Assembly: GCF_025717065.2 (NCBI RefSeq)
Contig: NZ_JAOVZO020000018.1
Location: forward strand, 1,240,001-1,304,000
DNA: 64,000 nucleotides
From: Tahibacter soli
Lineage (GTDB): Bacteria; Pseudomonadota; Gammaproteobacteria; Xanthomonadales; Rhodanobacteraceae
Reading direction: 5' to 3'
In this document: in pieces, positions 1 through 64,000 of the stretch
Numbering within the stretch: the stretch's first letter is position 1
Layout of the letters: each line of letters starts with the position of its first letter
Position numbers and translations under genes: made by a program
The notes under the pieces: generated by a model
What the model was told of the DNA's origin: nothing
The model's input: the letters and a program-made list of their open reading frames with translations, nothing else
Database searches by the model: none

Positions 1-1
1 G

Positions 2-766
2 CAGCCGTCGGAACTGGCGACGTACCTGCGGTCGCTGCAGCGCGTCGGCGGCGGCGCGGCGCTGTTCGGCGACGACGCGGTGCGCGCCGCGCTCGCGCAG
101 TACGGCGCGGCGCCGGCCGACGCGCGCGTCGACACCGTCGTGAACCTCGACGCGGCGACGCTGCAGCGCGTGTTCGATCTGACGACGACGAGCAACGGCC
201 GCGCGCGCATCCTCGCGACCGCGCGCGCTGCGCTGTTCGCGGCCGGCGCGGCGCGCGACACGGGCGTCGCCGTGCTCACCGCGCTCGCGGGCGGCACGAA
301 TCCCGCGGCGATCGCGCAGGTACTCGCCGATCTCGCCGATCTCGACGCGTTCGCGATCGGCCAGCGCTACGGCGCCAAGACCGGGCAGACGCTGCCGACG
401 ACCAGCGGCGCCGACCAGCGCGTGTACCAGGACGTGCGCAACATCAACGGCCTCGCCGCCGGCCTCGTCGACGCGCTGACCGCGCTCGCCGGCGCGCCGG
501 CGCTGTTCGTCGCGGCGCAGGCGCAGACCGGCGATCCGGCCGCGCAGGCGACGCGCTACGCGCGCGCGCTCGACGGCGTCAACACGCGCGTCAACGCGGG
601 CATCGGCGCGTGGTTCGAACAGTTCGGACAGACCGACCAGGCGCCGTCGTTCGCGGTGGCGCTGCTCGCGTCGCTCGCGCAGCTGGCCGACCTGCCGGCG
701 CCGCTGCTCGTGCCCGTCGCGCAGGTGCGCAGCGCGGCCGGCACGCTGCGCGTCCTTGCATTCTGA
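2..766 (+). CDS. Unrecognised protein, 3' part only (5' end outside window)
   Basis: The frame is open from the first bases of the window to the TGA at 764-766, so the gene starts upstream; 254 residues are visible. They are rich in Ala, Asp, Leu and Thr, with no membrane segment, signal or catalytic motif that I can identify. It is probably a helical soluble protein. It lies 14 bp upstream of the next gene, which has its own ribosome site (GGAG), so the two are probably co-transcribed. A GTG at 80 could be read as a start, but the open frame before it has the same composition, so truncation by the window edge is the simpler reading. Function unknown. Confidence 0.6.
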   Translation, partial: QPSELATYLRSLQRVGGGAALFGDDAVRAALAQYGAAPADARVDTVVNLDAATLQRVFDLTTTSNGRARILATARAALFAAGAARDTGVAVLTALAGGTNPAAIAQVLADLADLDAFAIGQRYGAKTGQTLPTTSGADQRVYQDVRNINGLAAGLVDALTALAGAPALFVAAQAQTGDPAAQATRYARALDGVNTRVNAGIGAWFEQFGQTDQAPSFAVALLASLAQLADLPAPLLVPVAQVRSAAGTLRVLAF

Positions 767-780
767 AGACGGAGATATCC

Positions 781-1830
781 ATGTTCGGTTCGGAAATCCT
801 GGACGTCGCGATCGGTCTGTCGCTGATCTATCTGTTGCTGGCGTCGATCTGCAGCCTGCTGCGCGAACGCGCCGAGGCGCTGCTGAAAACGCGCGCGATC
901 GATCTCGAACGGGGCATCCGCTCGCTGCTCGACGATCCGGACGGCGTGATGGCCGCGAAGATCTACAACCATCCGCTCGTCAGCGGCCTGTTCGTCGGCA
1001 CGTACGACCCGAACGCGCTCAAGGGCGCCGGCGACGACAAGCGCATGCCGCGCGGCACGACGCTGCCGTCGTACATCCCGGCGAAGAACTTCGTCGGCGC
1101 GCTGCTCGATACCGTCGGCGGCACCTCGGCGGCCGACCTGCGCACCGCCGCGGCGACGATTCCCGACGACGCCGTGCGCAAGGTGATGCTGCATGCGCTC
1201 GACGACGCGGCCGGCGACGTCGCGCGCCTGCGCACGAATCTCGAAACGTGGTTCAACAACGGCATGGACAGCGTATCGAGCTGGTACCGGCGGCGCAGCC
1301 AGAACGTGATCATGCTGCTGGCGCTGGTCGCGACGGTCGTGGTCAACGCCAACACGCTGACGATCGTCGAACGCCTGTCGATCGACGATTCGCTGCGCGC
1401 GACGCTCGTGGCGCAAGCCGGCGACCGCGGCGGGCAGGGCGTCGCCGTCGCCGATCCGTACGCGCAGCTCGGCAAGCTCGGCCTGCCGCTGGGCTGGCAG
1501 GGCGGCTGGCCCGGCGCGCGCGGCAATCCGCTGGTCGCCGCGCCCGCCGCCGTCGGCTGGGCGTGGTGGTGGGAGCAGGTGCTGCAGCCGCTGATCGGGC
1601 TGCTCCTGACCGCGTTCGCGGTATCGCTCGGCGCGCCCGTATGGTTCGACGTGATGAACCGGCTGGTGTCGCTGCGCGCGTCGCTCAAGCCGCCCGAGAC
1701 GCCGGTGCCGGCCGCGCCGCCGAACGTGACGGTACAGATGGTGATGCCGGCGGCGGCGGGCGACTTGTCCAACAATGGAATTTCGCCGGCAGGCGCGGAA
1801 CCGAACGTCGCGAACGTTGTCGCAAAGTGA
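781..1830 (+). CDS. Conserved-looking inner-membrane protein of unknown function
   Basis: This is a 349-residue protein. I chose the ATG at 781 because GGAG lies just upstream and the protein then begins directly with a hydrophobic helix (about residues 5-27, ending in LLLASICSLLRE). Two further membrane segments lie near residues 175-195 and 258-285, with a large soluble segment between the first and second that carries a conserved-looking helical start (ERGIRSLLDDPDG). The C-terminal 60 residues are Pro/Ala/Val rich and cytoplasmic or periplasmic. A membrane protein that starts this way and has a cytosolic helical domain is common in bacteria without an assigned function. It follows the truncated gene by 14 bp and precedes a sigma factor gene by about 100 bp. 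Confidence 0.7.
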   Translation: MFGSEILDVAIGLSLIYLLLASICSLLRERAEALLKTRAIDLERGIRSLLDDPDGVMAAKIYNHPLVSGLFVGTYDPNALKGAGDDKRMPRGTTLPSYIPAKNFVGALLDTVGGTSAADLRTAAATIPDDAVRKVMLHALDDAAGDVARLRTNLETWFNNGMDSVSSWYRRRSQNVIMLLALVATVVVNANTLTIVERLSIDDSLRATLVAQAGDRGGQGVAVADPYAQLGKLGLPLGWQGGWPGARGNPLVAAPAAVGWAWWWEQVLQPLIGLLLTAFAVSLGAPVWFDVMNRLVSLRASLKPPETPVPAAPPNVTVQMVMPAAAGDLSNNGISPAGAEPNVANVVAK

Positions 1831-1932
1831 ACAATCGCCGCACGTTCGCTCCGACGACTGGCTTTCGTCCGCCGACTTGTTCATGATCGCCGTCGTCGGC
1901 GCCCGGTTTACCAGTCGCGAGAGGCATCCCCG

Positions 1933-2559
1933 ATGGAAGGAATGTCGGACGGTGAGAGACCCCCATCGGAACCTGCCGCGCCGGCCGTCTCCGAGTCCGA
2001 CGTCCTGCGCTGCCTGCCCGGCGTGCGCGCGATGATTCTGCGCATGACGCGCGACATCCACCTCGCCAACGACCTCGCCCAGGACGTCATGATCGCGATG
2101 GTTGTGGCCATTCGCGAGGGCCGCGTGAAGCAGCCCGAGGCGCTCGCCGGCTACGTCCATGAAACCGCGCGGCACATCGTCTACGCCGCTAACCGCAAGA
2201 TGCGGCCGATCTCCGTCGAGACGCTGCCCGAACACGAGTCGGCCTGGCTCGACGCGCCGCGCACGCCGCTCGACTACGTCGAGGAAGACGAGCTGCGGCG
2301 CTTCGCGCTCGAAGTGCTCGACGAACTGCCGGCGCAGCGCGACCGCGACCTCATCGTCGGCTTCTACGTCGACGGCCTCTCCAAGGCCGAACTGATGCAG
2401 CGGCTGTCGCTCGGCGCCGACCAGTTCGACAAGGTGATTTTTCGCGCGCGCACGCGGATGCGCGACCGGCTGCGCGAAAAAATGCAGGAAAAACGCGAGC
2501 AGGTGCGAGATACGGCGCCGCCGCGCGACCCTGATAGCGGCAAGTCGAGGCACGCATGA
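1933..2559 (+). CDS. RNA polymerase sigma factor, sigma-70/ECF family
   Basis: This 208-residue protein has the layout of an extracytoplasmic-function sigma factor. The region 2 helix is near residues 28-90 (MILRMTRDIHLANDLAQDVM matches the DxAQD-type core-binding segment), followed by an acidic linker. Region 4 is near 125-180 (LDELPAQRDRDLIVGFYVDGLSKAEL, then a second helix for the -35 element). The tail is Lys/Arg rich. The stop overlaps the next gene's ATG (ATGA at 2556-2559), a typical arrangement for a sigma factor translated together with its anti-sigma factor. The start has GAGAGG upstream; a second in-frame ATG at 1942 is possible. The target regulon cannot be read from the sequence. 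Confidence 0.85.
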   Translation: MEGMSDGERPPSEPAAPAVSESDVLRCLPGVRAMILRMTRDIHLANDLAQDVMIAMVVAIREGRVKQPEALAGYVHETARHIVYAANRKMRPISVETLPEHESAWLDAPRTPLDYVEEDELRRFALEVLDELPAQRDRDLIVGFYVDGLSKAELMQRLSLGADQFDKVIFRARTRMRDRLREKMQEKREQVRDTAPPRDPDSGKSRHA

Positions 2560-3197
2560 TCGAACCGCTCGACCATTATCTTCTGCGCGCCTATCTCGAC
2601 GGCGAGATGGACGAGGCGACCGCGCAGGCGTTCGAAATACGCCTGATCGAGCGGCCCGACCTCGCCGAGCTCGTCGACGCCGACTTCGCGCTCGGCGCGG
2701 GCCTCAGGGCGGCCGGCGTCGGCGATGCCAAGCCTGCGCCCGTCGCGAACGGCGTCGTGGCGCTGCCGGCGCGGCGCGCGGCACGACCGCTCGCCCAGGC
2801 CGGACCGTGGCTCGCGGCAGCCGGCGTCGCGCTGGCGATAGGCCTCGGTGCCGGGCGCATGCTGCGACCCGAGCTGCCGCAGCCGCCGGCGCTCGTCGCG
2901 GCGACGCTCGTGCAGGTCGACAAGAATCGCAGCGCGCCGGGCGGTGCGATCGAGGCGCGCATTCCGGCGAGCGGCAGCGTCGTGCTGCTCGTGCCGGTCG
3001 CCGCCGTCGACGCCTGTCCGGTGCGCGTGGAAATCCGCCAGGGCGCCGGCACGCTCGCCGCCGATGCGACGACCGACAGCTTCGGCTACGCGAATCTCGT
3101 CGTCGACGCGGCGCGTCTGATGCCCGGTCCCGCCGAGATCGAAGTCGGCTGCGTGGGCGGCAAGCCGGCGAAATACGCGATGACGTTCGTGCGCTGA
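2556..3197 (+). CDS. Putative membrane-anchored anti-sigma factor
   Basis: This 213-residue protein is translationally coupled to the sigma factor by a 4-base overlap. The N-terminal 60 residues (LLRAYLDGEMDEATAQAFE) resemble the short helical anti-sigma/zinc-finger-like domain that binds ECF sigma factors, but I do not see the HxxxCxxC zinc site. A single membrane helix follows at about residues 88-108 (AAAGVALAIGLGAGRML), then a periplasmic domain of about 100 residues with two Cys (VDACPVRVEI and VGCVGGKPA) that could form a disulfide. This topology fits an envelope-stress sensor. The assignment rests mainly on gene order and layout. Confidence 0.65.
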   Translation: MIEPLDHYLLRAYLDGEMDEATAQAFEIRLIERPDLAELVDADFALGAGLRAAGVGDAKPAPVANGVVALPARRAARPLAQAGPWLAAAGVALAIGLGAGRMLRPELPQPPALVAATLVQVDKNRSAPGGAIEARIPASGSVVLLVPVAAVDACPVRVEIRQGAGTLAADATTDSFGYANLVVDAARLMPGPAEIEVGCVGGKPAKYAMTFVR

Positions 3198-3243
3198 CCG
3201 ATGGGCCGCGTATGATGTCGGCTTCCTTCGGCGTGCATCGCGC

Positions 3244-4185
3244 ATGGACACGTTGCTGCATCTCGTCACCGAATACGGCCTCGTCGTCGTCTTCCTGAGC
3301 GTGCTGCTCGACCAGGGCGGCATCCCGGTGCCGGCCTATCCGCCGATCATCGTCACGAGCGCGCTCGCGGTCGACGCGGGCGACAGCGTGCTGGCGATAC
3401 TCGTCGTGGCGACGCTGGCCGCGGTGATCGCCGACTCCCTGTGGTTTTCGGCCGGCCGGCGCATCGGTGCGCGCATGGTGCGACTGATGTGCCGCCTGTC
3501 GCTGTCGCCCGATTCGTGCGTGCGCACGACGCGCGGCATCTACGCGCGCTGGGGGCCGGCGTCGCTGACGGTCGCGAAATTCGTGCCGGGCTTCGCCGCG
3601 GTCGCCACGACGCTCGCCGGCGAAACCGGCACGAGCGTGCGGCGCTTCGTACTGTACGACGGCATCGGCGCGCTCTTTTGGAGCGCCGTCGCCGTCGCGC
3701 TCGGCGTCGTCTTCCACGGCGCGGTCGAAAGCCTGCTCAATCGCCTGGACGAACTCGGCCGCTACGGCCTCATGCTCGTCGTCGCGGGCCTCGCCGCGTT
3801 CGTCGCGTGGAAATGGCTCAACCGGCAGCGCGTGCTGCGCCAGTTGCGCATGGCGCGCATCTCGCCGATGGAGCTGTACGACCTGATGGAAAAGGGCGCC
3901 GCGCCGCTGATCCTCGACGTGCGCACCGAACAGCAGCGCGCGAGTACCGGCTGGATTCCCGGCGCGGTATTCGTGTCGACGCCCGACGCGACCGGCGTCG
4001 CGCCGCACGACGAGGTGGTGATCTATTGCGACTGCCCGAACGAAGTGTCGGCCGCCGTGCTCGCGCGGGAACTTAAAAAACAGGGCTTCAAGCGCGTGCG
4101 GCCGCTGGCCGGCGGCTTCGAGGCGTGGCGCGCGTCGGGCCATCGCTACGACGGCCCGGCCGGCGGCGCGGAAGCGGCGGCATGA
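3244..4185 (+). CDS. DedA-family membrane protein fused to a rhodanese domain
   Basis: This 313-residue protein has two parts. Residues 1-205 are a DedA/SNARE-associated (VTT) membrane domain. The GGIPVPAYPP re-entrant-loop segment, the RxxPG-type motif (AKFVPGFAAVATTLAGETG) and the final helices (YDGIGALFWSAVAVALG) are all visible. DedA proteins are linked to lipid carrier recycling and envelope homeostasis. Residues 210-305 are a rhodanese-like domain: LILDVRTEQQR is the first CH2 motif, and VIYCDCPNE holds the catalytic loop with the active-site Cys, followed by LAGGFEAWRASG. Such fusions are known in proteobacteria. The stop overlaps the next gene (ATGA). Confidence 0.85.
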   Translation: MDTLLHLVTEYGLVVVFLSVLLDQGGIPVPAYPPIIVTSALAVDAGDSVLAILVVATLAAVIADSLWFSAGRRIGARMVRLMCRLSLSPDSCVRTTRGIYARWGPASLTVAKFVPGFAAVATTLAGETGTSVRRFVLYDGIGALFWSAVAVALGVVFHGAVESLLNRLDELGRYGLMLVVAGLAAFVAWKWLNRQRVLRQLRMARISPMELYDLMEKGAAPLILDVRTEQQRASTGWIPGAVFVSTPDATGVAPHDEVVIYCDCPNEVSAAVLARELKKQGFKRVRPLAGGFEAWRASGHRYDGPAGGAEAAA

Positions 4186-4697
4186 GCGTCTACGTCGTGC
4201 TGCTGCGCGCGGTCAACGTCGGCGGCACCGGCAAGCTGCCGATGAGCGAGTTGAAGACGTTGTGCGAGGCGGCCGGCCTGAAAAACGTGCAGACGTACAT
4301 CGCGAGCGGCAACGTCGTGTGCGAAAGCGGCGCGACGGCGGCGACGGTGAAGAAGAAGCTCGAAGCGGCGCTCGCGGACTACGCCGGCAAACCGGTCGGC
4401 GTGCTCGTGCGCGATCCCGAAGAAATGGCGCGGGTGCTCGCCGACAATCCGTTTCCGAAGTCCGCGCCGAACCGCACCGTCGCGATCTTTCTCGATGCGG
4501 CGCCGCCCGCCGACGCGATCGCGCAGGCGAAGCACCGCGAGGGAGAAGAAATCGCCCTGGGCCGGCGCGAGATCTACGTGCACTACGGCGACGGCATGGC
4601 GTCGTCCAAGCTCGTGCTGCCCGCGGCGAAGGCCGGAACCGCGCGCAATCTCAACACCGTCGCGAAGCTCGCGCAGATGGCGGCGGCGCGGCGCTGA
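4182..4697 (+). CDS. DUF1697 family protein
   Basis: This 171-residue protein is typical of DUF1697. The opening VVLLRAVNVGGTGKLPM, the YIASGNVV strand, the PVGVLVRDPEE segment and the closing SSKLVLPAAKAGTARNLNTVAKL are hallmark positions of that family. No biochemical role is established. The ATG at 4182 overlaps the DedA-rhodanese stop by four bases, so the pair is translationally coupled. An upstream in-frame start at 4125 would only add residues translated from the other gene's frame. It is convergent with the broken VOC gene, 9 bp away. Confidence 0.85.
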   Translation: MSVYVVLLRAVNVGGTGKLPMSELKTLCEAAGLKNVQTYIASGNVVCESGATAATVKKKLEAALADYAGKPVGVLVRDPEEMARVLADNPFPKSAPNRTVAIFLDAAPPADAIAQAKHREGEEIALGRREIYVHYGDGMASSKLVLPAAKAGTARNLNTVAKLAQMAAARR

Positions 4698-4706
4698 GAC
4701 GACGGT

Positions 4707-5102
4707 TCAGCCGGCCGGCCGCATCGGTTCGCCGATCGACCAGCGATGGCCGAACGGGTCGGCGATCTGGCCGTAGCGCTGGCCCCAGAACTGCATTTCG
4801 AGCGGGATGACGACGCTGGCGCCGGCCGCGAGCGCGCGCTGCCACAGCGCATCGGCGTCGGCGACTTCGACGTGCACGACGACGGCCGCCGGCTTTTCGA
4901 CCGGTTGGCCGTACTCGGGAAAAAAGTCCCAAAGGAACAAATCCGCATCGTTCACGCGCAGGTGCGCTTACATCACGCGCGCGCCGTCCTCGGCGAGCGA
5001 CACGCGTATTTCCTCGGCGCCGAACGCGGCCTTGTAGAACGCGATCGCCTTCCGTCCGCCGTCGACGGCGAGACAGGGCACCAGTCCGCTCGTCTTGTGC
5101 AT
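4707..5102 (-). pseudogene. VOC/PhnB-like glyoxalase-fold gene interrupted by an in-frame stop
   Basis: The minus frame from the ATG at 5102 reads as a 131-residue vicinal-oxygen-chelate (PhnB-like) protein. The opening CLAVDGGRKAIAFYKAAFGA is the family's first repeat, and the end (FWGQRYGQIADPFGHRWSIG) is its last strand pair. In the middle, codon 45 is TAA (TTA on the plus strand at 4968-4970), after GARVM and before AHLRVNDADLF. The frame is unbroken on both sides, so this is a point or short substitution, not a frameshift. In related proteins this position is inside the strand leading to the metal site, so the product should be non-functional. A sequencing error is the alternative. Confidence 0.75.
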
Positions 5103-5145
5103 GGCAGGCTCCGCGGCGTCGCAAAGGGCAGGCGCCGCGATCGTA

Positions 5146-7320
5146 TCACCGCGCGATGCCCAGATCGCGGTAGAAAGCCTCGGCGTTCGGCTTGCGGCCG
5201 AGAAACCGCTCGACGAGCACTTCGGGATTTTCGGTGCCGCCGGGTTCGAGTACGGCGCGCCGGTAGCGCGCGCCGACGGCCGGGTCGTCGATGCGCGGCG
5301 CGAACGCGGTGTAGAGGTCCTGCGCGTAGACGAGCGACCACAGGTAGCCATAGTACGCCGCGTCGTAGCCGCCCATCAGCGGCAGGAAGCTCGCCTGCGG
5401 CGTCACGCCGCGCACCGGCGCGAGCGCGGTATATTTTTTCGCAAACTGCCGCCAGCGGCGCGTGGTGTCGCCGCCGGCGTCCGGGCCGTGCAGCGACAGG
5501 TCGTACGCGGCGAACATCGCCTGGCGCGTCCACGTCGCGCCGGCCGACGCGTAGCGCGCGGCGACGAGTCGTGCCGCGAGATCGGCCGGCAGCGGCGCGC
5601 CGTCGCCGACGCGGCCCGACACGCGCGCGAGCACGTCGGGATGCCACGCCCAGTTCTCGAAGATCTGCGACGGCGCTTCGGTGAAGTCCATGCGCGTGTT
5701 CGCGCCGTACAGCGTCGCGTAGCGCGCCGTCGACAGCGTCGTGTGCATGACGTGGCCGAACTCGTGGAAGAAGTCGGCGAGTTCGCGGTGCGAGAACAGC
5801 GCGGGTTCGCCGGGCGCCGCGGCCGGGCCGTTGCCGATGATCGACGAGACCGGTCGCGTGTACGTGCCGTCGGGTCGCAGACGCCCGGAACGCAGCGCGA
5901 AGTTCGCCGGCCGCAGAAATTTGCCGGCGCGCGGCGCGAGATCGAGATAGAACTCGCCGATCGTCGCGTCGCCGTCGACGATCGCATAGCGCTCGACCCC
6001 GTCGGCCCACGCCCGCGCCGGTTCGATATTCACGAAGCGCAGCGAAAACAGCCGCTCGTATTCGCGCAGCACGGCCGGCACGACGCGCTCGACCGGGAAA
6101 TAGCGCCTCAGCGCTTCGCTGTCGATCGCGAAGCGCGCGCGTTCGTCGCGCGTCTGATAGTACGCATAGTCCCATTGTGCAAAAGCGCCCAGATCGCCGT
6201 CGGCGCGCTTGATCGACGCCAGGTGCGCGATCTCCTCGCGGGCGCGCGGCAGGAGCGTCGCGTCGACGTCGTCGACGAGCGCGAGCGCGCGTTCGGGCGT
6301 CGCGGCCATGCGCGTGGCGAGCTGGCAGGTCGCCCAGTCGCGGCAGCCGGCGAGGCGCGCGATGTCGCGGCGCAGCGCGAGCGCGGCTTCGAGCCGGCGC
6401 ACGTTCGCCCGGCCGCCGATCGCGAAGTACGCGCGCCAGTAACGCTCGCGCGCCGCTGCCGGCGCGTGGCGCATGACGAGTTCGTAGCGATGGTTGTCGA
6501 CCGGCACGGCGTAGCCGTCGCCGGCGCGCGCGAGCGACGCGCGCGCCGATTCCGGCAGCGCGGCGATTTCCGCGGCCGAGAAGACGACCGTGCGGCGGTC
6601 GGCGCCGAGCGCCGCGATATAGCCGCTTTCGAGTTTCTGCAGACGTTCGAGCAGCGTGCGCAGGCGCGCGCGCCGTTGCGGCGGCAACGCCGCGCCGCTT
6701 CGCCGGCCGGCCTCGGCATAGTGCGCGGCGAGCGCGCGGTCGATGGCATCGGGCGCGTCGCGCGCGGCGGCGGCAGCGGCGGCGTAGAGCACGGGATCGC
6801 CGGCGAGTTCGATGCGCAACGCGGCGACGGCGCCGGCACAGTCGGAAGCCGCCGCGCGGACGGCGTCGTCGGCGGAGATATCGGCCAGAAGGCGCTGCGC
6901 GACCAGCGCCTCGTCGAGCGCGGCGACGGCGTTTTCGGTCGCGAGCACGACCGCGAACGGCGGTTGCGCGGGTCGCGCCGCGAGCTGCGCGCGCGTCGCG
7001 GCGAGCGCGTCGGCGCAGGTCGCCGCGATCTGCGCGGGCGGCGCGTGCCAGTCGAATGGCGCGTCGGTCGCGTGCGCGGCGGGACCGCCGATGAGGACAC
7101 CCCAGATCAGGACACCCCGGACCTGGACCCCCGGGACCTGGACACCCAAGGTACGGACGCTCCGGACGGGGACGTCCGTCGACCCGCAAATCCGGACCTG
7201 GACACCCAGGATTCGCCGGACCTGGACACCCAGGATTCGAACCTGGACACCCAGGATTCGGACGAGAACGCCCGTCAACCCGCAAAAAAGGACACCCGTC
7301 AACCGGCCGACGATCGTCAT
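5146..7320 (-). CDS. M3-family zinc metallopeptidase (oligopeptidase), start uncertain
   Basis: The conserved body (about 640 residues, from near 7070 to 5146) is an M3 oligopeptidase. The zinc site HEFGH is at 5752-5766, and the downstream family segments LSTARYATLYG, DFTEAPSQIFENW and the C-terminal MGGYDAAYYGYLWSLVYAQDL are present. These enzymes cleave short peptides. A small hydrophobic stretch ending in Ala-His-Ala (GVLIGGPAAHA) looks like the end of a signal peptide, suggesting a periplasmic enzyme. Upstream of it the frame consists entirely of the repeat array, with ATG codons at 7320 and 7443 inside two repeat copies and a TTG at 7149. No clear native start remains. I give the nearer ATG; the true N-terminus is unresolved. 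Confidence 0.8.
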   Translation of the reverse strand: MTIVGRLTGVLFCGLTGVLVRILGVQVRILGVQVRRILGVQVRICGSTDVPVRSVRTLGVQVPGVQVRGVLIWGVLIGGPAAHATDAPFDWHAPPAQIAATCADALAATRAQLAARPAQPPFAVVLATENAVAALDEALVAQRLLADISADDAVRAAASDCAGAVAALRIELAGDPVLYAAAAAAARDAPDAIDRALAAHYAEAGRRSGAALPPQRRARLRTLLERLQKLESGYIAALGADRRTVVFSAAEIAALPESARASLARAGDGYAVPVDNHRYELVMRHAPAAARERYWRAYFAIGGRANVRRLEAALALRRDIARLAGCRDWATCQLATRMAATPERALALVDDVDATLLPRAREEIAHLASIKRADGDLGAFAQWDYAYYQTRDERARFAIDSEALRRYFPVERVVPAVLREYERLFSLRFVNIEPARAWADGVERYAIVDGDATIGEFYLDLAPRAGKFLRPANFALRSGRLRPDGTYTRPVSSIIGNGPAAAPGEPALFSHRELADFFHEFGHVMHTTLSTARYATLYGANTRMDFTEAPSQIFENWAWHPDVLARVSGRVGDGAPLPADLAARLVAARYASAGATWTRQAMFAAYDLSLHGPDAGGDTTRRWRQFAKKYTALAPVRGVTPQASFLPLMGGYDAAYYGYLWSLVYAQDLYTAFAPRIDDPAVGARYRRAVLEPGGTENPEVLVERFLGRKPNAEAFYRDLGIAR

Positions 7321-7479
7321 CGCTTCCCCCGAACCCAGCGTACGCAGTCTCGCGAGGATTCGAACCTGGACACCCAGGATTCGGACGAAAACACCCGTCA
7401 ACCCGCAAAAAAGGACACCTGCCAACCGGCCGACGATCGTCATCGCTTCCCCCGAACCCAGCGTACGCAGTCTCGCGAG
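7100..7479. repeat. Tandem repeat array built on GGACACCC/GGATTCG units, with a 123-bp direct duplication
   Basis: The element GGACACCC (or GGACACC-like) recurs about a dozen times from 7095 to 7420, often as ACCTGGACACCCAGGATTCG. Within this, 7232-7354 and 7355-7477 are tandem copies of a 123-bp unit with only a few differences (GAGAACGCCC versus GAAAACACCC, ACCCGTC versus ACCTGCC). 123 is a multiple of three, so the minus frame stays open through both. CCTGG-ACAC-CCAGG and CCAGG-ATTCGAA-CCTGG form short hairpins. It is not CRISPR-like: there are no constant repeats with unique spacers. Confidence 0.85.
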
Positions 7480-7666
7480 TGTAGGGCCGGAACGGGCTAG
7501 CGGCCCGTGCAGTTTGCATAACGCACGACGCGCGTCAGGCGAATTGCAGCGGTGGCGGATGGACGATTTGGCGTCATTGCAGGGTTTGCGCGCAGGAATG
7601 GAATTTGCGGTAGCTGGTATGCCGCGCTCGACCCGGACCGCGGACGATTGCCGACGGAGAGACTCA

Positions 7667-8014
7667 ATGAACGTTTACGATCAGAACGCCCACGCCCTGC
7701 ACACCCTTTCCGAAACGACGGAATATGCCGCCGCTCCGGCGCCCAAGCGCACGAGCCGCCGCGGCTTCGCGTCGATGGATCGCAGCCGCCAGCGCGAGAT
7801 CGCGAGCGCCGGCGGCCGCGCCGCGCACGAACGCGGCACTGCGCACACCTTCACCTCGGAAGAAGCGCGCGACGCCGGCCGCAAGGGCGGCGTGTCGATC
7901 AGCCGCGACCGCGAGCACATGGCCGCGATCGGCCGCAAGGGCGGCGAGGCGCGCGGCGCTTCGGCGAAGCGCACGGCCGACCAGCCGGCGCCGCCGCCGC
8001 AGCAGCAGCCGTAA
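7667..8014 (+). CDS. KGG-motif stress-induced protein
   Basis: This 115-residue, very hydrophilic protein is chosen from the ATG at 7667, with a purine-rich GACGGAGAG just upstream. It carries repeated small-residue/KGG modules of the stress-induced acidophilic repeat (YciG-like) family: RGFASMDRSRQREIASAGGR near 50, ARDAGRKGGVSISRDREHM near 82, then AIGRKGGEARG. Proteins of this type accumulate in stationary phase or stress and are intrinsically disordered. The tail is Pro/Gln rich. An upstream extension to the GTG/ATG codons before 7667 lacks any motif and was not used. Confidence 0.85.
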   Translation: MNVYDQNAHALHTLSETTEYAAAPAPKRTSRRGFASMDRSRQREIASAGGRAAHERGTAHTFTSEEARDAGRKGGVSISRDREHMAAIGRKGGEARGASAKRTADQPAPPPQQQP

Positions 8015-8052
8015 ATCGCAAAGCGTTGTTCGCCGGACGGACTCTGCCCCCT

Positions 8053-8481
8053 TCAGAGTTCGTCCGGCACGACGCGTGCTCCCGCGAACAGCGCCCGCAG
8101 CCGCGCGTCGCGCAGCGCAAGACCCGTCCAGGCCGCGGCGCCGAGGTATGCGCCGAACAGCTGATGGGTGACGAGCGGCGAGCCGAGCGCGTAGTGCGTG
8201 ACGACGGCACCGCCGCAAACCGCGGTCAGGAGCACCGCGCCGACGAGCGCGGTGCGCGGCAGGGCGTACAGGGCCGCGCAGCCGAGGATCAGAGCGCCGA
8301 GGAGGCGCGTCAGACCGATGTCGTCGCTGTAGCCGAGCGGCGGGAGCGCGCCGGGCGGAGGCACGATCGGCACGAGCTTGGCCACGGCGTCGAACACGAG
8401 CAGCAGTATCACGAGGTCGCTCAACACGCGCCCGAGCCGGCGCGCGCCGCGCGACGGCAGGGAAGCTTCGATCGCTGACAT
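8053..8481 (-). CDS. DoxX-like small membrane protein
   Basis: This is a 142-residue protein with four hydrophobic helices (about 17-38, 55-75, 80-100, 108-125). Its arrangement (VILLLVFDAVAKL, LGYSDDIGLTRLLGALILG, GGAVVTHYALGSPL) matches the DoxX-like family of small membrane proteins. The role of this subfamily is not known; some relatives support quinone or sulfur redox enzymes. The ATG at 8481 starts just before the first helix. It follows the hydrolase gene on the same strand by about 120 bp and may be transcribed with it or from its own promoter. Confidence 0.75.
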   Translation of the reverse strand: MSAIEASLPSRGARRLGRVLSDLVILLLVFDAVAKLVPIVPPPGALPPLGYSDDIGLTRLLGALILGCAALYALPRTALVGAVLLTAVCGGAVVTHYALGSPLVTHQLFGAYLGAAAWTGLALRDARLRALFAGARVVPDEL

Positions 8482-8600
8482 TTCAACTCCTTGCGTCGCA
8501 TCGTTGAGACGCCGGCGACGTTGCGCGCGGCCGGCTTTCGTCTCTGCGACGAACGGTGAGGCGCCAAATCGACAGCGCCGCGCGACGAATTCGAACGTCG

Positions 8601-9947
8601 TTACCGCTTGAGCCAGTCGCCGAGCTTTTCGACGGTCCTCGCCTGCACGAAATAGTTGCAGTGGTGCACCTGGTCGCTCGTGGCGAATTCCAGCAGATCG
8701 CCCTTGGGAATGTCGGTGCGGGCGATGCGCGTCATGCAGTCGTTGTCGACGACGAGGTCGTTGGCACGGTCGAACAGCAGGTCGGCGCCCTTGTTCGCCA
8801 GGCGCAGCGTCGGGTTCGCCCAGCGCTTCCAGAATTTCCAGATCGGGGCATCGGGCGTGGCCGGCTCGAAGTTCGACAGGATCGCGAACGGCTTGAAACC
8901 GCCGGGCAGGTCGGCCGCATGCAGGCGCAGCAGTTCCTGGTTGTTCTCGACGCGCGACTGCGCGTGCAGGCCCGGCAGCAGCACGACCCCGGCGTCGACG
9001 AACGACGAATGCGACGCGGTCTGCAGCACGCCGCCGAAAATGCCCATGAGACCGGCCGCGGCGCCGAGAAACGGCGTGAGCGGCGTGACGATCGTGCCGG
9101 CCGCCTTGGCGACGCCGCCGATCGCGCCGGCGAAGTTCGCGAGGTAGTCGAGCGTCGCCTGGATGCGCGAGGGCGCGGCGAGGCTCGTGCCCTGCAGCGG
9201 CGCGCCGACGAAGACGACGTGGCGCACCTTGATCTGCGTCAGCCGCAGCCACCACGCCGCGACGAGCCCGCCGCGGCTGTGGCAGACGATGTCGAGCTCG
9301 CCCGCGTAGCCCGCCGCCGCGAGCGCGTGCTGCAGGTCCAGCGCGTTGAGCACCGGGCTGACCGAAACGGTCGGGTGATCGAAGGTCAGCAGCTGCCGCT
9401 GGCCGGCCGCGAGGCTTTCGAGCAGTTTGCGGCCGGCCGGATCTTCGCCGAGCGTGTCGAAGAACATCTGGCTTTTGGAAAAAGTACCGTGGATCAGCAG
9501 AACGGCCGGCAGCTTCGGATCGACTGCGTCCAGGGTCCATTTGTCGCCGGCCTTCGCGGGCGGGCGGCGGCGCCACAGGCCGTTGTCGGGGTTGAGCCAG
9601 ACGTCGAGCTTCTGCAGACGCTCGATGATCCGGTTCGGCGGAATTTCCTGGAAGCGGAACTCGTGCACCGTCGCGGCGCCCGCGCGACGCACCTCGCGCT
9701 GCGCCGCGCGGCGGGGACCGAGCTTGCGCGGCGGCCGGCGGTAGCTCCAGCGCAGCACGCCGTCGCTGCGTTCGAGCGTCACCGACGCGAGGTTGCCGCC
9801 GACGTCGAGCGACGCGCGGCGCATGCGCTTTTCGGCCGCAGTGCGCGGCGTCTCGACCGGTTCGGTCTGCGCGAACACGTCGAGTTTCGGAACGATGTCG
9901 TCGAGCGCGTGCCTGAGCGTGCTGTCGTCGACCGCGGGCGCGTTCAT
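8601..9947 (-). CDS. Alpha/beta hydrolase of lipase/PGAP1-like type
   Basis: This 448-residue protein has an N-terminal region of about 140 residues with unclear fold, then an alpha/beta hydrolase core. AVLLIHGTFS (near residue 150) is the oxyanion strand, and the nucleophile elbow is CHSRGG with Ser224. Later, NDLVVDNDCM is a likely acid loop, and VHHCNYF, near the C-terminus, supplies a candidate catalytic His. No signal peptide is seen, so it is probably cytosolic. Its ATG overlaps the stop of the CHAT-transglutaminase gene by four bases, so the two are translationally coupled and probably functionally linked. A lipid or ester substrate is only an inference. Confidence 0.75.
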   Translation of the reverse strand: MNAPAVDDSTLRHALDDIVPKLDVFAQTEPVETPRTAAEKRMRRASLDVGGNLASVTLERSDGVLRWSYRRPPRKLGPRRAAQREVRRAGAATVHEFRFQEIPPNRIIERLQKLDVWLNPDNGLWRRRPPAKAGDKWTLDAVDPKLPAVLLIHGTFSKSQMFFDTLGEDPAGRKLLESLAAGQRQLLTFDHPTVSVSPVLNALDLQHALAAAGYAGELDIVCHSRGGLVAAWWLRLTQIKVRHVVFVGAPLQGTSLAAPSRIQATLDYLANFAGAIGGVAKAAGTIVTPLTPFLGAAAGLMGIFGGVLQTASHSSFVDAGVVLLPGLHAQSRVENNQELLRLHAADLPGGFKPFAILSNFEPATPDAPIWKFWKRWANPTLRLANKGADLLFDRANDLVVDNDCMTRIARTDIPKGDLLEFATSDQVHHCNYFVQARTVEKLGDWLKR

Positions 9948-12418
9948 GCGTTGTCTCCCAGTATCGGCAGCGGCCGGACGAGCGCCGCGCGCGCGCTCGC
10001 GATGTCGATCATCAGTTCGAACGCGTTCGCGTCGTCGAGGTTGCGCTGCCCGACGTCGACGGCCTGCCAGAACCCCGAAGCGCTCGTCAGCGCCGTCGCT
10101 TCGAGCAGTACGAGATCGTTGGCCTCGACGCTGCTGACGATCTCGTAGTACGCCGGCGGTCCCGACACCCAGCTTTCGGACTGCACCGTCACGGCCGTCG
10201 ACTGCTGGAACTGGTCGCGCTCCATGTCGGCCGCGGCCTGCGTGCGCGCGTCGACGAAGCGGTCGTGCGCTTCGGGGCTGCGCCAGTAGCCGGCGAACGC
10301 GTGCCCCCGGATCAGGAACACGACGGGGTAGATGTCCACATATTCCAGGCACGCGGCGAGCAGCAGCGCAAGGTCGATGCAGGTGCCGGCGCGCTGGCGC
10401 AGCATCGTGCTCGGCGTGCGCAGGCGCTGCACCGGCGTTTTTCCGCCGTACGACGGCGGGGGATTGATGTAGCCGAGCCGCCAGTCGTAGACGATCGCCG
10501 ACCAGATCGCCAGCACCTGCAGGTCGACGTCCTCGCAGGGGTTGTCGCGCGCGCCGTCGATCGACTGGTAGCCGTCGAAACCGGCGGCGGGATCGTCGCG
10601 CAGCACGCGCACGTAGTTGAACGCGGTGGCGATCAGCGCGGCGATCGCGGGATCGCGCGGCAGCACGAAGCTCGGCAGCCACCAGCGGTCGATGTCGGTG
10701 TCGTGCCACAGGTCGGCCGGCGGCAGCGCGACGGTGAAGCTGTCGCGCTTGAGCACGCGCTCGCCCCAGGTGATTTCGACGAACACGAGCGTGTTGACCG
10801 CTTCGCGCGTCGTGCGCAGCACCGTGTCGATCAGCGACGCCGCGATGTCGCCGGAGAGGTCCACGTTGTCGGCGTCGACGACGACCGTGCGGCGCCACGG
10901 GAACGAACCCTGGCCGCAGCACAGCTCGACGTGCACGTTGATGCCGGCATAGCGGCCGGGCTGCACGCGCACGAGCTTGAACTTGCGAAACAGCGGCCGG
11001 CCGTTGTGCATCAGCGCGTAGTTGAGCTCCCTGAGCGGCTCGATGTCGATCTGCAGATAGTCGTTGATCTTGTCCTGCGGCACGTCGGCCGGATCGATCG
11101 CCTTGAGCTTGTCCGGCGCGTCGTCGACGCAGACGTCGACGGCGGCGCGTCGCTGCGGCCCCGCGTCGACGATCAGCGGCGCGGCCGTCCACAGCACGGC
11201 GCCGGTGCCGGTCGCGGCGGCCGGTCCGCGCGAACGCAGCTTCAGCACGGCGTCGCAGAACGCGTCGCGAAGATTCCACTTCAACGCGCGGTAGCTGCGG
11301 TAGAAATCGGTGAAGAACTGCTCGGTGAGATCGTCGCGGAACCAGTCCTGGAAGCCGATCACGGCGCCGACGCCCTTGCCGATCAGCGCCGGCGCGATTT
11401 CCGACGACGAGTTCCAGAAACTCAGGCTCACGAGCGCGGGGCGCGCGCCGCCGGCGGTCAGCGCGTCGGCGAGCGACTGCGCGGTGAGGTTTTCGATCGG
11501 TTCGGAGCGGTCGGTCGAGACGACGAGATAGCCGTCGTCGATCTTGCGCGCGGACTGCCGGTCGGTCAGATCGCTGTCGACGAGCCGATAGCCCTGGTGC
11601 GCGTCGAAGCCGGCCAGATGCACGATCTGCGGCTGGTACTGGCGAATCTTGGCCGCGAGTTCGGCGCGGGTCGGCTGCTTGAGTTCGCGCCACACGAGAC
11701 CGGCCGCTTTCGCCGCCGCCTTGCCGCACAGCATCGCCTGCGTGAGCGCGCGTTCGGTGGTGAAGCTGTAGGCGTCGCGCAGCCCGCCGGGCTGGCTCTC
11801 GACGTACAGCACGGTTCCGCCCGGCGCCGGCGGCGGGCCGTGCGGTTCGGCGTATTCGAGCTGGCGGCAGACGATCAGCGGGCGGTTGTTGCGCAGCGTG
11901 CGCGTCGCGCTCGTGAGCAGGAATTCCCACGGCATGATGCGGCTTTCCCAGCCGTCGTCGGTGCCGTGGTACGGCACGACGACCTGCGCGAACTCCGACT
12001 GCGCGAGCTGCGCGAGTCCGTCGTCGCCGAGCATCGACGCCACGAGCCGCTCCGCGTCGGACGCGAGCGACCTGACGCGTTCGAGCGAGTTCGACCAGCG
12101 GCGGCGGTTGCGCACGCTCAGCGCCCATTGCATGGCTTCCGAGCGCAGCGCGCGCACCGAGTCGAACGCGCCGAGCACGGCCTCGTCGTAGTCCGGCGGT
12201 TCGGGAACCAGGCGATGTTCGGCCTGCGGCAGACGCAGCCGCGGCAGGCCGTTGTGCGCCGGATCGTCGGCCGGCGCGGCCGGCTGCGGCTTCTTCTTCG
12301 GCGCCCTGGGGCGAGGCGTCGGCTTTTTCGCGGCGACGGCCTTCGGGCTCTCGGACTTCACGACCATGGCATCCCCCGGCGGACCGTGGCGATCGATATC
12401 GATGTTAACTGTACCCAT
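9944..12418 (-). CDS. CHAT-like domain fused to transglutaminase-like domain
   Basis: This is an 824-residue protein. A Lys/Pro/Ala-rich, disordered N-terminus (1-60) is followed by a CHAT-like caspase-fold region (about 100-420). Strand PQIVHLAGFDAHQG (His267) sits where CHAT enzymes have HxxGHG, and ALVSLSFWNSSSE (Trp335) sits where they have the catalytic Cys (xxACxSG). Helices GVGAVIGFQDWFRDDLTEQF and FYRSYRALKWNLRDAFCDA match the rest of the fold. Both catalytic positions appear replaced. A middle beta-rich section (440-600) is unassigned. A transglutaminase-like domain (620-800) has RAGTCIDLALLLAACLE (Cys680) and LIRGHAFAGYW (His706), with LLEAT as the acid strand. The start at 12418 follows GGGAG. 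It is coupled to the downstream hydrolase. Confidence 0.7.
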   Translation of the reverse strand: MGTVNIDIDRHGPPGDAMVVKSESPKAVAAKKPTPRPRAPKKKPQPAAPADDPAHNGLPRLRLPQAEHRLVPEPPDYDEAVLGAFDSVRALRSEAMQWALSVRNRRRWSNSLERVRSLASDAERLVASMLGDDGLAQLAQSEFAQVVVPYHGTDDGWESRIMPWEFLLTSATRTLRNNRPLIVCRQLEYAEPHGPPPAPGGTVLYVESQPGGLRDAYSFTTERALTQAMLCGKAAAKAAGLVWRELKQPTRAELAAKIRQYQPQIVHLAGFDAHQGYRLVDSDLTDRQSARKIDDGYLVVSTDRSEPIENLTAQSLADALTAGGARPALVSLSFWNSSSEIAPALIGKGVGAVIGFQDWFRDDLTEQFFTDFYRSYRALKWNLRDAFCDAVLKLRSRGPAAATGTGAVLWTAAPLIVDAGPQRRAAVDVCVDDAPDKLKAIDPADVPQDKINDYLQIDIEPLRELNYALMHNGRPLFRKFKLVRVQPGRYAGINVHVELCCGQGSFPWRRTVVVDADNVDLSGDIAASLIDTVLRTTREAVNTLVFVEITWGERVLKRDSFTVALPPADLWHDTDIDRWWLPSFVLPRDPAIAALIATAFNYVRVLRDDPAAGFDGYQSIDGARDNPCEDVDLQVLAIWSAIVYDWRLGYINPPPSYGGKTPVQRLRTPSTMLRQRAGTCIDLALLLAACLEYVDIYPVVFLIRGHAFAGYWRSPEAHDRFVDARTQAAADMERDQFQQSTAVTVQSESWVSGPPAYYEIVSSVEANDLVLLEATALTSASGFWQAVDVGQRNLDDANAFELMIDIASARAALVRPLPILGDNA

Positions 12419-12571
12419 GGCGACAAATCTCCCACGCCGCCGTCGCAGGGATTGAGAGGTTCGGGCCTGAAGCGACACGAAAGGTATGACCCGGATCGTT
12501 CTCCCGATGTATACGTTGGGACGGCGCGGGCGGCAGGAACCGAAGGGGTCGGTACCAGGGAGGAAGGAACC

Positions 12572-15500
12572 ATGCAGTCGCCGTTGCTGGTGCGATATGC
12601 CGTGGCCGCGCTGACGGCCGTCGTTCTGATGCTCGCGATGCCCGCGCACGCCGAAGTGTGCTGGGACTACACCGACTTCGAGCCGGCCAAGGTGCCGCTC
12701 AAGTGCGTGCGCATGGGCAATCCCGCGCTCGCCTGTTCGTGGAATCCGACGTGCAACGTCGACAACGATCCGTCCGACTGCTGCATGGCCGTGCCCGATC
12801 CCGGCGCGTCGCAGACGATCGGCGCGATGCACGTCGCGTGGCACGACTGCCTCGGCAACGTCGGTACGAACGCCAATCCGCCGCCGCCGAACCGCGGGCT
12901 GCGCTGGTTCGCGTTCCACCGCCAGTTCGAGAGCGACTTCAACGTCTATCGCGAAACGCTCGGCCTCGACAAGATCGATTCGCTCGAATGGTGCCCCGGC
13001 ATGAACATGCCCTACGGCCATTTCGGCGCGGGCCTGTTGCCCGGCGCGCATCCGCTCGGCTGCGGCACGGGCATCAACCGGCCGAACAATCGTTCCTGCG
13101 ACGGCTGCGAGGCGTTTCGCCGCTGCCTGTATCTCAACGGCGCCGGACCCGCCGCGTGTCCCGCGCCCGCCGCGCCGGTGTGTTCCGTCGGCGGCGTGAC
13201 GTTTCCGTACACGTCGCTCGATCAGTTCAAGAACGCCGACGAAATCGGCACGCTGCTCGATGCGTACTTTCACGGCGCGATGCACGGCGCCGTGTCCGAC
13301 GCCGACGGCGGCGGCTACAACGCCGACTGCGCCGACCCGAGCTGCTCGCCGCGCGACCCGATGTTCTGGCGGCTGCACAAGGCGCTCGACGACGTGATGC
13401 GCGCGTGGCAGAACGTCAAGGCGACCGACGTCGTGCTCGTGATCGACCGCTCCGGCAGCATGTCGGCGCCGTCGGGCACCGGCACCGGTTCGCGCCTGGA
13501 CAACGCGAAAGAGGCCGCCGACCTCTTCGCCGACCTGCTCGAAGACGGGCGCTCCGACGGCGCGGTCAACCGGATTGGATTTGCCTCCTATTCCAACAAT
13601 GCGTCGAATGCCGCATTCAACCTGCCGCTGCAGGATGTGACCCCGACGCTGCGCGATCCCGCCGGCGCGTTCGCGACGAAGCTCGCGTCGCTCGCGGCCG
13701 GCGGCGCGACGTCGATCGGCAGCGGCGTCGTGGCGGCCGTCGGCGAACTGTGCCCGGGGGGCTCGTGCGCGACGCACGTGCCGGCGCCGGGCGAGAACGA
13801 GCGCAAGGCGATGCTGCTCCTGACCGACGGTCTCGAAAACGTCGCGCCGTGCCTGGAAGCCGGCTGCCAGGGCGGCGCCGGCGCCGCGATCGACTACACG
13901 ACGCTCGACGTCGCGCAGGCGTGCGCCGTGGGCCTCGGCAACGCAGCGTCGGTCAACGGCGATCTGCTCACGATCTTCACCGAGCGCCAGGGCGGCATCT
14001 ACCTCAACAACACCGACGCGACCGGCACCGACCTCAAGGATTTCTTCGCCAAGTGCTTCGCGCAGCTGACCGACGAATTCATCGGTCTCGACCCGAACGG
14101 CAGCTTCGGCGCGAACGAAGCGGCCGGGCCGATCGTTCCGTATCAGTCGTGCGACGACAACCGCATCACGTTCGAAGCGGGCTGGAACCGAAGCGACCTG
14201 CCGGGCGACCGTCTGAATCTTCTCGTCACGTCGCCCGACGGCGACGCGTGGGTGCCGTCGGCCGGCGCCGGCGAAATGTCGGCCGAGCGCAGCTGGGCGT
14301 TCAAGCGCAGCGCGCTGCCGTATCGCGGCCAGTCGCAGGGCACGTGGAAAATGCAGCTGCTGCGCCCGCAGGACGCGTTCGTCAACGGCTTTGCGACCGA
14401 CGCGTTCGCCGGCCCGCGCCAGGGCGAGGCGATCGTGCGGCGGCAGCTGCAGCGCCTGTGTCCGGCGGGCAAGGGCGGCAAGACGTCGTGCGGCCGCGTG
14501 CTGTATTTCGAAGACGGCGCGCGCGGACGTTCGGCGTACGAGGCGGCGCTGAAGGCCGAGGGCGGCGTCACCGTCGGCGCGATCGAAGCGACGAACGACG
14601 CGGCGAAATTCGCCGACCTCCTGCGCGAGCGCTGGGATCTGGTCGTCTACGCGCGCCAGGTCGGACCCGATCGCAAGGAGGCGTACGACGCGCCGCTCGC
14701 TCGCGCGATCTGCGGCGGCACGCGCGCGATCGTCACCGACACGCGCGGCGTGCCCGAAGCGGCGTCGATACTGCGCTGCGCCGGCGCCGCACGCGATCCG
14801 CGCGTGGTCAACCGCGATCTCGTGCAGGGCGCCGAGCGCTTTCTCGACGTCGCCGCGAAACTCGTCGACCCGGGCCGGCCCGTGTACGCGTACGGCGTCG
14901 CGCCGATCGGCGGCGGCGCCGGCGCGATCGACGCGCTGTTCGGCGCGCAGGGCGAACGGCCCGGTGCGATCGTCGGCAAGTCTCGCGCGGGCGGCACGAT
15001 CCACTGGCACAAGAACGTGCTCGTCACCGGCCTGTCGCAGCTCACCGCGTTCCCGCCGCGCACGCGCGTGCGCACCGGCGAACCGCTCAAGGCGGCCGTG
15101 CGCATCCTGCCGCCGTTCCAGCGGCTCGGCGGCTATCCGGGATCGAAGATGACCGTCGAAGTCGAACGGCCGACCGCGGGCCTCGGCGGCCTCGTCAAGC
15201 GCACGACGCGCTCGGCGACGGTCAAGGCCGATCCGGTCGGCTCGCTCGAGCGGCAGCTCGGCGCGATGAAAATTGCCACAAGAAAAGACGTATACGAACT
15301 CAACGACTTCGGCAAGGACGGCGACGAGCACGCGCTCAACGGCACGTTCAGCGCCGACCTGCCGATCAGCGCCGCGGTCGACGGCATGTACACGTACCAC
15401 TTCCGTTTCGACTACCCCGTGGCCGGCTGCATGGCGCATCGCGAACTCAAGCAGTCGCTGTTCGTCGACGTGAAGGTGAACCCCGAGCGTTCGAAGGTGA

Positions 15501-15790
15501 CGGTCGGCGATCCCAAGGCCAGCGGTCGCGATCGCGTGTATCCCGTCGCCGTCGCGCCGCAGGACGCGCTCGGCAACGTGATCGGACCCGGCCGCGCGCC
15601 GAAGCTCGCCTGCGCCAAGCCGTGCGCGTGCGATGCGAAGGCCGTGGTCGATCGCGGCGACGGCACGTACGTGATCGGGCTGCGCGTGCCCGACTCGGCC
15701 GAACTCGCCGCGTGCAGTTTCGAGGCGTTCGGCGCGCGCTTCGCGTTCGGCAAGCGTCCGGCGTTTCCGAGCCGGGATTCGCCGCCGTGA
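12572..15790 (+). CDS. Secreted tyrosinase-type copper domain fused to von Willebrand A domain
   Basis: This is a 1,072-residue protein with AGGAAGGA before the ATG. Residues 1-27 are a signal peptide ending AMPAHA. A Cys-rich tyrosinase/haemocyanin-type domain spans about 60-285. Candidate CuA ligands are His87, His91 and His116 (RWFAFHRQFE), and CuB ligands are His234, His238 (FHGAMHG) and His269 in DPMFWRLHKALDD. The next domain is a von Willebrand A fold (about 287-490) with an intact MIDAS, DRSGS (Asp292, Ser294, Ser296), and LLLTDG. The remaining 580 residues hold beta-rich regions, including a segment resembling a receiver-like alpha/beta part and a C-terminal Ig-like part with several Cys. 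It overlaps the next gene by four bases. Substrate unknown. Confidence 0.75.
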   Translation: MQSPLLVRYAVAALTAVVLMLAMPAHAEVCWDYTDFEPAKVPLKCVRMGNPALACSWNPTCNVDNDPSDCCMAVPDPGASQTIGAMHVAWHDCLGNVGTNANPPPPNRGLRWFAFHRQFESDFNVYRETLGLDKIDSLEWCPGMNMPYGHFGAGLLPGAHPLGCGTGINRPNNRSCDGCEAFRRCLYLNGAGPAACPAPAAPVCSVGGVTFPYTSLDQFKNADEIGTLLDAYFHGAMHGAVSDADGGGYNADCADPSCSPRDPMFWRLHKALDDVMRAWQNVKATDVVLVIDRSGSMSAPSGTGTGSRLDNAKEAADLFADLLEDGRSDGAVNRIGFASYSNNASNAAFNLPLQDVTPTLRDPAGAFATKLASLAAGGATSIGSGVVAAVGELCPGGSCATHVPAPGENERKAMLLLTDGLENVAPCLEAGCQGGAGAAIDYTTLDVAQACAVGLGNAASVNGDLLTIFTERQGGIYLNNTDATGTDLKDFFAKCFAQLTDEFIGLDPNGSFGANEAAGPIVPYQSCDDNRITFEAGWNRSDLPGDRLNLLVTSPDGDAWVPSAGAGEMSAERSWAFKRSALPYRGQSQGTWKMQLLRPQDAFVNGFATDAFAGPRQGEAIVRRQLQRLCPAGKGGKTSCGRVLYFEDGARGRSAYEAALKAEGGVTVGAIEATNDAAKFADLLRERWDLVVYARQVGPDRKEAYDAPLARAICGGTRAIVTDTRGVPEAASILRCAGAARDPRVVNRDLVQGAERFLDVAAKLVDPGRPVYAYGVAPIGGGAGAIDALFGAQGERPGAIVGKSRAGGTIHWHKNVLVTGLSQLTAFPPRTRVRTGEPLKAAVRILPPFQRLGGYPGSKMTVEVERPTAGLGGLVKRTTRSATVKADPVGSLERQLGAMKIATRKDVYELNDFGKDGDEHALNGTFSADLPISAAVDGMYTYHFRFDYPVAGCMAHRELKQSLFVDVKVNPERSKVTVGDPKASGRDRVYPVAVAPQDALGNVIGPGRAPKLACAKPCACDAKAVVDRGDGTYVIGLRVPDSAELAACSFEAFGARFAFGKRPAFPSRDSPP

Positions 15791-16182
15791 AACGCTTCGT
15801 TGCGGCGCTCGCCATCGTCGCGGCGGGTGCCGCGCACGCCGCGACACACGGCGCCGCGACCGGCGGCGGCAGCTACTACGTCGAGTGGACGAGCGAGCCC
15901 GACCCGCTGCCCCTGAACGCGCTGTTCGCGCTGCGCGTGCGCGTGCTGCGCGGCGACGACCGCGCGACACCGGTCGCCGGCGCGCAGGTGACTGCGAGCG
16001 CGTGGATGCCCGAGCACAACCATGGCACGACGCTGCAGCCGGACGTCGCACCGCAGGCCGACGGCAGCGCGACCGTCACCGGCTTGCTGCTGCACATGCC
16101 GGGGCATTGGGAACTGCGCATCGGCGTCGCCGCGAACGGGCAGATGGAGCGCGTCGTGTTTCCGGTCGATCTCGAACCGTGA
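15787..16182 (+). CDS. Exported YtkA/FixH-like protein
   Basis: This 131-residue protein starts at a GTG that overlaps the previous stop (GTGA). A clear signal peptide (residues 1-18, FVAALAIVAAGAAHA) precedes one beta-sandwich domain. The segments ALRVRVL, AQVTASAWMPEHNHG and LLHMPGHWELRIGV match the YtkA-like domain, in which a Met/His-containing face (MPEHNHG) is suited to copper. Related proteins accompany cytochrome oxidase or copper systems. The position between a tyrosinase-type copper protein and a di-haem protein, each with a 4-base overlap, suggests a shared periplasmic copper or redox function. The copper role is inference. Confidence 0.8.
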   Translation: MKRFVAALAIVAAGAAHAATHGAATGGGSYYVEWTSEPDPLPLNALFALRVRVLRGDDRATPVAGAQVTASAWMPEHNHGTTLQPDVAPQADGSATVTGLLLHMPGHWELRIGVAANGQMERVVFPVDLEP

Positions 16183-17408
16183 GTCGGTTCGCCGTCGCGT
16201 GCGTGCTGGCGTTCGCGGCGGCGGGCGCGGGCGCCGACGACGCGGTGACGTTCGACGCGCGCGAGTTGCGTGCCATCGTGCGACTGTCGCCGCTGCCGCC
16301 GCCGCCGCGCGATCCGAGCAACGCGGTCGCCGACGATCCGCGCGCGGCGAAGCTCGGCGAACGCCTGTTCTTCGACGCGCGGTTGTCGGCGAACGGCGCG
16401 ACGGCATGCGCGACCTGCCACGATCCGGCCCGCGCGTGGACCGACGGCAAGCGCAGCGCCGACGGCGGCGCGCGTTTCGCGCGCAATACGCCGAGCATTC
16501 GCGACACCGCGCACAACCGCTGGTTCTACTGGGACGGCCGCGCCGACTCGGCCTGGGCGCAGGCGCTGGGGCCGCTCGAGAACGCGCGCGAGATGGGCGG
16601 CAACCGGCTGGCGCAGATCCGTCTCGTCGCGAGCGACGCGCGGCTCGCGGCCGACTACGCGGCGGTGTTCGGCGCGCTGCCCGACGGCATCGCCGATCCG
16701 CGGCGCTTTCCGCCGGCCGCGCGTCCGCTCGTCGACGCGCCGGACGATCCGCTCGACGTCGCGTGGCGCGCGATGCGCGACGACGACCGTCGCGCGGCGA
16801 ACCGCATGTTCGCCGAGATCGGCAAGGCGATCGCGGCGTTCGAGCGCGGCATCACGGTCGGCGAGACGCCGTTCGACCGCTACGTCGCGCGACTCCGGCA
16901 AGGCGACGGCGCGCCGACCCGCGAGTTTACGGTCGCGGCGCAGCGCGGCCTGAAACTGTTCGTCGGGCGAGGGCAGTGCACGCTGTGCCACAGCGGCGCG
17001 GGCCTGAGCGACGGCGAATTCCACGATGTGGGCATCGCGCTCGGTGAAAATCATCGCGTCGATCCGGGCCGGCACCGCGGCGTGCTGACGCTGCTCGCGA
17101 GCGGGTTCACGCGCGCGGGCGAGTATGCGGACGCGATCGCGGCCGATGCGCCGATCCGCTATCTCGCCTTGCAGAGCGACCAGCTCGGGCAGTTCAAGAC
17201 GCCGACGCTGCGCGGCGTGGCCGGCACCGCGCCGTACATGCACGACGGGCGGTTCGATACGCTCGAGCAAGTGGTGCGTTTCTACTCGACGCGTGTAGGG
17301 GCGAGCCCGCTCGGGCATCCGACGACGCTGCTCAAGCCGTTGGGGTTGAATGAAGGGGAGGTTGGCGATCTGGCCACGTTCTTGCGCGCGCTGGGGGGCG
17401 AGCGGTAG
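16179..17408 (+). CDS. Periplasmic di-haem cytochrome c peroxidase / MauG-like protein
   Basis: This 409-residue protein starts at a GTG overlapping the previous stop (GTGA); the leader SRFAVACVLAFAAAGAGA is cleaved after about residue 19. Two c-type haem sites are present: CATCH (Cys77, Cys80, His81) and CTLCH (Cys267, Cys270, His271). Family segments LGERLFFDARLSANGATACA, RNTPSIRDTAHNRWFYWDGR, GPLENAREMG and PTLRGVAGTAPYMHDGRFDT are all present. MauG/CcpA proteins either reduce peroxide or oxidise residues of a partner protein. Its place as the third gene of an overlapping operon with the tyrosinase-VWA protein favours modification of, or electron transfer with, that partner. Which of the two activities applies is not decided by the sequence. 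Confidence 0.88.
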   Translation: MSRFAVACVLAFAAAGAGADDAVTFDARELRAIVRLSPLPPPPRDPSNAVADDPRAAKLGERLFFDARLSANGATACATCHDPARAWTDGKRSADGGARFARNTPSIRDTAHNRWFYWDGRADSAWAQALGPLENAREMGGNRLAQIRLVASDARLAADYAAVFGALPDGIADPRRFPPAARPLVDAPDDPLDVAWRAMRDDDRRAANRMFAEIGKAIAAFERGITVGETPFDRYVARLRQGDGAPTREFTVAAQRGLKLFVGRGQCTLCHSGAGLSDGEFHDVGIALGENHRVDPGRHRGVLTLLASGFTRAGEYADAIAADAPIRYLALQSDQLGQFKTPTLRGVAGTAPYMHDGRFDTLEQVVRFYSTRVGASPLGHPTTLLKPLGLNEGEVGDLATFLRALGGER

Positions 17409-17470
17409 ACAAGCGGTGCCGAAATTCTCAACGAACTCGCGCAAGCCGTCGTCCGGCCTCTGTCGTCGTC

Positions 17471-17680
17471 AAAAAAACTCTCTCCGAGCGGAATCCGCAC
17501 GTCGATCGCAACCGCATCGCGGGCGGCGGCGTTTCGTCCGGCATCGACGAGGCGCTCGCGATCATCGCGTTGCTGGCCGGCGAAGACGTTGCAAAAGGCG
17601 TGCAGATGCAGACGCAGTACTTCCCGAAATCGCCGTTCACGCAGACGATCGTGCCGGCGACGCACGGTCCGTTGCCCTGA
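17471..17680 (+). pseudogene. Remnant of a DJ-1/PfpI family gene (C-terminal part)
   Basis: In the 413-bp gap after the di-haem gene, one plus frame ending at the TGA 17678-17680 reads about 62 recognisable codons. The segment DRNRIAGGGVSSGIDEALAI followed by LAGEDVAKGVQMQTQYFPKS is the conserved end of DJ-1/PfpI (isonitrile hydratase-like) proteins. The upstream part of the family (the nucleophile elbow with Cys) is missing, and no start codon or ribosome site precedes the fragment. It therefore looks like a deletion remnant. The left boundary is approximate. Confidence 0.6.
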
Positions 17681-17821
17681 ACGCCGGCGCGGACGCGTCC
17701 GGCATGACGGCGGCAGGGCCGGACCCGTTTCGTGTATCGATGTAGAATGATTGCATTCTTCAACGGAAGAGCTTGCCGGCTCGCATCCGCGTATCGCCCC
17801 CCTGGACGAAGGAGAACCGAA

Positions 17822-18301
17822 GTGGTCAGCAAGAATACGATCTGCCTGTGGTACGACGATGCCGCGCTGGACGCGGCGAAGTTCTACGCCGCGACGTTTC
17901 CGGACAGCGAAGTCAAATCCCTCTATTACGCGCCCGGCGACTATCCCTCGGGCGAGGAGGGCGATCTCCTGACGGTCGAGTTCACGGTGCTCGGCATTCC
18001 GTGCGTGGGCATCAACGGCGGACCGGCCTTCAAGCAGACCGAGGCGTTCTCGTTCCAGGTGGCGACCGACGACCAGGCCGAAACCGACCGCCTGTGGAAC
18101 GCGATCGTCGGCAACGGCGGTCAGGAAAACGCGTGCGGCTGGTGCAAGGATCGATGGGGACTGTCGTGGCAGATCACGCCGCGCGCGCTGCTGGAGGCGA
18201 TCGCCGACCCCGACCGCGCGGCGGCCAAGCGCGCTTTCGACGCCATGATGGAGATGACGAAGATCGACATCGCGAAGATCGAAGCGGCGCGGCGCGGGTG
18301 A
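17822..18301 (+). CDS. VOC family / PhnB-like protein
   Basis: This 159-residue protein starts at GTG 17822, 7 bp after AAGGAG. The sequence TICLWYDDAALDAAKFYAAT, followed by GDLLTVEFTVLGIPCVGINGGP and CGWCKDRWGLSWQITPRAL, is that of the 3-demethylubiquinone methyltransferase-like (PhnB) branch of the vicinal oxygen chelate superfamily. Members are single-domain, usually dimeric. Most lack known substrates despite the historical name. It is a single gene, with palindromic repeats downstream. The upstream ATG at 17732 was rejected because the extra residues have no family match. Confidence 0.88.
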   Translation: MVSKNTICLWYDDAALDAAKFYAATFPDSEVKSLYYAPGDYPSGEEGDLLTVEFTVLGIPCVGINGGPAFKQTEAFSFQVATDDQAETDRLWNAIVGNGGQENACGWCKDRWGLSWQITPRALLEAIADPDRAAAKRAFDAMMEMTKIDIAKIEAARRG

Positions 18302-18387
18302 TGCCGCGATAGCCGTCCGAGGTGCGAACGCCGCACGCGCGTGTCCTGCGTCAGGCCGGTTTTTCGCCCCTCGCTGTGCCCTTGATC

Positions 18388-18413
18388 GCCATCCCGGCGA
18401 GTGCGGGATCCAG
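18388..18413. repeat. Degenerate palindromic REP-like unit
   Basis: GCCATCCCGGCGAGTGCGGGATCCAG is a variant of the palindromic unit also seen at 18513, 18570 and 39995 (GTCAT-CC-GCG-GC-GG-ATCCAG). It lies just 3' of the VOC gene. This is a solo, degenerate copy with no inverted partner that I can see. Confidence 0.55.
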
Positions 18414-18512
18414 CCGATGTCGCTGCGCTTCTCGCTGGAACAACGAACGGTTGCGCGGCGCGTCGACAGAGCCGTCATATTCGATAGAAACGCACCCTCG
18501 ACTCCCCCGCTC

Positions 18513-18596
18513 GTCATCCCAGCGCAAGCTGGGATCCAGTCGTTGCTTTTGCTTCCAACGCCTGAAAAGCTGGGTTCCAGCTTGCGCTGGAATGAC
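18513..18596. repeat. Inverted pair of REP-like palindromes
   Basis: Two 27-bp units (18513-18539 and 18570-18596) face each other across 30 bp. Each is itself a hairpin (CCCAGC-GCAA-GCTGGG type). The arrangement, intergenic location and GTCATCCCAGCGCAAGCTGG signature match bacterial REP/BIME doublets, which are mobilised by tyrosine Y1 (RAYT) transposases. No such transposase is in the window. A second doublet is at 39991-40079. Confidence 0.75.
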
Positions 18597-18660
18597 GATC
18601 AAAAGAGAGAAGCAAAGGCTCGCGGCTTTTGCGCGCAATACACATTGCTCGCTAAGGTCG

Positions 18661-18747
18661 TCTCAGCGTAGCACCGTGCTCAGCCCGTCAAGGACTGCGC
18701 AAGTTCGCTGCGCGAATCCTTGACGGGCTTCCGCTCGGTGCTGAGAA
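18661..18747. other. Long imperfect hairpin upstream of the SymE-like gene
   Basis: The 13-bp arms AGCCCGTCAAGGA (18682-18694) and TCCTTGACGGGCT (18717-18729) are perfect complements. Inside, GCGCA/TGCGC forms a second short stem. Outside, TCTCAGC..GCACCG pairs imperfectly with CGGTGC-TGAGA (to 18747). The whole 87-nt segment could fold as one bulged stem in RNA or as a cruciform. It has no T-run, so a simple terminator is unlikely. Confidence 0.6.
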
Positions 18748-18763
18748 AGGTCGCCCGCAGCGA

Positions 18764-18841
18764 CCAATAGCTCAAGGGCAGAGCGCGAACGGCGCGGCTG
18801 TCACCACGCCGTTCGCTAACCACAACCCACTTTACGGGTGG
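18764..18841 (+). promoter_or_regulatory. Structured, partly tRNA-like leader of the SymE-like gene
   Basis: Three consecutive stems precede the ATG. The first is GCTC-AAGGGCA-GAGC (18770-18784), a D-arm look-alike after TA. The second is a perfect 10-bp hairpin, GCGAACGGCG/CGCCGTTCGC, at 18785-18816 with loop CGGCTGTCACCA. The third is CCC-ACTTTAC-GGG at 18826-18838, whose 3' arm is part of the only Shine-Dalgarno-like sequence (GGGTGG). The third stem would hide the ribosome site. A regulatory role is inferred from its position and structure. Confidence 0.5.
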
Positions 18842-18844
18842 ATC

Positions 18845-19054
18845 ATGGCCAAGCCCAAGCATAAATCTTCAGCATCCTCCACAAAGCGCGTTCGTATAGG
18901 TGCGTCACTTTATTCCACGAACGGCGGTTTCACCGAACGCCTCGTCCCGTACATCCGTCTGCGCGGCAACTGGCTGTCGAACGCCGGTTTCGAACCGAAC
19001 GACGCCGTCGTCATCCACATCGCCCGAGGCCGTCTCGTCATGACTCGCGCGTGA
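18845..19054 (+). CDS. symE: SymE-like toxin (type I addiction module family)
   Basis: This 69-residue basic protein has the SymE fold signature in its second half: VPYIRLRGNWLSNAGFEPND then VVIHIARGRLVMT. It corresponds to the IRLxGxWLxxAGFxxGxxVxVxVxxGxLVI pattern of SymE, an AbrB-like-fold protein that in E. coli acts as an SOS-induced RNA-targeting or nucleoid-condensing toxin controlled by the antisense RNA SymR. The N-terminus is Lys/Ser rich. GGGTGG sits only 3 bp from the ATG, within a hairpin. I could not identify a LexA box or the antisense RNA promoter. Toxicity here is inferred from the family. Confidence 0.8.
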   Translation: MAKPKHKSSASSTKRVRIGASLYSTNGGFTERLVPYIRLRGNWLSNAGFEPNDAVVIHIARGRLVMTRA

Positions 19055-19165
19055 TGTTTCAACGGCGGAAGCCTTGTGCGTCGAGGCTTCCGCCCGTTCG
19101 GTCTCGGTTCTTCACGTGTCGTGTCTTCACGTGTCGTGCGACGCAGGCACCGCCGGACACGCCCG

Positions 19166-20521
19166 TCAGCGCTGCGCCCGAAACGGATTCCGGTCCAGCG
19201 CGGCCAGCGCCGCCCACGCGGTGGCGCCGAGATGCGGCCGGCGATAGTAGTAGGCGTCGGCCGACGTGCTGCCGGGGCCGATCGCGAGCCCCGTCGTGAT
19301 CCTCGGCTCGCGCGTCGCGAACAGATAGCCGCCGGCGCTGAACTGCGCGGCGGCTTCGGCGAGGCAGCGCCGCGCCGCGTCCGTTTCCCCGGCGATGCGA
19401 TAGGCGAGCGCGGCCTGGGCCGTGCCTTCCAGCCATTCGCCGTCGCGGTCGTCGTTGAAGTCGAATCCGGCGCCGACCGCGTGCACGCGTTCGGCGTAGC
19501 GCATCGCGCGGCGCCAGTTTTTCGGCGCGTCGGGCAGCATCTGCGACCACCACTGCACGTCGAGTGCGGAGGTCACGCGATTCGGCGTCCGTCCGTCGGG
19601 CAGCGTTCCGATCCCGAAATGGCCGCCGGCCTCGTCCCACTGGCTGTCGAGAAAGCGACGCGCATGCGCGGCCTGCTCGCGCCAGTCTCCCGCCGCCTTG
19701 GCATCGGCCAGCCGTCCGAACACGGCAACGAGGTCGATGGCGTGTTCGCTGGATTTCCAGCCGAGCTTCGCCGGTGCCGCATCGAAGCCGTCGACGCCGC
19801 CGCTGAATCCGCCGTCGGCGCCCGCGGCGCGCGTATTGGCAACGACCCAGGCGGCGAGCTTTGCGGCGGCATCCCGCCAGCGCGCTTCGCCGGTCGTCTC
19901 GTGCAGCGCGAGCAGCGCGAGCGCGGTCCAGGCGACGTTGCCGGTGGCCGTGCCGGACTGGTAGCCGTCTTCGACCCAGCGGTTCTGCGCCGCGTCCCAC
20001 CAGCCGTTGGCCAGCACCTTGTCGCCTGCCGCTCCCGCGCGATAGGTGTTGCGCAGTCGCGTATCGCGCAGCGCCGCGCGCTCGAGCGCGGCGCCGATAC
20101 GCAGCGCCTGGGCGCGATGCCCGCATGCCTGCAGCGCGATGACCGCGAGCGCGTTGTCGTACGTGAACGCCGCCGTGCGCAGCGCGGGCATGTCGATCTC
20201 GCTCGCGCCTTCCGCCGGGTCGTAGCTGCGCAGCAGCAAGGGCGCATCGCCGGGAACGGCGTCGACGCGGTTCTTCATCGCCGTGCATGCCTGCGACGCC
20301 ACCTTGCGCGCGATCGCGTCGAGCGGCGCGACAGGCTTGCCGGGCGCCGCGGCAGGCGACGGCGGCGCGACGGCGAGGCCCATCAATGCCGCGAGCGCGA
20401 CGAGCCCCGCGCGAATCCGACCAGGGCGGCGCCGGGAACGGGCCGATTCGGCGAGTCGTTCCCGCGCGGCATCCGTCCGGGCGTCCTCCTGCGCGATCCG
20501 GACAGCCGGCTTGTCGTCCAT
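19166..20521 (-). CDS. Exported alpha/alpha-barrel-like protein of unknown function
   Basis: This 451-residue protein has a basic N-terminus (RSRRRPGRIR) followed by a hydrophobic stretch (residues 38-55) ending in PSPAAA, so it is exported or signal-anchored. The mature part is made of repeated paired helices with aromatic-rich turns (FTYDNALAVIALQACGH, GNVAWTALALLALHETTGE, HAIDLVAVFGRLAD, WLEGTAQAALAYRIAGE, ATAWAALAALDRNPF). This spacing is typical of alpha/alpha-toroid (six-hairpin glycosidase-like) proteins. Acidic residues in the ASEIDMPALRT and FDFNDDRDGEW turns could be catalytic, but no family is certain. It is divergent from the flippase/glycosyltransferase genes, so a role on a surface glycan is an inference. 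Confidence 0.65.
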   Translation of the reverse strand: MDDKPAVRIAQEDARTDAARERLAESARSRRRPGRIRAGLVALAALMGLAVAPPSPAAAPGKPVAPLDAIARKVASQACTAMKNRVDAVPGDAPLLLRSYDPAEGASEIDMPALRTAAFTYDNALAVIALQACGHRAQALRIGAALERAALRDTRLRNTYRAGAAGDKVLANGWWDAAQNRWVEDGYQSGTATGNVAWTALALLALHETTGEARWRDAAAKLAAWVVANTRAAGADGGFSGGVDGFDAAPAKLGWKSSEHAIDLVAVFGRLADAKAAGDWREQAAHARRFLDSQWDEAGGHFGIGTLPDGRTPNRVTSALDVQWWSQMLPDAPKNWRRAMRYAERVHAVGAGFDFNDDRDGEWLEGTAQAALAYRIAGETDAARRCLAEAAAQFSAGGYLFATREPRITTGLAIGPGSTSADAYYYRRPHLGATAWAALAALDRNPFRAQR

Positions 20522-20672
20522 GTTCGCTCCTTGAAGTCAGACGGACATCACACCGCACCCGGTGTCGAAGTACAAGCGGCCGCCGCACCGCGAGCGGCCG
20601 GATCGGCGCGGCGTGCCGAAGCCGTTGCGCGATCGGGTAACCTTCCCCGATCCCCCGCAGGACTGCCCGCAC

Positions 20673-21938
20673 GTGCCAGCGAAACCCGCCATCGCGCGCC
20701 TGGGTCTCGATCTCGGCACCGGCTACGCGAACATCGCGCTCGCCGCGTTCGTCACGCTCGCGATCGTGCCGTTGTACGCGGCGCGGCTCGGGCCGGCGTC
20801 GTGGGGCGTCGCGGCGCTGTGTCTGACCGTGCTCGGCGTGCTTTCGGCGCTCGACATCGCGCTGTCGCCGCTGGCGCTGCGCGACGTCGCGCAGGCCGCG
20901 CAGCGCGGACGTGCGTATGCGGCGTACCGGCACTATCGGCGCGTCTACGCCGGCAGCGCGCTCGCGCTCGCCGCCGTCGCGGCGCTCGTCGTCGCGGTGC
21001 TCGCGCTCGGCGGCACCATCGCGCTCGCGCTCGTCGCGCCGCTGGCGCTCGTACTCGCGCAGTTCGTTTTCCAGTTTTCCAATAATGCGGCCGTCGCGTG
21101 GTGGAACGGCCGCGGCGAGCAGCGCGTGGCGAACGTGCGCACGCTCGCGTTTCTCGCCGTGCGGCACGTGCTCGCGCTGGCGGCCGTCTTCTGGCGTCCC
21201 GGCGACGCGTTTGCCTGGCTCGCGCCGTTCGCGGCGGTCGCCGCCGTCGAATTCGCCGCGAACGCCGCGCGCATCCGTCGCGACGCGGCGGACGAGCCGG
21301 GCATCGACGCCGATGCCGCATACGATCGCTGGAACGCCGTCGCCGGCTTCGGTGCCGCGGCGGCGCTCGGCGTCGCGACGACGCAGATCGACCGCGTCGC
21401 GCTGTCGCTCGCGCTGCCGCTGCCGGACTACGGCGCGTACTTTCTCGTCGCGACGCTGATGCTCGCGCTGCTGCAGCTGCAGGTGCCGATCCACCGCGCG
21501 TACATGCCGCGCATCGCGACGTCGAACGCGCCGCGCGCAGAAGCGGTCGCGATGTGGAAAACGTCGTTCGCACTGATCGGCCTGCCGTGCCTCGTGCTCG
21601 CCGCGGTGCCCGAACTCGTGCTGCGCCTGTGGCTGCGCGACGCCGCGCTCGCGACCGCCGGCGCGCAGACGCTGCGCTGGATGCTCGTCGCGGTCGCGCT
21701 GATCGCCGCGTACGCGCCGATCAATACGCTGCTCGTCAGCCGGCGGCGCTATCGCACGCTCGCGGCGGTCAACGGTTGCGTGCTCGCGGTGCAGGCAGTC
21801 GTGCTCGCGTCGCTGTTGCCGTCGCTCGGCATGCTCGCCGGCGCCCTGGCGTGGCTCGCCTGCGGCGTCGTGCAGATCGCGTTCGCCGCGCGCCTGTGGT
21901 TCGCGCGCGAGGAAAGATCTCGCGAGGAACGCGGATGA
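20673..21938 (+). CDS. Polysaccharide flippase-like (MATE/Wzx-type) membrane protein
   Basis: This 421-residue protein has 11-12 predicted membrane helices. Features such as RLGLDLGTGYANIALAAFVT at the start, RLGPASWGVAALCLTVLGVL, and a mid-protein YDRWNAVAGFGAAAALGVAT followed by TQIDRVALS resemble Wzx-type oligosaccharide flippases that move lipid-linked glycan units across the inner membrane. The GTG at 20673 was chosen because it lies directly before the first helix. An earlier GTG (20562) would add a charged 37-residue tail. It overlaps the glycosyltransferase gene by four bases (ATGA), supporting a glycan operon. Confidence 0.75.
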   Translation: MPAKPAIARLGLDLGTGYANIALAAFVTLAIVPLYAARLGPASWGVAALCLTVLGVLSALDIALSPLALRDVAQAAQRGRAYAAYRHYRRVYAGSALALAAVAALVVAVLALGGTIALALVAPLALVLAQFVFQFSNNAAVAWWNGRGEQRVANVRTLAFLAVRHVLALAAVFWRPGDAFAWLAPFAAVAAVEFAANAARIRRDAADEPGIDADAAYDRWNAVAGFGAAAALGVATTQIDRVALSLALPLPDYGAYFLVATLMLALLQLQVPIHRAYMPRIATSNAPRAEAVAMWKTSFALIGLPCLVLAAVPELVLRLWLRDAALATAGAQTLRWMLVAVALIAAYAPINTLLVSRRRYRTLAAVNGCVLAVQAVVLASLLPSLGMLAGALAWLACGVVQIAFAARLWFAREERSREERG

Positions 21939-22873
21939 ACGCACCGCTCGTCGCGATCAGCGTCGTCGACTGGAACACGCGCGAGGCGACGCTGCGCTGT
22001 CTCGATGCTCTGCGTGCGTCGACCTATGAAAACCGGCGCATCGTGCTCGTCGACAACGCGTCGCGCGACGACCGCGCGGTGCCGGCGCAAGCGATTCATC
22101 CGGATATCGCGATCGTGCGCAGCGCGACGAACCTCGGCTTCGGCGGCGGCCACGCGCTCGGCCTCGCCGTTGCGCGCGCGTGGGGCGCGCAGGCGATCTG
22201 GCTCGTCAACAGCGATGCGATCGCGGAACCCGACGCGCTCGCGCGTCTCGTCGACGCCTGGCGCGCGCACGGCGACGCGCTGTACGGCGCCGCGCCGATC
22301 GCCGAGGCGGCCGACGGCACGACGCTGCTGAACTTCCCGGAAAAATACCTCGATCCGCACGGCGTGCCGCGCGCCTTCAGGCGCGACCGTCCCGTCGTCT
22401 ACGACGCGGCGTGGCGCGAGCGCGCGCCGTTCGTCGTCGGCGCGGTCGCCGGCAGCGCGTTCTTCGTGCCGCTGCGCGTCGTCGATGCGCACGGCTGGTT
22501 CGATCCGGCGTGGTTCATGTATTGTGAAGAAGTGGACTATTGCTACCGATTGCGCGCGGCCGGCATCGTTTCGCGACTCGTGCCCGGCGCGCGCGTGCGA
22601 CACGCGGGCGGCGGCAGCCATCGCGGCCGGCCGCGCGTCGACGACGTCGTCGCGTACTACCGCGCGCGCAACGAGATCGTGCTCGCGCAGCGGCATGCCG
22701 GCCGCGTCGTCGGTGCGGTCACCGCGGCGAAGAAACTGGCGCGCGGCGCGGCGACGGCGCTGCGTTCGCCGCGGCGCGGCGGATGGATCGCGCGCGGCGC
22801 GTTCGATGCGGTCGCGGGCCGTCTCGGCAAGACGTTCGCGCCGGAAGACCATCTCGGAGACGGCGATGCGTGA
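21935..22873 (+). CDS. Glycosyltransferase family 2
   Basis: This 312-residue protein is a GT-A fold family 2 enzyme. VAISVVDWNTREATLRCLDA is the nucleotide-sugar binding strand, VLVDNASRDDRA the following loop, and ATNLGFGGGHALGL the segment seen in rhamnosyltransferase-like members. VNSDA supplies the DxD-like metal motif, and FMYCEEVDYCYRLRAAG holds the catalytic Glu/Asp. The ATG overlaps the flippase stop, and the next gene starts inside its 3' end. It is probably a cytoplasmic enzyme adding a deoxyhexose or other sugar to a lipid-linked glycan. The donor sugar cannot be read. Confidence 0.88.
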   Translation: MNAPLVAISVVDWNTREATLRCLDALRASTYENRRIVLVDNASRDDRAVPAQAIHPDIAIVRSATNLGFGGGHALGLAVARAWGAQAIWLVNSDAIAEPDALARLVDAWRAHGDALYGAAPIAEAADGTTLLNFPEKYLDPHGVPRAFRRDRPVVYDAAWRERAPFVVGAVAGSAFFVPLRVVDAHGWFDPAWFMYCEEVDYCYRLRAAGIVSRLVPGARVRHAGGGSHRGRPRVDDVVAYYRARNEIVLAQRHAGRVVGAVTAAKKLARGAATALRSPRRGGWIARGAFDAVAGRLGKTFAPEDHLGDGDA

Positions 22874-23879
22874 GCGCGTGCTGCGCAAGCTGCGAACGCT
22901 GTGGCGGCGCGTGTTTCCGCGCGCGCCGGCGTGCCGCATCGAGGCGGTCGGCGAGGCGCGCCTCGCGATCGATCCGGAGTATCCGGCGGTCGTACGCGAG
23001 TACTACGCGCACGTCGTCGGGCTGTTCCGGCGGGCGCTCGCCGAACGCGATGCGGCGGTGAACCTCGTCTTCGGCGACCTTCCGGCCGATTTCGGCAACG
23101 CCAATCCCGTGCGTCGCATCGACCTGCAATGGGAGCACACGCTGGTCAAACCGGGCGGTCGCGACAGCGACGGCGCGCCGGTCGGCGACGTGCCGCTGAT
23201 GGACGGGGCAGGTCGCTATCTCGCGCGCGTCGCGAATCGCGCACATCTGGAAACGTGCGACGCGATCGTCGACTACAGCCGCGCGAACGTCGAAAACCTG
23301 CGGCGCGCCGGCGGCTTCGAGGCGTATCTGGCGAAGACGATCGTCGTCGCGCCGCTGCTGTACGACATCGATACGACGCAAGGCAGACGGAGGCGCGACG
23401 CGATCACGCTGTTCGCCGATCTTTCGCAGACGCGGCGCCGCGCGTTTCTCGACGCGGCGCGCGCGGCGCGGCTGCCGCTCGCGAACGTCAACGGCATCTA
23501 CGGCGGCGACGCGCTGCGCGCGCTGTACCGCGACACGCGCGTGCTCGTGAACGTGCACCAGACCGGCGAGCATCACACGTTCGAAGAGCTGCGCGTGCTG
23601 CCGGCGCTGCTCTGCGGCGCCGTCGTCGTCAGCGAAGACGTACCGCTGCGCGAGACGATTCCTTACCACGCGTTCGTCGTCTGGGCGCGCTACGGCGAAC
23701 TCGCCGACACGGTGCGCGCGGTACTCGCCGACGATGCGGCGTATCGCGAGCGGATTTTCGGCGGCGGGCGGTTCGAGGCGCTTGTCGAGCGGATGCGGCG
23801 GGACGATCGCGATGCGGTCGGCGCACTCGTAACGCGCTTCGTCGCGACGGGTTTGCTCAGCGTCGAGCCGACAATCTGA
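22866..23879 (+). CDS. Glycosyltransferase-like protein
   Basis: This 337-residue protein overlaps the GT2 gene by eight bases. The C-terminal half has the signature of GT-B type enzymes: VNVHQTGEHHTFEELRVLPA, then LLCGAVVVSEDVPLRETIPY and a closing FVVWARYGELADTVRAVLAD. This is the E-x-R/L binding loop where the sugar nucleotide sits. The N-terminal half (LQWEHTLVKPGG, CDAIVDYSRANVENLRRAG) is less typical but consistent. The exact family is not recognised. It is probably the last gene of the glycan group. Its 3' end overlaps the convergent small gene by 23 bp. Confidence 0.65.
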   Translation: MRERVLRKLRTLWRRVFPRAPACRIEAVGEARLAIDPEYPAVVREYYAHVVGLFRRALAERDAAVNLVFGDLPADFGNANPVRRIDLQWEHTLVKPGGRDSDGAPVGDVPLMDGAGRYLARVANRAHLETCDAIVDYSRANVENLRRAGGFEAYLAKTIVVAPLLYDIDTTQGRRRRDAITLFADLSQTRRRAFLDAARAARLPLANVNGIYGGDALRALYRDTRVLVNVHQTGEHHTFEELRVLPALLCGAVVVSEDVPLRETIPYHAFVVWARYGELADTVRAVLADDAAYRERIFGGGRFEALVERMRRDDRDAVGALVTRFVATGLLSVEPTI

Positions 23880-24171
23880 CTTCGCACCAGCGCATGCGAT
23901 CGACGAAGCCTTCGAGTTCGACCGCACCGGTCTGCGCTATCGCACGCACACGTTCCGCATAGAACACATCCGGCAACGGCGGTTGTCGGTTTTCGAACGC
24001 GTTCATTGCCGTCGCGACGACGTAGGCGACCCTGCGCCAGCGCACATCGACGATGTCGAGCAACGTACGGTCGATCTGTGCGAGTTGCTCGTCGGTCAAC
24101 GCGTCCGCAATCGCACGCTGTTGCGCGTCGAGCGGCGGATCGGGTGGTTCGAAGTCGCCTTCTTGCGTCAC
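23857..24171 (-). CDS. Small conserved helical protein (DUF3658-like)
   Basis: This is a 104-residue protein from a GTG at 24171 that overlaps the zinc-ribbon gene's stop by four bases (GTGA). It has an acidic start, then DALTDEQLAQIDRTLL and VRWRRVAYVVATAMNAFE, two helices that resemble DUF3658-type small proteins, and a mixed C-terminus (YAERVRAIAQTGAVELEGFV). No enzymatic motif is visible. Coupling to the zinc-ribbon gene suggests a common role. The family name is tentative. Confidence 0.55.
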   Translation of the reverse strand: MTQEGDFEPPDPPLDAQQRAIADALTDEQLAQIDRTLLDIVDVRWRRVAYVVATAMNAFENRQPPLPDVFYAERVRAIAQTGAVELEGFVDRMRWCEVRLSARR

Positions 24172-24566
24172 GCCGCCAACCCGTGCCGCGCCCCAATCGC
24201 CGCCAGCAACGCCGCACCCGGCGACGTCGATTTGCGCCGCGCGAACCATGCCGGCAGCTCGGACAGCTTCTTCGGCGGCACGTAGCCCGGCCCGCCGCAG
24301 CCGCAGCTTTCGAAGTTCAGGCCGCGCGCGTACAGGTGCTCGACGATCCGCCACGCCTCGACGTCGCGCTGCGGCGGCGCCTTGAAGTCGAGTCCCATCT
24401 TCGCCATGCGTCGGGCGCATTGCGGACACACCGAACGCGCGCCGTCGCAGTCCTCGCCGGTGGCGAACCGGCCGCGCTCAGACGCCGACCACGCCTTCCT
24501 GTACGTCTTGCGACAGGCGAAGCAGGCGAAGTGATCCTTGTAGGTGTGCATTCCGTAGCGGCACAT
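24168..24566 (-). CDS. Zinc-ribbon protein of unknown function
   Basis: This is a 132-residue protein. An N-terminal pair of Cys (HFACFACRKTYRK) and a second pair (VCPQCARRMAK) make a zinc ribbon. A conserved C-terminal piece, MGLDFKAPPQRDVEAW then FESCGCGGPGYVPPK, is shared by a family of small bacterial proteins of unknown role (as I remember it). The first 15 residues (MCRYGMHTYKDHFAC) are typical of that family, which fixes the ATG at 24566. The start lies 85 bp from a perfect CRP/Clp palindrome in the divergent intergenic region. Confidence 0.75.
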   Translation of the reverse strand: MCRYGMHTYKDHFACFACRKTYRKAWSASERGRFATGEDCDGARSVCPQCARRMAKMGLDFKAPPQRDVEAWRIVEHLYARGLNFESCGCGGPGYVPPKKLSELPAWFARRKSTSPGAALLAAIGARHGLAA

Positions 24567-24650
24567 GACCCACTCGGGTATTGGCGACGAGGCGCGCGGA
24601 TGCTGCGCTTGTCGCGGGGGTTCGTCAATGGGATTTTAGTGCGTGCATTT

Positions 24651-24668
24651 TTGTGACGCTTTTCACAA
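24651..24668. promoter_or_regulatory. Perfect CRP/Clp-type binding palindrome
   Basis: TTGTGA-CGCTTT-TCACAA is a perfect TGTGA-N6-TCACA inverted repeat, the consensus for CRP and for the Xanthomonas regulator Clp. It lies in the divergent region between the zinc-ribbon gene (85 bp away) and the giant surface protein (365 bp away). The placement fits activation or repression of either gene. Half-site identity is read directly from the sequence; binding is inference. Confidence 0.7.
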
Positions 24669-25032
24669 TGCGCGCCGCGGCCTGCGCGTGCTCGGACCTT
24701 CTCGTCGGTTGGACCATTGGCGAGTGTCCCTGTGGACATTGCGCAAAATACAAAGTGCGGTAATTCGGAACGCTTGCATCGTTGCGATTTTCACGCGGCA
24801 TTGACGCTCGCGTGGCCTATACATTCCGAGAAGTACGGAGCGTGAGCGAACACGTGCGGGCAGGCGTGCGTGTTCGTTGTACGTCGGGTTGCGCGTGCCG
24901 GAAAGCTGCTGCGCGCGTGAAGGTCAGGGCTCGGCGCAAGGGACTACCAGGAGGGCGATCGAAACCGGCCGTTACGGGCCGGGCGGACGCGTGCGTCCTC
25001 AAATCGGCGCGACATCAGCTAGGGGTCAGGCA
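24669..25032. other. Non-coding upstream region of the giant surface-protein gene
   Basis: No credible gene lies in this 364-bp stretch, which completes the divergent region with the CRP site. A strong 6-bp hairpin, CCGGCC-GTTACG-GGCCGG, is at 24965-24982, and GGCGCAAGGGACTACCAGGAGG is at 24930-24955. AGGGGTCAGG at 25021-25030 is the ribosome site. It may be a structured 5' leader, but it does not match a riboswitch consensus I can confirm. Confidence 0.4.
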
Positions 25033-28000
25033 ATGCACACGACAGATATCACGCAGGCGATACGAAGCACGGCGACCAGTGCCGTCTCGTCGGCGCAGGC
25101 GCAGCCCGCGGCCGATACCGGCCGCATCGTCCGGTCACGAACGCGCGTCGTCGCCGGCTGGCTCGCCGCCGCATTGGCGATGTTTTATACTATGCCACAA
25201 GTTAATGCGGCGCCCGGCGACAACCTCGCGCTCGGCAAGCCCGTGACGATGTCGGGCGGCAATCCCGCCGATCCCACGCAGCACGGCGCCAACTGCGTCG
25301 ACGGCGTGACCGCCGGCAACTATCCGACGAATACGATCTGCCGCACGACCGGCGCGCAGACCGGCGCCAATCGCGAGTGGATAGAGGTCGATCTCGGCCA
25401 GGACTACGTCATCGATCGCGTGCGCCTGTTCAACCGCACCGACGGCGCGAACGGCGACTTTGCGCGCTGGGTCGTCGTCACGACGCGACCGTCCTCGTTG
25501 ACCGGCGTCACGTCCGACCCGCAGTCGACGCTCGATACCGCGGTCAACCCCAGTGCGCCGTTCGTCAACAAGATCGCCTACGCGACCGGCAATACCGCCG
25601 GTGTTTCGTACGGCACCGCGCAGGCCGCGGCGTATACGTCGCTCGACCTGCAGGTCGGCCGGCACATCGCGCGCTATGTGCGCATCTATTCGATGAAGCC
25701 GGCGCCGACAGCGCTGAACCTTGCGGAAATCCAGGTGATCGAGGGGCCGCCGCCGGTCCGCACGATCGGCAATGCGAGCTTCGAATTGCCGGGCGTCGCC
25801 GCCAGCTCGTTCGCGCAGATCTCCGAAACGCTCGTGCCGGGCTGGTCGACGACCGAGCCCGTAGCGGTGCCGACGACCGGCGCGTCGTTCGTCAACGGCG
25901 GCGACGTCGAGATGTGGGGCAACGGGTTCGGCGGCGTCCTGGCGGACAACGGCCTGCGGTTCGTCGAACTCAATGCCTACAGCAACGGCGCGCTCAGCCC
26001 GTATCCGTTGTGCGTGTATCCCGGCGAAACATTCCAGTGGCGCGTCTCGCATCGCGCTCGCGGCGCCGCAGCGCAAGTCGACGTCGCGCGGCTGCGTATC
26101 GCCGGACAGGACATCGCGACCTTCAGCGACGGCACGATACAGGCCGGCACTCATACGTGCGCGCCCGCGCCGGGCTATACGTGCACCGCGCAGGCCGGTT
26201 CGCCGACCACGGCCGGTTGGGGCCGCTGGGAAGGCTCGTGGACGAACGCGGCGCCGACGCCGACCGCGATGACGTTCGAATTCGCCGCGATCTCGGCGAG
26301 CGGTCCGGGGGCCGGCAATTTCATTGACAACGTCAGCATCACGGGCCTGACCGCCGCGGTGGAACTGTCCGGCGACGCGAGCGGATCGGAAACGATACCG
26401 ACGGCGAACCTGCCGACGCTGCTGGTCAACGGTCCGGTCACGGTGGCGCAGACGATCCAGCTCGACATCACGGGCGGCACGGCCATGCGCGGCGTCGACT
26501 ACACGACGACGCCGGCGACCGGACCGATCACGATCACGATTCCGGTCGGCACGTACGACGGCACGGCCGCGACGTCGATCTCGCTCGCGCCGTACATCCA
26601 GGTGACGTCCGACTTCGCGATCGAAGGCGACGAGACGATCGCGCTCGGCGTCGGCAATCCGTCGGGCGGGTTGTCGATCGCGGGCGCGTCGGGTTGCCGC
26701 GCCGGCGTCGCGACCGCGACGTATACGATTCTCGATCTCGTGCAGCCGCAGATCACGGTGACAAAGACCGCCGCGCCGACGCCGTTCCAGACCGGCCAGC
26801 CGGCGAGCTATGCGATCACGATCGAGAACACGGGCAATGCGACCACCGTCGGCAACATCACGCTGGCTGACACTTTGCCGGCCGGCATCACGCTCGCGAG
26901 CGCGAGCGGCACGAACTGGAGCTGCACCGGCACGACGACGCTCGCGTGCACGTTCACCGGCACGCTCGCGGTCGGCGCGAGCACGGTGCTGACGCTGAAC
27001 GTCAACGTCGGCCTCGGCGCCGTGTCGACCGGCGGCAACAACTCGGCGACGGCCCGCGGCGGCGGCGATCCCGACTGTCCGGCGAGCGGCGCGACCGCGG
27101 CGCACTGCACCGGCACCGTCAACGTGTCGGTCGTCAGCGGCTACGTGTGCTCGCCGTCGACGATCTTCGTCGCGCAAGGGACGCCGACGCAGCTCAACGC
27201 GCAGACCTACGGTGCGGGCAGCACGACATTCACGCCGATCGGGCCGGCCGTGTGGAGCTACAACGCGATCGCCTATCGCGCAGCCGACAATTTCATCTAC
27301 GGGGTCAGCGGCGACCTCGACGCCGGCCATCCGGCGAACCGCCTGCTGCGCGTCGATCCCGGCACCGGTGCGGTCAGCAATCTCGGCGCGATCACCGGCG
27401 CGCTGCCGGCGAGCGGCAGCGCCAACGTCGGCGTGTTCGACGGCGCCGGCAACTACATCATGGCGCAGTCGTCCGAGCAGCGGTTCATGCGCGTGAACCT
27501 GACGACGCGCGTGTCGACCGCCGTCGCGCTGGCGCCGGCGCAAGCGATCGCGATCGCCGACCTCGCGTTCGCGAACGGCTTCCTGTGGGGCGCCGACGGC
27601 GGCACCAACCCGGCGCAGATGGTGCGCATCAATCCGAACAACGGCGCGATCGCGCGCTTCAACATACCGGCCGCCGTGATTCCGACCGGCGTCGCGTTCG
27701 GCGCGGCGTGGACGTTCGGCAACGGCAATCTCGGTTTCTCGGACAACAACACCGGCAACGTCTACCAGGTGCGCGTGACCAACCCGACCGGCACGCCGAC
27801 GTTCGCGCGCGTGAGCCTGTCGCCGGGCCCGACCTCGGGCCAGAACGACGGCACGTCGTGCGTGTCGCCGCCGATCGACCTTGCGATTTCCAAGACCGGT
27901 CCGGCCAGCGTCGCTCCCGGCGGCGCGATCTCGTGGACCGTCACGGTCACGAACAACGGCCCGCTCGCGAGTTCCGGCTTCACCGTCACCGACACCGTGC

Positions 28001-31000
28001 CCGCCGGCGTTACCGGCATCGCATCGCCGACGCCGGGCTGCACCGTCGCCGGCAGCACGGTGACGTGCGTCGGCGGCACGTTGGCCAGCGGCGCATCGTT
28101 CGCCTTCACCATCAACGCCGTCGCGCCGAATCCGTTCGCGACGCCGATCACGAACGCGGCTTCGGTCGAAGGCAACGAAACCGATCCGGTGCCCGGCAAC
28201 AACACAGCGACGCACACGATCACGCCGCCGCCGCCGGCGAACGTCGCGGTCTCCAAGGCGCTGACCGGCGAGAGCGGTACGATCGCGGGGCAGGCCGAGC
28301 CGGGCGAACAGCTCACCTACACGATCGCGCTGACGAATACCGGCGGCCAGGCGGCCACCGGCTACGGCGTGACCGATACGCTCGATCCGAACGTGACGTA
28401 CGTCTCGTCGACCGGCGGCGGCGCGTTCGCCGCCGGCGCGGTGACGTGGACCGGCCTGACCGTGCCGGCCGGCGGAATGCTGACATTGCAGATTGTTGTA
28501 CAGGTGAACAATCCGATTCCCGACGGCGTCTCGCGCATCGGCAACGCGGCGTACCAGACGGGCGGCACACCGCCGAACTGCACGACCTCGCCGCTGCCGG
28601 CGAACTGCACGTCGATACCGACCGTCGCGAAAGTGACGCACGAGAAGGTCGCCGGTGTGCCGGCGACGACCGGCACGCCGAACGAATACCGCATCACCTA
28701 CACGGTGACGGTGACGAACCACGGCGGCAGCGGCGGTACGTACGATCTCGCCGACACGCTGACGTTCAACGGCGCGACGGTGACGGCGATTACGCCGCCG
28801 ACGTACGCGTCGACGACGGGCGACGTGCAGAGCGGCACGCCCGGCACGTTCGCGCCGCCGGGCGGCGGCACGATCGTCACCGGCGAGACGATCGGTGCGC
28901 TCGGTGTGGAAACGTGGACTTATACCGTCACGTACACGATCGCGAATCCGGCCGTCGCGGCGAATTGCGCGACGCCGGCCGGCGGTCTGCGCAACAGCGC
29001 GGCGCTCGGCGGCGGCACGACCGGCGTGCCGCCGGTCGCGATCTGCTCGGGCGCGCCGAACGTGTCGATCCTCAAAGCGGCGGCGACGCCGGTGCCGACC
29101 GGCACGCCGAACCAGTTCACGCTGACCTACACCGTCGACGTGACCAACACCGGCACGCTGGCCGGCAGCTACGACCTCGGCGACACCTTCGCGTTCAACG
29201 GCGCGACCGTGAACACGGTCAGCGCGGCGGCCTACAGCTCGACGAGCGGCGATACGCAGACTGGCACGCTCGGCGCGTTCGGCGCGCCGACGGGCGGCAC
29301 TATCGTCACCGGAGAAGCGATCGCGGTCGGCGGCGCCGAACGCTGGATCTACAGCGTGACGTACACCGTGACGAACGCTGCGACCGCGCAGAACTGCGCG
29401 TCGCCGACCGGCGGCCTGCGCAACAGCGCCGAACTCGGCGGCGCGATGAACGGGCAGGCGACGATCTGCACCGGTGCGCCGGCCGTCGGCATCGCCAAGG
29501 CCGTCAGCGGCCCGACGCCGACCGGCATCGTCAACCAGTACCGCCTGAGCTATCTCGTCACCGTGCGCAACGACGGCACGCTGCCGGGCACGTACGACCT
29601 CACCGACGCGTTTACGCTGCCGGGCGCCACGGGCGTGACGGTCGGCGCCGTGACGCACGGCGGCGCCGATCCGCTCGCGACGACGCTCGGCACGCTGACG
29701 GCTGCCGGCGGATCCATCGTCACGAACGAGACGATCGCCGCGGGCGCGCTCGAAACCTATGCGTACGACGTCGTGTTCACCATCGCAAATCCGGCGACGG
29801 TCGGCGTGTGCAGCGCGAGCGGCGGCCTGCGCAACCAGGCGGCGCTCGGCGGTTCGTCCGCGGGCTTCGTCGGCACGTGCAGCGACGTGCCGAACATCGT
29901 CGTGACGAAGGTAGCGAGCGCACCGGCCGCGACCGGCGCGCCGAACCAGTACGTCATCGCGTACGTCGTCACCGTCAACAACACCGGCAGCGCGGCCGGC
30001 CTGTACGACCTGACCGACGCGTTCGCGTACAACGGCGCGGTGGTCGACGCGGTCAGCGCGGTCTCGCATGCCGGCACCGATTCGCTGTCGACGACGCTCG
30101 GCGCATTGACGACGGCGGGCGGCACGATCGTCAACGCCGAACCGATCGGTGCGGCGACGAGCGAAACGTACAGCTATTCCGTCGTGCTGACGCTGACGAA
30201 CCCCGCGACCGCGAACGACTGCGCATCGCCGTCCGGCGGCCTGCGCAACACGGCGGCGCTCGGCGGCGCGGTGAGCGGCAGCGGTTCGGCGTGCAGCGGC
30301 GCGCCGGTGATCGCGGTGTCGAAGGCGCTGACCGGCGAGAGCGGCACGCAGGCCGGCATCGCCGAGCCGGGCGAAACGCTCACGTACACGATCACGCTGA
30401 CGAACACCGGCAGCGCGGCCGAGACGAACTACCCGGTCACCGACGCGCTCGATCCGAACACCGTGTTCGTCTCGGCGACCGGCGGCGGAACTTATGCGGC
30501 CGGCAATGTGAACTGGACGGGCCTCACCGTCGCGGCCGGCGGCACGACGACGGTGACGGTCACCGTGATCGTCAGCGCGCCGATCGCGCCGGGCGTCGCG
30601 CAGATCGGCAACGTCGCGTACCAGACCGGCACGACACCGCCGGCGTGTCCGCCGGCGAGCCCGCAGTGCGTGCTCGTGCCGACCGCGGGTTCCGTCACGG
30701 TGTCGAAGGCGCTGACCGGCGAGAGCGGCACGCAGGCCGGCATCGCCGAACCGGGCGAGCAGCTCACGTACACGATCACGCTGACGAACGCCGGCGGCAG
30801 CGCCGCGTTGAATTTCTCGGTCACCGATCAACTCGATCCGAACACGGCGTTCGTGAGCGCGACCAACGGCGGCACGTTCTCGGCCGGCGCGGTGAGCTGG
30901 ACGGGCCTGACGGTGCCGGCCGGCGGTACGCTGACGCTGACCGTCGTCGTGACGGTGAATTCGCCGATTCCGCCGGGCGTGACGCAGATCGGCAACGTCG

Positions 31001-34000
31001 CGTACGAAACGGGCTCGTCGCCGCCGGCATGTCCGCCGGCGAGCCCGCAATGCGTGCTCGTGCCGACCGCGGCGCAGGTCGCGATCGTCAAGGCGCTCGC
31101 GAGCGAGTCGGGCACGCAGCCCGGCGTCGCCGAACCCGGCGAGCAGCTCACGTACACGATCACGCTGACCAATACCGGCGGCAGCAACGCGACGAACTAC
31201 GCCGTCACCGACGGACTCGATCCGAACGTCGGCTTCGTCAGCGCGAGCAACGGCGGCGCACCGGCCGGCGCCAACGTCCAGTGGACGGGCCTGACCGTTC
31301 CCGCGGGCGGCAGCGTCGTGCTGACCGTCGTGGTCAGCGTCGACACGCCGATTCCTCCGGGCGTCACCGCGATCGGCAACGTCGCGTACAACCCGACCGT
31401 CGGCCCGCCGAACTGCGGCGTCGTTCCGCTGCCGCCGAACTGCACGAGCACGCCGACGCCGGACCTGACCGACTTCGGCGACGCGCCCGACAGCTTCGGC
31501 ACGCTGCTCGCCAGCAACGGCGCGCGTCATGCCGCGGCCAATCTCAACGTCGGCGCCAATACCGCGCCGCTGATGCTCGGCGCGACGATCGACGCCGAAG
31601 CCGACGGCGTGCCCGATCCGGGGGCGCTCGGCGACGACGGCACCGGCATCGACGACGAGGACGTGCTGTTCGGATCGATCACGCTGCAGCCGGGCACTAC
31701 GAGCGCCTCGCTCGATGTTCCGGTCGCCAACGCGACAGGCGGTCCTGCCAATCTGTACGCCTGGATCGACTTCAACGGCAACGGCGTGTTCAACGCGGCC
31801 GAGGCGGGCAACTGCCCGCCGGTGCCGGCGGCGGTCACGAGCGTCACCTGCACCTGGTCTGGCCTGGCGCCGCTCGTCGACGGCTTTGAGACCTACGCGC
31901 GACTGCGCCTCACCACGCAGACGCTTGCCGCCGGCACCGCGCCGAACGGCGGCGACGCCCGCGCGCAGGGCCCGGCGAGCGACGGCGAGGTCGAAGATCA
32001 TCGCGTCGTCGTGGCGACGACCTTGCCCCTGACTTGCGAGGCGCCGTTCGTCGATACCTTCGGTACCTTTGCGGCGGCACCGGGCGCATTCGCCGGTTGG
32101 GGACAGGCGCTGCCGGCCGGCACGACCACCTATGCGTTCCAGGCAGGCTCGGCGGCGCCGGCGAACACGGTCGGAGCCGGCCAGTACGCGCTGCTGACCA
32201 ACCCGAGCCGCAGCCATGCCACCGCATGGCAGAACGTGCCCGATCATACGGTCGGCGACACCGACGGCTTCATGCTGGTCGTCAATGGCAGTCCGGGGCC
32301 GGGCGTGTTCTACAGGCAGACCTTCAGCGGTCTGATCATCGGCGCGCGCTACCGCTTCTTCTCGTCGCTGGCCAACGTCGTGGCGGGCCTCAATCTCGGC
32401 TTGCCGAACGTCACGCTGCGGGTCGTCGATCCGGCGACGAACGCCGTGCTTGCTTCGACCAATACGGGCGACATACCGGAAGATCCCGCCGGCGCGATGA
32501 CGTGGCATTCGCACCAGCTGATCTTCACCGCGACGCAAAGCAGTATCCGGCTCGAGCTCGCGAACAATTCCGGAGTGGGCGGCGGCAACGACGTCGCGCT
32601 CGACGACATCGGCTTCGCGCAGGTCTGCGAACTCGGCGACGCGCCGGACAGCTATGCGACGCTCAACGCGAGCGACGGCGCCGGACATCTCTTCCCCGGC
32701 ACGGGACTCAGTCTCGGCAGCGGCGTGCCGGACGGCGAGGTCGACGGCCAGCCCGGCATCGATGCCGACGGCGACGACCTCAACGGCAGCGACGACGAAA
32801 ACGCGTTCCCGGGCGGCGCCGCGTCGCTCGTGATCGCGGCGCCGTACGTCCTCGCCGTGCCGGTCGACACGACGTCCGGCGACGCGACGGCCTGTGCGTG
32901 GCTCGATCTCGACCAGAACGGCGGCTTCGGCGCCGCGGAAGGCCAGTGCCAGCCGCTGGCGGCCGGCGCGACCACGGCCGGCTTCGCCTGGAGCGGGGCC
33001 GCCACGACGGGACTCGCCGTCGGCAGCACCTATCTGCGCCTGCGCATCGAACGCAACGGCATACTCCCGGCGAACCTCGGCACGACGGACTTCGCCGGGG
33101 TCCGCGGACCGGGCGAGGTCGAAGACTACGTCGTCCCGGTACTCGCGCCGGCGAACGTGACGCTGGCCAAGGCGCTGTCCGCCGAGGACGGCAGCGTTGC
33201 GAACGTCGCCGAGCCGGGCGAGCAGCTCACGTACACGATCACGCTGACCAATTCGGGCGGCGTTCCCGCGGCGAACTACGGCGCGACCGACACGCTCGAT
33301 CCGAACACGGCGTTCGTCAGCGCGACGAACGGCGGCGCTTTCGCGGCGGGCAGCGTCACGTGGAGCGGCCTGACCGTGCCGGCGAACGGCAATCTCGTGC
33401 TGACGGTCGTCGTGACCGTCAACGCGCCGATACCGCCGGGCGTCGCGCAGATCGGCAACGTCGCGTACGAAACCGGCACGACGCCGCCGCCGTGTCCGCC
33501 CGCGGGCGGGCAGTGCGTCGTCACGCCGACCGCGGCGCAGATCTCGCTGACGAAGACCGGCGGCACGCCGGTCGCCACGGGGACGCCGAACCAGTTCTCG
33601 ATCACCTACGTCGCGACCGCGCGCAACGACGGCGGCAGCGCAGGCTTGTACACGCTGACCGACGCGTTGTCGTTCAACGGCGCGACGGTCAACGCGATCT
33701 CGACGCCGGCCTACGCGACGACGACCGGCGACACGCAGACCGGCACGCCCGGCACGTTCGTTCCGCCGACGGGCGGCACGATCGTGACCGGCGAAGGCCT
33801 CGCGCCGCTCGGTGTGGAAACGTGGACTTATACCGTCACCTACACGGTGACCGACCCGGTGCTCGCGGCGAACTGCGGGAGCCCGACCGGCGGCCTGCGC
33901 AACAGCGCGGCGATCGCGGGCGACACGGCGGCGACGTGCTCGGGCGCGTCGAACGTCAATATCGTCAAGACCGCCGGTGCGCCGGTGCCGCTCGGCCCGC

Positions 34001-37000
34001 CGAACCAGTTCGCGCTGACCTACACGGTCGAGGTGACGAACTCGGGCACGCTTGCCGGCAGCTACGGTCTGGACGACGTGCTGACGTTCAACGGCGCGAG
34101 CGTCAACTCGGTCAGCGCGCCGGCCTTCAGCTCGCCCAACGGCGGCACGCAGACCGGCACTCTCGGCTCGTTCGGCCTCGGCGGCGGCACGATCGTCACG
34201 GCCGAACCGATCGCCGTCGGCGGCGTCGAGATCTGGACGTACACGGTCGGCTACACCGTGACCGACGCGGCAACCGCGCAGAACTGCGCGAGTCCGGCCG
34301 GCGGCCTGCGCAACAATGCCGCACTCGGCGGTTCGTTCAACGGCAGCTCGACGACGTGCACCGGCGCACCGGCCGTCGCGATCGGCAAGAGCGCGAGCGG
34401 CCCCGTGCCGACCGGCGCCTTGAACGAGTACGCGATCACCTATCTCGTCAACGTGCAGAACAACGGCACGCTGCCGGGTACGTACAACCTCGCCGACACG
34501 TTCACGTTCCCCGGCGCCACGGGCATCAGCGTATCGCCGGTGGCGCATGCCGGTTCCGATCCGCTCGCGACCACGCTCGGCACGCTGACGATCATCGGCG
34601 GCACGATCGTGACGAACGAGACGATCGCCGCGGGCGCCGACGAGAACTACACGTACACCGTGACGTTCACGATCGCTGACCCGGCGGCGGTCGGTTCGTG
34701 CGCGACGAGCGGCGGCCTGCGCAACAACGCGTCGCTCGGCGGATCGTCGAGCGGGCAGGTGAATACGTGCAGCGACGTGCCGAACGTGACGATCGCCAAG
34801 ACGGGCGGCACGCCGGTGCCGACCGGCACGCCGAACCAGTTCGCGATCACGTACGTCGTCACGGCGACGAACGGTGGCGCGGCGGCGGGCGTCTACGATC
34901 TCGCCGATGCGTTCGCGTTCAACGGTGCGACGGTCAACGGCGTGAGCGTCGTGACGCACGGCGGCGCCGACCCGCTGTCGACGGTGCTCGGCACGCTGAC
35001 CGCGGCCGGCGGCACCATCGTCAACGACGAGCCGATCGCGGGCGCAGGCGCCGAAAGCTACACGTATACCGTGACGTACACGGTGACCGATCCGGCGCTC
35101 GCGGCGAACTGCGGCAGCCCGTCGGGCGGCCTGCGCAACACTGCGGCGCTCGGCGGCAGCGTGTCGGGTTCGGCATCGACGTGCTCGGGCGCGGCGAACG
35201 TCGGCGTGGTCAAGTCGGCGAGCGCGCCGGTACCCACCGGCACGCCGAACCAGTTCACGCTGACGTACACGGTCAACGTGGCCAACGCCGGCACGATCGC
35301 GGGCAACTACGATCTGTCCGACGTGCTGACGTTCAACGGTGCGACGGTCAATAGCGTGACCGCACCGGCATTCGGCTCGGCGAGCGGCGATCCGCAGACC
35401 GGTACGCTCGGTGCGTTCGGAACGGGCGGCGGCACGATCGTCACCGACGAACCGATCGCCGCGGGCGGCGCGGAGCGCTGGACGTACACGGTGACCTACA
35501 CCGTGACCGATCCCGCGACCGCGCAGAACTGCGCGAGTCCGAGCGGCGGCCTGCGCAACCGGGCCGCGTTCGGCGGTACGTTCAGCGGGCAGGGCACGAC
35601 GTGCACCGGTGCACCGGCGGTCGTCATCGGCAAGAGCGCGACCGGCCCGACGCCGACCGGCGCATTGAACCAGTACAGCATTACCTATGTGGTCAATGTG
35701 CAGAACAACGGCACGCTTGCGGGCACGTACGGTCTGACCGACGCGTTTACGCTGCCGGGTACGACGGGCGTGACGGTCGGCGCCGTGACGCACGGCGGCG
35801 GCGATCCGCTCGCGACGACGCTCGGTACGCTGACGGCAGCGGGCGGCACGATCGTGACGAACGAGACGATTGCCGCCGGTGCGAGCGAGACCTACACGTA
35901 CGTCGTGACGTTCACGGTCGCCGATCCGGCGGTCGTGGGCTCGTGCTCGGCGACGGGCGGCCTGCGCAACAACGCATCGCTCGGCGGATCGTCGAGCGGG
36001 CAGGTGAACACGTGCAGCGACGTGCCGAACGTGACGATCGGCAAGACCGGCGGCACGCCGGTACCGACCGGAACGCCGAACCAGTTCGCGATCACGTACG
36101 TCGTCACGGCGACGAACGGCGGCGCGGCGACCGGCGTCTATGATCTCGCCGATGCGTTCGCGTTCAACGGTGCGACGGTCAACGGCGTGAGCGTCGTGAC
36201 GCACGGCGGCGCCGATCCGCTGTCGACGGCGCTCGGCACGCTGACCGCGGCCGGCGGTACCATCGTCACCGACGAACCCATCGCGGGCGGAAGCGCCGAA
36301 AGCTACACGTATACCGTCACGTACACGGTGACCGATCCGGTCGCGGCGAACGACTGCGCCACGCCGACCGCGGGCCTGCGCAACAACGCGAACCTCGGCG
36401 GCAGCGTGACCGGCGGCGCGACGACGTGCTCCGGCGCGCCGAACACCACGATCGCGAAGGCGCTGACGGCCGAAGGCGGCACCGTCGCCGGCACGGCCGA
36501 ACCGGGCGAACTGCTCACGTACACGATCACGCTGACGAACGGCGGTTCGGTCGCGCAGACGAACTATGGCGTCACTGACGCGCTCGATCCGAACGTCGTA
36601 TTCGTGTCGGCGTCGAACGGCGGCGTCGCGGCGGCCGGGCAGGTGACATGGACGGGCCTGACCGTGCCGGCCGGCGGCAATCTCGCGCTGACCGTCGCGG
36701 TGCGCGTTGTGGATCCGGTTCCGGCCGGCGTCGCGGCGATCGGCAATGTCGCGTACCAGACGGGCACGACACCGACCGACTGCACTGTCGTGCCGCGACC
36801 GGCGAACTGCACGTCGATTCCGACGCAGCCCGGCGTGCCGCAGCTGTCGATCGCCAAGAGCGCGAACGCGGCGACGGCGATGCCGAACGGCACGGTGACG
36901 TACACGATCGTCGTGCGCAACATCGGTACGGCGGCGGCGATCGACGCGCAGATCGCCGACCCGATGCCCGCGGGCGTGGCGAGCTACGCGTGGACGTGCG

Positions 37001-37335
37001 CGGCGGCGGGCGGGGTCGCATGTCCGAACGCGAGCGGCACGGGCGCGATCGCCGAAACGGTGCCGGCGTTCCCGATCGGCGGCATGCTGACCTACACGGT
37101 GACGGCGACGCTGACGGCGACGCCGCCGGCGAACCTCGTCAACGTCGCGAGCGTGACGCCGACGGGCCTGGGCGTGTGCGCGCCGAGCGGTTCGCCGCCG
37201 CCGTGCTCGTCGACGGTGAGCGTGGTGGTCGGCGCGAGCACGCCGCTGCCGGTGCCGGCGCTCGGCGTGTGGGCGTTGATGTTGCTGGGCCTCGGCATCG
37301 CCGCCGCGGCATGGCGACGTCGCGGCGCGATGTAA
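25033..37335 (+). CDS. Giant secreted surface protein: discoidin-like, Calx-beta-like, DUF11 and GEVED modules, IPTL-CTERM-like tail
   Basis: The protein is 4,100 residues; ATG 25033 follows AGGGGTCAGG. Residues 1-60 are an extended signal peptide (hydrophobic 40-58). Then come a discoidin-like domain (about 63-225), a second beta-sandwich (240-440), a Calx-beta-like segment (440-565) and DUF11 (575-700). A DUF6923-like propeller section follows (705-945), then DUF11 modules (950-2140). GEVED-type domain 1 (GEVEDHRVV) is at 2145-2335, a lectin/MAM-like domain at 2337-2535, GEVED 2 (GEVEDYVV) at 2540-2705 and further DUF11 modules at 2710-4060. The tail VPALGVWALMLLGLGIAAAAW RRR resembles IPTL/PEP-CTERM sorting signals. 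It is probably an adhesin or matrix protein. The ends of the domains are approximate. Confidence 0.85.
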   Translation: MHTTDITQAIRSTATSAVSSAQAQPAADTGRIVRSRTRVVAGWLAAALAMFYTMPQVNAAPGDNLALGKPVTMSGGNPADPTQHGANCVDGVTAGNYPTNTICRTTGAQTGANREWIEVDLGQDYVIDRVRLFNRTDGANGDFARWVVVTTRPSSLTGVTSDPQSTLDTAVNPSAPFVNKIAYATGNTAGVSYGTAQAAAYTSLDLQVGRHIARYVRIYSMKPAPTALNLAEIQVIEGPPPVRTIGNASFELPGVAASSFAQISETLVPGWSTTEPVAVPTTGASFVNGGDVEMWGNGFGGVLADNGLRFVELNAYSNGALSPYPLCVYPGETFQWRVSHRARGAAAQVDVARLRIAGQDIATFSDGTIQAGTHTCAPAPGYTCTAQAGSPTTAGWGRWEGSWTNAAPTPTAMTFEFAAISASGPGAGNFIDNVSITGLTAAVELSGDASGSETIPTANLPTLLVNGPVTVAQTIQLDITGGTAMRGVDYTTTPATGPITITIPVGTYDGTAATSISLAPYIQVTSDFAIEGDETIALGVGNPSGGLSIAGASGCRAGVATATYTILDLVQPQITVTKTAAPTPFQTGQPASYAITIENTGNATTVGNITLADTLPAGITLASASGTNWSCTGTTTLACTFTGTLAVGASTVLTLNVNVGLGAVSTGGNNSATARGGGDPDCPASGATAAHCTGTVNVSVVSGYVCSPSTIFVAQGTPTQLNAQTYGAGSTTFTPIGPAVWSYNAIAYRAADNFIYGVSGDLDAGHPANRLLRVDPGTGAVSNLGAITGALPASGSANVGVFDGAGNYIMAQSSEQRFMRVNLTTRVSTAVALAPAQAIAIADLAFANGFLWGADGGTNPAQMVRINPNNGAIARFNIPAAVIPTGVAFGAAWTFGNGNLGFSDNNTGNVYQVRVTNPTGTPTFARVSLSPGPTSGQNDGTSCVSPPIDLAISKTGPASVAPGGAISWTVTVTNNGPLASSGFTVTDTVPAGVTGIASPTPGCTVAGSTVTCVGGTLASGASFAFTINAVAPNPFATPITNAASVEGNETDPVPGNNTATHTITPPPPANVAVSKALTGESGTIAGQAEPGEQLTYTIALTNTGGQAATGYGVTDTLDPNVTYVSSTGGGAFAAGAVTWTGLTVPAGGMLTLQIVVQVNNPIPDGVSRIGNAAYQTGGTPPNCTTSPLPANCTSIPTVAKVTHEKVAGVPATTGTPNEYRITYTVTVTNHGGSGGTYDLADTLTFNGATVTAITPPTYASTTGDVQSGTPGTFAPPGGGTIVTGETIGALGVETWTYTVTYTIANPAVAANCATPAGGLRNSAALGGGTTGVPPVAICSGAPNVSILKAAATPVPTGTPNQFTLTYTVDVTNTGTLAGSYDLGDTFAFNGATVNTVSAAAYSSTSGDTQTGTLGAFGAPTGGTIVTGEAIAVGGAERWIYSVTYTVTNAATAQNCASPTGGLRNSAELGGAMNGQATICTGAPAVGIAKAVSGPTPTGIVNQYRLSYLVTVRNDGTLPGTYDLTDAFTLPGATGVTVGAVTHGGADPLATTLGTLTAAGGSIVTNETIAAGALETYAYDVVFTIANPATVGVCSASGGLRNQAALGGSSAGFVGTCSDVPNIVVTKVASAPAATGAPNQYVIAYVVTVNNTGSAAGLYDLTDAFAYNGAVVDAVSAVSHAGTDSLSTTLGALTTAGGTIVNAEPIGAATSETYSYSVVLTLTNPATANDCASPSGGLRNTAALGGAVSGSGSACSGAPVIAVSKALTGESGTQAGIAEPGETLTYTITLTNTGSAAETNYPVTDALDPNTVFVSATGGGTYAAGNVNWTGLTVAAGGTTTVTVTVIVSAPIAPGVAQIGNVAYQTGTTPPACPPASPQCVLVPTAGSVTVSKALTGESGTQAGIAEPGEQLTYTITLTNAGGSAALNFSVTDQLDPNTAFVSATNGGTFSAGAVSWTGLTVPAGGTLTLTVVVTVNSPIPPGVTQIGNVAYETGSSPPACPPASPQCVLVPTAAQVAIVKALASESGTQPGVAEPGEQLTYTITLTNTGGSNATNYAVTDGLDPNVGFVSASNGGAPAGANVQWTGLTVPAGGSVVLTVVVSVDTPIPPGVTAIGNVAYNPTVGPPNCGVVPLPPNCTSTPTPDLTDFGDAPDSFGTLLASNGARHAAANLNVGANTAPLMLGATIDAEADGVPDPGALGDDGTGIDDEDVLFGSITLQPGTTSASLDVPVANATGGPANLYAWIDFNGNGVFNAAEAGNCPPVPAAVTSVTCTWSGLAPLVDGFETYARLRLTTQTLAAGTAPNGGDARAQGPASDGEVEDHRVVVATTLPLTCEAPFVDTFGTFAAAPGAFAGWGQALPAGTTTYAFQAGSAAPANTVGAGQYALLTNPSRSHATAWQNVPDHTVGDTDGFMLVVNGSPGPGVFYRQTFSGLIIGARYRFFSSLANVVAGLNLGLPNVTLRVVDPATNAVLASTNTGDIPEDPAGAMTWHSHQLIFTATQSSIRLELANNSGVGGGNDVALDDIGFAQVCELGDAPDSYATLNASDGAGHLFPGTGLSLGSGVPDGEVDGQPGIDADGDDLNGSDDENAFPGGAASLVIAAPYVLAVPVDTTSGDATACAWLDLDQNGGFGAAEGQCQPLAAGATTAGFAWSGAATTGLAVGSTYLRLRIERNGILPANLGTTDFAGVRGPGEVEDYVVPVLAPANVTLAKALSAEDGSVANVAEPGEQLTYTITLTNSGGVPAANYGATDTLDPNTAFVSATNGGAFAAGSVTWSGLTVPANGNLVLTVVVTVNAPIPPGVAQIGNVAYETGTTPPPCPPAGGQCVVTPTAAQISLTKTGGTPVATGTPNQFSITYVATARNDGGSAGLYTLTDALSFNGATVNAISTPAYATTTGDTQTGTPGTFVPPTGGTIVTGEGLAPLGVETWTYTVTYTVTDPVLAANCGSPTGGLRNSAAIAGDTAATCSGASNVNIVKTAGAPVPLGPPNQFALTYTVEVTNSGTLAGSYGLDDVLTFNGASVNSVSAPAFSSPNGGTQTGTLGSFGLGGGTIVTAEPIAVGGVEIWTYTVGYTVTDAATAQNCASPAGGLRNNAALGGSFNGSSTTCTGAPAVAIGKSASGPVPTGALNEYAITYLVNVQNNGTLPGTYNLADTFTFPGATGISVSPVAHAGSDPLATTLGTLTIIGGTIVTNETIAAGADENYTYTVTFTIADPAAVGSCATSGGLRNNASLGGSSSGQVNTCSDVPNVTIAKTGGTPVPTGTPNQFAITYVVTATNGGAAAGVYDLADAFAFNGATVNGVSVVTHGGADPLSTVLGTLTAAGGTIVNDEPIAGAGAESYTYTVTYTVTDPALAANCGSPSGGLRNTAALGGSVSGSASTCSGAANVGVVKSASAPVPTGTPNQFTLTYTVNVANAGTIAGNYDLSDVLTFNGATVNSVTAPAFGSASGDPQTGTLGAFGTGGGTIVTDEPIAAGGAERWTYTVTYTVTDPATAQNCASPSGGLRNRAAFGGTFSGQGTTCTGAPAVVIGKSATGPTPTGALNQYSITYVVNVQNNGTLAGTYGLTDAFTLPGTTGVTVGAVTHGGGDPLATTLGTLTAAGGTIVTNETIAAGASETYTYVVTFTVADPAVVGSCSATGGLRNNASLGGSSSGQVNTCSDVPNVTIGKTGGTPVPTGTPNQFAITYVVTATNGGAATGVYDLADAFAFNGATVNGVSVVTHGGADPLSTALGTLTAAGGTIVTDEPIAGGSAESYTYTVTYTVTDPVAANDCATPTAGLRNNANLGGSVTGGATTCSGAPNTTIAKALTAEGGTVAGTAEPGELLTYTITLTNGGSVAQTNYGVTDALDPNVVFVSASNGGVAAAGQVTWTGLTVPAGGNLALTVAVRVVDPVPAGVAAIGNVAYQTGTTPTDCTVVPRPANCTSIPTQPGVPQLSIAKSANAATAMPNGTVTYTIVVRNIGTAAAIDAQIADPMPAGVASYAWTCAAAGGVACPNASGTGAIAETVPAFPIGGMLTYTVTATLTATPPANLVNVASVTPTGLGVCAPSGSPPPCSSTVSVVVGASTPLPVPALGVWALMLLGLGIAAAAWRRRGAM
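33541..36440. repeat. Higher-order 1,245-bp tandem repeat within the giant gene
   Basis: Equivalent positions recur exactly 1,245 bp apart. The AAG before the CGGCACGCCGGT block is at 33553, 34798 and 36043, with GTGACGATCG at 34786 and 36031. Each unit is 415 codons and holds three DUF11 modules of different flavours (starting TGGTPV, TAGAPV/SASAPV and SASGPV/SATGPT). The second and third units are nearly identical at the DNA level over several hundred bases. The unit count, two complete plus one partial, comes from reading the sequence. Confidence 0.8.
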
Positions 37336-37346
37336 GCGCGAAGTGG

Positions 37347-37374
37347 CGGCGGGCCGTCGAAAAACGGCCCGCCG
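37347..37374. terminator. Hairpin after the giant gene
   Basis: CGGCGGGCCGT-CGAAAA-ACGGCCCGCCG is a perfect 11-bp stem 12 bp after the giant gene's stop. The AAAA lies in the loop and no T-run follows, so it is a stable hairpin that may act as a terminator or mRNA-stabilising element. Confidence 0.5.
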
Positions 37375-37396
37375 TCGCAACGCCGTCCTCGTGGAG

Positions 37397-37427
37397 AAAG
37401 CGGCGCAGGTGTCGCCTGCGCCGCTTT
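37397..37427. terminator. Bidirectional hairpin between convergent genes
   Basis: AAAGCGGCGCAGG-TGTCG-CCTGCGCCGCTTT is a perfect 13-bp stem. It begins with AAA and ends with TTT, giving U-rich tails in both directions, between the plus-strand giant gene and the minus-strand gene ending at 37448. This suits a bidirectional intrinsic terminator. Confidence 0.55.
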
Positions 37428-37447
37428 CCACGACCGGTTCGAGGCGT

Positions 37448-37939
37448 TCAGAACAAGTCGGCGCGCTGGTCGAATTCGCGGTCCGGCGCGCCGCGCAGAA
37501 AGCAGTCCGGCGCGATCGCGTCGCCGAAAGCGACGTGGTAGATCGTCTCGGTATAGTGCTGGCCCGAGTAGCTCGTATGCCGCGCGTTCGTCCAAAGGCG
37601 CGCGGTTTCTCCGGGCACGAGCTGCAGCGCCAACGACCGCGGCTTGCGCGGCGGCTGACCGCGGCAGAACGTTGCGCCGAGGCCGAGCTGCAGCGTCGAT
37701 GCGTCGGCGAGCGTCAGGCGCAGCGACGTTTCGGTCGCGGGCGGCCGGTCGGCGCAGCACGTCTTCGTCAGCACGCACCGAAACCCGTCGTCCTCGGACA
37801 TTCGGCGGTACTGCACCTGGTACGCGGCATCGACCGGCGCCACCGCGAACGCGCGCGGCAACGCGGCACGCGCGTTCGCGCGCGGCGCACCGCGCGTCGC
37901 CTTCGTCCAGACGATCTCGACGACGTGCACGACGATCAC
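37448..37939 (-). CDS. Unrecognised small protein downstream of PhnA
   Basis: This 163-residue protein starts at a GTG (37939), three bases after the PhnA stop, so it is in the same operon. Beta-rich character: YQVQYRRMSEDDGFRCVLTK, LRLTLADASTLQLGLGATF, LALQLVPGETARLW, HYTETIYHVAFGD. Four Cys occur (FRCV, KTCCAD, FCRG, DCFL), suggestive of metal binding or disulfides. No signal peptide and no known family recognised. Confidence 0.6.
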   Translation of the reverse strand: MIVVHVVEIVWTKATRGAPRANARAALPRAFAVAPVDAAYQVQYRRMSEDDGFRCVLTKTCCADRPPATETSLRLTLADASTLQLGLGATFCRGQPPRKPRSLALQLVPGETARLWTNARHTSYSGQHYTETIYHVAFGDAIAPDCFLRGAPDREFDQRADLF

Positions 37940-37942
37940 GGC

Positions 37943-38281
37943 TCAGGCTTTCTTGACGAACTGCGATTTGAGCTGCATCGCGCCGACGCCGTCGATGCGG
38001 CAGTCGATATCGTGATCGCCGTCGACGAGACGGATGCCCTTGACCTTCGTACCGACCTTGACGACGCCCGACGAGCCGCGGATTTTCAGATCCTTGATCA
38101 CCGTGACCGTGTCGCCGTCGGCGAGCACGTTGCCGACCGCGTCGCGCACGACCCGTGCCTCGTCGGCGGCCGGCGCCGTGGTCGCACTCCATTCGTGCGC
38201 ACATTCGGGACAGACGAGGCGGCCCTCGTCCTCGTACGTAAACTCCGACCCGCATTGCGGGCAGTTCGGCAGTTCGCTCAT
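37943..38281 (-). CDS. phnA: PhnA-like zinc-ribbon protein (YjdM family)
   Basis: This 112-residue protein begins with the zinc ribbon [25 protein letters not shown] and ends with the PhnA core: [20 protein letters not shown], then [22 protein letters not shown] and [19 protein letters not shown]. This is the YjdM/PhnA family, named for proximity to phosphonate genes in E. coli and not part of the C-P lyase itself. No other phosphonate gene is nearby. Length and layout match the family. It is the first gene of a two-gene minus-strand unit. Confidence 0.92.
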
Positions 38282-38361
38282 CGCGCGTATTCCTTCGCGC
38301 CGACGGCGCATCGAAGCGGGATGATCGGCGAGCGGGGCGGACGGTTGCAAATCGACAGGTG

Positions 38362-39405
38362 CTACTTCGGCGAACGCTTCGACGTGCGACGATATTTCTG
38401 ATCCGGACTGCGCGGCGCGTCCGGCAGCGTCATCTCGACGATGCCGGCGTCCAGCGCCGGTACGAGGTAGCCGCTGCGGAAGTTCGGACGATGACGCAGG
38501 CCGAGCCGCTGCATCAGTTCGCTCGCGGTCAATATTTCGCCGCGACGCATCGCCGCCGCGACACGCGCGATCGGCGCTGCCGCCCCCGACCGATCGTCGA
38601 CTTGCACGGCAGCTTGGTCGGTAGCTTGATCGGTAGCTTGGTCGGTCGTCGCTTCGGCGAGCGCCATGGTCAGCGCGTCGAGCATGAACTCGACGAATAC
38701 CGTCGAATTGCTCGCCCGGTCGCTGGCAGCGAGCGCCGCGTAATAGTCGCGCTGGCGTTCGCGGATGACGGTTTCGACCGGCAACCAGGCGAGCGCCGGC
38801 TGCCACCGCGAGAGAATCAGCGTCTGCCAGAGCCGTCCCATGCGGCCGTTGCCGTCGGCGAACGGGTGGATGAACTCGAACTCGTAGTGAAAAACGCAGC
38901 TCGCGACGAGCGGGTGCGTGTCGGTGCGTGCGAGCCAACGCACGAGGTCGGTCATCAGCTTCGGCACGCGCGATGCCGGCGGCGCCATGTGGACGAGCCG
39001 TTTCCCGCGATAGATGCCGACGCCGCCGGTGCGCCAGCGGCCGGGCGTGTCGACGAGGCCGGCCATCAGAATCGCATGCGCTTCGAGCACATTCCTCAAC
39101 GCATCCGGGCGCCAGTGCGGCAGACGTTCGTACGCGGCGAACGCGTTGCGTACCTCGTGAACGTCGCGCGGCGGCGCGAGCACGCGCCGGCCGTCGAGCA
39201 CGGCCGTGACCTGTTCGAGCGTCAGGCTGTTGTTTTCGATAGCGAGCGAGGCCTGAATCGTGCGCACGCGCTGCGCGCGGCGCAGATGCGGCGAGGGTAC
39301 GGCCTCGGCTCGCGCCGTCCAGCGGCCGAGGCGCTCGCCGATCTGCGCGACGTGGTTGAGCACCGTCGGCGTGATCGAGAATGGCGGCGAGTACGGCTTG
39401 GGCAT
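38362..39405 (-). CDS. Fic family protein (predicted AMPylase) with inhibitory motif
   Basis: This 347-residue protein has a Fic core motif HPFADGNGR starting at His180, preceded by the FHYEFEFI helix. An N-terminal inhibitory motif, SLAIEN (Ser53 to Asn58), fits the class II (S/T)xxxE(G/N) pattern that blocks the ATP site. A winged-helix-like DNA-binding segment may follow ([17 protein letters not shown]). Between them lies a short repeat, [13 protein letters not shown], encoded by three 12-bp repeats (38612-38647). Fic proteins transfer AMP to target hydroxyls; the target is unknown. It is a stand-alone gene. Confidence 0.88.
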
Positions 39406-39556
39406 CGTGGCGCGGGCCAGGAGGGGGCTTCGCTAGTGTAACCGCGCGCAGCGGGCCGGCGCGCAACGCTGCGGGTCTGCTTCTTTTCCCAATGTGGAAT
39501 CCGCCCGCCGTGCGGCTTCGACAACGGATTCGAGGCGCGCTGAATCGCGCGCCGGC

Positions 39557-39982
39557 TCAGTCGCCGTCGACGATCCCGCCTTCGATCGCGGCGGCTTCGT
39601 TGCCGAAGATCGCCATCGCGGTGCGCATGCGGCGGAAACCGAGTTTGCGGTAGAAGTCTTCCTTGCCCGGCACCGCGTACAGGATGATCTTGCGGTGGCC
39701 TGTCGACAGGTCGCGCAGGCGTTCGACGATCTGCCGGCCGAGGCCCAGGCCCTGGCGCCCGGGATGCACGACGATGTCGCACAGATACGAGCAGTCGACG
39801 CCGTCGGCGAGCGCGCGGCCCGCGCCGATCACCGCGTCGCCGTCGTAGACGAAACACTTGTAGCGGCTGTTCGCGTAGGCGGTCTTCAGCCACTCGGCGC
39901 TTTTGTCGCCGAGCGGCGCGATGCGGTAGAGGTGCGACAGGGCTTGCCAGTCGATGCGGGAATCGTCGTCGGTCCAGTGCAT
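39557..39982 (-). CDS. GNAT family acetyltransferase
   Basis: This 141-residue protein is a single GNAT domain. The V-shaped strand and P-loop are DIVVHPGRQGLGLGRQIVERL (acetyl-CoA pyrophosphate binding, Q/RxxGxG/A), followed by KIILYAVPGKEDFYRKLGF, typical of small-molecule N-acetyltransferases. It has no partner gene; an inverted palindromic repeat pair sits 9 bp upstream of its start. Substrate not predictable. Confidence 0.9.
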   Translation of the reverse strand: MHWTDDDSRIDWQALSHLYRIAPLGDKSAEWLKTAYANSRYKCFVYDGDAVIGAGRALADGVDCSYLCDIVVHPGRQGLGLGRQIVERLRDLSTGHRKIILYAVPGKEDFYRKLGFRRMRTAMAIFGNEAAAIEGGIVDGD

Positions 39983-39990
39983 GGGTGCCT

Positions 39991-40079
39991 GCTCGTCATT
40001 CCAGCGAAAGCTGGAATCCAGCCGTTGACTTTACGACAAAAGAAACCGCTGGATCCCAGCTTTCGCTGGGATGACGAGC
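39991..40079. repeat. Inverted doublet of REP-like palindromes
   Basis: GCTCGTCATTCCAGCGAAAG.. at 39991 and its near inverse ..CTTTCGCTGGGATGACGAGC at 40079 face each other across about 30 bp. It is the same family as the doublet at 18513-18596, with GAAA in the loop instead of GCAA. It lies between the acetyltransferase start and the acyl-CoA dehydrogenase stop. Confidence 0.8.
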
Positions 40080-40101
40080 AGAGCGAAAGCGCGAGCGAAC
40101 A

Positions 40102-41901
40102 TCAAAACCACGCATCCTTCATCTCGAACGCACTCCCATCCGCCGTCGCCACCAGCTTCGCCGCCAATTCCACTTTCGGCAGCTCCGTGGCGAACCAGAA
40201 CCGGCACGCCTGCACCTTGCCGTCGAGGAAGTCGCGCTCGGATCCCGTCGCGGCCGGCGCGAGGCGCCGCGCGACCAGCGCCATGCGCAACCAGCACCAT
40301 GCGACCGCGACGTGCCCGACCAGCAGCAGATAGTCCGACGCGTTCGCCAGCGCGCGTCGCACCTCGCCCCGGCCCATGCGCTGCGCGACCGCGAGCGTCG
40401 TGTCGCCGACGAGCCTGGCCTTCACCGCGAGTTCCTGCGCGAACGGCGCGAGTTCCGCGTCGCTCGCCGCGGCGGTGCACGTCGTCGCGATTTCGCCGAG
40501 CAGGAGGCGCAGCGCCGCGCCGTCGTGCAGCAGCGCCTTGCGGCCGAGAAGGTCCAGGGCCTGGATGCCGTTGGTGCCTTCGTGGATCGGATTGATGCGG
40601 TTGTCGCGCCAGCACTGTTCGACCGGGTAGTCGCGCGTGTAGCCGTAGCCGCCGAGCACCTGGATCGCCAGATCGTTCGCGCGCAGCGCGTACTCGGAAC
40701 ACCAGGCCTTGACGATCGGCGTCAACAGTTCCAGCAGCGCCGCCGCTTCGTCGCGCGTCTGCGCGTCGGCGTCGCGCTGCCGGTCGACGAGCAGCGCCGC
40801 GTGGAACGCGAGCATCTGTCCGCCTTCGACGTAGCATTTCTGCGCCAGCAGCATGCGGCGCACGTCGGCGTGTTCGACCAGCGGCACGGCCGGCGTCGAG
40901 GGGTCCTTCTGGTCGGGATGGCGGCCCTGGCGCCGCTCGCGCGCGTAGGCGAGGGCGTACCGCCAGCTCGCGCAGGCCTGCTGGATCGCGGAAATGCCGA
41001 CGCCGATGCGCTCCTCGTTCATCATGTGGAACATGTACGCGAGGCCATGATGCGGCGCGCCAACGAGCCACGCCTCGCAGTCGCCGGCTTCGCCGAACTT
41101 GAGAAACGTGTTGACGCTCGCGCGCTGACCGAGCTTGTGGTTGAGGCCGGCCAGGCGCACGTCGTTGCGCGCGCCCCGCGTGCCGTCGGCGGCGACGCGC
41201 CAGCGCGGCACGATGAACAGGCTGATGCCGCGCACGCCGGCCGGCGCGCCCGCGATGCGCGCGAGCACGAGGTGCACGATGTTCTCGCCGAGCTCGTGGT
41301 CGCCCGCGGAAATCCACATTTTAGCGCCGGTCAGCCGGTAGCTGCCGTCGTCGTGCGGTTCGGCGCGCGTGGTGATGTCGGCGAGCGACGAACCCGCGTG
41401 CGGCTCGGACAGGCACATCGTGCCGAAATAGCGGCCCTCGAGAATCGGCTGCATGTAGCGCGCCTTCTGCTCGTCGGTCGCGTAGACCTCGAGCAGGTTC
41501 GCCGCGGCGCGCGCGAGCGTCGGGTAGGCGATCGTGCCGCCGTTCGCGGCGCAGAACAGCGCGTCGCACGCGGCGGTGACCACGAACGGCAGCTGCATGC
41601 CGCCGCGTGCCTCGTCGGCCAGCGCGGCGGTGAAACCCGCTTCGCCGAACGCGCGCACGGCCTCTGCGATTTCCGGAATCAGCGCGACCTTGCCGTCGAC
41701 GAGCCGCGGCTCTTCGAGGTCGGCCTTGCGGTTGTGCGGCAGGAACTTCTCGGCCGCCAGCTGCTGCGCGAGCGAGATCGCCGCGTCGAACGTCTCGCGG
41801 CTGTGCGCGGCGTAGCGCGGATACGCGCACAGCGCGTCGACGCCGAGCACGTCGTACAGCATGAAATCGAGATGGCGGCGGTCGACGGTCGACGTATCCA
41901 T
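40102..41901 (-). CDS. Acyl-CoA dehydrogenase (DmdC/AcdB-like, large form)
   Basis: This 599-residue FAD enzyme opens the alpha,beta bond of acyl-CoA. CLSEPHAGSSLADI and KMWISAGDHEL are the FAD/acyl binding segments of the family. LAIQVLGGYGYTRDYPVEQ and NRINPIHEGTNGIQALDLLG carry the FAD loop and the catalytic Glu region (EGT). The extended C-terminal helical domain (about 120 residues) and length near 600 place it with the 3-methylmercaptopropionyl-CoA/long-chain type rather than the 380-residue short-chain type. Exact chain length not predictable. Its LysR-type regulator is 38 bp upstream on the same strand. Confidence 0.88.
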   Translation of the reverse strand: MDTSTVDRRHLDFMLYDVLGVDALCAYPRYAAHSRETFDAAISLAQQLAAEKFLPHNRKADLEEPRLVDGKVALIPEIAEAVRAFGEAGFTAALADEARGGMQLPFVVTAACDALFCAANGGTIAYPTLARAAANLLEVYATDEQKARYMQPILEGRYFGTMCLSEPHAGSSLADITTRAEPHDDGSYRLTGAKMWISAGDHELGENIVHLVLARIAGAPAGVRGISLFIVPRWRVAADGTRGARNDVRLAGLNHKLGQRASVNTFLKFGEAGDCEAWLVGAPHHGLAYMFHMMNEERIGVGISAIQQACASWRYALAYARERRQGRHPDQKDPSTPAVPLVEHADVRRMLLAQKCYVEGGQMLAFHAALLVDRQRDADAQTRDEAAALLELLTPIVKAWCSEYALRANDLAIQVLGGYGYTRDYPVEQCWRDNRINPIHEGTNGIQALDLLGRKALLHDGAALRLLLGEIATTCTAAASDAELAPFAQELAVKARLVGDTTLAVAQRMGRGEVRRALANASDYLLLVGHVAVAWCWLRMALVARRLAPAATGSERDFLDGKVQACRFWFATELPKVELAAKLVATADGSAFEMKDAWF

Positions 41902-41939
41902 GGCGCGGCTCCGTGTCGGGTAGTCGCGAGTGTAGTGAT

Positions 41940-42830
41940 TCAGCCGGCGTCGAGCAGCCAGTCGCGGAAAGCGCGCATACCCGGCGTCGGCGCGCGCGTC
42001 GTCAGGCGCGTGAGCCAGTACGCGCCGGCGTCGATCTCGATCGCGAACGGCCGCACGAGCCGGCCGGCGGCGAGTTCCGTGTCGAACATCGCGGGCGGCG
42101 CGAGCGCGACGCCGGCGTCGGCGATCGCCGCCTGCACCATGATCCACGACGAGTCGAACTGCGGGCCTCGCGCCGCGACGCCGTCGACGCCCGCGGCCGC
42201 GAGCCAGGCCGGCCAGTCCTGCGCGCGGTACGAGCGCAAGAGCGTGCAGGCCGACAGATCGTGCGGCGCGGCGAGGCGCTCGGCCGTGCGCGGCGAACAC
42301 AGCGGCGACAGCGGCGCGTCGAGCACGCGTTCGGCGTGCGCGCCGTGCCACGCGCCGTCGCCGTAGCGGATCGCGTAGTCGAGGCGTTCGCCGGCGAGGT
42401 CGACGACGTTGTTGTGCGTCATCACGCGCACGTCGACGAGCGGACACCGCGCGCGGAATTCGGGCAGGCGCGCGAGCAGGCGCACGGCGAACGTGCCGAC
42501 GACGCCGATCGTGACGACCTCCTGCACGCCGCCGGCCTCGATCTGGCCGAGCCATTGCGACAGGCGGCCGAACGTGTCCGACAGCATCGGCACCATCGCG
42601 GCGCCTTCGTCGGTCAGCACGAGCCCGCGCGGCGCGCGGCGGAACAGCGCGACGCCGAGCCGGTCTTCGAGGGCCTTCACCTGATGGCTGATCGCTGCCT
42701 GCGTGACCGACAGCTCCGATGCCGCGCGCGTGAACGACAGATGCCGCGCGGCCGACTCGAACGCGCGCAACGCGTTGAGCGAAACGGTGCGCGTGGTCAG
42801 CGCGGCATGAGAAATTCTTGCGTCGGGCAC
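41940..42830 (-). CDS. LysR-family regulator, AmpR/GcvA-like
   Basis: This 296-residue regulator has the winged helix at residues 17-75 (SLNALRAFESAARHLSFTRAASELSVTQAAISHQVKALE, in pieces). It resembles AmpR/GcvA and lacks features of other LysR groups. The effector domain has VTIGVVGTFAVRLLARLPEF and YAIRYGDGAWHG, again AmpR-like. The GTG at 42830 gives the standard N-terminus. It is divergent from the Tat-exported cupin gene (76 bp between), the classic regulator/target layout, and is followed by acyl-CoA dehydrogenase. No beta-lactamase is visible. Confidence 0.85.
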   Translation of the reverse strand: MPDARISHAALTTRTVSLNALRAFESAARHLSFTRAASELSVTQAAISHQVKALEDRLGVALFRRAPRGLVLTDEGAAMVPMLSDTFGRLSQWLGQIEAGGVQEVVTIGVVGTFAVRLLARLPEFRARCPLVDVRVMTHNNVVDLAGERLDYAIRYGDGAWHGAHAERVLDAPLSPLCSPRTAERLAAPHDLSACTLLRSYRAQDWPAWLAAAGVDGVAARGPQFDSSWIMVQAAIADAGVALAPPAMFDTELAAGRLVRPFAIEIDAGAYWLTRLTTRAPTPGMRAFRDWLLDAG

Positions 42831-42906
42831 GAGAGGATGTCGCTGGCGGGCGGGGCGTCTGGAGGAGCACGATTCGACGCGACGATGCAGCGGAGCGGGG
42901 CGCAAC

Positions 42907-43689
42907 ATGGGTCGAATTGATGGCGAAATCCGGGCAGGCGGCTTCACGCGCCGCGACGTGCTGCGCGCGTTCGGCGCGTTCGCGACCGTCATGCTGTTGC
43001 GCGAAGCCGCCGTGGCGGCGCCCGCGCGGCGCATGGCCGCGACCGACTGGATCGCGCGGCAGGACGAGGCGGCGCGCGCGCTCGCGGCCGGGCGGCTCGC
43101 GCCGCGCGCGTGGATGGCCGAGGTCGAACGGCTCGCGGCCGAAGTCGACGTCGCCGAACTCATGGTGAGCGTGAACCGCGCGCGGATCACCGCGGCCGGG
43201 CGCGGCGCGGCGAACGATCCGGCCAAGCGCCACGTGAAATTTCTCGATCCGGCGACCGGCGAGCCGCGCGAGCTCGCCTACGGCGCGGCGCTGTTCGACT
43301 TCGAACCGGGCAACGTGATCACGCCGCACGCGCACCGGCACATGGCGTCGGCGCATCTCGTCGTCGACGGCCGCGTGCGCGTGCGTAACTACGACCGCGT
43401 GCGCGACGACGGCGACGCGATCGTGATCCGGCCGACGCGCGACGCGGTGTTCGGCGTCGGCGCGGTGTCGACGATGTCGTCCGAGCGCGACAACGTGCAC
43501 TGGTTCGTGCCGCAGCGCGGCCGCGCGACGACGTTCGACGTCGTGATCTCCGATCTCGACGCGGGCGAGCCGCCGTACGAGATCCGCGCGCTCGATCCGC
43601 TCGCCGCGACGCCGCTCGCCGACGGTGCGCTGCGCACGCCGGTCATCGGGTTCGCCGACGCGTCGAAGAAATACACCGCCGACGTCTGA
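42907..43689 (+). CDS. Tat-exported cupin-domain protein
   Basis: This 260-residue protein begins with a twin-arginine signal (FTRRDVLRAFGAFATVMLL, residues 13-31) and an AlaXAla cleavage site, so it is folded before export. The core is a cupin: ITPHAHRHMASAHLVVDGRV supplies a His-x-His pair and a nearby His that would bind metal, and a second half (DNVHWFVPQRG) completes the fold. The reaction is not known. It is divergent from the AmpR-like regulator and followed by a hairpin before the convergent gene. Confidence 0.78.
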   Translation: MGRIDGEIRAGGFTRRDVLRAFGAFATVMLLREAAVAAPARRMAATDWIARQDEAARALAAGRLAPRAWMAEVERLAAEVDVAELMVSVNRARITAAGRGAANDPAKRHVKFLDPATGEPRELAYGAALFDFEPGNVITPHAHRHMASAHLVVDGRVRVRNYDRVRDDGDAIVIRPTRDAVFGVGAVSTMSSERDNVHWFVPQRGRATTFDVVISDLDAGEPPYEIRALDPLAATPLADGALRTPVIGFADASKKYTADV

Positions 43690-43690
43690 T

Positions 43691-43720
43691 CGCGCAAAGT
43701 ACCTTTCGATACTTTGCGCG
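43691..43720. terminator. Bidirectional hairpin between convergent genes
   Basis: CGCGCAAAGTA-CCTTTCGA-TACTTTGCGCG is a perfect 11-bp stem between the stop of the cupin gene (43689) and the stop of the DUF3037 gene (43730). It is a likely shared terminator-type element, although flanking T-runs are short. Confidence 0.6.
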
Positions 43721-43729
43721 TCGTGGCGC

Positions 43730-44107
43730 TCAGCGCCGCACCATCCGCGTCATGAGATGTTCGAGCGCCGCCAGCGGATCGCCGCAGCGGCCGGTGTGCA
43801 CCGGCGAGGTCTGGAGAATCGAGCTGCGCTGCGCGGTGAGCCAGTGGAAGCGCTGGCGCGGCGGCAGTTCGCCGATCGGACCCGCGCCCGCGCAGATCGC
43901 CGGGAATGCCGCGAGGTAGGCGATCACCATGTCGAGATCGACGCCGGGATCGAGCGCGACGAGGCGCGCCGCGTCGAGTTCGACGCGCGCTTCGAGAAAC
44001 CGCGCGCCCGGACACGACAGGATCACGCCGGCGTTGACGAACTCCTCGCGCTCCACGCGCGGCACGACGCGGATCACCGCGTAGTCGTAGGTGTCAGGCG
44101 CGCGCAC
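43730..44107 (-). CDS. DUF3037 family protein
   Basis: This is a 125-residue protein from the GTG at 44107. Opening YDYAVIRVVPRVEREEFVN then GVILSCP and FLEARVELD is the DUF3037 pattern; the remainder is helical with ICAGAGPIGELPPRQRFHWL. It overlaps the 3' end of the HipA-like kinase gene by 14 bp. DUF3037 next to such kinases is a recurring neighbourhood, but its function is unknown. An earlier ATG adds residues without family match. Confidence 0.82.
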   Translation of the reverse strand: MRAPDTYDYAVIRVVPRVEREEFVNAGVILSCPGARFLEARVELDAARLVALDPGVDLDMVIAYLAAFPAICAGAGPIGELPPRQRFHWLTAQRSSILQTSPVHTGRCGDPLAALEHLMTRMVRR

Positions 44108-44867
44108 GGACGGCCTCCGCGACGAAGCGCTCGCGCCGCGCGAGCCGCGCGACGAAGTAGTCGACATACGCATTGCGCCGGGCGGCGGCGTCGATCGTCG
44201 CGTCGCCGTTGGCGAGCCACGCGTCGGGCGCCAGCGCGAGGATCGCCTCGAACGTCGCGCGGTCGAGCCGCGCCGCGAGTTCGGCGTCGATGCGATCGAT
44301 CTGCGTCGCGGCCGGCAGCAGCACGTGGTGCCGGATCAGCGCGAACGGGCTGTCGGCGGCGTCCGCGCCGCCGTCCCACGCGTGGTGGAAGTACAGCGCG
44401 GCGCCGTGGTCGATCAGCCACAGCTTGCGGTGCCACATCAGGAGGTTGGTGTTCTTCGCGGTGCGGTCGACGTTGCTGACGAACGCGTCGAACCAGACGA
44501 TGCGCGAGGCGAGGTCGGCGTCGACCTGGCTCGCGGCGGGATCGAACACGAGCGAACCGGGCAAAAAGTCGAGCGCGAGATTGAGGCCCGCGCTCGCGCG
44601 GATCAGCGACTGGATTTCCGGGTCGGGTTCGGTGCGCGCGAGGTCGGGGTCGAGATCGGCGAACACGATTTCCGGCACCGGCAGGCCGAGCGCGCGCGCG
44701 ATCTCGCCGCCGACGAGTTCGGCGACGAGCGCGCGCGGCCCTTGTCCGGCGCCGCGGAATTTCAGCACGTACAGGCCCGAGTCGTCGGCCTCGACGACGG
44801 CCGGCAGCGAGCCGCCCTCGCGCAGCGGCGTGACGTAGCGGTCGACCGCGACGGTGCGCAGCTTCAC
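44094..44867 (-). CDS. HipA-like serine/threonine kinase
   Basis: This is a 257-residue protein from the GTG at 44867 (shared with the DUF3297 stop). The small lobe (YVLKFRGAGQGPRALVAELV) carries the ATP-binding lysine region. The large lobe has FVSNVDRTAKNTNLL, with the catalytic Asp and Asn, and LIDHGAALYFHH, with the metal-binding Asp of the DFG-like motif. It is shorter than canonical HipA (about 440) and lacks the N-terminal subdomain, as in the 'HipA family kinase' group. It is paired with DUF3297 upstream and DUF3037 downstream by overlaps. No HipB-like antitoxin is visible. Confidence 0.82.
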   Translation of the reverse strand: MKLRTVAVDRYVTPLREGGSLPAVVEADDSGLYVLKFRGAGQGPRALVAELVGGEIARALGLPVPEIVFADLDPDLARTEPDPEIQSLIRASAGLNLALDFLPGSLVFDPAASQVDADLASRIVWFDAFVSNVDRTAKNTNLLMWHRKLWLIDHGAALYFHHAWDGGADAADSPFALIRHHVLLPAATQIDRIDAELAARLDRATFEAILALAPDAWLANGDATIDAAARRNAYVDYFVARLARRERFVAEAVRARA

Positions 44868-45115
44868 TCTTGCGGTGCGGCGTCGAGGTAATACGGTTCG
44901 ACGACGCCCTTGAGCCTGACGGTCATCGGATTGCCGCTGCGGTCGCGCGCCTTGCCGGCCGCGACGCGGATCCAGCCTTCGCTGACGCAGTATTCCTCGA
45001 CGTCCTGGCGCTCCTTGCCGTTGAAGCGGATGCCGATGCCGCGCTTGAGCACGTCGGTGTCGTGGTGTTTGCTTTTCGGGTTGACGTCGAGGCGGTCGGG
45101 AGGCGTGTCGGTCAT
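44864..45115 (-). CDS. DUF3297 family small protein
   Basis: This is an 83-residue protein: PPDRLDVNPKSKHHDTDVLK then RGIGIRFNGKERQDVEEYC and GNPMTVRLKGVVEPYYL. This is the DUF3297 family, which some databases mislabel as glutathione peroxidase. It has no Sec/Cys peroxidase motif. Start ATG 45115; the last four bases overlap the HipA-like kinase start. Function unknown; the operon context is the only clue. Confidence 0.88.
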   Translation of the reverse strand: MTDTPPDRLDVNPKSKHHDTDVLKRGIGIRFNGKERQDVEEYCVSEGWIRVAAGKARDRSGNPMTVRLKGVVEPYYLDAAPQE

Positions 45116-45256
45116 CGTTTTTTCTCGCGCAAAGCGCGGATTGTAGCGGCGTTCGGGCGAGGTCGGCAGGTTCCATGATCCCTGTACGACGGTTTTTGCG
45201 TACGTGCCGGCAACGAGGGAACGCGACTGGGCGTTCCCGTTTGCCGGAGCACGACC

Positions 45257-47383
45257 GTGTCGACCAAGCCCTTGTTCGCTATTGCCATCCTGTCGATGTT
45301 CGCCGGCACGGCAGCCGCATCGCAGACGACGATCGACGGTCCACCCGGCAGCGTCGCATTCGGTACGCGCGTTCTCACGCTGCCGAACGGCAACGTCGTC
45401 GTGACCGACCCGGATGCCGGCGGCGGCGCGGGCGCGGTGCATCTGTACACGCCGGCGGGCGTCAAAGTCAGCACGCTCACCGGTTCGATTCCCGCCGATC
45501 ACGTCGGTTCCGGCGGCATCAAGGGCGTCGGCGATGGCCATTTCGTCGTCGTCAGTCCCGACTGGAACAACGGCGCGGCGACGAAGGCCGGCGCGGTGAC
45601 CTGGATCAATGGCGCGACCGGTCTGAACGGCGTCGTTTCGAGTGCCAATTCGCTCGTGGGCAGCGTCACGGACGATCGCGTCGGCATCAACGGCGCCGAT
45701 GCGCTCGCCGTGCTCGCGAACGGCAACTACGTGGTCAACAGCTGGACCTGGTCGAACGGCGGCACCACGTTCGTCGGCGCCGTGACCTGGGCGAACGGCA
45801 ATGTCGGCATCGCCGGCCCCGTTTCCACCGCCAATTCGCTGGTCGGCACGACGACCGGCGACGCTGTCGGCTCGTCCGGCGTGCGCGCGCTCGCGAACGG
45901 CAACTACGTCGTCGCGAGCCTCGGCTGGGCCAACGGCGCCGTGCAGAACGCCGGCGCCGTGACCTGGGCCAACGGCACGACCGGCCGCATCGGCGTCGTA
46001 TCGACGTCGAACTCGCTCGTCGGTACGAAGACCGACGACTTCGTCGGCGACAACGTCTACGTGCTCGCGAACGGCAACTACGTCGTCGGCAGCGCGCGCT
46101 GGGACAACGGCGCGCTCGTCGACGCCGGCGCGGTGACGCTCGGCGACGGCGCCGTCGGCCGCGTTGGCGTCGTGTCCGTCGCCAATTCGGCGGTCGGCAG
46201 CCACGCGGGCGACTCGCTCGGCCAGTCCGTCATGCCGCTCGCCGACGGCGACTACGTCATTGCGTCGCGCTACTGGGACAACGCCGCGATCGTCGATGCC
46301 GGCGTGGCGCGCTGGTGCGACGGCGTCGCCGGCTGCGCCGGGGCGCTGACGATCGCGAACGCGCTGATCGGCACGACCGCCGGCGATCAGGTCGGCTCGC
46401 GCGTCGTCGCGCTCGCGAACGGCAACTACATCGTCGGCTCGTCGCTGTGGAACAACGGCGCGCTCGCCGGGGCCGGCGCCGTGACGTGGGGCAACGGCGC
46501 GACCGGCACGAAGGGCGCCGTGTCGGCGGCGAACTCGCTCGTCGGCAGCAAGGCCGGCGATCGCGTCGGGGTCGACCTCGAGCCGCTCGCGAACGGCAAC
46601 TACGTCGTCGGCAGCTGGATGTGGCGCAACGGCGCGTCGACGAATGCCGGTGCCGCGACGTGGGGCAACGGCAACGGCGGCACGGTCGGCGCGGTGTCGG
46701 CCGCGAACTCTCTCGTCGGTACGACGGCCGGCGACAAGGTCGGCCTCGACGTGCTGGCGCTCGCCAACGGCCACTACGTCGTCGGCAGCACGTTCTGGAA
46801 CAACGGCGCGATCGTCGGCGCCGGCGCGGCGACGTGGGGCAACGGCGTGACCGGGATCACCGGCGCGGTGACGACCGCGAACTCGCTGGTCGGCTCGAAG
46901 GCGCAGGACCAGATCGGCGGCTCGCTGTTCGCGCTCGCCAACGGCAACTACGTCGTGGGCAGCCGCTACTGGGACAACGGCGCGGTCGTCGATGCCGGCG
47001 CGCTGACCTGGGTCAACGGCGCGAAGGCGTATGTCGGCACCGTGTCGGCGGCCAATTCGTTCGTCGGCAGCCAGGACGGCGACGCGCTCGGTTCGTCGCA
47101 GAGCGTGTTCGCGCTCGCCGACGGCAGCTACGTTTCTCGCGCGATCGAATGGGATCTCGGCCCGTTCGCAAATTCGGGCGCCGTCACGCTGACGGGCGGC
47201 AACTATCGCCTGCGCGGACAGGTGGAGCCGTGGAACAGCGTGATCCCGCCGCAGGCGAGCGGCGGCCCGAAACTCTACATCACGTACGACCTGCCGAACG
47301 AACGGCTGGTCGTGGGCCGGCCCGTCGAGAACAAGGTGACGCTGTTCCGGCGCGATCAGCTGTTCGCGGACGGCCTCGATTGA
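45257..47383 (+). CDS. Secreted repeat protein (DUF5650-like), probably beta-propeller or solenoid
   Basis: This is a 708-residue protein from GTG 45257 with a signal peptide (LFAIAILSMFAGTAAA). The body is nine copies of a 57-59-residue repeat with consensus LANGNYVVGSxxWxNGAxxxAG, AVTWxNGxTGxxGAVSxANSLVGTxxGDxVG, plus a degenerate tenth copy. The pattern (x-Asn-Gly turns, W at fixed positions) fits a beta-rich extracellular repeat like DUF5650. The final 60 residues (RLRGQVEPWNSVIPP..) lack the repeat and may be a cap or anchor. The 3' end overlaps the convergent membrane gene by 28 bp. Confidence 0.85.
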   Translation: MSTKPLFAIAILSMFAGTAAASQTTIDGPPGSVAFGTRVLTLPNGNVVVTDPDAGGGAGAVHLYTPAGVKVSTLTGSIPADHVGSGGIKGVGDGHFVVVSPDWNNGAATKAGAVTWINGATGLNGVVSSANSLVGSVTDDRVGINGADALAVLANGNYVVNSWTWSNGGTTFVGAVTWANGNVGIAGPVSTANSLVGTTTGDAVGSSGVRALANGNYVVASLGWANGAVQNAGAVTWANGTTGRIGVVSTSNSLVGTKTDDFVGDNVYVLANGNYVVGSARWDNGALVDAGAVTLGDGAVGRVGVVSVANSAVGSHAGDSLGQSVMPLADGDYVIASRYWDNAAIVDAGVARWCDGVAGCAGALTIANALIGTTAGDQVGSRVVALANGNYIVGSSLWNNGALAGAGAVTWGNGATGTKGAVSAANSLVGSKAGDRVGVDLEPLANGNYVVGSWMWRNGASTNAGAATWGNGNGGTVGAVSAANSLVGTTAGDKVGLDVLALANGHYVVGSTFWNNGAIVGAGAATWGNGVTGITGAVTTANSLVGSKAQDQIGGSLFALANGNYVVGSRYWDNGAVVDAGALTWVNGAKAYVGTVSAANSFVGSQDGDALGSSQSVFALADGSYVSRAIEWDLGPFANSGAVTLTGGNYRLRGQVEPWNSVIPPQASGGPKLYITYDLPNERLVVGRPVENKVTLFRRDQLFADGLD

Positions 47384-48483
47384 GCTGGCCGCGCCGATAG
47401 AGTCAGACGCCAAAGGCCGAGCGACAGCAGCGGCAACACGTATACAAGAAGAAACGTCAGCGCGAGCCCGCGGTAGCCGCTCGCGATCAGCGCGACCATG
47501 CCGTAGCGGTCGGCGAGAAAGATCGAGCCGGCGAGCAGCGCGCTCGCGACGCCGAGGCGTGCCGGCGTCGCAAGCGTGCGCCCGTGCGCGGCGAATGACG
47601 ACGCCACGCGCTCGTTGATCGCATGCACGATGCCGCAGCCGCTTTCGAGCAGCGCGAGGAAGATCATGAGCTGGAACAGCGCGTGAAACCACGGCAGGTT
47701 CAGGCGTTGCAGGAGAAAGTCCGACGGCAGCGTCTCGCTGCCGATCGCGGGATAGAACGCGATCATGCAGACGAAGAACAGGATCGCCGGCAGCATCGCG
47801 AGCGGTCCGGCCGCGAGGCCCGCGATCACGGCGTCGCGGCGGCTCGTCAGATGCCGCAGCGCCGGCAGGACGATCACCGCGCCGACGATGTTGTAACCCG
47901 CGTAAGTCAGACCGCCGGTCGCCCAGCCGTCGCTCGCCGCGGGAGTCGAGAAATTTTCGACGACGCGATCGCCGAACCTCGTCAGCGCGAGCACGACGAA
48001 CGCTGCGTACACGGCGTACAGGAAGAACGTGACCCACTTGAACAGCCGCTCGACCGAATCGTTGCCGAACGCGACGACCCCGGCGACGCCGGCCATCAGG
48101 CACAGCGTGCCGGCGAGCGGCGGCCAGCCGAGCATCGCCACGCCGATCGCGCCGGCCGCGGCGCCGAACACCGCGAGCACGAGCACGAGAAACGCGAGGT
48201 ACGCGATCTCGTAGACGAACCACGCGGGGCCGAGCAGCTCTCGGAAGAAACGGCGGTAGTCGTACGCCGACGTCGCCTGCGCGAACGCGAACGTCGCGGC
48301 GCAAACGCCGCTCCAGACGAGCATCGCGAGCAGCATGCCGAGCACGCCGCCGACCGGCCCGGCGGGCAGGAAGAACTCGGCGAGTTCGCGTCCGGTCGCA
48401 TAGCCCCCGCCGATCACGACGGCCTTGAACGCGAAGCCGGGCAGCAGGAACCGGCGGAACCAGGTCGATCCGCCGGCGCGCAC
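47356..48483 (-). CDS. YkvI-like inner-membrane protein, possible transporter
   Basis: This 375-residue protein has 10-11 helices beginning KAVVIGGGYATGRELAEFFLPAGPVGGVLG; the GGYATGREL loop between helices one and two recalls amino-acid-polyamine-cation superfamily substrate loops. The family (YkvI) is of unknown substrate. GTG 48483 is 2 bp after the dipeptidase stop, so it is in the same operon as the M19 dipeptidase. A dipeptidase and permease together would let the cell use extracellular dipeptides; this is inference. Confidence 0.72.
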   Translation of the reverse strand: MRAGGSTWFRRFLLPGFAFKAVVIGGGYATGRELAEFFLPAGPVGGVLGMLLAMLVWSGVCAATFAFAQATSAYDYRRFFRELLGPAWFVYEIAYLAFLVLVLAVFGAAAGAIGVAMLGWPPLAGTLCLMAGVAGVVAFGNDSVERLFKWVTFFLYAVYAAFVVLALTRFGDRVVENFSTPAASDGWATGGLTYAGYNIVGAVIVLPALRHLTSRRDAVIAGLAAGPLAMLPAILFFVCMIAFYPAIGSETLPSDFLLQRLNLPWFHALFQLMIFLALLESGCGIVHAINERVASSFAAHGRTLATPARLGVASALLAGSIFLADRYGMVALIASGYRGLALTFLLVYVLPLLSLGLWRLTLSARPAQSRPSANS

Positions 48484-48485
48484 GG

Positions 48486-49673
48486 TCAGCGCCAGACCTG
48501 GCCGAGCAGGCGGCGGAAATTGCCGCCGAGCACGAGGCCGATGTGGTCGTCGCCGTAGCCGCGGCGAATCAGCGCCTCGGTCAGGTCGTACGTCTTGGTC
48601 GGATGGTTGAAGCCGTCGATGTCGATCTTTTCGCGAAATCCATAACTGGCTTTGTACGCGGCCTTGAGCGCGGCCACCTGGTCGGCCGGCATCGCGTCGT
48701 AGCCGTACAGATCGGCGTCCGAACCGATGCCGACGTGTTCGATGCCGACGAGCTTGACGACGTGGTCGATATGGTCGACGAGATGCTCGATCGTCGTCGG
48801 CTCCTTGCCCGCGACGAACATGCGCACGCCGGTGATGCCCATGACGCCGCCTTTCGCCGCGAGCTTTTTGATCGCCTCGTCGGTCTTCAGGCGCGGGTGA
48901 TCGTTCAACGCGCGGCAGTTCGAATGCGTGATCGCGATCGGACCCTTCGCGAGCTCGATCGCGTCGAGCGTCGTGCGGTCGCCGCAGTGCGAGACGTCGA
49001 CGAGCATGCCGACCTCGTTCATCGCCGCGACGATCTTCACGCCGAAGTCCGACAGGCCGCCGTCGACGCGTTCGGTCGCGCCCGCGCCGATCAGGTTCTG
49101 GCTGTTGTACGTGAGCTGTGCGCAGCGCAGGCCGAGCTGATGGAACGTTTTCACGTCTTCGACGGCGTAGAACTGTTCGGCGTTCTGCAGGCCCATGATC
49201 ACCGCGATCTTCTTCTGTTCGCGCGCGCGGTCGAGATCGGCGGCGCGGTCGACGAGCGCGAACAGGTTCGCGTTGCGCGCGATGAAACCGTTCCAGCCGG
49301 CGAGATATTTGAAGCAGTGCTCGCGCGCGTCGGTGCCGCCGAGGCCCCAGGCGTTGTGGAAGCCGGTGATGCCGCTCGCGCGAAACGCCACGGCTTCGGC
49401 GTCGGTCAGCGGTTTGGCGTAGATGTCGTCGCTGAGGTCGAGCCGCAGCGGCGCGAGCATGTCGATGACGAGCGAGCGTTCGACGACGCGTCGCGCGCGA
49501 GCCGAGTACTTGCGCGGATCGGCCGTTGCGGGCGCGGCGAACGCGCGTCGCGACAGCGCGGCGGAACCGGCGACGGCGATCGCCGCGGCGGCGGCCTGCA
49601 GCACGCGGCGGCGGCCGGTGTTTGCGAGTTCGACGGTCGGGAAAGCGGTGGGCGATGCCGGTCGTGTTTTCAT
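48486..49673 (-). CDS. Membrane (renal-type) dipeptidase, M19, Tat-exported
   Basis: This 395-residue protein begins with a Tat-type signal (GRRRVLQAAAAAIAVAGSAAL, in part, residues 22-42). The M19 core shows SLVIDMLAPLRLDL for the first metal ligand position, followed by GMLVDVSHCGDRTTLDA and ITHSNCRALNDHPR, the zinc/His motifs, and VGIGSDADLYGYDAM for the bridging Asp. It hydrolyses dipeptides with a broad side-chain range. The ATG at 49673 was preferred over an earlier one because it leads directly into the signal. It is coupled to the YkvI-like permease gene. Confidence 0.9.
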   Translation of the reverse strand: MKTRPASPTAFPTVELANTGRRRVLQAAAAAIAVAGSAALSRRAFAAPATADPRKYSARARRVVERSLVIDMLAPLRLDLSDDIYAKPLTDAEAVAFRASGITGFHNAWGLGGTDAREHCFKYLAGWNGFIARNANLFALVDRAADLDRAREQKKIAVIMGLQNAEQFYAVEDVKTFHQLGLRCAQLTYNSQNLIGAGATERVDGGLSDFGVKIVAAMNEVGMLVDVSHCGDRTTLDAIELAKGPIAITHSNCRALNDHPRLKTDEAIKKLAAKGGVMGITGVRMFVAGKEPTTIEHLVDHIDHVVKLVGIEHVGIGSDADLYGYDAMPADQVAALKAAYKASYGFREKIDIDGFNHPTKTYDLTEALIRRGYGDDHIGLVLGGNFRRLLGQVWR

Positions 49674-49749
49674 AATCAGAAAATCGTATTTCGGTTTCTG
49701 AAATTGACACGTGCCGCCGCGGAAAGTCAAACGGCGTTGCAGCAATCGC

Positions 49750-50688
49750 TCAGCCGGTTTCGCGCGCGTGCCGCCGCAACGCCTGCGGCGGCTGGCCGAA
49801 CGCGCGCACGAACGCGCGGCGCATGCGTTCGCGGTCGGCGAAGCCGGTCTCGCGCGCGACGACGTCGACCGGATGCCGCGTCTCGTCGAGCATCAGCCGC
49901 GCCGCTTCCACGCGCAGCCGCTCGACCGCCTTCGCCGGCGACTGCCCGGTCTCGCTGCGGAACGCGCGGCTGAACTGGCGCGCGCTCAAGTTCGCCGCCG
50001 CGGCGAGTTCGTCGACCGACAGCGCGCGCTTCAGATTCCGGCGCGCGTAGACGAGGGCGGTCTGGATGCGGTCGGACTTCGCCTCGAGATCGAGCAGCGC
50101 CGAGAACTGCGACTGGCCGCCGGCGCGGCGGTGGTACAGCACGAACTTGCGCGCGACCGTGCGCGCGAGCGCCGCGCCGTGGTCGGCCTCGACGAGCGCG
50201 AGCGCGACGTCGAGGCCGGCGCTCATGCCGGCCGAGGTCCAGATCGGCCCGTCGATCGTGTAGATGCGGTCGTCGTCCAGTCGGATCGACGGAAACCGCG
50301 ACGCGAGTTCGCGCGCGAGCAGCCAGTGCGTCGTCGCGCGGCGGCCGTCGAGCAGGCCCGCCTCGCCGAGCAGGAACGCGCCGGTGCAGATCGACACGAC
50401 GCGGCGCGAACGCCGCACCGCGCGGCGCAGGTAGGCGACGACGCGCGGCAGCGGCGGCGGCGCGCCGACGCCGCCGCAGACGATGACCGTGTCGAACGCC
50501 GTGCGGCCGAACGGCTTCGTCTCGACGCGCAGTCCGGCCGAATCGGCGACCGCGCCGCCGCGCTCGGATACGACGGTCACGTCGTAGCGCGGCACCGGCG
50601 CTTCGAGATTCGCGAACTCGAAGACCGACATCGCCGCGAGGCTCATGATCTGAAAACCCGGAAAGACGACGAACGCGACGCGCTGCAT
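49750..50688 (-). CDS. GlxA-family AraC-type regulator with DJ-1/PfpI domain
   Basis: This 312-residue regulator has an N-terminal DJ-1/PfpI-like domain (VAFVVFPGFQIMSLAAMSVFE; elbow SICTGAFLLGEAGLLDGRRA with Cys) and a C-terminal AraC double helix-turn-helix (DELAAAANLSARQFSRAFRS and PVDVVARETGFADRERMRRAF). This is the GlxA type, used for amines, glycine betaine or stress signals. It is divergent from a short-chain dehydrogenase with 113 bp between, where a TGAC-N6-GTCA palindrome lies. Confidence 0.92.
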   Translation of the reverse strand: MQRVAFVVFPGFQIMSLAAMSVFEFANLEAPVPRYDVTVVSERGGAVADSAGLRVETKPFGRTAFDTVIVCGGVGAPPPLPRVVAYLRRAVRRSRRVVSICTGAFLLGEAGLLDGRRATTHWLLARELASRFPSIRLDDDRIYTIDGPIWTSAGMSAGLDVALALVEADHGAALARTVARKFVLYHRRAGGQSQFSALLDLEAKSDRIQTALVYARRNLKRALSVDELAAAANLSARQFSRAFRSETGQSPAKAVERLRVEAARLMLDETRHPVDVVARETGFADRERMRRAFVRAFGQPPQALRRHARETG

Positions 50689-50727
50689 GGCGATGGCTCC
50701 ACAGAATGACCGAAAAGGTGGCATCCA

Positions 50728-50741
50728 TGACATTTAAGTCA
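50728..50741. promoter_or_regulatory. Candidate operator between GlxA-type regulator and SDR gene
   Basis: TGACATTTAAGTCA (TGAC-N6-GTCA, inverted repeat) lies about in the middle of the divergent 113-bp region, a region otherwise G+C rich. Its A/T-rich centre stands out. It is a plausible recognition site of the divergent AraC-type regulator; binding is inference. Confidence 0.45.
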
Positions 50742-50801
50742 ATGGGGGCAGCATACATCGTTTGCGCCGACACCCGCATGTCGCGGGCGAGGAGCAAGGC
50801 G

Positions 50802-51599
50802 ATGACCAATTCCATCACTCCGGGCACGGCCCTCATCACCGGCGCGTCGTCGGGTATCGGCGCGATCTACGCCGACCGGCTCGCGCGCCGCGGCCACGAT
50901 CTCGTGCTCGTCGCGCGCAGCCGCGACAAGCTCGACGCGCTCGCGCAGCGCCTGCGCGCGGCGACGGGCCGCGCCGTCGACGTGCTCCCGGCCGATCTCG
51001 CCGACCGCGCCGATCTGGCGCGCGTCGAGGCGCGGCTCGCGAGCGATGCCGCGATCACCGTGCTCGTCAACAACGCCGGCATCGGCGCGTACGGCGCGCT
51101 CGTCGACACGCCGGTCGAACGCGTCGATCCGATGATCGACCTCAACGTCACGGCGCTGACGCGGCTGACGTATGCCGCGGTGCCGGGCATGGTCGCGCGC
51201 GGACGCGGCACGATCGTCAACATCGCGTCGATCGTCGCGATCGCGCCGGAGCTGCTCAACGGCGTCTACGGCGCGTCGAAGGCCTATGTGCTGTCGCTGT
51301 CGCAGTCGCTCGCGCACGAACTCGACCGCAAGGGCGTGCGCGTGCAGGCCGTGCTGCCCGGCGCGACGGCAACCGAGTTCTGGGACGTCGCCGGCGTCGA
51401 CATCGGCAACCTGCCGAAGGAGATGGTCATGTCGGCCGACGCGATGGTCGACGCGGCGCTCGCGGGCCTCGACCTCGGCGAGTTCGCGACGATTCCGGCG
51501 CTGCCCGACGCGGCCGACTGGCAGCGCTACGAGGACGCGCGGCAACGGATGCGGCCGAACCTGTCGCATACGCAGCCGGCCGCGCGCTATCGCGCGTGA
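50802..51599 (+). CDS. Short-chain dehydrogenase/reductase
   Basis: This 265-residue protein has the NAD(P) motif TALITGASSGIGAIYADRLA near residue 10, the NNAG strand (VLVNNAGIGAYG), catalytic Ser region (IVNIASIVAIAPELLNG) and the YGASK motif, with Tyr and Lys. Its length and motifs fit the classical SDR family. GGAG precedes ATG 50802. It is divergent from the GlxA-type regulator, a typical inducible pair. Substrate unknown. Confidence 0.93.
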   Translation: MTNSITPGTALITGASSGIGAIYADRLARRGHDLVLVARSRDKLDALAQRLRAATGRAVDVLPADLADRADLARVEARLASDAAITVLVNNAGIGAYGALVDTPVERVDPMIDLNVTALTRLTYAAVPGMVARGRGTIVNIASIVAIAPELLNGVYGASKAYVLSLSQSLAHELDRKGVRVQAVLPGATATEFWDVAGVDIGNLPKEMVMSADAMVDAALAGLDLGEFATIPALPDAADWQRYEDARQRMRPNLSHTQPAARYRA

Positions 51600-51641
51600 A
51601 GCGTGCCCGCGCGGTCCTTCGCGGTCCGCGCGGCGCGGCGT

Positions 51642-52139
51642 TCAGCGGCCGTGTTCGGCGTAGGGCGTCGTCGTGCCGTCGCGCCCCACGAGCTCGACGG
51701 TATACGGCTGCACGCGGCCGTCCGGCAGTTCCATGCCGGGCGAGCCCGCCGGCATGCCCGGCACCGTCAACCCCTTCGCGTCGGGCTTCTCGGCGAGCAG
51801 GCGCTTGACGTCGTCGAGCGGCACGTGGCCTTCGATGAAGTAGCCGCCGACTTCGGCCGTGTGGCACGAGCCTTTCGCGTACGGCACGCCGACGCGCTGC
51901 TTGACCGGACTCATGTCTTCGATCTCGCGCACGGTCACGACGAAGCCGGCCTTGCGCGCGTGCTCGACCCACAGGCCGCAGCAGCCGCAGGTGGGGCTCT
52001 TGTGCACGATCATTTCCGGCAGTGCCGCCGTGCCGGGCTTCGACGGCGCGGGCTTGTCGGCGTATGCCGGCATCGCGGCGAAGAGCGCGAATGCGAGCGC
52101 CGCACGGCGGGCGAGGGGATTCTTCCAGAAAGAAACCAT
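51642..52139 (-). CDS. DUF411 metal-binding exported protein
   Basis: This 165-residue protein has a signal peptide (LARRAALAFALFAAMPAYA, 8-27), then MIVHKSPTCGCCGLWVEHARKAGF, the DUF411 start with a CxCC motif, and CHTAEVGGYFIEGHVPLDDVKRLL, which carries a further Cys/His. DUF411 proteins occur in copper-resistance clusters and resemble a thioredoxin-like metal-binding fold. Its stop/start region abuts the SnoaL-like gene. It is the last gene of the copper operon. Confidence 0.88.
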   Translation of the reverse strand: MVSFWKNPLARRAALAFALFAAMPAYADKPAPSKPGTAALPEMIVHKSPTCGCCGLWVEHARKAGFVVTVREIEDMSPVKQRVGVPYAKGSCHTAEVGGYFIEGHVPLDDVKRLLAEKPDAKGLTVPGMPAGSPGMELPDGRVQPYTVELVGRDGTTTPYAEHGR

Positions 52140-52609
52140 TACTTTTCTCCGGTTTTGTCGGGTCGCGACGACCAGTGGATATGCACGATGCGCCAGCCGT
52201 CCGGCGTCTGCGCGAGCACCATCGTTTCGGTGCTCAGGAGCTTCACGGGCTTGCCTTTCGACACGGCTGCGACGCGCGACTCGCTGCCGACCCACGCGAG
52301 CGCGCCGCGCGCCTTCGCGGTGCGCCATACCGGCGTCACCGTCGCGCCGCGCAGGAACTCGGCGTCCGCGCCGAGGTGATGCGCCGCGTATTCGTCGCGC
52401 GACCGCTCGACGCCGCCGCTTTCGAGGATCGTCGCTGCGGGATCGAGCAGGTTCAGCGCGACCGCGGTATCGCCCGACGCGAGCGCCTTGCCGAACGCGT
52501 CGACCACGGCGACCGGCGCGGCGGCGTTCGCGTCGATGTCCGCCGCGTACGCGAAACCGCCGGACACGGCGAGCGCGATGATAAAAACACGACTTTTCCA
52601 CGACGACAT
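52139..52609 (-). CDS. Exported SnoaL/DUF4440-like protein
   Basis: This 156-residue protein is chosen from ATG 52609, six bases after GGAGG; an ATG two codons earlier (52615) is too close to the SD. Signal peptide FIIALAVSGGFAYAA. Mature part PVAVVDAFGKALASGDTAVA then LDPAATILESGGVERSRDEY and the end GWRIVHIHWSSRP are the NTF2-like SnoaL/DUF4440 fold. Such proteins bind small ligands; in this operon a copper- or stress-related role is inferred. Confidence 0.82.
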   Translation of the reverse strand: MSSWKSRVFIIALAVSGGFAYAADIDANAAAPVAVVDAFGKALASGDTAVALNLLDPAATILESGGVERSRDEYAAHHLGADAEFLRGATVTPVWRTAKARGALAWVGSESRVAAVSKGKPVKLLSTETMVLAQTPDGWRIVHIHWSSRPDKTGEK

Positions 52610-52611
52610 GC

Positions 52612-54024
52612 TCATCCTCCGTGCTTGGAATGGTCCATGACCGCAGGTTCGGGCGGCGTCGCATCCGGCGCTGCCGGACGTTTCTGCGTTGCCGGCCCGT
52701 ATGGCGTGCGGCGGTGCGGGCTGCCGAAGTCCGGGTCGGAACTCACGCGGCGCGCGAGCTTGTCCTTCGGATAGCGGTACCAGCCCGGATCGCGGTAGTC
52801 GTCGGGCGACTGGTCGTCGCGCACCTTGAGCACCGTGAACATGCCGCCCATCTCGATCGGTCCGAACTGGCCGTCGCCGGCCATCATCGCGAGCGTGTTC
52901 TCCGGGCCTCGCATGCCCGCCGCGACGTGCGTCGCATGCTCGCTCATGCCGTCCTTGCCCATCGCCATGTAGCCCGGCAGCATCTGCCGGATCTGCGCCT
53001 CGACGCCGCGCTGGTCGACGCCGACCGTGTTCGGAATCTCGTGCCCCATCGGCCCCATCGTGTGGTGCGACATGTGACAGTGCAGCGCCCAGTCGCCCGG
53101 TTCCGTCGCGACGAATTCGAAGTCGCGCATCTGGCCGACGCCGACGATCTCGGTCACCTCGCGCCGCCACTGTTCGCGCGGCCAGCGGCCGGCGTCGGAG
53201 CCCGTCACCCAGAACGGGTTGCTGTGCAGGTGGATCGGGTGGTTCCACATCGAGAGATTCCCGACGCGCAGCCGCAGGCGTTCGCCGGTGCGCATGACGA
53301 GCGGGTCGATCGCCGGAAACACCTTCGAGTTGAACGTCCACAGGTCGAAGTCCTGCATCACGCTCGGGTCGGGCCGGTAGGTGCCCGGATGCAGCGCCCA
53401 GTTGTGCAGCAGGATCGCGTAGTCGCGGTCGATCGGCACGTCTTCGCCGTTCTTCGGATGGATGATGAACAGGCCCATCATGCCGAACGCCATCTGCGTC
53501 ATCTCGTCGGCGTGCGGGTGGTACATGTGCGTGCCGTGCTGTTTCAGCGTGTACTCGTACACATAGGTTTCGCCCGGCCCGATCGCGCGCTGGTTGAGGC
53601 CGGCGATGCCGTCGTAGCCGTTCGGCAGGTCGATGCCGTGCCAGTGAACGGTCGTCGGTTCGTTCAACCGGTTGGTGACGAAGATGCGCACGACGTCGCC
53701 TTCGACCGCCTCGATCGTCGGCCCCGGCGTCGTGCCGTTGTAGCCCCAGCACTTCGCGCGCGAGCCCGGCGCGAATTCGTGTTCCACTTCCTCGGCCACG
53801 AGGTGGAATTCCTTGACGCCGCCGTTCATGCGGTGCGGCAAGGTCCAGCCGTTGAGCGTCTGCACGGGCTTGTAGCCTTGCGCGGTGCGACCGGTGCGCG
53901 GCGGCGCGGGTTCCGCACCGTGTCCGGCCGGATGCTGCGCTTGTGCGGTGCGCAGATGGGTCGCGGCGACGAGCCCCGCGCCGCCCGCGCCGATGTATTG
54001 CAGCAGTTCGCGTCGTGTGGTCAT
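52612..54024 (-). CDS. Multicopper oxidase, exported
   Basis: This 470-residue protein starts with a Tat-type leader (TTRRELLQYIGAGGAGLVAA). Copper ligands are conserved in sets: VHWHGIDLPNG, MYHPHADEM, NHPIHLHSNPFWV and ALHCHMSHHTMGPMG. Between them are the usual beta-sandwich repeats. The His/Met-rich C-terminus (VMDHSKHGG) adds a metal-binding tail like the TolC-type neighbour. Multicopper oxidases of this kind oxidise Cu(I) and phenols, giving copper tolerance in the periplasm. The ATG overlaps the upstream gene's stop by four bases. Confidence 0.9.
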   Translation of the reverse strand: MTTRRELLQYIGAGGAGLVAATHLRTAQAQHPAGHGAEPAPPRTGRTAQGYKPVQTLNGWTLPHRMNGGVKEFHLVAEEVEHEFAPGSRAKCWGYNGTTPGPTIEAVEGDVVRIFVTNRLNEPTTVHWHGIDLPNGYDGIAGLNQRAIGPGETYVYEYTLKQHGTHMYHPHADEMTQMAFGMMGLFIIHPKNGEDVPIDRDYAILLHNWALHPGTYRPDPSVMQDFDLWTFNSKVFPAIDPLVMRTGERLRLRVGNLSMWNHPIHLHSNPFWVTGSDAGRWPREQWRREVTEIVGVGQMRDFEFVATEPGDWALHCHMSHHTMGPMGHEIPNTVGVDQRGVEAQIRQMLPGYMAMGKDGMSEHATHVAAGMRGPENTLAMMAGDGQFGPIEMGGMFTVLKVRDDQSPDDYRDPGWYRYPKDKLARRVSSDPDFGSPHRRTPYGPATQKRPAAPDATPPEPAVMDHSKHGG

Positions 54025-55616
54025 CGATGGTCTCCGTGTTCGTCGTGCTTTGCGTCGTCTTGCGTGGCCTTCGGCGCCGGCCCGGAATGATCCATCCTGG
54101 AATGGTCCATCTTCGAGTGGTCCATCTTGGCGTGGTCCGCCTCGCCCGGGTCCGGCTTGGAGTGATCCATCGTCGAATGATCCACGCCGCCGTGACCTTC
54201 GCCGGCCTGCGGCGGCGCGACGATCGCCTCGACGCCGATCGTGCGTTCGCCGATCGCGGTTTCGCTCGGCAGGCGCGTGCCGATCGCGCGCGCGAGGTCC
54301 ACGCGGGCGAGCCAGTAGTCGCGCACGGCTTCGAGATACCCCTGGTAGGCGTCGTATTCCTGCTGCTTGGTGAGCAGCAGTTCGAACGCGCCGATCAGCA
54401 TGTAGTTGAAGCGTTCGAGCTGGCGCGCGACCGCGGCTTCGCGCTGCGGCACGAGCGCGTCGCGATAGTCCTGCGCGATGCCGCGCATCGCCGCCACGCG
54501 TTCGACGCCGAGCCGCACGTCGTTGTCGATCGCAAGCTCGAGCTGCGCGAGATCGGCGCGCGAGATTTCGAGCTGCGCCTGCGCGCGCGCGATCGCGGCC
54601 TGGCCCTGGTTGAACAGCGGCAGCGCGAGCGACAGCGTCGGGCCGGTCACGCGTTTCGCGCCGGTTTCGGTTTCCGTTTCGACGCCGACTTCCACGCTGC
54701 CGAGCAGGCGCCAGCGCCGCGCGACGCCGAGCGCGTCGGACAGGATCTCGACCTCGCGCCGCGCGGCCGACAAGTCGAGCCGTTGCGCATGCGCGAGCTT
54801 CAGCAACGCGTCGAGATCGTCCTCGGCGGCGACCGGCGAGGCGAGCGGTACGTCGAGCCGCCAAGCCTGGCTTTGCGCACCCGACAGGCCCATGCGCGCG
54901 TTGAGTGCGAGGCGGGCACGCGTCGCTTCGGCCTGCGCGCTCGTCGCCGCGATGCGCGCCTGGCTCGCCGCGGCCTGTTCGAGTTTGAGCTGCAGCGCGT
55001 TGATGTTGCCCGCGTCGTAGAAGCGCTGCGCGAGTTCGGCCGATGCGGCCGCCGCCTTCGAGACGGCCGCGCGCATCGCGGCCACCTGTTCGGCGCCGGC
55101 CGCGGCGTACCAGTCGCGTTCGGTGTCGGCGCCGAGGTCGACCAGCGCGTTGGCGATCGTCTGCTGCGCGCGCACGTATTCGGCCTCGGCCAGACGACGC
55201 CGCGACGGCAGCAGCAACAGGTCGGCGAGCGGCGCGCCGAGTTCCGTCGTCGTCTTGCGCACGCCGTCGGCCTGCGCGGTCGATACCGCGAGCGTGGGAT
55301 TGCCGATGCGGCTGGCTTCGACCACGTCGGCCTGGGCGATGCCGAGTTCGGCGTAGCGCGCCGCGATTTGCGGGTTGCGCAGTTGCGCGAGCGCGAACGC
55401 CGATGACGGCGTCAGCGGCGCGGCGACGAGTTCGGCGACGCGCGCGTCGATCGCCGCGCGGCCGGCGGGGTCGGTACGCCACGCGAAGGCGCTCGGCAGG
55501 CGCTGCGCCACCAGTTGTTCCACCTGGTCGGCGCCGTCGCGGCGCGATACGGAGACGCAGCCGGCGAGCCACGCCAGGGCGACCACCAGGGGCAGTCGCG
55601 TGAGAGTTCGTTCCAT
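54021..55616 (-). CDS. TolC/CusC-type outer-membrane efflux lipoprotein with metal-binding tail
   Basis: This 531-residue protein has a lipobox (LAWLAGC, Cys20) so it is lipid-anchored. Two copies of the OEP domain give helical segments such as ALAQLRNPQIAARYAELGIA and LALPLFNQGQAAIARAQAQLE. The last 60 residues are a His/Met/Asp-rich copper-binding tail made of MDHSK/R/T repeats. In a Cus-type system it would be the outer-membrane channel, but no inner pump gene is nearby. Its last four bases overlap the oxidase gene's start. Confidence 0.85.
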   Translation of the reverse strand: MERTLTRLPLVVALAWLAGCVSVSRRDGADQVEQLVAQRLPSAFAWRTDPAGRAAIDARVAELVAAPLTPSSAFALAQLRNPQIAARYAELGIAQADVVEASRIGNPTLAVSTAQADGVRKTTTELGAPLADLLLLPSRRRLAEAEYVRAQQTIANALVDLGADTERDWYAAAGAEQVAAMRAAVSKAAAASAELAQRFYDAGNINALQLKLEQAAASQARIAATSAQAEATRARLALNARMGLSGAQSQAWRLDVPLASPVAAEDDLDALLKLAHAQRLDLSAARREVEILSDALGVARRWRLLGSVEVGVETETETGAKRVTGPTLSLALPLFNQGQAAIARAQAQLEISRADLAQLELAIDNDVRLGVERVAAMRGIAQDYRDALVPQREAAVARQLERFNYMLIGAFELLLTKQQEYDAYQGYLEAVRDYWLARVDLARAIGTRLPSETAIGERTIGVEAIVAPPQAGEGHGGVDHSTMDHSKPDPGEADHAKMDHSKMDHSRMDHSGPAPKATQDDAKHDEHGDHR

Positions 55617-55736
55617 CGTAAGACTCGATCGTCGGCATGCGCGGCGTCGGCACGGAGCCGAGCCTGCGGCATGCACAGGAAAGGGCGCGTCGACGACGCG
55701 CGGTCGGCGTTCACGACCTGCGCGAGCAGGCCGGAA

Positions 55737-56135
55737 TCAGACGATGGGGGGTCGGAGCGCGACCGCGTAGCGCACGGTCGCGACATGCAGCGCGATCGGC
55801 AGGGCGGTGCGGGAATCCGCCGCGTACGGCGCGGACAGGCCGTTCGCGGGTACGTTCGCGGCGAGCAGGCAGCCGCAGAGGCATTGACCGTGATTGCAGC
55901 AGTTGCCGTGCTTGCCGCCGTGGTCGGCGGCCGGCGCGAGGTGTTTGGACCCGGCGTATTCGGAAACGGGTTGTTCGGAAACGTCGCCGGCTTCGCTTTC
56001 GTGACACGAGCCTTCGTGATCGGCGCTCTGCGCCGCGGCCGGCACGCCGCCGTGATGCGCCATGGCAACGGGCGCGAAAAACCCGTTGAGGCACAGCACG
56101 CAGGCGAGCAGGAGGCGAACGGCGAGACGCAGCAC
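55737..56135 (-). CDS. copL: CopL-family metal-binding regulatory protein
   Basis: This 132-residue protein starts at a GTG (56135). Hydrophobic signal-like segment (VRLLLACVLCLNGFFAPVAMA) then His/Cys-rich region: HHGG, ADHEGSCHES, then HGNCCNHGQCLCGCLLA. The Cys-rich CxCGC pattern is that of CopL, which in Xanthomonas sits upstream of copAB and is needed for copper-induced expression. The operon that follows here is likewise of copper type. A leader-peptide role has been suggested for CopL; not decidable here. Confidence 0.8.
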   Translation of the reverse strand: MLRLAVRLLLACVLCLNGFFAPVAMAHHGGVPAAAQSADHEGSCHESEAGDVSEQPVSEYAGSKHLAPAADHGGKHGNCCNHGQCLCGCLLAANVPANGLSAPYAADSRTALPIALHVATVRYAVALRPPIV

Positions 56136-56227
56136 GACGGTTCCGACGACGAAGACGGCGCATAGACTGCGCGCCGATCGTCAAAGTTTCAAGGCGTTGC
56201 GCGCTTTTTTGCGACAGTGCGAAAGAT

Positions 56228-56262
56228 CCGCAGGCCGCCCAGGGTGAGAGGGCGGCCTGCGG
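56228..56262. other. Strong hairpin upstream of copL
   Basis: CCGCAGGCCGCCC-AGGGTGAGA-GGGCGGCCTGCGG is a perfect 13-bp stem with a 9-nt loop, 93 bp upstream of the copL start. No T-run follows on either strand. It may be a transcript-structure element or a mark of an ancient repeat; no homologue is seen elsewhere in the window. Confidence 0.55.
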
Positions 56263-56532
56263 CGAACCGTGTCGTGGCCTACACGGTCGGTACCGCGCGG
56301 CGGCACTGCGGGCGCCGCCGACGGGGTCTGCGCTGCGAATCGGAGGGAGAAGCTGGGGGGAGAATCGCGGCGCATCCCGTGCCCTGAAGTATCCGCGGCG
56401 GCGCCGTCGCGGACATCACCGATTCATCACAGCGGCATTCGGTTTCCCTGTCATTTGTATAACGTCTGCCTTTCGTTGCGTGTTCGGCGGATGTACGAGC
56501 GCCGTCGCGCCGTCGGGTTCGCGCTGCATCGC
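56263..56532. other. Non-coding stretch between copL and the yjfI operon
   Basis: This is part of the 494-bp gap between the divergent copL (minus) and yjfI (plus) genes. Apart from the hairpin at 56228-56262 and the tandem TATGTCG elements at 56533-56561, I see no gene; frames that open here are composition artefacts. It includes some lower-GC patches (CATTTGTATAACG) suitable for promoters. Confidence 0.4.
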
Positions 56533-56561
56533 GTCATATTATGTCGTTGACATAGTATGTC
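56533..56561 (+). promoter_or_regulatory. Paired TATGTC palindromes, candidate operator/promoter of the membrane-stress operon
   Basis: GACATA-G-TATGTC at 56549-56561 is a perfect palindrome and GTCATATTATGTC lies 16 bp upstream. TTGACA (56548-56553) could serve as a -35 box about 80 bp upstream of the yjfI start, so a bound regulator would overlap the promoter. The region is unusually A/T rich for this genome. Confidence 0.5.
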
Positions 56562-56629
56562 GCGGCCCGTTAGTTTCGAGGCCGTCAGGAAGCAGGTTCG
56601 TGGGGATGGCCGACGGGGAAGGAGGACGC

Positions 56630-57055
56630 ATGCCGAGCCGGCGCAAGCTCGTATCGTTGGTGAGTGCCTCGGTGCCGCGGCTGCGGCGGCAGCTGGCGAT
56701 CGACGCGATCGACGTCGCGTCCGTCCCCGGCGAAGTGCCGGTCGTCGAAATCGGCTTTCCGGGCAGCGAGCGCCTGTCGATCTACGTCACCGATGCCACA
56801 AGCCAGCTTTTGTGCATCTGCTATTTGTGGCGCGACGCCGACGTCAAGCCGCGCCGGCGCGCCCGGCTTCTCGAAACGCTGCTCGATCTCAACCCGAGCG
56901 TGCCGCTGTCGGCGTTCGGCCGCATCGGCGAACACTTCGTGCTCGTCGGCGCGCTCGGCCCCGGCGCCACCGCGGACGACATGGCGCTGGAACTGGCGAC
57001 CTTGTCGGACAACGCGCGCGACGCGATCGCGACGCTCGCCGAATTCCTGGAGTAG
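56630..57055 (+). CDS. yjfI: YjfI family protein (DUF2170)
   Basis: This 141-residue protein starts at ATG 56630 after GGAAGGAGG; an earlier start would add unrelated residues. Opening RRKLVSLVSASVPRLRRQLA, then VPVVEIGFPGSERLSIYVTD, with LLCICYLWRDADVKPRRRARL and GRIGEHFVLVGALGP, is the DUF2170/YjfI pattern. In E. coli YjfI lies in an operon with a PspA-like YjfJ. It is the first gene of the cassette here; the next gene starts 4 bp after its stop. Confidence 0.85.
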   Translation: MPSRRKLVSLVSASVPRLRRQLAIDAIDVASVPGEVPVVEIGFPGSERLSIYVTDATSQLLCICYLWRDADVKPRRRARLLETLLDLNPSVPLSAFGRIGEHFVLVGALGPGATADDMALELATLSDNARDAIATLAEFLE

Positions 57056-57059
57056 GGCG

Positions 57060-57617
57060 ATGGCCTGGTGGGACGACATACTCGGCATGCTCAAGGACGA
57101 GTTCGCAGCGAACGCCAAGCCGGCCGCGCACGCCGAACCCGCGTCGATGCGGCAGGCGCAGAACCTGTTGCGGCGCACGTCGCGCGAACTCGTGGCCGCG
57201 CGCACGCGCGCCGACGCGCTGCGCAAGCGCCTGGCGCGCACGCAGGCCGATCTCGATGCGCTGACGCGTACGCAGAACAACCCGCGCTACCGCGAACGCT
57301 TGGCCGCGCTCGCGCAGTCGATCGCCGCCGAAAGCGCCGCCGCCGGCGGCTTCGCCGCGCACATCGCGCAGATCGATGCGCTGCACGACGGCGTCGAACG
57401 GCAGTTGCGGCAGTTCGAGCGCGACGTCGCGATGGCGCGCAGCGCGCATGCGGCACGCGAAGCCACGAGCGCGGCCGCGCGCAAGCGCGCGGCCGCGCGG
57501 CCGACTCCCGGCGCCGAGCCGGGTTTCAGGCGCAAGCGTCCCGACGCGGTCATGCAGCGGCTCAAGGATCTGCCGCCGCGCGCGAAAACCGCAAAAAAGC
57601 CGCGGGCGCCGCGATGA
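57060..57617 (+). CDS. PspA/IM30-like coiled-coil protein
   Basis: This is a 185-residue protein, mainly coiled coil: MAWWDDILGMLKDEFAANAK (amphipathic membrane-binding start), then heptad-rich QNLLRRTSRELVAARTRADA and LRKRLARTQADLDALTRTQN, and a basic tail. Gene order beside yjfI and a flotillin agrees with the PspA/YjfJ position, yet it is shorter than PspA (about 222) and has little direct motif. Likely peripheral membrane protein. ATG 57060 is four bases after yjfI; stop overlaps the next start (ATGA). Confidence 0.6.
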   Translation: MAWWDDILGMLKDEFAANAKPAAHAEPASMRQAQNLLRRTSRELVAARTRADALRKRLARTQADLDALTRTQNNPRYRERLAALAQSIAAESAAAGGFAAHIAQIDALHDGVERQLRQFERDVAMARSAHAAREATSAAARKRAAARPTPGAEPGFRRKRPDAVMQRLKDLPPRAKTAKKPRAPR

Positions 57618-57967
57618 AGACCGAACGCCTGCCGACGAGCTGGCGTTCCGCGCAGCCGGCGCTGCGCGCGGTGCAGGTCGCGTTCGACGTTTCGGAAACC
57701 GTGCTGCGCGAAATCCGCGCCGCGGCGTACGAATCCAACCTTTCCAATTCCGACCAGGTTCGGGTCGTGCTCGGTCTGTCGTTGATCCGACAGGCCAAGC
57801 GCCCGCGCCTGACCGTCAGCCTGAGCGCGGACGACTACCGCCAGCTCGGCCGTCGCTACGGCCTCGATCCCGACGACTCGCTCGCGATCAAGGAACGCGT
57901 GATGGCCGAACTGCTGGCGTTCGCGTCCGAGCGTGGCGCCAAGCGCAAGAGGAAATCCCAGACATGA
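57614..57967 (+). CDS. Unrecognised small basic protein of the membrane-stress cassette
   Basis: This is a 117-residue protein overlapping both neighbours by four bases. Begins SWRSAQPALRAVQVAFDVSE, then LREIRAAAYESNLSNSDQVR and VVLGLSLIRQ, a segment resembling a ribbon-helix-helix-type DNA-binding or small alpha/beta fold, then LSADDYRQLGRRYGLDPDDS. The C-terminus is Lys/Arg rich (GAKRKRKSQ). Might be a regulator or adapter of the cassette; the RHH suggestion is weak. Confidence 0.6.
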   Translation: MKTERLPTSWRSAQPALRAVQVAFDVSETVLREIRAAAYESNLSNSDQVRVVLGLSLIRQAKRPRLTVSLSADDYRQLGRRYGLDPDDSLAIKERVMAELLAFASERGAKRKRKSQT

Positions 57968-58590
57968 CGTTCGTTTACGTGTTGACGCACTATCCGGGCA
58001 TGGTGCCGACGGTGCTGGTCGGTGTATTGATGGTGTTCTGGCTGCTCGTGATCGCCGGGCTGTTCGACTTCGAGTCGGTCGGCCCCGACTGGCTCGGCGA
58101 CGCCGACCTCTCGCACGACGGCGACGTCGGCGCGCCGGCCGTGCTCGCCGCGCTCGGACTCGACCGCCTGCCGTTTTCGGTCGTCGTCACCGCGATCGCC
58201 GTGTGGTGGTGGCTGCTGACGATGCTCGCATCGCCGCTGCTGGCGTGGCTGCCGCTGCCGACGTGGCTCGCCGGCAGCGTGCTGCTGTTCGCCGCGTTCG
58301 CCGCGAGCGTGCCGCTCGCGGCGCTGACGTTGCGGCCGCTCAAGCCGATCTTCATCGTGCACGAAGCCGCGCAGCAGGCCAGCGCGATCGGCAAGGTGTG
58401 CCGCATCGTCACCTCGAGCGTCGAGGAAAACTTCGGCCAGGCCGAAGTGGAGATCGAAGCGGGCAACCGCATCCGCGTGCAGGTGTGCGCGACCGAGCCG
58501 AACCGGCTCGCGAAAGATTCGCGCGCGCTGATCATCGAGCACGACAAATTACGGAACAGATATCTGGTCGCGGAGTACGACGGTCCGTAA
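57964..58590 (+). CDS. yqiJ: YqiJ-like membrane protein with OB fold
   Basis: This 208-residue protein has nearly the same length as E. coli YqiJ (209). Two or three N-terminal membrane helices (VLVGVLMVFWLLVIAGLFDF, in 17-37; FSVVVTAIAVWWWLLTMLAS; LPTWLAGSVLLFAAFAAS) and a C-terminal OB-fold, NfeD-like (GKVCRIVTSSVEENFGQAEV). It is paired with flotillin in yqiJK-type operons, where NfeD-like proteins help shape membrane microdomains. Gene order supports it: it precedes flotillin by 48 bp. Confidence 0.85.
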   Translation: MTFVYVLTHYPGMVPTVLVGVLMVFWLLVIAGLFDFESVGPDWLGDADLSHDGDVGAPAVLAALGLDRLPFSVVVTAIAVWWWLLTMLASPLLAWLPLPTWLAGSVLLFAAFAASVPLAALTLRPLKPIFIVHEAAQQASAIGKVCRIVTSSVEENFGQAEVEIEAGNRIRVQVCATEPNRLAKDSRALIIEHDKLRNRYLVAEYDGP

Positions 58591-58638
58591 CGGTCCGGCA
58601 GCGACGCCCTTTCACGCATACCACCAAGAGCAACGACC

Positions 58639-60696
58639 ATGGATATCGCTTTCGTCACATTGATCGTCGTCGTCGTCTTCGCCGTCATCGCGCTGTTCGG
58701 CGTCATGGCGCTGATCGCGAAGTTCTACCAGAAGGTCGACCAGGGTCACGCGATGATCGTCAACACGATGCGTGCCGAACCCGAAGTCACCTTTACCGGC
58801 CGTCTGGTGATTCCGATCCTGCATCGCCGCGAGATCATGGACATTTCGCTCAAGACGATCGAGATCGAGCGCATGGGCAAGGAAGGCCTCATCTGCCTCG
58901 ACAACATGCGCGCCGACATCAAGGTGAAGTTCTTCGTGCGCGTGAACAAGACGCGCGACGACGTGCTGCGCGTGGCGCAGGGCATCGGCTGCCAGCGCGC
59001 CAGCAACCAGGCGACGCTCGAAGACCTCTTCAGCGCGAAGTTTTCCGAGGCGCTCAAGACCGTCGGCAAGTCGATGGATTTCGTCGATCTCTACGGTGCG
59101 CGCGACCGCTTCCGCGACCAGATCGTGCGGCAGATCGGCGACGAGCTGTCGGGCTACGTGCTCGAAGACGCCGCGATCGACTATCTCGAACAGACGCCGC
59201 TCGAAAAGCTCGATCCGCACAACATCCTCGACGCGCAGGGCATCCGCAAGATCACCGAGCTGACGGCCGAGCAGAACGTCAACACGAACGAACTGCGCCG
59301 CAACGAGGAAATGCGCATCAAGAAAAAGGACGTCGAGACGGCCGAGGCCGTGCTCGAGCTCGAACGCCAGAAGGCGCACGCCGAGGCGAACCAGCAGCGC
59401 GAAATCGCGATCACCAAAGCGCGCGAGGAAGCCGAAGCCGCTCGCGTGCAGGCCGAGGAACGCGCCAAGTCGGAAACCGCGCGCCTGCTTGCCGACCAGC
59501 AGATCGCCGTGCAGAGCGAGAACATGAAGCGCGAGTCGGAAGTGGCCGAGAAGAACCGGCAGCGCGCGGTCGCGATCGAGGAAGAAAAGGTCACGCGCGC
59601 GCGCGACCTCGAAATCGTCGACCGCGAGCGCGAAGTGACGCTGCAGCGCATCGAAAAGGAAAAAGCGGTCGAAGTGCAGAAAAAGGCGATCGCCGACGTG
59701 ATCCGCGAGCGCATCGTCGTGGAACGCACCGTCGCCGAGCAGGAAGAAGAGATCAAGAACCTGCGCAACCTCGCCGAAGCCGAGCGCACGAAGAAGAGCA
59801 CCATCGTGCTCGCCGAAGGCCAGGCCGAGGAGAAGTTCATCGCCGAGGTGAAAGAAGCGCTCGCGAGCGAACAGCGCGCCAAGCACAAGGCCGCCGAGGA
59901 ACTCACGCTCGCCGACGCGCGCCTCGCGATCGCGTCGAAGACCGCGGAGGGCAAGAAGCGCGAAGCCGAAGGCGTCGAGGCGCTTGCGGCCGCCGGCGGC
60001 CTCGCGCAGGCGAAGGTCGCCATCGCGCAAGCCGATGCGAAGGAGAAGGAAGGCCTCGTCGAAGCGAAGGTGAAGCTCGCCGACGCCGAAGCGATCGCCA
60101 AGCACGGCGTGGCGCAGGCCGATTCGCTGCGCCTGAAGCTCGAAGCCGAAGCGGCGGGTCGCCACAAGCACGGCGAAGCGGAAGCCGCGGCGATCGCCGC
60201 GCGCTTCGCGGCGGAGTCGGGCGGCCTGAAGGACAAGTTCGACGCGATGAGCGCGATGAGCGCCGACACGCGCGCGCACGAAGAGCAGCGCATGCAGCTC
60301 GACTACGCGCATGCCGAGAATCTCAAGCGAATCGAGGCGAACACGTCGATCGCGCGCGAGCAGGCGCAGATCCTGTCGACGGCGCTGGGCGCGGCGAAGA
60401 TCGAGATCGTCGGCGGCGACGGCGAATACTTCGAGCGCTTCATGCGTTCGCTCGCGATCGGCCGTTCGATCGACGGCACGGTCGACCGCAGCGCGCTGCT
60501 GTCGCAGGCGTTCGCGGATCACAAGAGCGGCAAGCGCGACCTGATCGCCGACGCGCGCGACCTGATCGCGGCGGTCGGCGGCGCCGACGCGGTGCGCGAT
60601 CTGTCGGTCGCCGCGCTGATGCAGAAGCTGACGGCGGCGGGGAAGGGCAAGGAGGCAGAACAGTTGAAGAAGCTGCTGGGGGATTCGGGGCAGTAG
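58639..60696 (+). CDS. yqiK: YqiK-family flotillin
   Basis: This is a 685-residue protein. N-terminal membrane helix (VTLIVVVVFAVIALFGVMAL, 6-25), band-7/SPFH domain (about 35-205; VDQGHAMIVNTMRAEPEVTF, then TGRLVIPILHRREIMDIS), then a long Ala/Glu coiled coil (230-580) with few Pro, and a C-terminal oligomerisation part. It is longer than E. coli YqiK (553). Flotillins build membrane rafts and protect membranes under stress. It is the fifth gene of the cassette. Confidence 0.9.
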   Translation: MDIAFVTLIVVVVFAVIALFGVMALIAKFYQKVDQGHAMIVNTMRAEPEVTFTGRLVIPILHRREIMDISLKTIEIERMGKEGLICLDNMRADIKVKFFVRVNKTRDDVLRVAQGIGCQRASNQATLEDLFSAKFSEALKTVGKSMDFVDLYGARDRFRDQIVRQIGDELSGYVLEDAAIDYLEQTPLEKLDPHNILDAQGIRKITELTAEQNVNTNELRRNEEMRIKKKDVETAEAVLELERQKAHAEANQQREIAITKAREEAEAARVQAEERAKSETARLLADQQIAVQSENMKRESEVAEKNRQRAVAIEEEKVTRARDLEIVDREREVTLQRIEKEKAVEVQKKAIADVIRERIVVERTVAEQEEEIKNLRNLAEAERTKKSTIVLAEGQAEEKFIAEVKEALASEQRAKHKAAEELTLADARLAIASKTAEGKKREAEGVEALAAAGGLAQAKVAIAQADAKEKEGLVEAKVKLADAEAIAKHGVAQADSLRLKLEAEAAGRHKHGEAEAAAIAARFAAESGGLKDKFDAMSAMSADTRAHEEQRMQLDYAHAENLKRIEANTSIAREQAQILSTALGAAKIEIVGGDGEYFERFMRSLAIGRSIDGTVDRSALLSQAFADHKSGKRDLIADARDLIAAVGGADAVRDLSVAALMQKLTAAGKGKEAEQLKKLLGDSGQ

Positions 60697-60723
60697 CGCG
60701 CGGCGACGCGATGCGATGCGACT

Positions 60724-60851
60724 CCCTCTCCCCCGCGCTCGCGCGGGGGAGAGGGGTGGGGTGAGGGGGCGACGCGGCGATATGCGTCGATGCGTATTTG
60801 TCGCCGCCCCCTCACCCAACCCTCTCCCCCAAGCGAGCTTGGGGGAGAGGG
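60724..60851. repeat. Palindromic doublet between flotillin and DNA-repair ATPase genes
   Basis: Two hairpins face each other: CCCTCTCCCCCGCG/CGCGGGGGAGAGGG at 60724 and CCCTCTCCCCCAAG/CTTGGGGGAGAGGG near 60820. Between them GGGGTGAGGGGGCGAC and its inverse GTCGCCGCCCCCTCACCC add an outer stem. It is a typical intergenic palindromic (REP/BIME-like) doublet in a different family from that at 18513. Confidence 0.75.
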
Positions 60852-60881
60852 CTTTCCCCGGCCGCGATGGAACGTTTCGCC

Positions 60882-63800
60882 ATGACCGAATCCGCCACCT
60901 TCGACCTCCTGCGCAAGCGCCTCGTCGGCGCCGCCGCCACCCTGCGCGACAAGTCCGCGGCGTTGAACCGCGCGCGGCTCGCCGCGTTCGGCCGCGTCGA
61001 ATCGAAACTGATCGGCCGCCTCGCCGCGCGCACCGAACACAACTGCGTCGCGCGCGACATCGTGCGCGTCGGCGACGATCTCGTGTTCGGCTACAACGTC
61101 TTCATCGGCCTGAAGAAAGAGACGCAGACGAGCGACGTGTTCTGCCTCTACCGGCTGATCGAAAACGCCGACGGCTACGATCTCGAGCCGCGCGCGCTCG
61201 CCGGCAGCTTTCTCGACGATCCGCGGTTCGTCGCCGATTTTCGGGAATTGTTCACCTATTACAAATCGACGACGCTCGACCAGCTGCGCGTCGTCGGTGA
61301 ACGCCTGCTGCTGATCTTCCGCACCGGCACGCAGATCGGCGACAAGCGCGTGTTCCGCTTCGCACTCGGCACCGACGGATCGGTGCACTACCTCGACAAT
61401 CGCGGCGAGCGCGACAACGTCCAGCTGCCGTCGCACGATTTCGAATGGACGCCGATCACGCGCGAGAACTTCGTCATCGGACGCCACCCGCACGCGAACG
61501 TGCTCGATACCGTATTCGTCGAAACGATCGGCGGCGATCTCACGATCAAGGTCGAGAACAACACCGAGTCGGGCCTGGGCATCCTGTCCGAACCCGTCGA
61601 CGACAAGAACCAGGCTCTCGGCGACGCCGAGATGGCCTACGCCGATCTCGGGCAACTGATACTTTTGCGCATCCGGCCGTACCGCGAAACCGTCGTGCGG
61701 CACTACGTGTACAACAAGCGCCTGAAGTCGGCGCTGCGCATCGACGAAATCGGCGCGTCGTGCATGCAGCTGCCGGAAGACCACGGCATCGTGTTTCCCG
61801 GCGGCTACTATCTCGAATCGGGCGATCACAAGCGCTTCACCGATCTCGGTCACGATTTTTCCGACTTCCGCATCAAGCGCCAGATCCGCGCGCCGAGCGG
61901 CGAAGACGTGCTGTATGTGTTCTATCAACCGGCGGGCGGCATCTACGCGCTGCTGACGTACAACCTCATCGACCGCGTGATCGGCGCGCCGCTCGTCGGC
62001 AACGGCTACGGCCGATTCGTCGACGGGCGCATTCTGCTCATCACGCCCGAATCGCCCGACGAGGCGTCGCGCCTGCACACGATGCAGCTGTGGCGCACGC
62101 CGTTCGCGTTCGACGAATACGCGAGCGCGCAGCCGCGCGTCGCGGGCCTCATCGGGCGGCTCGGCAACGCGACGATCGTGCGCGCGCTCGCCGAGCTGCG
62201 CGAACTCGAACGCCTCGCCGAAGACACCGGCAGCCGCGGCGCGTACGAGCGCCTGCTGCGCGTCGCCGCGCGCTGCGGCGACGCATACCCGTGGCTCGCC
62301 GAAGCCGAAGCCGGCGGGATCGGCGCCGATGTCGCGACGCTCGCGCGCAGCGGTCGCGAGGCGCTCGCCGCGTACGAAACGCTCGAGCGCGCGCAGGCCG
62401 ACGCGCGCGCGCAGGTGAAGACGGCCGACAAGGCCGCGAGCGAGCTGTTGTCGCGCGTCGCCGCGTTCCTGTGGCAGAAGCCCGACGATTTCACCGAAGC
62501 GATCCGCACGTTGAAGCGCCAGCGCGGCGAGCTGATGCAGATTGCCGAACGCCCGCACGTCGACGCGACCGCCGTCGCCGCGATCGACGCGCGCCTGCGC
62601 GAAGAACTCGACCGCATCGGCACGCGCGCGGTGAAGTTCTTCGCCGAACCGGCCGCGTTCGAGCCGCTGCGCAAGGGCCTGACCGAGGCGAACGCCGCGG
62701 TCGAACAGGCCAAGACGAGCGCGGCGCTCGCGCCGGTCGGCGAATCGCTCGACAAGCTCGCCGAATCGCTCGACGGCCTGACCGAACTCATCGCCGGTTT
62801 CGAACACGCCGACGCGCAGCAGCGCGCGGAACTCCTGGGCGCCACCTCGTCGCTGTATGCCGACGTCAACCGCATCCGCGCCGCGTTGCGCACGCGCCGC
62901 GAAGCGCTGGTCGAAGCCGAGCAGGGTCTCGAATTCGGCGCGCAGCTGACGGTGCTCGAACAGTCGCTCGTCAATCTCGTCGGCCGTTGCGACACGCCCG
63001 AATCCGCCGACGCGGGCCTCGCGCAGATGCTCAGCCAGATCGAACAGCTCGAAGCGCGTTTCGGCGAACAGCCGGCGTTCGTCGTCGAGCTGACCGCGCG
63101 GCGCGAAGGCGCGCTCGACGCGTTCGCGGCGCGCCGCGAACAGCTCGCCGCGCAGCGCGACAAACGTGCGCAGGGCCTGAAGGACGCCGTCGCGCGCGTG
63201 CTCGACGGCGTGCCGCGGCGCCTTGCGAAAATCACGGCCGCCGACGAGCTGCATGCGTTCTTCGCCGGCGACGGCCTCGTCGAACGCGCGCAGCGGCAGA
63301 TCGACGAATTGCGCGGGCTCGGCCAGGCCGTGGCGGCCGACGAACTCGCATCGCGTCTCAAATCGCTGAAAGAAGCCGGCCTGCGCGACCTGCGCGACCG
63401 CACCGAACTCGGCGCGAGCGGCGAAAGCCTCGCGCTCGGCGCGCAACGCTTCACGATCGAACGGCGCGCGCTCGATCTCGCGCTGACGCACGATGCGCGC
63501 GGGCTCGCCGTGCAACTGACCGGCACCGACTACCGGCGCGAACTCGACGAACCCGATGCCGAACGCTTTCGCGCGGTGTGGGGGCAGACGCTGCCGAGCG
63601 AGAGCGATGCGGTGTATCGCGCCGAATTCCTCGCGTGGCGCCTGTGGCGCGAGATCGAGAACGGCGACGCGACGCTGCGCGCCGCGGTGCGCGCGGCCGA
63701 GCCCGAGGCGCTCGCCGAGCGCGTCGCGACGGCGGCGCAGCGGCAGCCGGTCGAAGACTATCAGCGCGGCGTGCACGACGCCGACGCCACGGCGATCCTG

Positions 63801-64000
63801 CGCGCACTCGCGCAACTCGCGGCCGGTGCCGGCGAACTGCGCGTGCCCGCCGCGGCGCGCGTGCTGGCGCAGGCGCACTATGCGGCGTTGGATACGAAGG
63901 AACAAAGCGCATTGCGCGCGCATGCGGCCGGTCTGCACTGGTTTCTCGCGCGCGGCGACGCCGTGCCGCTGCCGCCGTCGTGGCTCGCCGCGCTCGCCGC
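60882..64000 (+). CDS. Giant 'DNA repair ATPase' family protein, 5' part (runs off window)
   Basis: At least 1,039 residues are visible, without a stop. The N-terminal 520 residues are a beta-rich domain with the family's hallmark segments: RTEHNCVARDIVRVGDDLVF then GYNVFIGLKKETQ, FVETIGGDLTIKVENNTESG then LGILSEPVDDKNQ, LILLRIRPYRETVVRHYVYN and VFPGGYYLESGDHKRF. From about 530 to the end is long coiled coil with spaced helices. From the family I expect a C-terminal AAA ATPase, outside the window. Role unknown; it neighbours flotillin/PspA cassettes in other bacteria as I recall. The ATG at 60882 is in frame with the conserved start; another ATG (60866) is not. Confidence 0.85.
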   Translation, partial: MTESATFDLLRKRLVGAAATLRDKSAALNRARLAAFGRVESKLIGRLAARTEHNCVARDIVRVGDDLVFGYNVFIGLKKETQTSDVFCLYRLIENADGYDLEPRALAGSFLDDPRFVADFRELFTYYKSTTLDQLRVVGERLLLIFRTGTQIGDKRVFRFALGTDGSVHYLDNRGERDNVQLPSHDFEWTPITRENFVIGRHPHANVLDTVFVETIGGDLTIKVENNTESGLGILSEPVDDKNQALGDAEMAYADLGQLILLRIRPYRETVVRHYVYNKRLKSALRIDEIGASCMQLPEDHGIVFPGGYYLESGDHKRFTDLGHDFSDFRIKRQIRAPSGEDVLYVFYQPAGGIYALLTYNLIDRVIGAPLVGNGYGRFVDGRILLITPESPDEASRLHTMQLWRTPFAFDEYASAQPRVAGLIGRLGNATIVRALAELRELERLAEDTGSRGAYERLLRVAARCGDAYPWLAEAEAGGIGADVATLARSGREALAAYETLERAQADARAQVKTADKAASELLSRVAAFLWQKPDDFTEAIRTLKRQRGELMQIAERPHVDATAVAAIDARLREELDRIGTRAVKFFAEPAAFEPLRKGLTEANAAVEQAKTSAALAPVGESLDKLAESLDGLTELIAGFEHADAQQRAELLGATSSLYADVNRIRAALRTRREALVEAEQGLEFGAQLTVLEQSLVNLVGRCDTPESADAGLAQMLSQIEQLEARFGEQPAFVVELTARREGALDAFAARREQLAAQRDKRAQGLKDAVARVLDGVPRRLAKITAADELHAFFAGDGLVERAQRQIDELRGLGQAVAADELASRLKSLKEAGLRDLRDRTELGASGESLALGAQRFTIERRALDLALTHDARGLAVQLTGTDYRRELDEPDAERFRAVWGQTLPSESDAVYRAEFLAWRLWREIENGDATLRAAVRAAEPEALAERVATAAQRQPVEDYQRGVHDADATAILRALAQLAAGAGELRVPAAARVLAQAHYAALDTKEQSALRAHAAGLHWFLARGDAVPLPPSWLAALA

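Follow-up and report, generated by a model that had tools for sequence, protein, structure and literature searches.

Organization of the locus

The window analysed here, 64,000 nucleotides of the Tahibacter soli genome, carries three genes in a row on one strand, termed A, B and C below. Their coordinates and two 4-base overlaps are exactly those given in an earlier note on this DNA.

12572..15790, + strand: gene A, 1072 aa, exported protein with a predicted type-3 copper domain, a VWA domain and a C-terminal half (ORF, Pfam, alignment with relatives)
15787..16182, + strand: gene B, 131 aa, YtkA-like exported protein (ORF, Pfam)
16179..17408, + strand: gene C, 409 aa, di-haem MauG/CCP-family exported protein (ORF, Pfam)

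The sequence shared at both the A/B and the B/C junction is GTGA. Three distant relatives of gene A were found (71, 58 and 45% identity), and together with gene A they span assemblies labelled Proteobacteria, Myxococcota and Saprospiraceae. The A-B-C order is kept in two of the three, L010, in which the genes also overlap, and L017. The contig of the third, L018, stops 2 bases past gene A, and the downstream genes therefore fall outside it; no close homologue of C was found in the remainder of that assembly (best E = 2.5e-19). The exported copper and haem operon proposed in the earlier note is thus upheld, and the unlinking of the three genes in relatives, named there as grounds for abandoning the proposal, is not what L010 and L017 show. 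Uncorrected pN/pS ratios between the window and L010 are 0.32 for A, 0.46 for B and 0.44 for C. In L010, a CusA/CzcA-family efflux operon is convergent with the A-B-C operon. A search for a mobile origin found no relative of gene A in viral contigs or in 72,556 plasmid records. The promoter scan returned no sites and the terminator scan 2, against 3.9 expected; the window contains no tRNA and no Rfam family at the gathering threshold.

The predicted copper domain of gene A

The N-terminal part of A comprises the following features.

12572..12652, + strand: Sec-type signal peptide, residues 1-27, ending in AHA and followed by EVCW (read from the sequence)
12653..13423, + strand: copper domain, residues 28-284, with 16 Cys and two predicted His triads (Pfam, alignments)
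12830..12832, + strand: His87, predicted CuA ligand 1 (invariant in 4 of 4)
12842..12844, + strand: His91, predicted CuA ligand 2, H-x3-H spacing (invariant in 4 of 4; phenoloxidase alignment)
12917..12919, + strand: His116, predicted CuA ligand 3 (invariant in 4 of 4)
13271..13285, + strand: His234-x3-His238, predicted CuB ligands 1 and 2 (Pfam, invariant in 4 of 4)
13376..13378, + strand: His269 within RDPMFWRLHKALDD, predicted CuB ligand 3 (Pfam, invariant, phenoloxidase alignment)

All six His residues lie where the earlier note had placed them, and they form the two triads expected of a type-3 site, with H-x3-H-x(n)-H at CuB, in A and its three relatives alike. The Pfam Tyrosinase profile matches A above its cut-off (E = 6.4e-6), covering profile positions 154-213 of 214 only, that is, the CuB half. 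The CuA spacing is H-x3-H-x24-H. At the canonical position of the second CuA His, 9 residues ahead of the third, the four proteins have N, N, G and G, and none of them shows the alpha-subclass spacing H-x(n)-H-x8-H; both canonical tyrosinases of the window genome do carry this His. Since the canonical residue is missing from all four proteins, the description of the ligands as tyrosinase-type is accurate for CuB and fails for CuA.

Arthropod type-3 copper proteins have H-x3-H at CuA. It is evident from the alignment that His87, His91 and His116 are in register with phenoloxidase 3hhs, with the second CuA His shifted as in the beta subclass. That beta-subclass (arthropod) proteins have this His at a different place is also described in a portion of PMC3658974. 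A profile of the copper domain gave three PDB matches at E ≤ 10 (0.18, 0.41 and 1.8), none significant singly, of which two are 3hhs chains with CuA and CuB collinear. Hemocyanin_M does not match A significantly (E = 0.34; 10.5 bits against a cut-off of 20.8), and it has no match at E ≤ 0.01 in any of 200 genomes of the order, the window genome counted. In profile-profile comparison with the two tyrosinases of the same genome, CuB alone aligned, with a probability of 11% (E = 0.0027) against 0.5% and 0.1% for the control proteins B and C. Single-sequence PDB searches gave no match for the L017 copper domain; for that of L018 the one match is to a chain of 680 residues labelled TK receptor (E = 2.9). 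AlphaFold models built on 4 alignment rows reached pLDDT 38.0 and pTM 0.33 for residues 28-520 of A, and 43.8 and 0.46 for the copper domain alone; the latter model had no Foldseek match at E ≤ 10. Helices are placed at the His pairs in these low-confidence models.

The weak, CuB-only Pfam match and the lack of a confident fold are what one would see if the domain were no longer catalytic, a degenerate remnant of the type-3 kind, and A served only as an adhesin. We hold this to be improbable: the six His are invariant across assemblies with three different taxonomic labels, and the copper-VWA part is better kept than A as a whole (81% against 71% identity to L010/L016).

The VWA domain and the C-terminal half

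Two further features make up the remainder of A.

13424..14086, + strand: VWA domain, about residues 285-505 (end approximate), with MIDAS D292-x-S294-x-S296, T380 and D419 (Pfam, alignment)
14087..15787, + strand: C-terminal half, about residues 506-1072 (Pfam and PDB searches, head comparison)

Pfam VWA_2 matches above its cut-off (E = 5.7e-6). The intact MIDAS of the earlier note was recovered, with Asp292, Ser294 and Ser296 as it had them, and the DxSxS...T...D pattern is invariant in all four proteins. Conservation of the six His, the MIDAS residues, T380 and D419 in three relatives of 71, 58 and 45% identity argues that these features of A are not due to chance. The C-terminal half matches no Pfam family, and its PDB matches are not significant (best E = 0.03). 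The VWA/C-terminal module also occurs under trypsin-like heads, and a C-terminal piece occurs under other heads. At none of these five other-head loci, two of which are short contigs of 4.6 and 5.3 kb, does a di-haem or YtkA-like gene adjoin (tblastn, 11 di-haem and 11 YtkA-like queries). Such an occurrence under other heads, with no B or C gene beside them, makes the module look like a scaffold rather than a MauG substrate.

Genes B and C

The identification of B as a YtkA-like protein is supported by Pfam YtkA (PF13115), which matches above its cut-off (E = 6.1e-6; 27.2 against 25.9 bits), and by the His/Met residues of YtkA/CtaK in the motifs W73-M-P-x-H77-x-H79-G and H103-M104-x-G-x-W108. 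The L017 copy has no PF13115 match, and its assignment rests on 46% identity to B. With a profile of B, the PDB yielded five matches at E ≤ 10, one of them a "copper resistance protein" (E = 0.71); even the best of the five (E = 0.62) is not significant. In Bacillus, YtkA (CtaK) helps in assembling the copper site. According to sections of PMC9145763 and PMC13344008, B. subtilis depends on YtkA/CtaK for its cytochrome c oxidase when copper is low, and a His118Tyr mutant shows a defect.

Gene C is, as proposed before, a CcpA/MauG-family protein with two CxxCH motifs, and Pfam CCP_MauG (PF03150) matches it at E = 3e-39, above the cut-off.

16407..16421, + strand: first haem-binding CxxCH, C77-H81 (motif)
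16977..16991, + strand: second haem-binding CxxCH, C267-H271 (motif)
17283..17285, + strand: Tyr369, predicted His-Tyr haem ligand (alignment: Met in peroxidase 4aao, Tyr in 6e1c)

Tyr369, presumably a haem ligand, is invariant in all 11 di-haem proteins compared, and Tyr in place of Met is characteristic of MauG/MbnH, the modification branch. Q128 and E134, whose catalytic role we assume to be as in CCP, are conserved across the same set. In the PDB, C is most similar to 6e1c, a "di-heme enzyme" which we take to be MbnH. C lies below the cut-offs of both the MauG equivalog TIGR03791 (147.1 against 443.85 bits) and the MbnH family TIGR04039 (132.1 against 362.85 bits).

The B-C pair beyond gene A

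We searched 250 genomes of the order, including the window genome. B and C are adjacent in all six genomes that have a relative of B at E ≤ 1e-8, and in two of the six they are fused into one protein. They are also adjacent in four of the five plasmid records with a relative of C at E ≤ 1e-20. Among 14 pair loci, 11 have no gene A beside the pair. Given the pairing without A and the two fusions, it is the YtkA gene rather than gene A that usually partners the di-haem gene. No di-haem gene lies within about 1.5 kb of at least three YtkA homologues (L062, L069 and L073), and not every YtkA thus needs C.

These distributions bear on the proposal of the earlier note that C acts together with A to oxidise or crosslink some target protein, or that C modifies the VWA protein. 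MauG does modify a partner protein, and A has a VWA domain of the protein-binding type with its MIDAS intact. The claim is nevertheless unsupported, and we give it little probability: most B-C pairs or fusions have no A beside them, and at the five loci where VWA/C-terminal modules or pieces stand under other heads, neither a di-haem nor a YtkA-like gene was found as a neighbour.

The neighbouring position of B and C, their natural fusion, and 6e1c as the best match of C could instead indicate that C chemically modifies B, much as MbnH/SACCP-type enzymes are linked with a copper site of MbnP or MopE in which Trp is converted to kynurenine, and that the modified B then binds copper. B has Trp residues beside its His/Met ligands (W73 and W108), and the parts of PMC3621798 that deal with MopE/SACCP, and with MbnP/MbnH as a similar pair, offer a precedent. 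However, W108 is kept in the unpaired L062, L069 and L073 and W73 in the unpaired L062 and L069, W73 is missing from 8 of 11 paired YtkA proteins, and C is below the MbnH-family cut-off. Because these Trp residues do not set paired YtkA apart, we have downgraded this idea and regard it as unlikely.

The pair lies beside copper oxidases of three unrelated classes. In L077 it follows ctaG in a cytochrome oxidase operon, COX3-COX4-CtaG-B-C. In L079 the order is UbiA-type (CtaB-like), an unscanned ORF, COX1, COX3, cytochrome c, CtaG, B and C, with SURF1 next on the opposite strand. The fused form comes immediately after the gene for an exported protein of galactose-oxidase type (about 2160 aa; E = 2.1e-81 to 9g8h), whose L060 copy has Cys, Tyr, Tyr-His and His aligned with 9g8h. 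The third class is the type-3 protein A. In L055 the pair is near CopC and CopD. At six of the 14 loci no copper oxidase was recognised nearby, as judged from annotation (L051, L052), ORF lists and Pfam of two neighbours each (L053, L058, L078) or the ORF list only (L054).

Galactose-oxidase-like enzymes make H2O2, and horseradish peroxidase keeps galactose oxidase active. C might likewise be mainly a peroxidase or redox activase that disposes of, or draws on, the H2O2 which the copper oxidase makes or needs, with B as electron or copper partner. Its place in the CCP/MauG superfamily, the conserved Q128 and E134 and the galactose-oxidase-like client class are in keeping with such a role. Against it, C has Tyr369 where peroxidase 4aao has Met, and cytochrome oxidases, with which the pair also occurs as a presumed helper, are not normally known to release H2O2. 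We consider this role rather unlikely.

A proposed role for the operon

We put at about even the chances that the operon encodes a secreted copper oxidase, A, with a pair, B-C, that assembles or activates it. The non-canonical CuA and the usual partnership of C with YtkA are the grounds for placing A as the secreted client of the pair. In this scheme, the exported, Cys-rich A would hold a dinuclear (type-3) copper site in its N-terminal domain and would probably use O2 to oxidise phenols, catechols or tyrosyl groups, and its VWA domain and C-terminal half may position it on a partner or a surface. B, by family and motif, would be a periplasmic copper binder of the YtkA/CtaK type, bringing copper to A via the ligands of M-P-x-H-x-H-G and H-M. 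C would be a MauG-type di-haem enzyme acting on or with B, for example by adjusting the copper's redox state; alternatively, it may use peroxide to turn the copper site active. B-C would then be a transferable unit that serves heme-copper oxidases and galactose-oxidase-like enzymes too.

More tentatively, and with some doubt, we suggest that a YtkA-type carrier and a MauG-type di-haem enzyme, sometimes in one polypeptide, are a general device for assembling or activating copper oxidases of unrelated fold (caa3-type heme-copper, galactose-oxidase-like radical and type-3), the client here being a bacterial phenoloxidase-like domain with the CuA spacing of the animal beta subclass. A published survey did not find this spacing in bacteria. 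If the suggestion is true, a MauG-family enzyme gains a role in copper-enzyme assembly, the clients of YtkA/CtaK extend past respiration, and a bacterial type-3 site with arthropod-like CuA spacing bears on the origin of arthropod phenoloxidase and haemocyanin.

Comparison with known systems

B shares its Pfam family and His/Met motif with B. subtilis CtaK (YtkA) and the YtkA domain of YcnJ, and the pairs of two B relatives sit in cytochrome oxidase operons. B differs from CtaK and YcnJ in its translational coupling, to a di-haem gene on one side and to the gene of a predicted type-3 copper protein on the other; the main text of PMC9145763 and PMC13344008 makes no mention of MauG. MbnP/MbnH and MopE/SACCP (CorA/CorB) resemble B-C as gene pairs in which a MauG-like di-haem enzyme goes with a partner, with a link to copper in MopE (PMC3621798, in part), whereas the partner here is YtkA-like, its Trp targets are not specific and the TIGR04039 cut-off is missed. 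With MauG, C has in common the two CxxCH motifs and a Tyr at the position of the peroxidase Met, but it scores well below TIGR03791 and its three-gene operon has no methylamine dehydrogenase gene.

In Streptomyces MelC1/MelC2, a type-3 copper enzyme is likewise encoded alongside a copper-delivery partner; B, however, is YtkA-like rather than MelC1, and the di-haem gene is an addition here. Bacterial tyrosinases of the alpha subclass (PF00264) share with A a CuB half above the Pfam cut-off and HR at the third CuA His. A differs from them in its second CuA His and in scoring 11.1 bits against the TyrosinaseMelC2 cut-off of 450. Arthropod phenoloxidase and haemocyanin differ from A, which is bacterial and Cys-rich, with a copper domain of about 257 aa and a VWA fusion, yet they share with it H-x3-H and a distant third His at CuA, and RDPxF[YFW]RxH...DD at CuB.

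A rare, putative copper-VWA protein in a three-gene operon

The earlier note described three overlapping genes as an operon, and this is real and conserved in relatives. In the window (from a 6.65-Mb genome in 23 contigs), both junctions overlap by GTGA. The A-B-C set is also complete in L010, where the frames overlap, and in L017, which has a short A/B gap and overlapping B/C frames.

The operon and its neighbors in the window
9947-12418, opposite strand: CHAT-domain gene, 5′ neighbor of the operon
12572-15790, + strand: gene A, type-3 copper-like domain joined to VWA, first of three genes
15787-16182, + strand: gene B, YtkA-like, second of three genes
16179-17408, + strand: gene C, MauG/CCP-family with two haem sites, third of three genes
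17732-18301, + strand as the operon: 3-dmu-9_3-mt gene, downstream after a gap of ~320 bases

Because the 5′ neighbor lies on the other strand and the gap precedes the 3′ gene, the operon probably consists of A, B, and C alone. Each of the three begins with a predicted Sec signal peptide, recognized by eye. The divergent neighbors at 8601-12418 (-) encode the CHAT-domain protein and a DUF7379 alpha/beta-hydrolase. Elsewhere in the window, a giant surface-type frame of 4152 amino acids (24877-37335, +) abounds in DUF11, DUF6923, GEVED, and CARDB repeats; in the 4098-amino-acid frame opposite it, Pfam matches nothing at E ≤ 1e-5.

Gene A is rare. A scan with alignment A2 that took a single genome per species, 84,980 species in all, gave 67 pattern matches and, from these, three relatives: L016 (71% over A; a proteobacterial MAG, taken from its length and place as the same contig as L010 of genome G050), L017 (58% to A; a Myxococcota MAG), and L018 (45% to A; a Saprospiraceae MAG). 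Sampled searches concur. In the order, 398 genomes were sampled and two contain full-length A (G050 and the genome of the window; a third match is partial). Elsewhere full-length A was found in 1 of 398 genomes of the phylum (the window's own), 1 of 282 genomes of the L017 phylum, and 1 of 348 genomes of the L018 order; the last two are the genomes of L017 and L018 themselves, with three and one further partial matches, respectively. No relative of A was found in viral contigs or plasmids. The A proteins of L017 and L018 end in a membrane span-like stretch and a basic tail, absent, as read from the sequences, from those of the window and L010.

A predicted, divergent type-3 copper site

In gene A, Pfam VWA_2 (E = 5.7e-6) and Tyrosinase (E = 6.4e-6, CuB half only) both exceed their cut-offs, and at E ≤ 1 the two models hit every one of the four A-family members (1e-11 and 2.5e-6 at best). 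The six His (H87, H91, H116, H234, H238, and H269), the MIDAS residues (D292, S294, and S296), T380, and D419 are invariant in the four proteins. Of the ligands proposed earlier, all six His are present, but only those of CuB are properly tyrosinase-type: CuA is without the canonical second His. The first site is spaced H87-x3-H91-x24-H116, and the residue nine positions before the third CuA His is N, N, G, and G across the four A proteins; both canonical tyrosinases of the window's genome have His there. Aguilera et al. (PMC3658974) state that the second CuA His is placed differently in the beta subclass; they also describe an Asp four residues past the third CuB His and a Phe four residues ahead of the third His; A keeps both (D273 and F265), and the CuA counterpart of that Phe is Trp (W112).

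When a profile of the copper domain (A7) was run against the PDB, just three sequences matched at E ≤ 10. Every one is a type-3 copper protein and none is significant alone: the phenoloxidase 3hhs, by two of its chains (E = 0.18 and 1.8), and haemocyanin 3j32 (E = 0.41). The phenoloxidase alignment is collinear across the CuA and CuB regions and brings H-x3-H and the third His into register. Hemocyanin_M matches A at E = 0.34, and single-sequence PDB searches with the L017 and L018 copper domains gave no usable match. In contrast, one canonical tyrosinase of the window's genome has 62 PDB matches at E ≤ 0.001, with no 3hhs chain in the best 60 of the 62. Given the CuA spacing and the weak PDB and Hemocyanin_M matches, the copper domain is best read, from its sequence, as a type-3 site that has diverged and whose CuA spacing is beta-like; it is at most a candidate member of the beta subclass.

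Apparently exchangeable heads before the VWA part

Parts of A also occur behind other heads. Trypsin-like protease heads replace the copper domain before the same kind of VWA module and parts of the C-terminal half at two loci.

L015:5586-8720 (genome G315): trypsin-like head with VWA/C-terminal module
L042:4320-7244 (genome G1410): trypsin-like head with VWA/C-terminal module

A C-terminal piece of A of ~180 residues (the FVNGF module) recurs at L039, L040, and L041 in the L017 phylum, behind heads that by eye resemble each other and alpha/beta hydrolases; the L040 head matches the PETase family in Pfam, and the other two have no Pfam match. Searches by tblastn with 11 di-haem and 11 YtkA-like proteins found neither kind at these five loci, two of which are short, complete contigs (L039, 5.3 kb; L041, 4.6 kb). 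The enzyme head appears exchangeable, which favors reading the VWA part as a scaffold.

B and C as a travelling pair

When 250 genomes of the order were searched with a profile of B, six matched at E ≤ 1e-8, among them that of the window, and a di-haem gene adjoins B in all six. Two of these, G051 and G067, encode B and C as a single protein of 511-513 amino acids. Among five plasmid records with a relative of C at E ≤ 1e-20, B adjoins in four; in the remaining one, from Rhodobacteraceae S2214, an unnamed gene occupies that position. The L018 contig stops 2 bases past gene A; the best C match in its 8.4-Mb assembly has E = 2.5e-19 over 112 positions, versus 1.7e-240 or better in the L010 and L017 assemblies. 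In 30 hand-picked, non-random genomes of the L017 phylum, 10 loci match YtkA, with a strong di-haem neighbor at three (L066, L067, and L074) and a weak one at L076; at L071, L072, and L075 the YtkA gene is putative, an implausible frame having been picked. PF13115 missed the L017 YtkA, so negatives with this model are soft. Around the other CCP_MauG gene of the window's genome (L013:6548-7717, E = 2.2e-55), no YtkA-like gene was found in the 14-kb locus or, by genome-wide YtkA search, on the contig.

The earlier note suggested a system that oxidizes or crosslinks a protein target, and proposed looking for modification of the VWA protein. We now find this reading improbable, since B and C also travel without A, and no di-haem gene was found at the five loci where the VWA or C-terminal module follows other heads. 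Trp modification of B by C is likewise weakened: W108 is present in unpaired YtkA proteins too, and W73 is not confined to pairs and is present in just 3 of 11 paired proteins.

The neighbors of the pair were tallied, as raw counts, over 14 loci. Three have the type-3 copper-VWA gene (window, L010, and L017); two, of one genus, an exported galactose-oxidase-like protein of ~2160 amino acids; two (L077 and L079) are cytochrome oxidase operons with the pair immediately 3′ of ctaG; and L055 has CopC/CopD, cytochrome c, and MtrB nearby. No copper oxidase was recognized at the other six, judged by annotation (L051 and L052), ORF list and Pfam of two neighbors (L053, L058, and L078), or ORF list only (L054). 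For the L060 galactose-oxidase-like copy, the one tested, alignment with galactose oxidase 9g8h matches up Cys, Tyr, Tyr-His, and His, residues with functional roles in that enzyme. At L060:273-8347 and L061:3750-11821 the fused YtkA-like/MauG-like protein lies directly 3′ of the ~2160-residue protein; the G051 copy has further CCP_MauG, PKD, PA14, and Ig-type matches. On a Cereibacter plasmid (L052:1-7059), an autotransporter and a Sel1-repeat gene precede the pair. The L010 operon is convergent with an RND pump of the CusA/CzcA family (above cut-off), whose adaptor matches CusB below cut-off.

All 11 aligned paired YtkA proteins share M-P-x-H-x-H-G and M-x-G-x-W. The closest PDB match of C is 6e1c (a "di-heme enzyme", E = 2.7e-29), which we take to be MbnH; C falls below the MauG and MbnH family cut-offs. 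At the position of its Tyr369, Tyr in all 11 aligned di-haem proteins, peroxidase 4aao has a Met and 6e1c a Tyr, all presumably haem ligands. According to PMC9145763 and PMC13344008, His and Met are conserved in CtaK (YtkA), cytochrome c oxidase requires this protein at low copper, and a His118Tyr mutant is defective. We would give even chances to a reading in which A is a secreted copper oxidase and the B-C pair serves copper assembly.

Comparison with known systems

A literature search, covering few subscription papers, found no description of the A-B-C operon or of the YtkA/di-haem pair. PMC4417212 describes lodA operons that include tyrosinase genes, and two LodA-like proteins with VWA. 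The parts belong to known families; what is new is their combination, the CuA spacing, and the finding of the pair next to copper oxidases of three classes.
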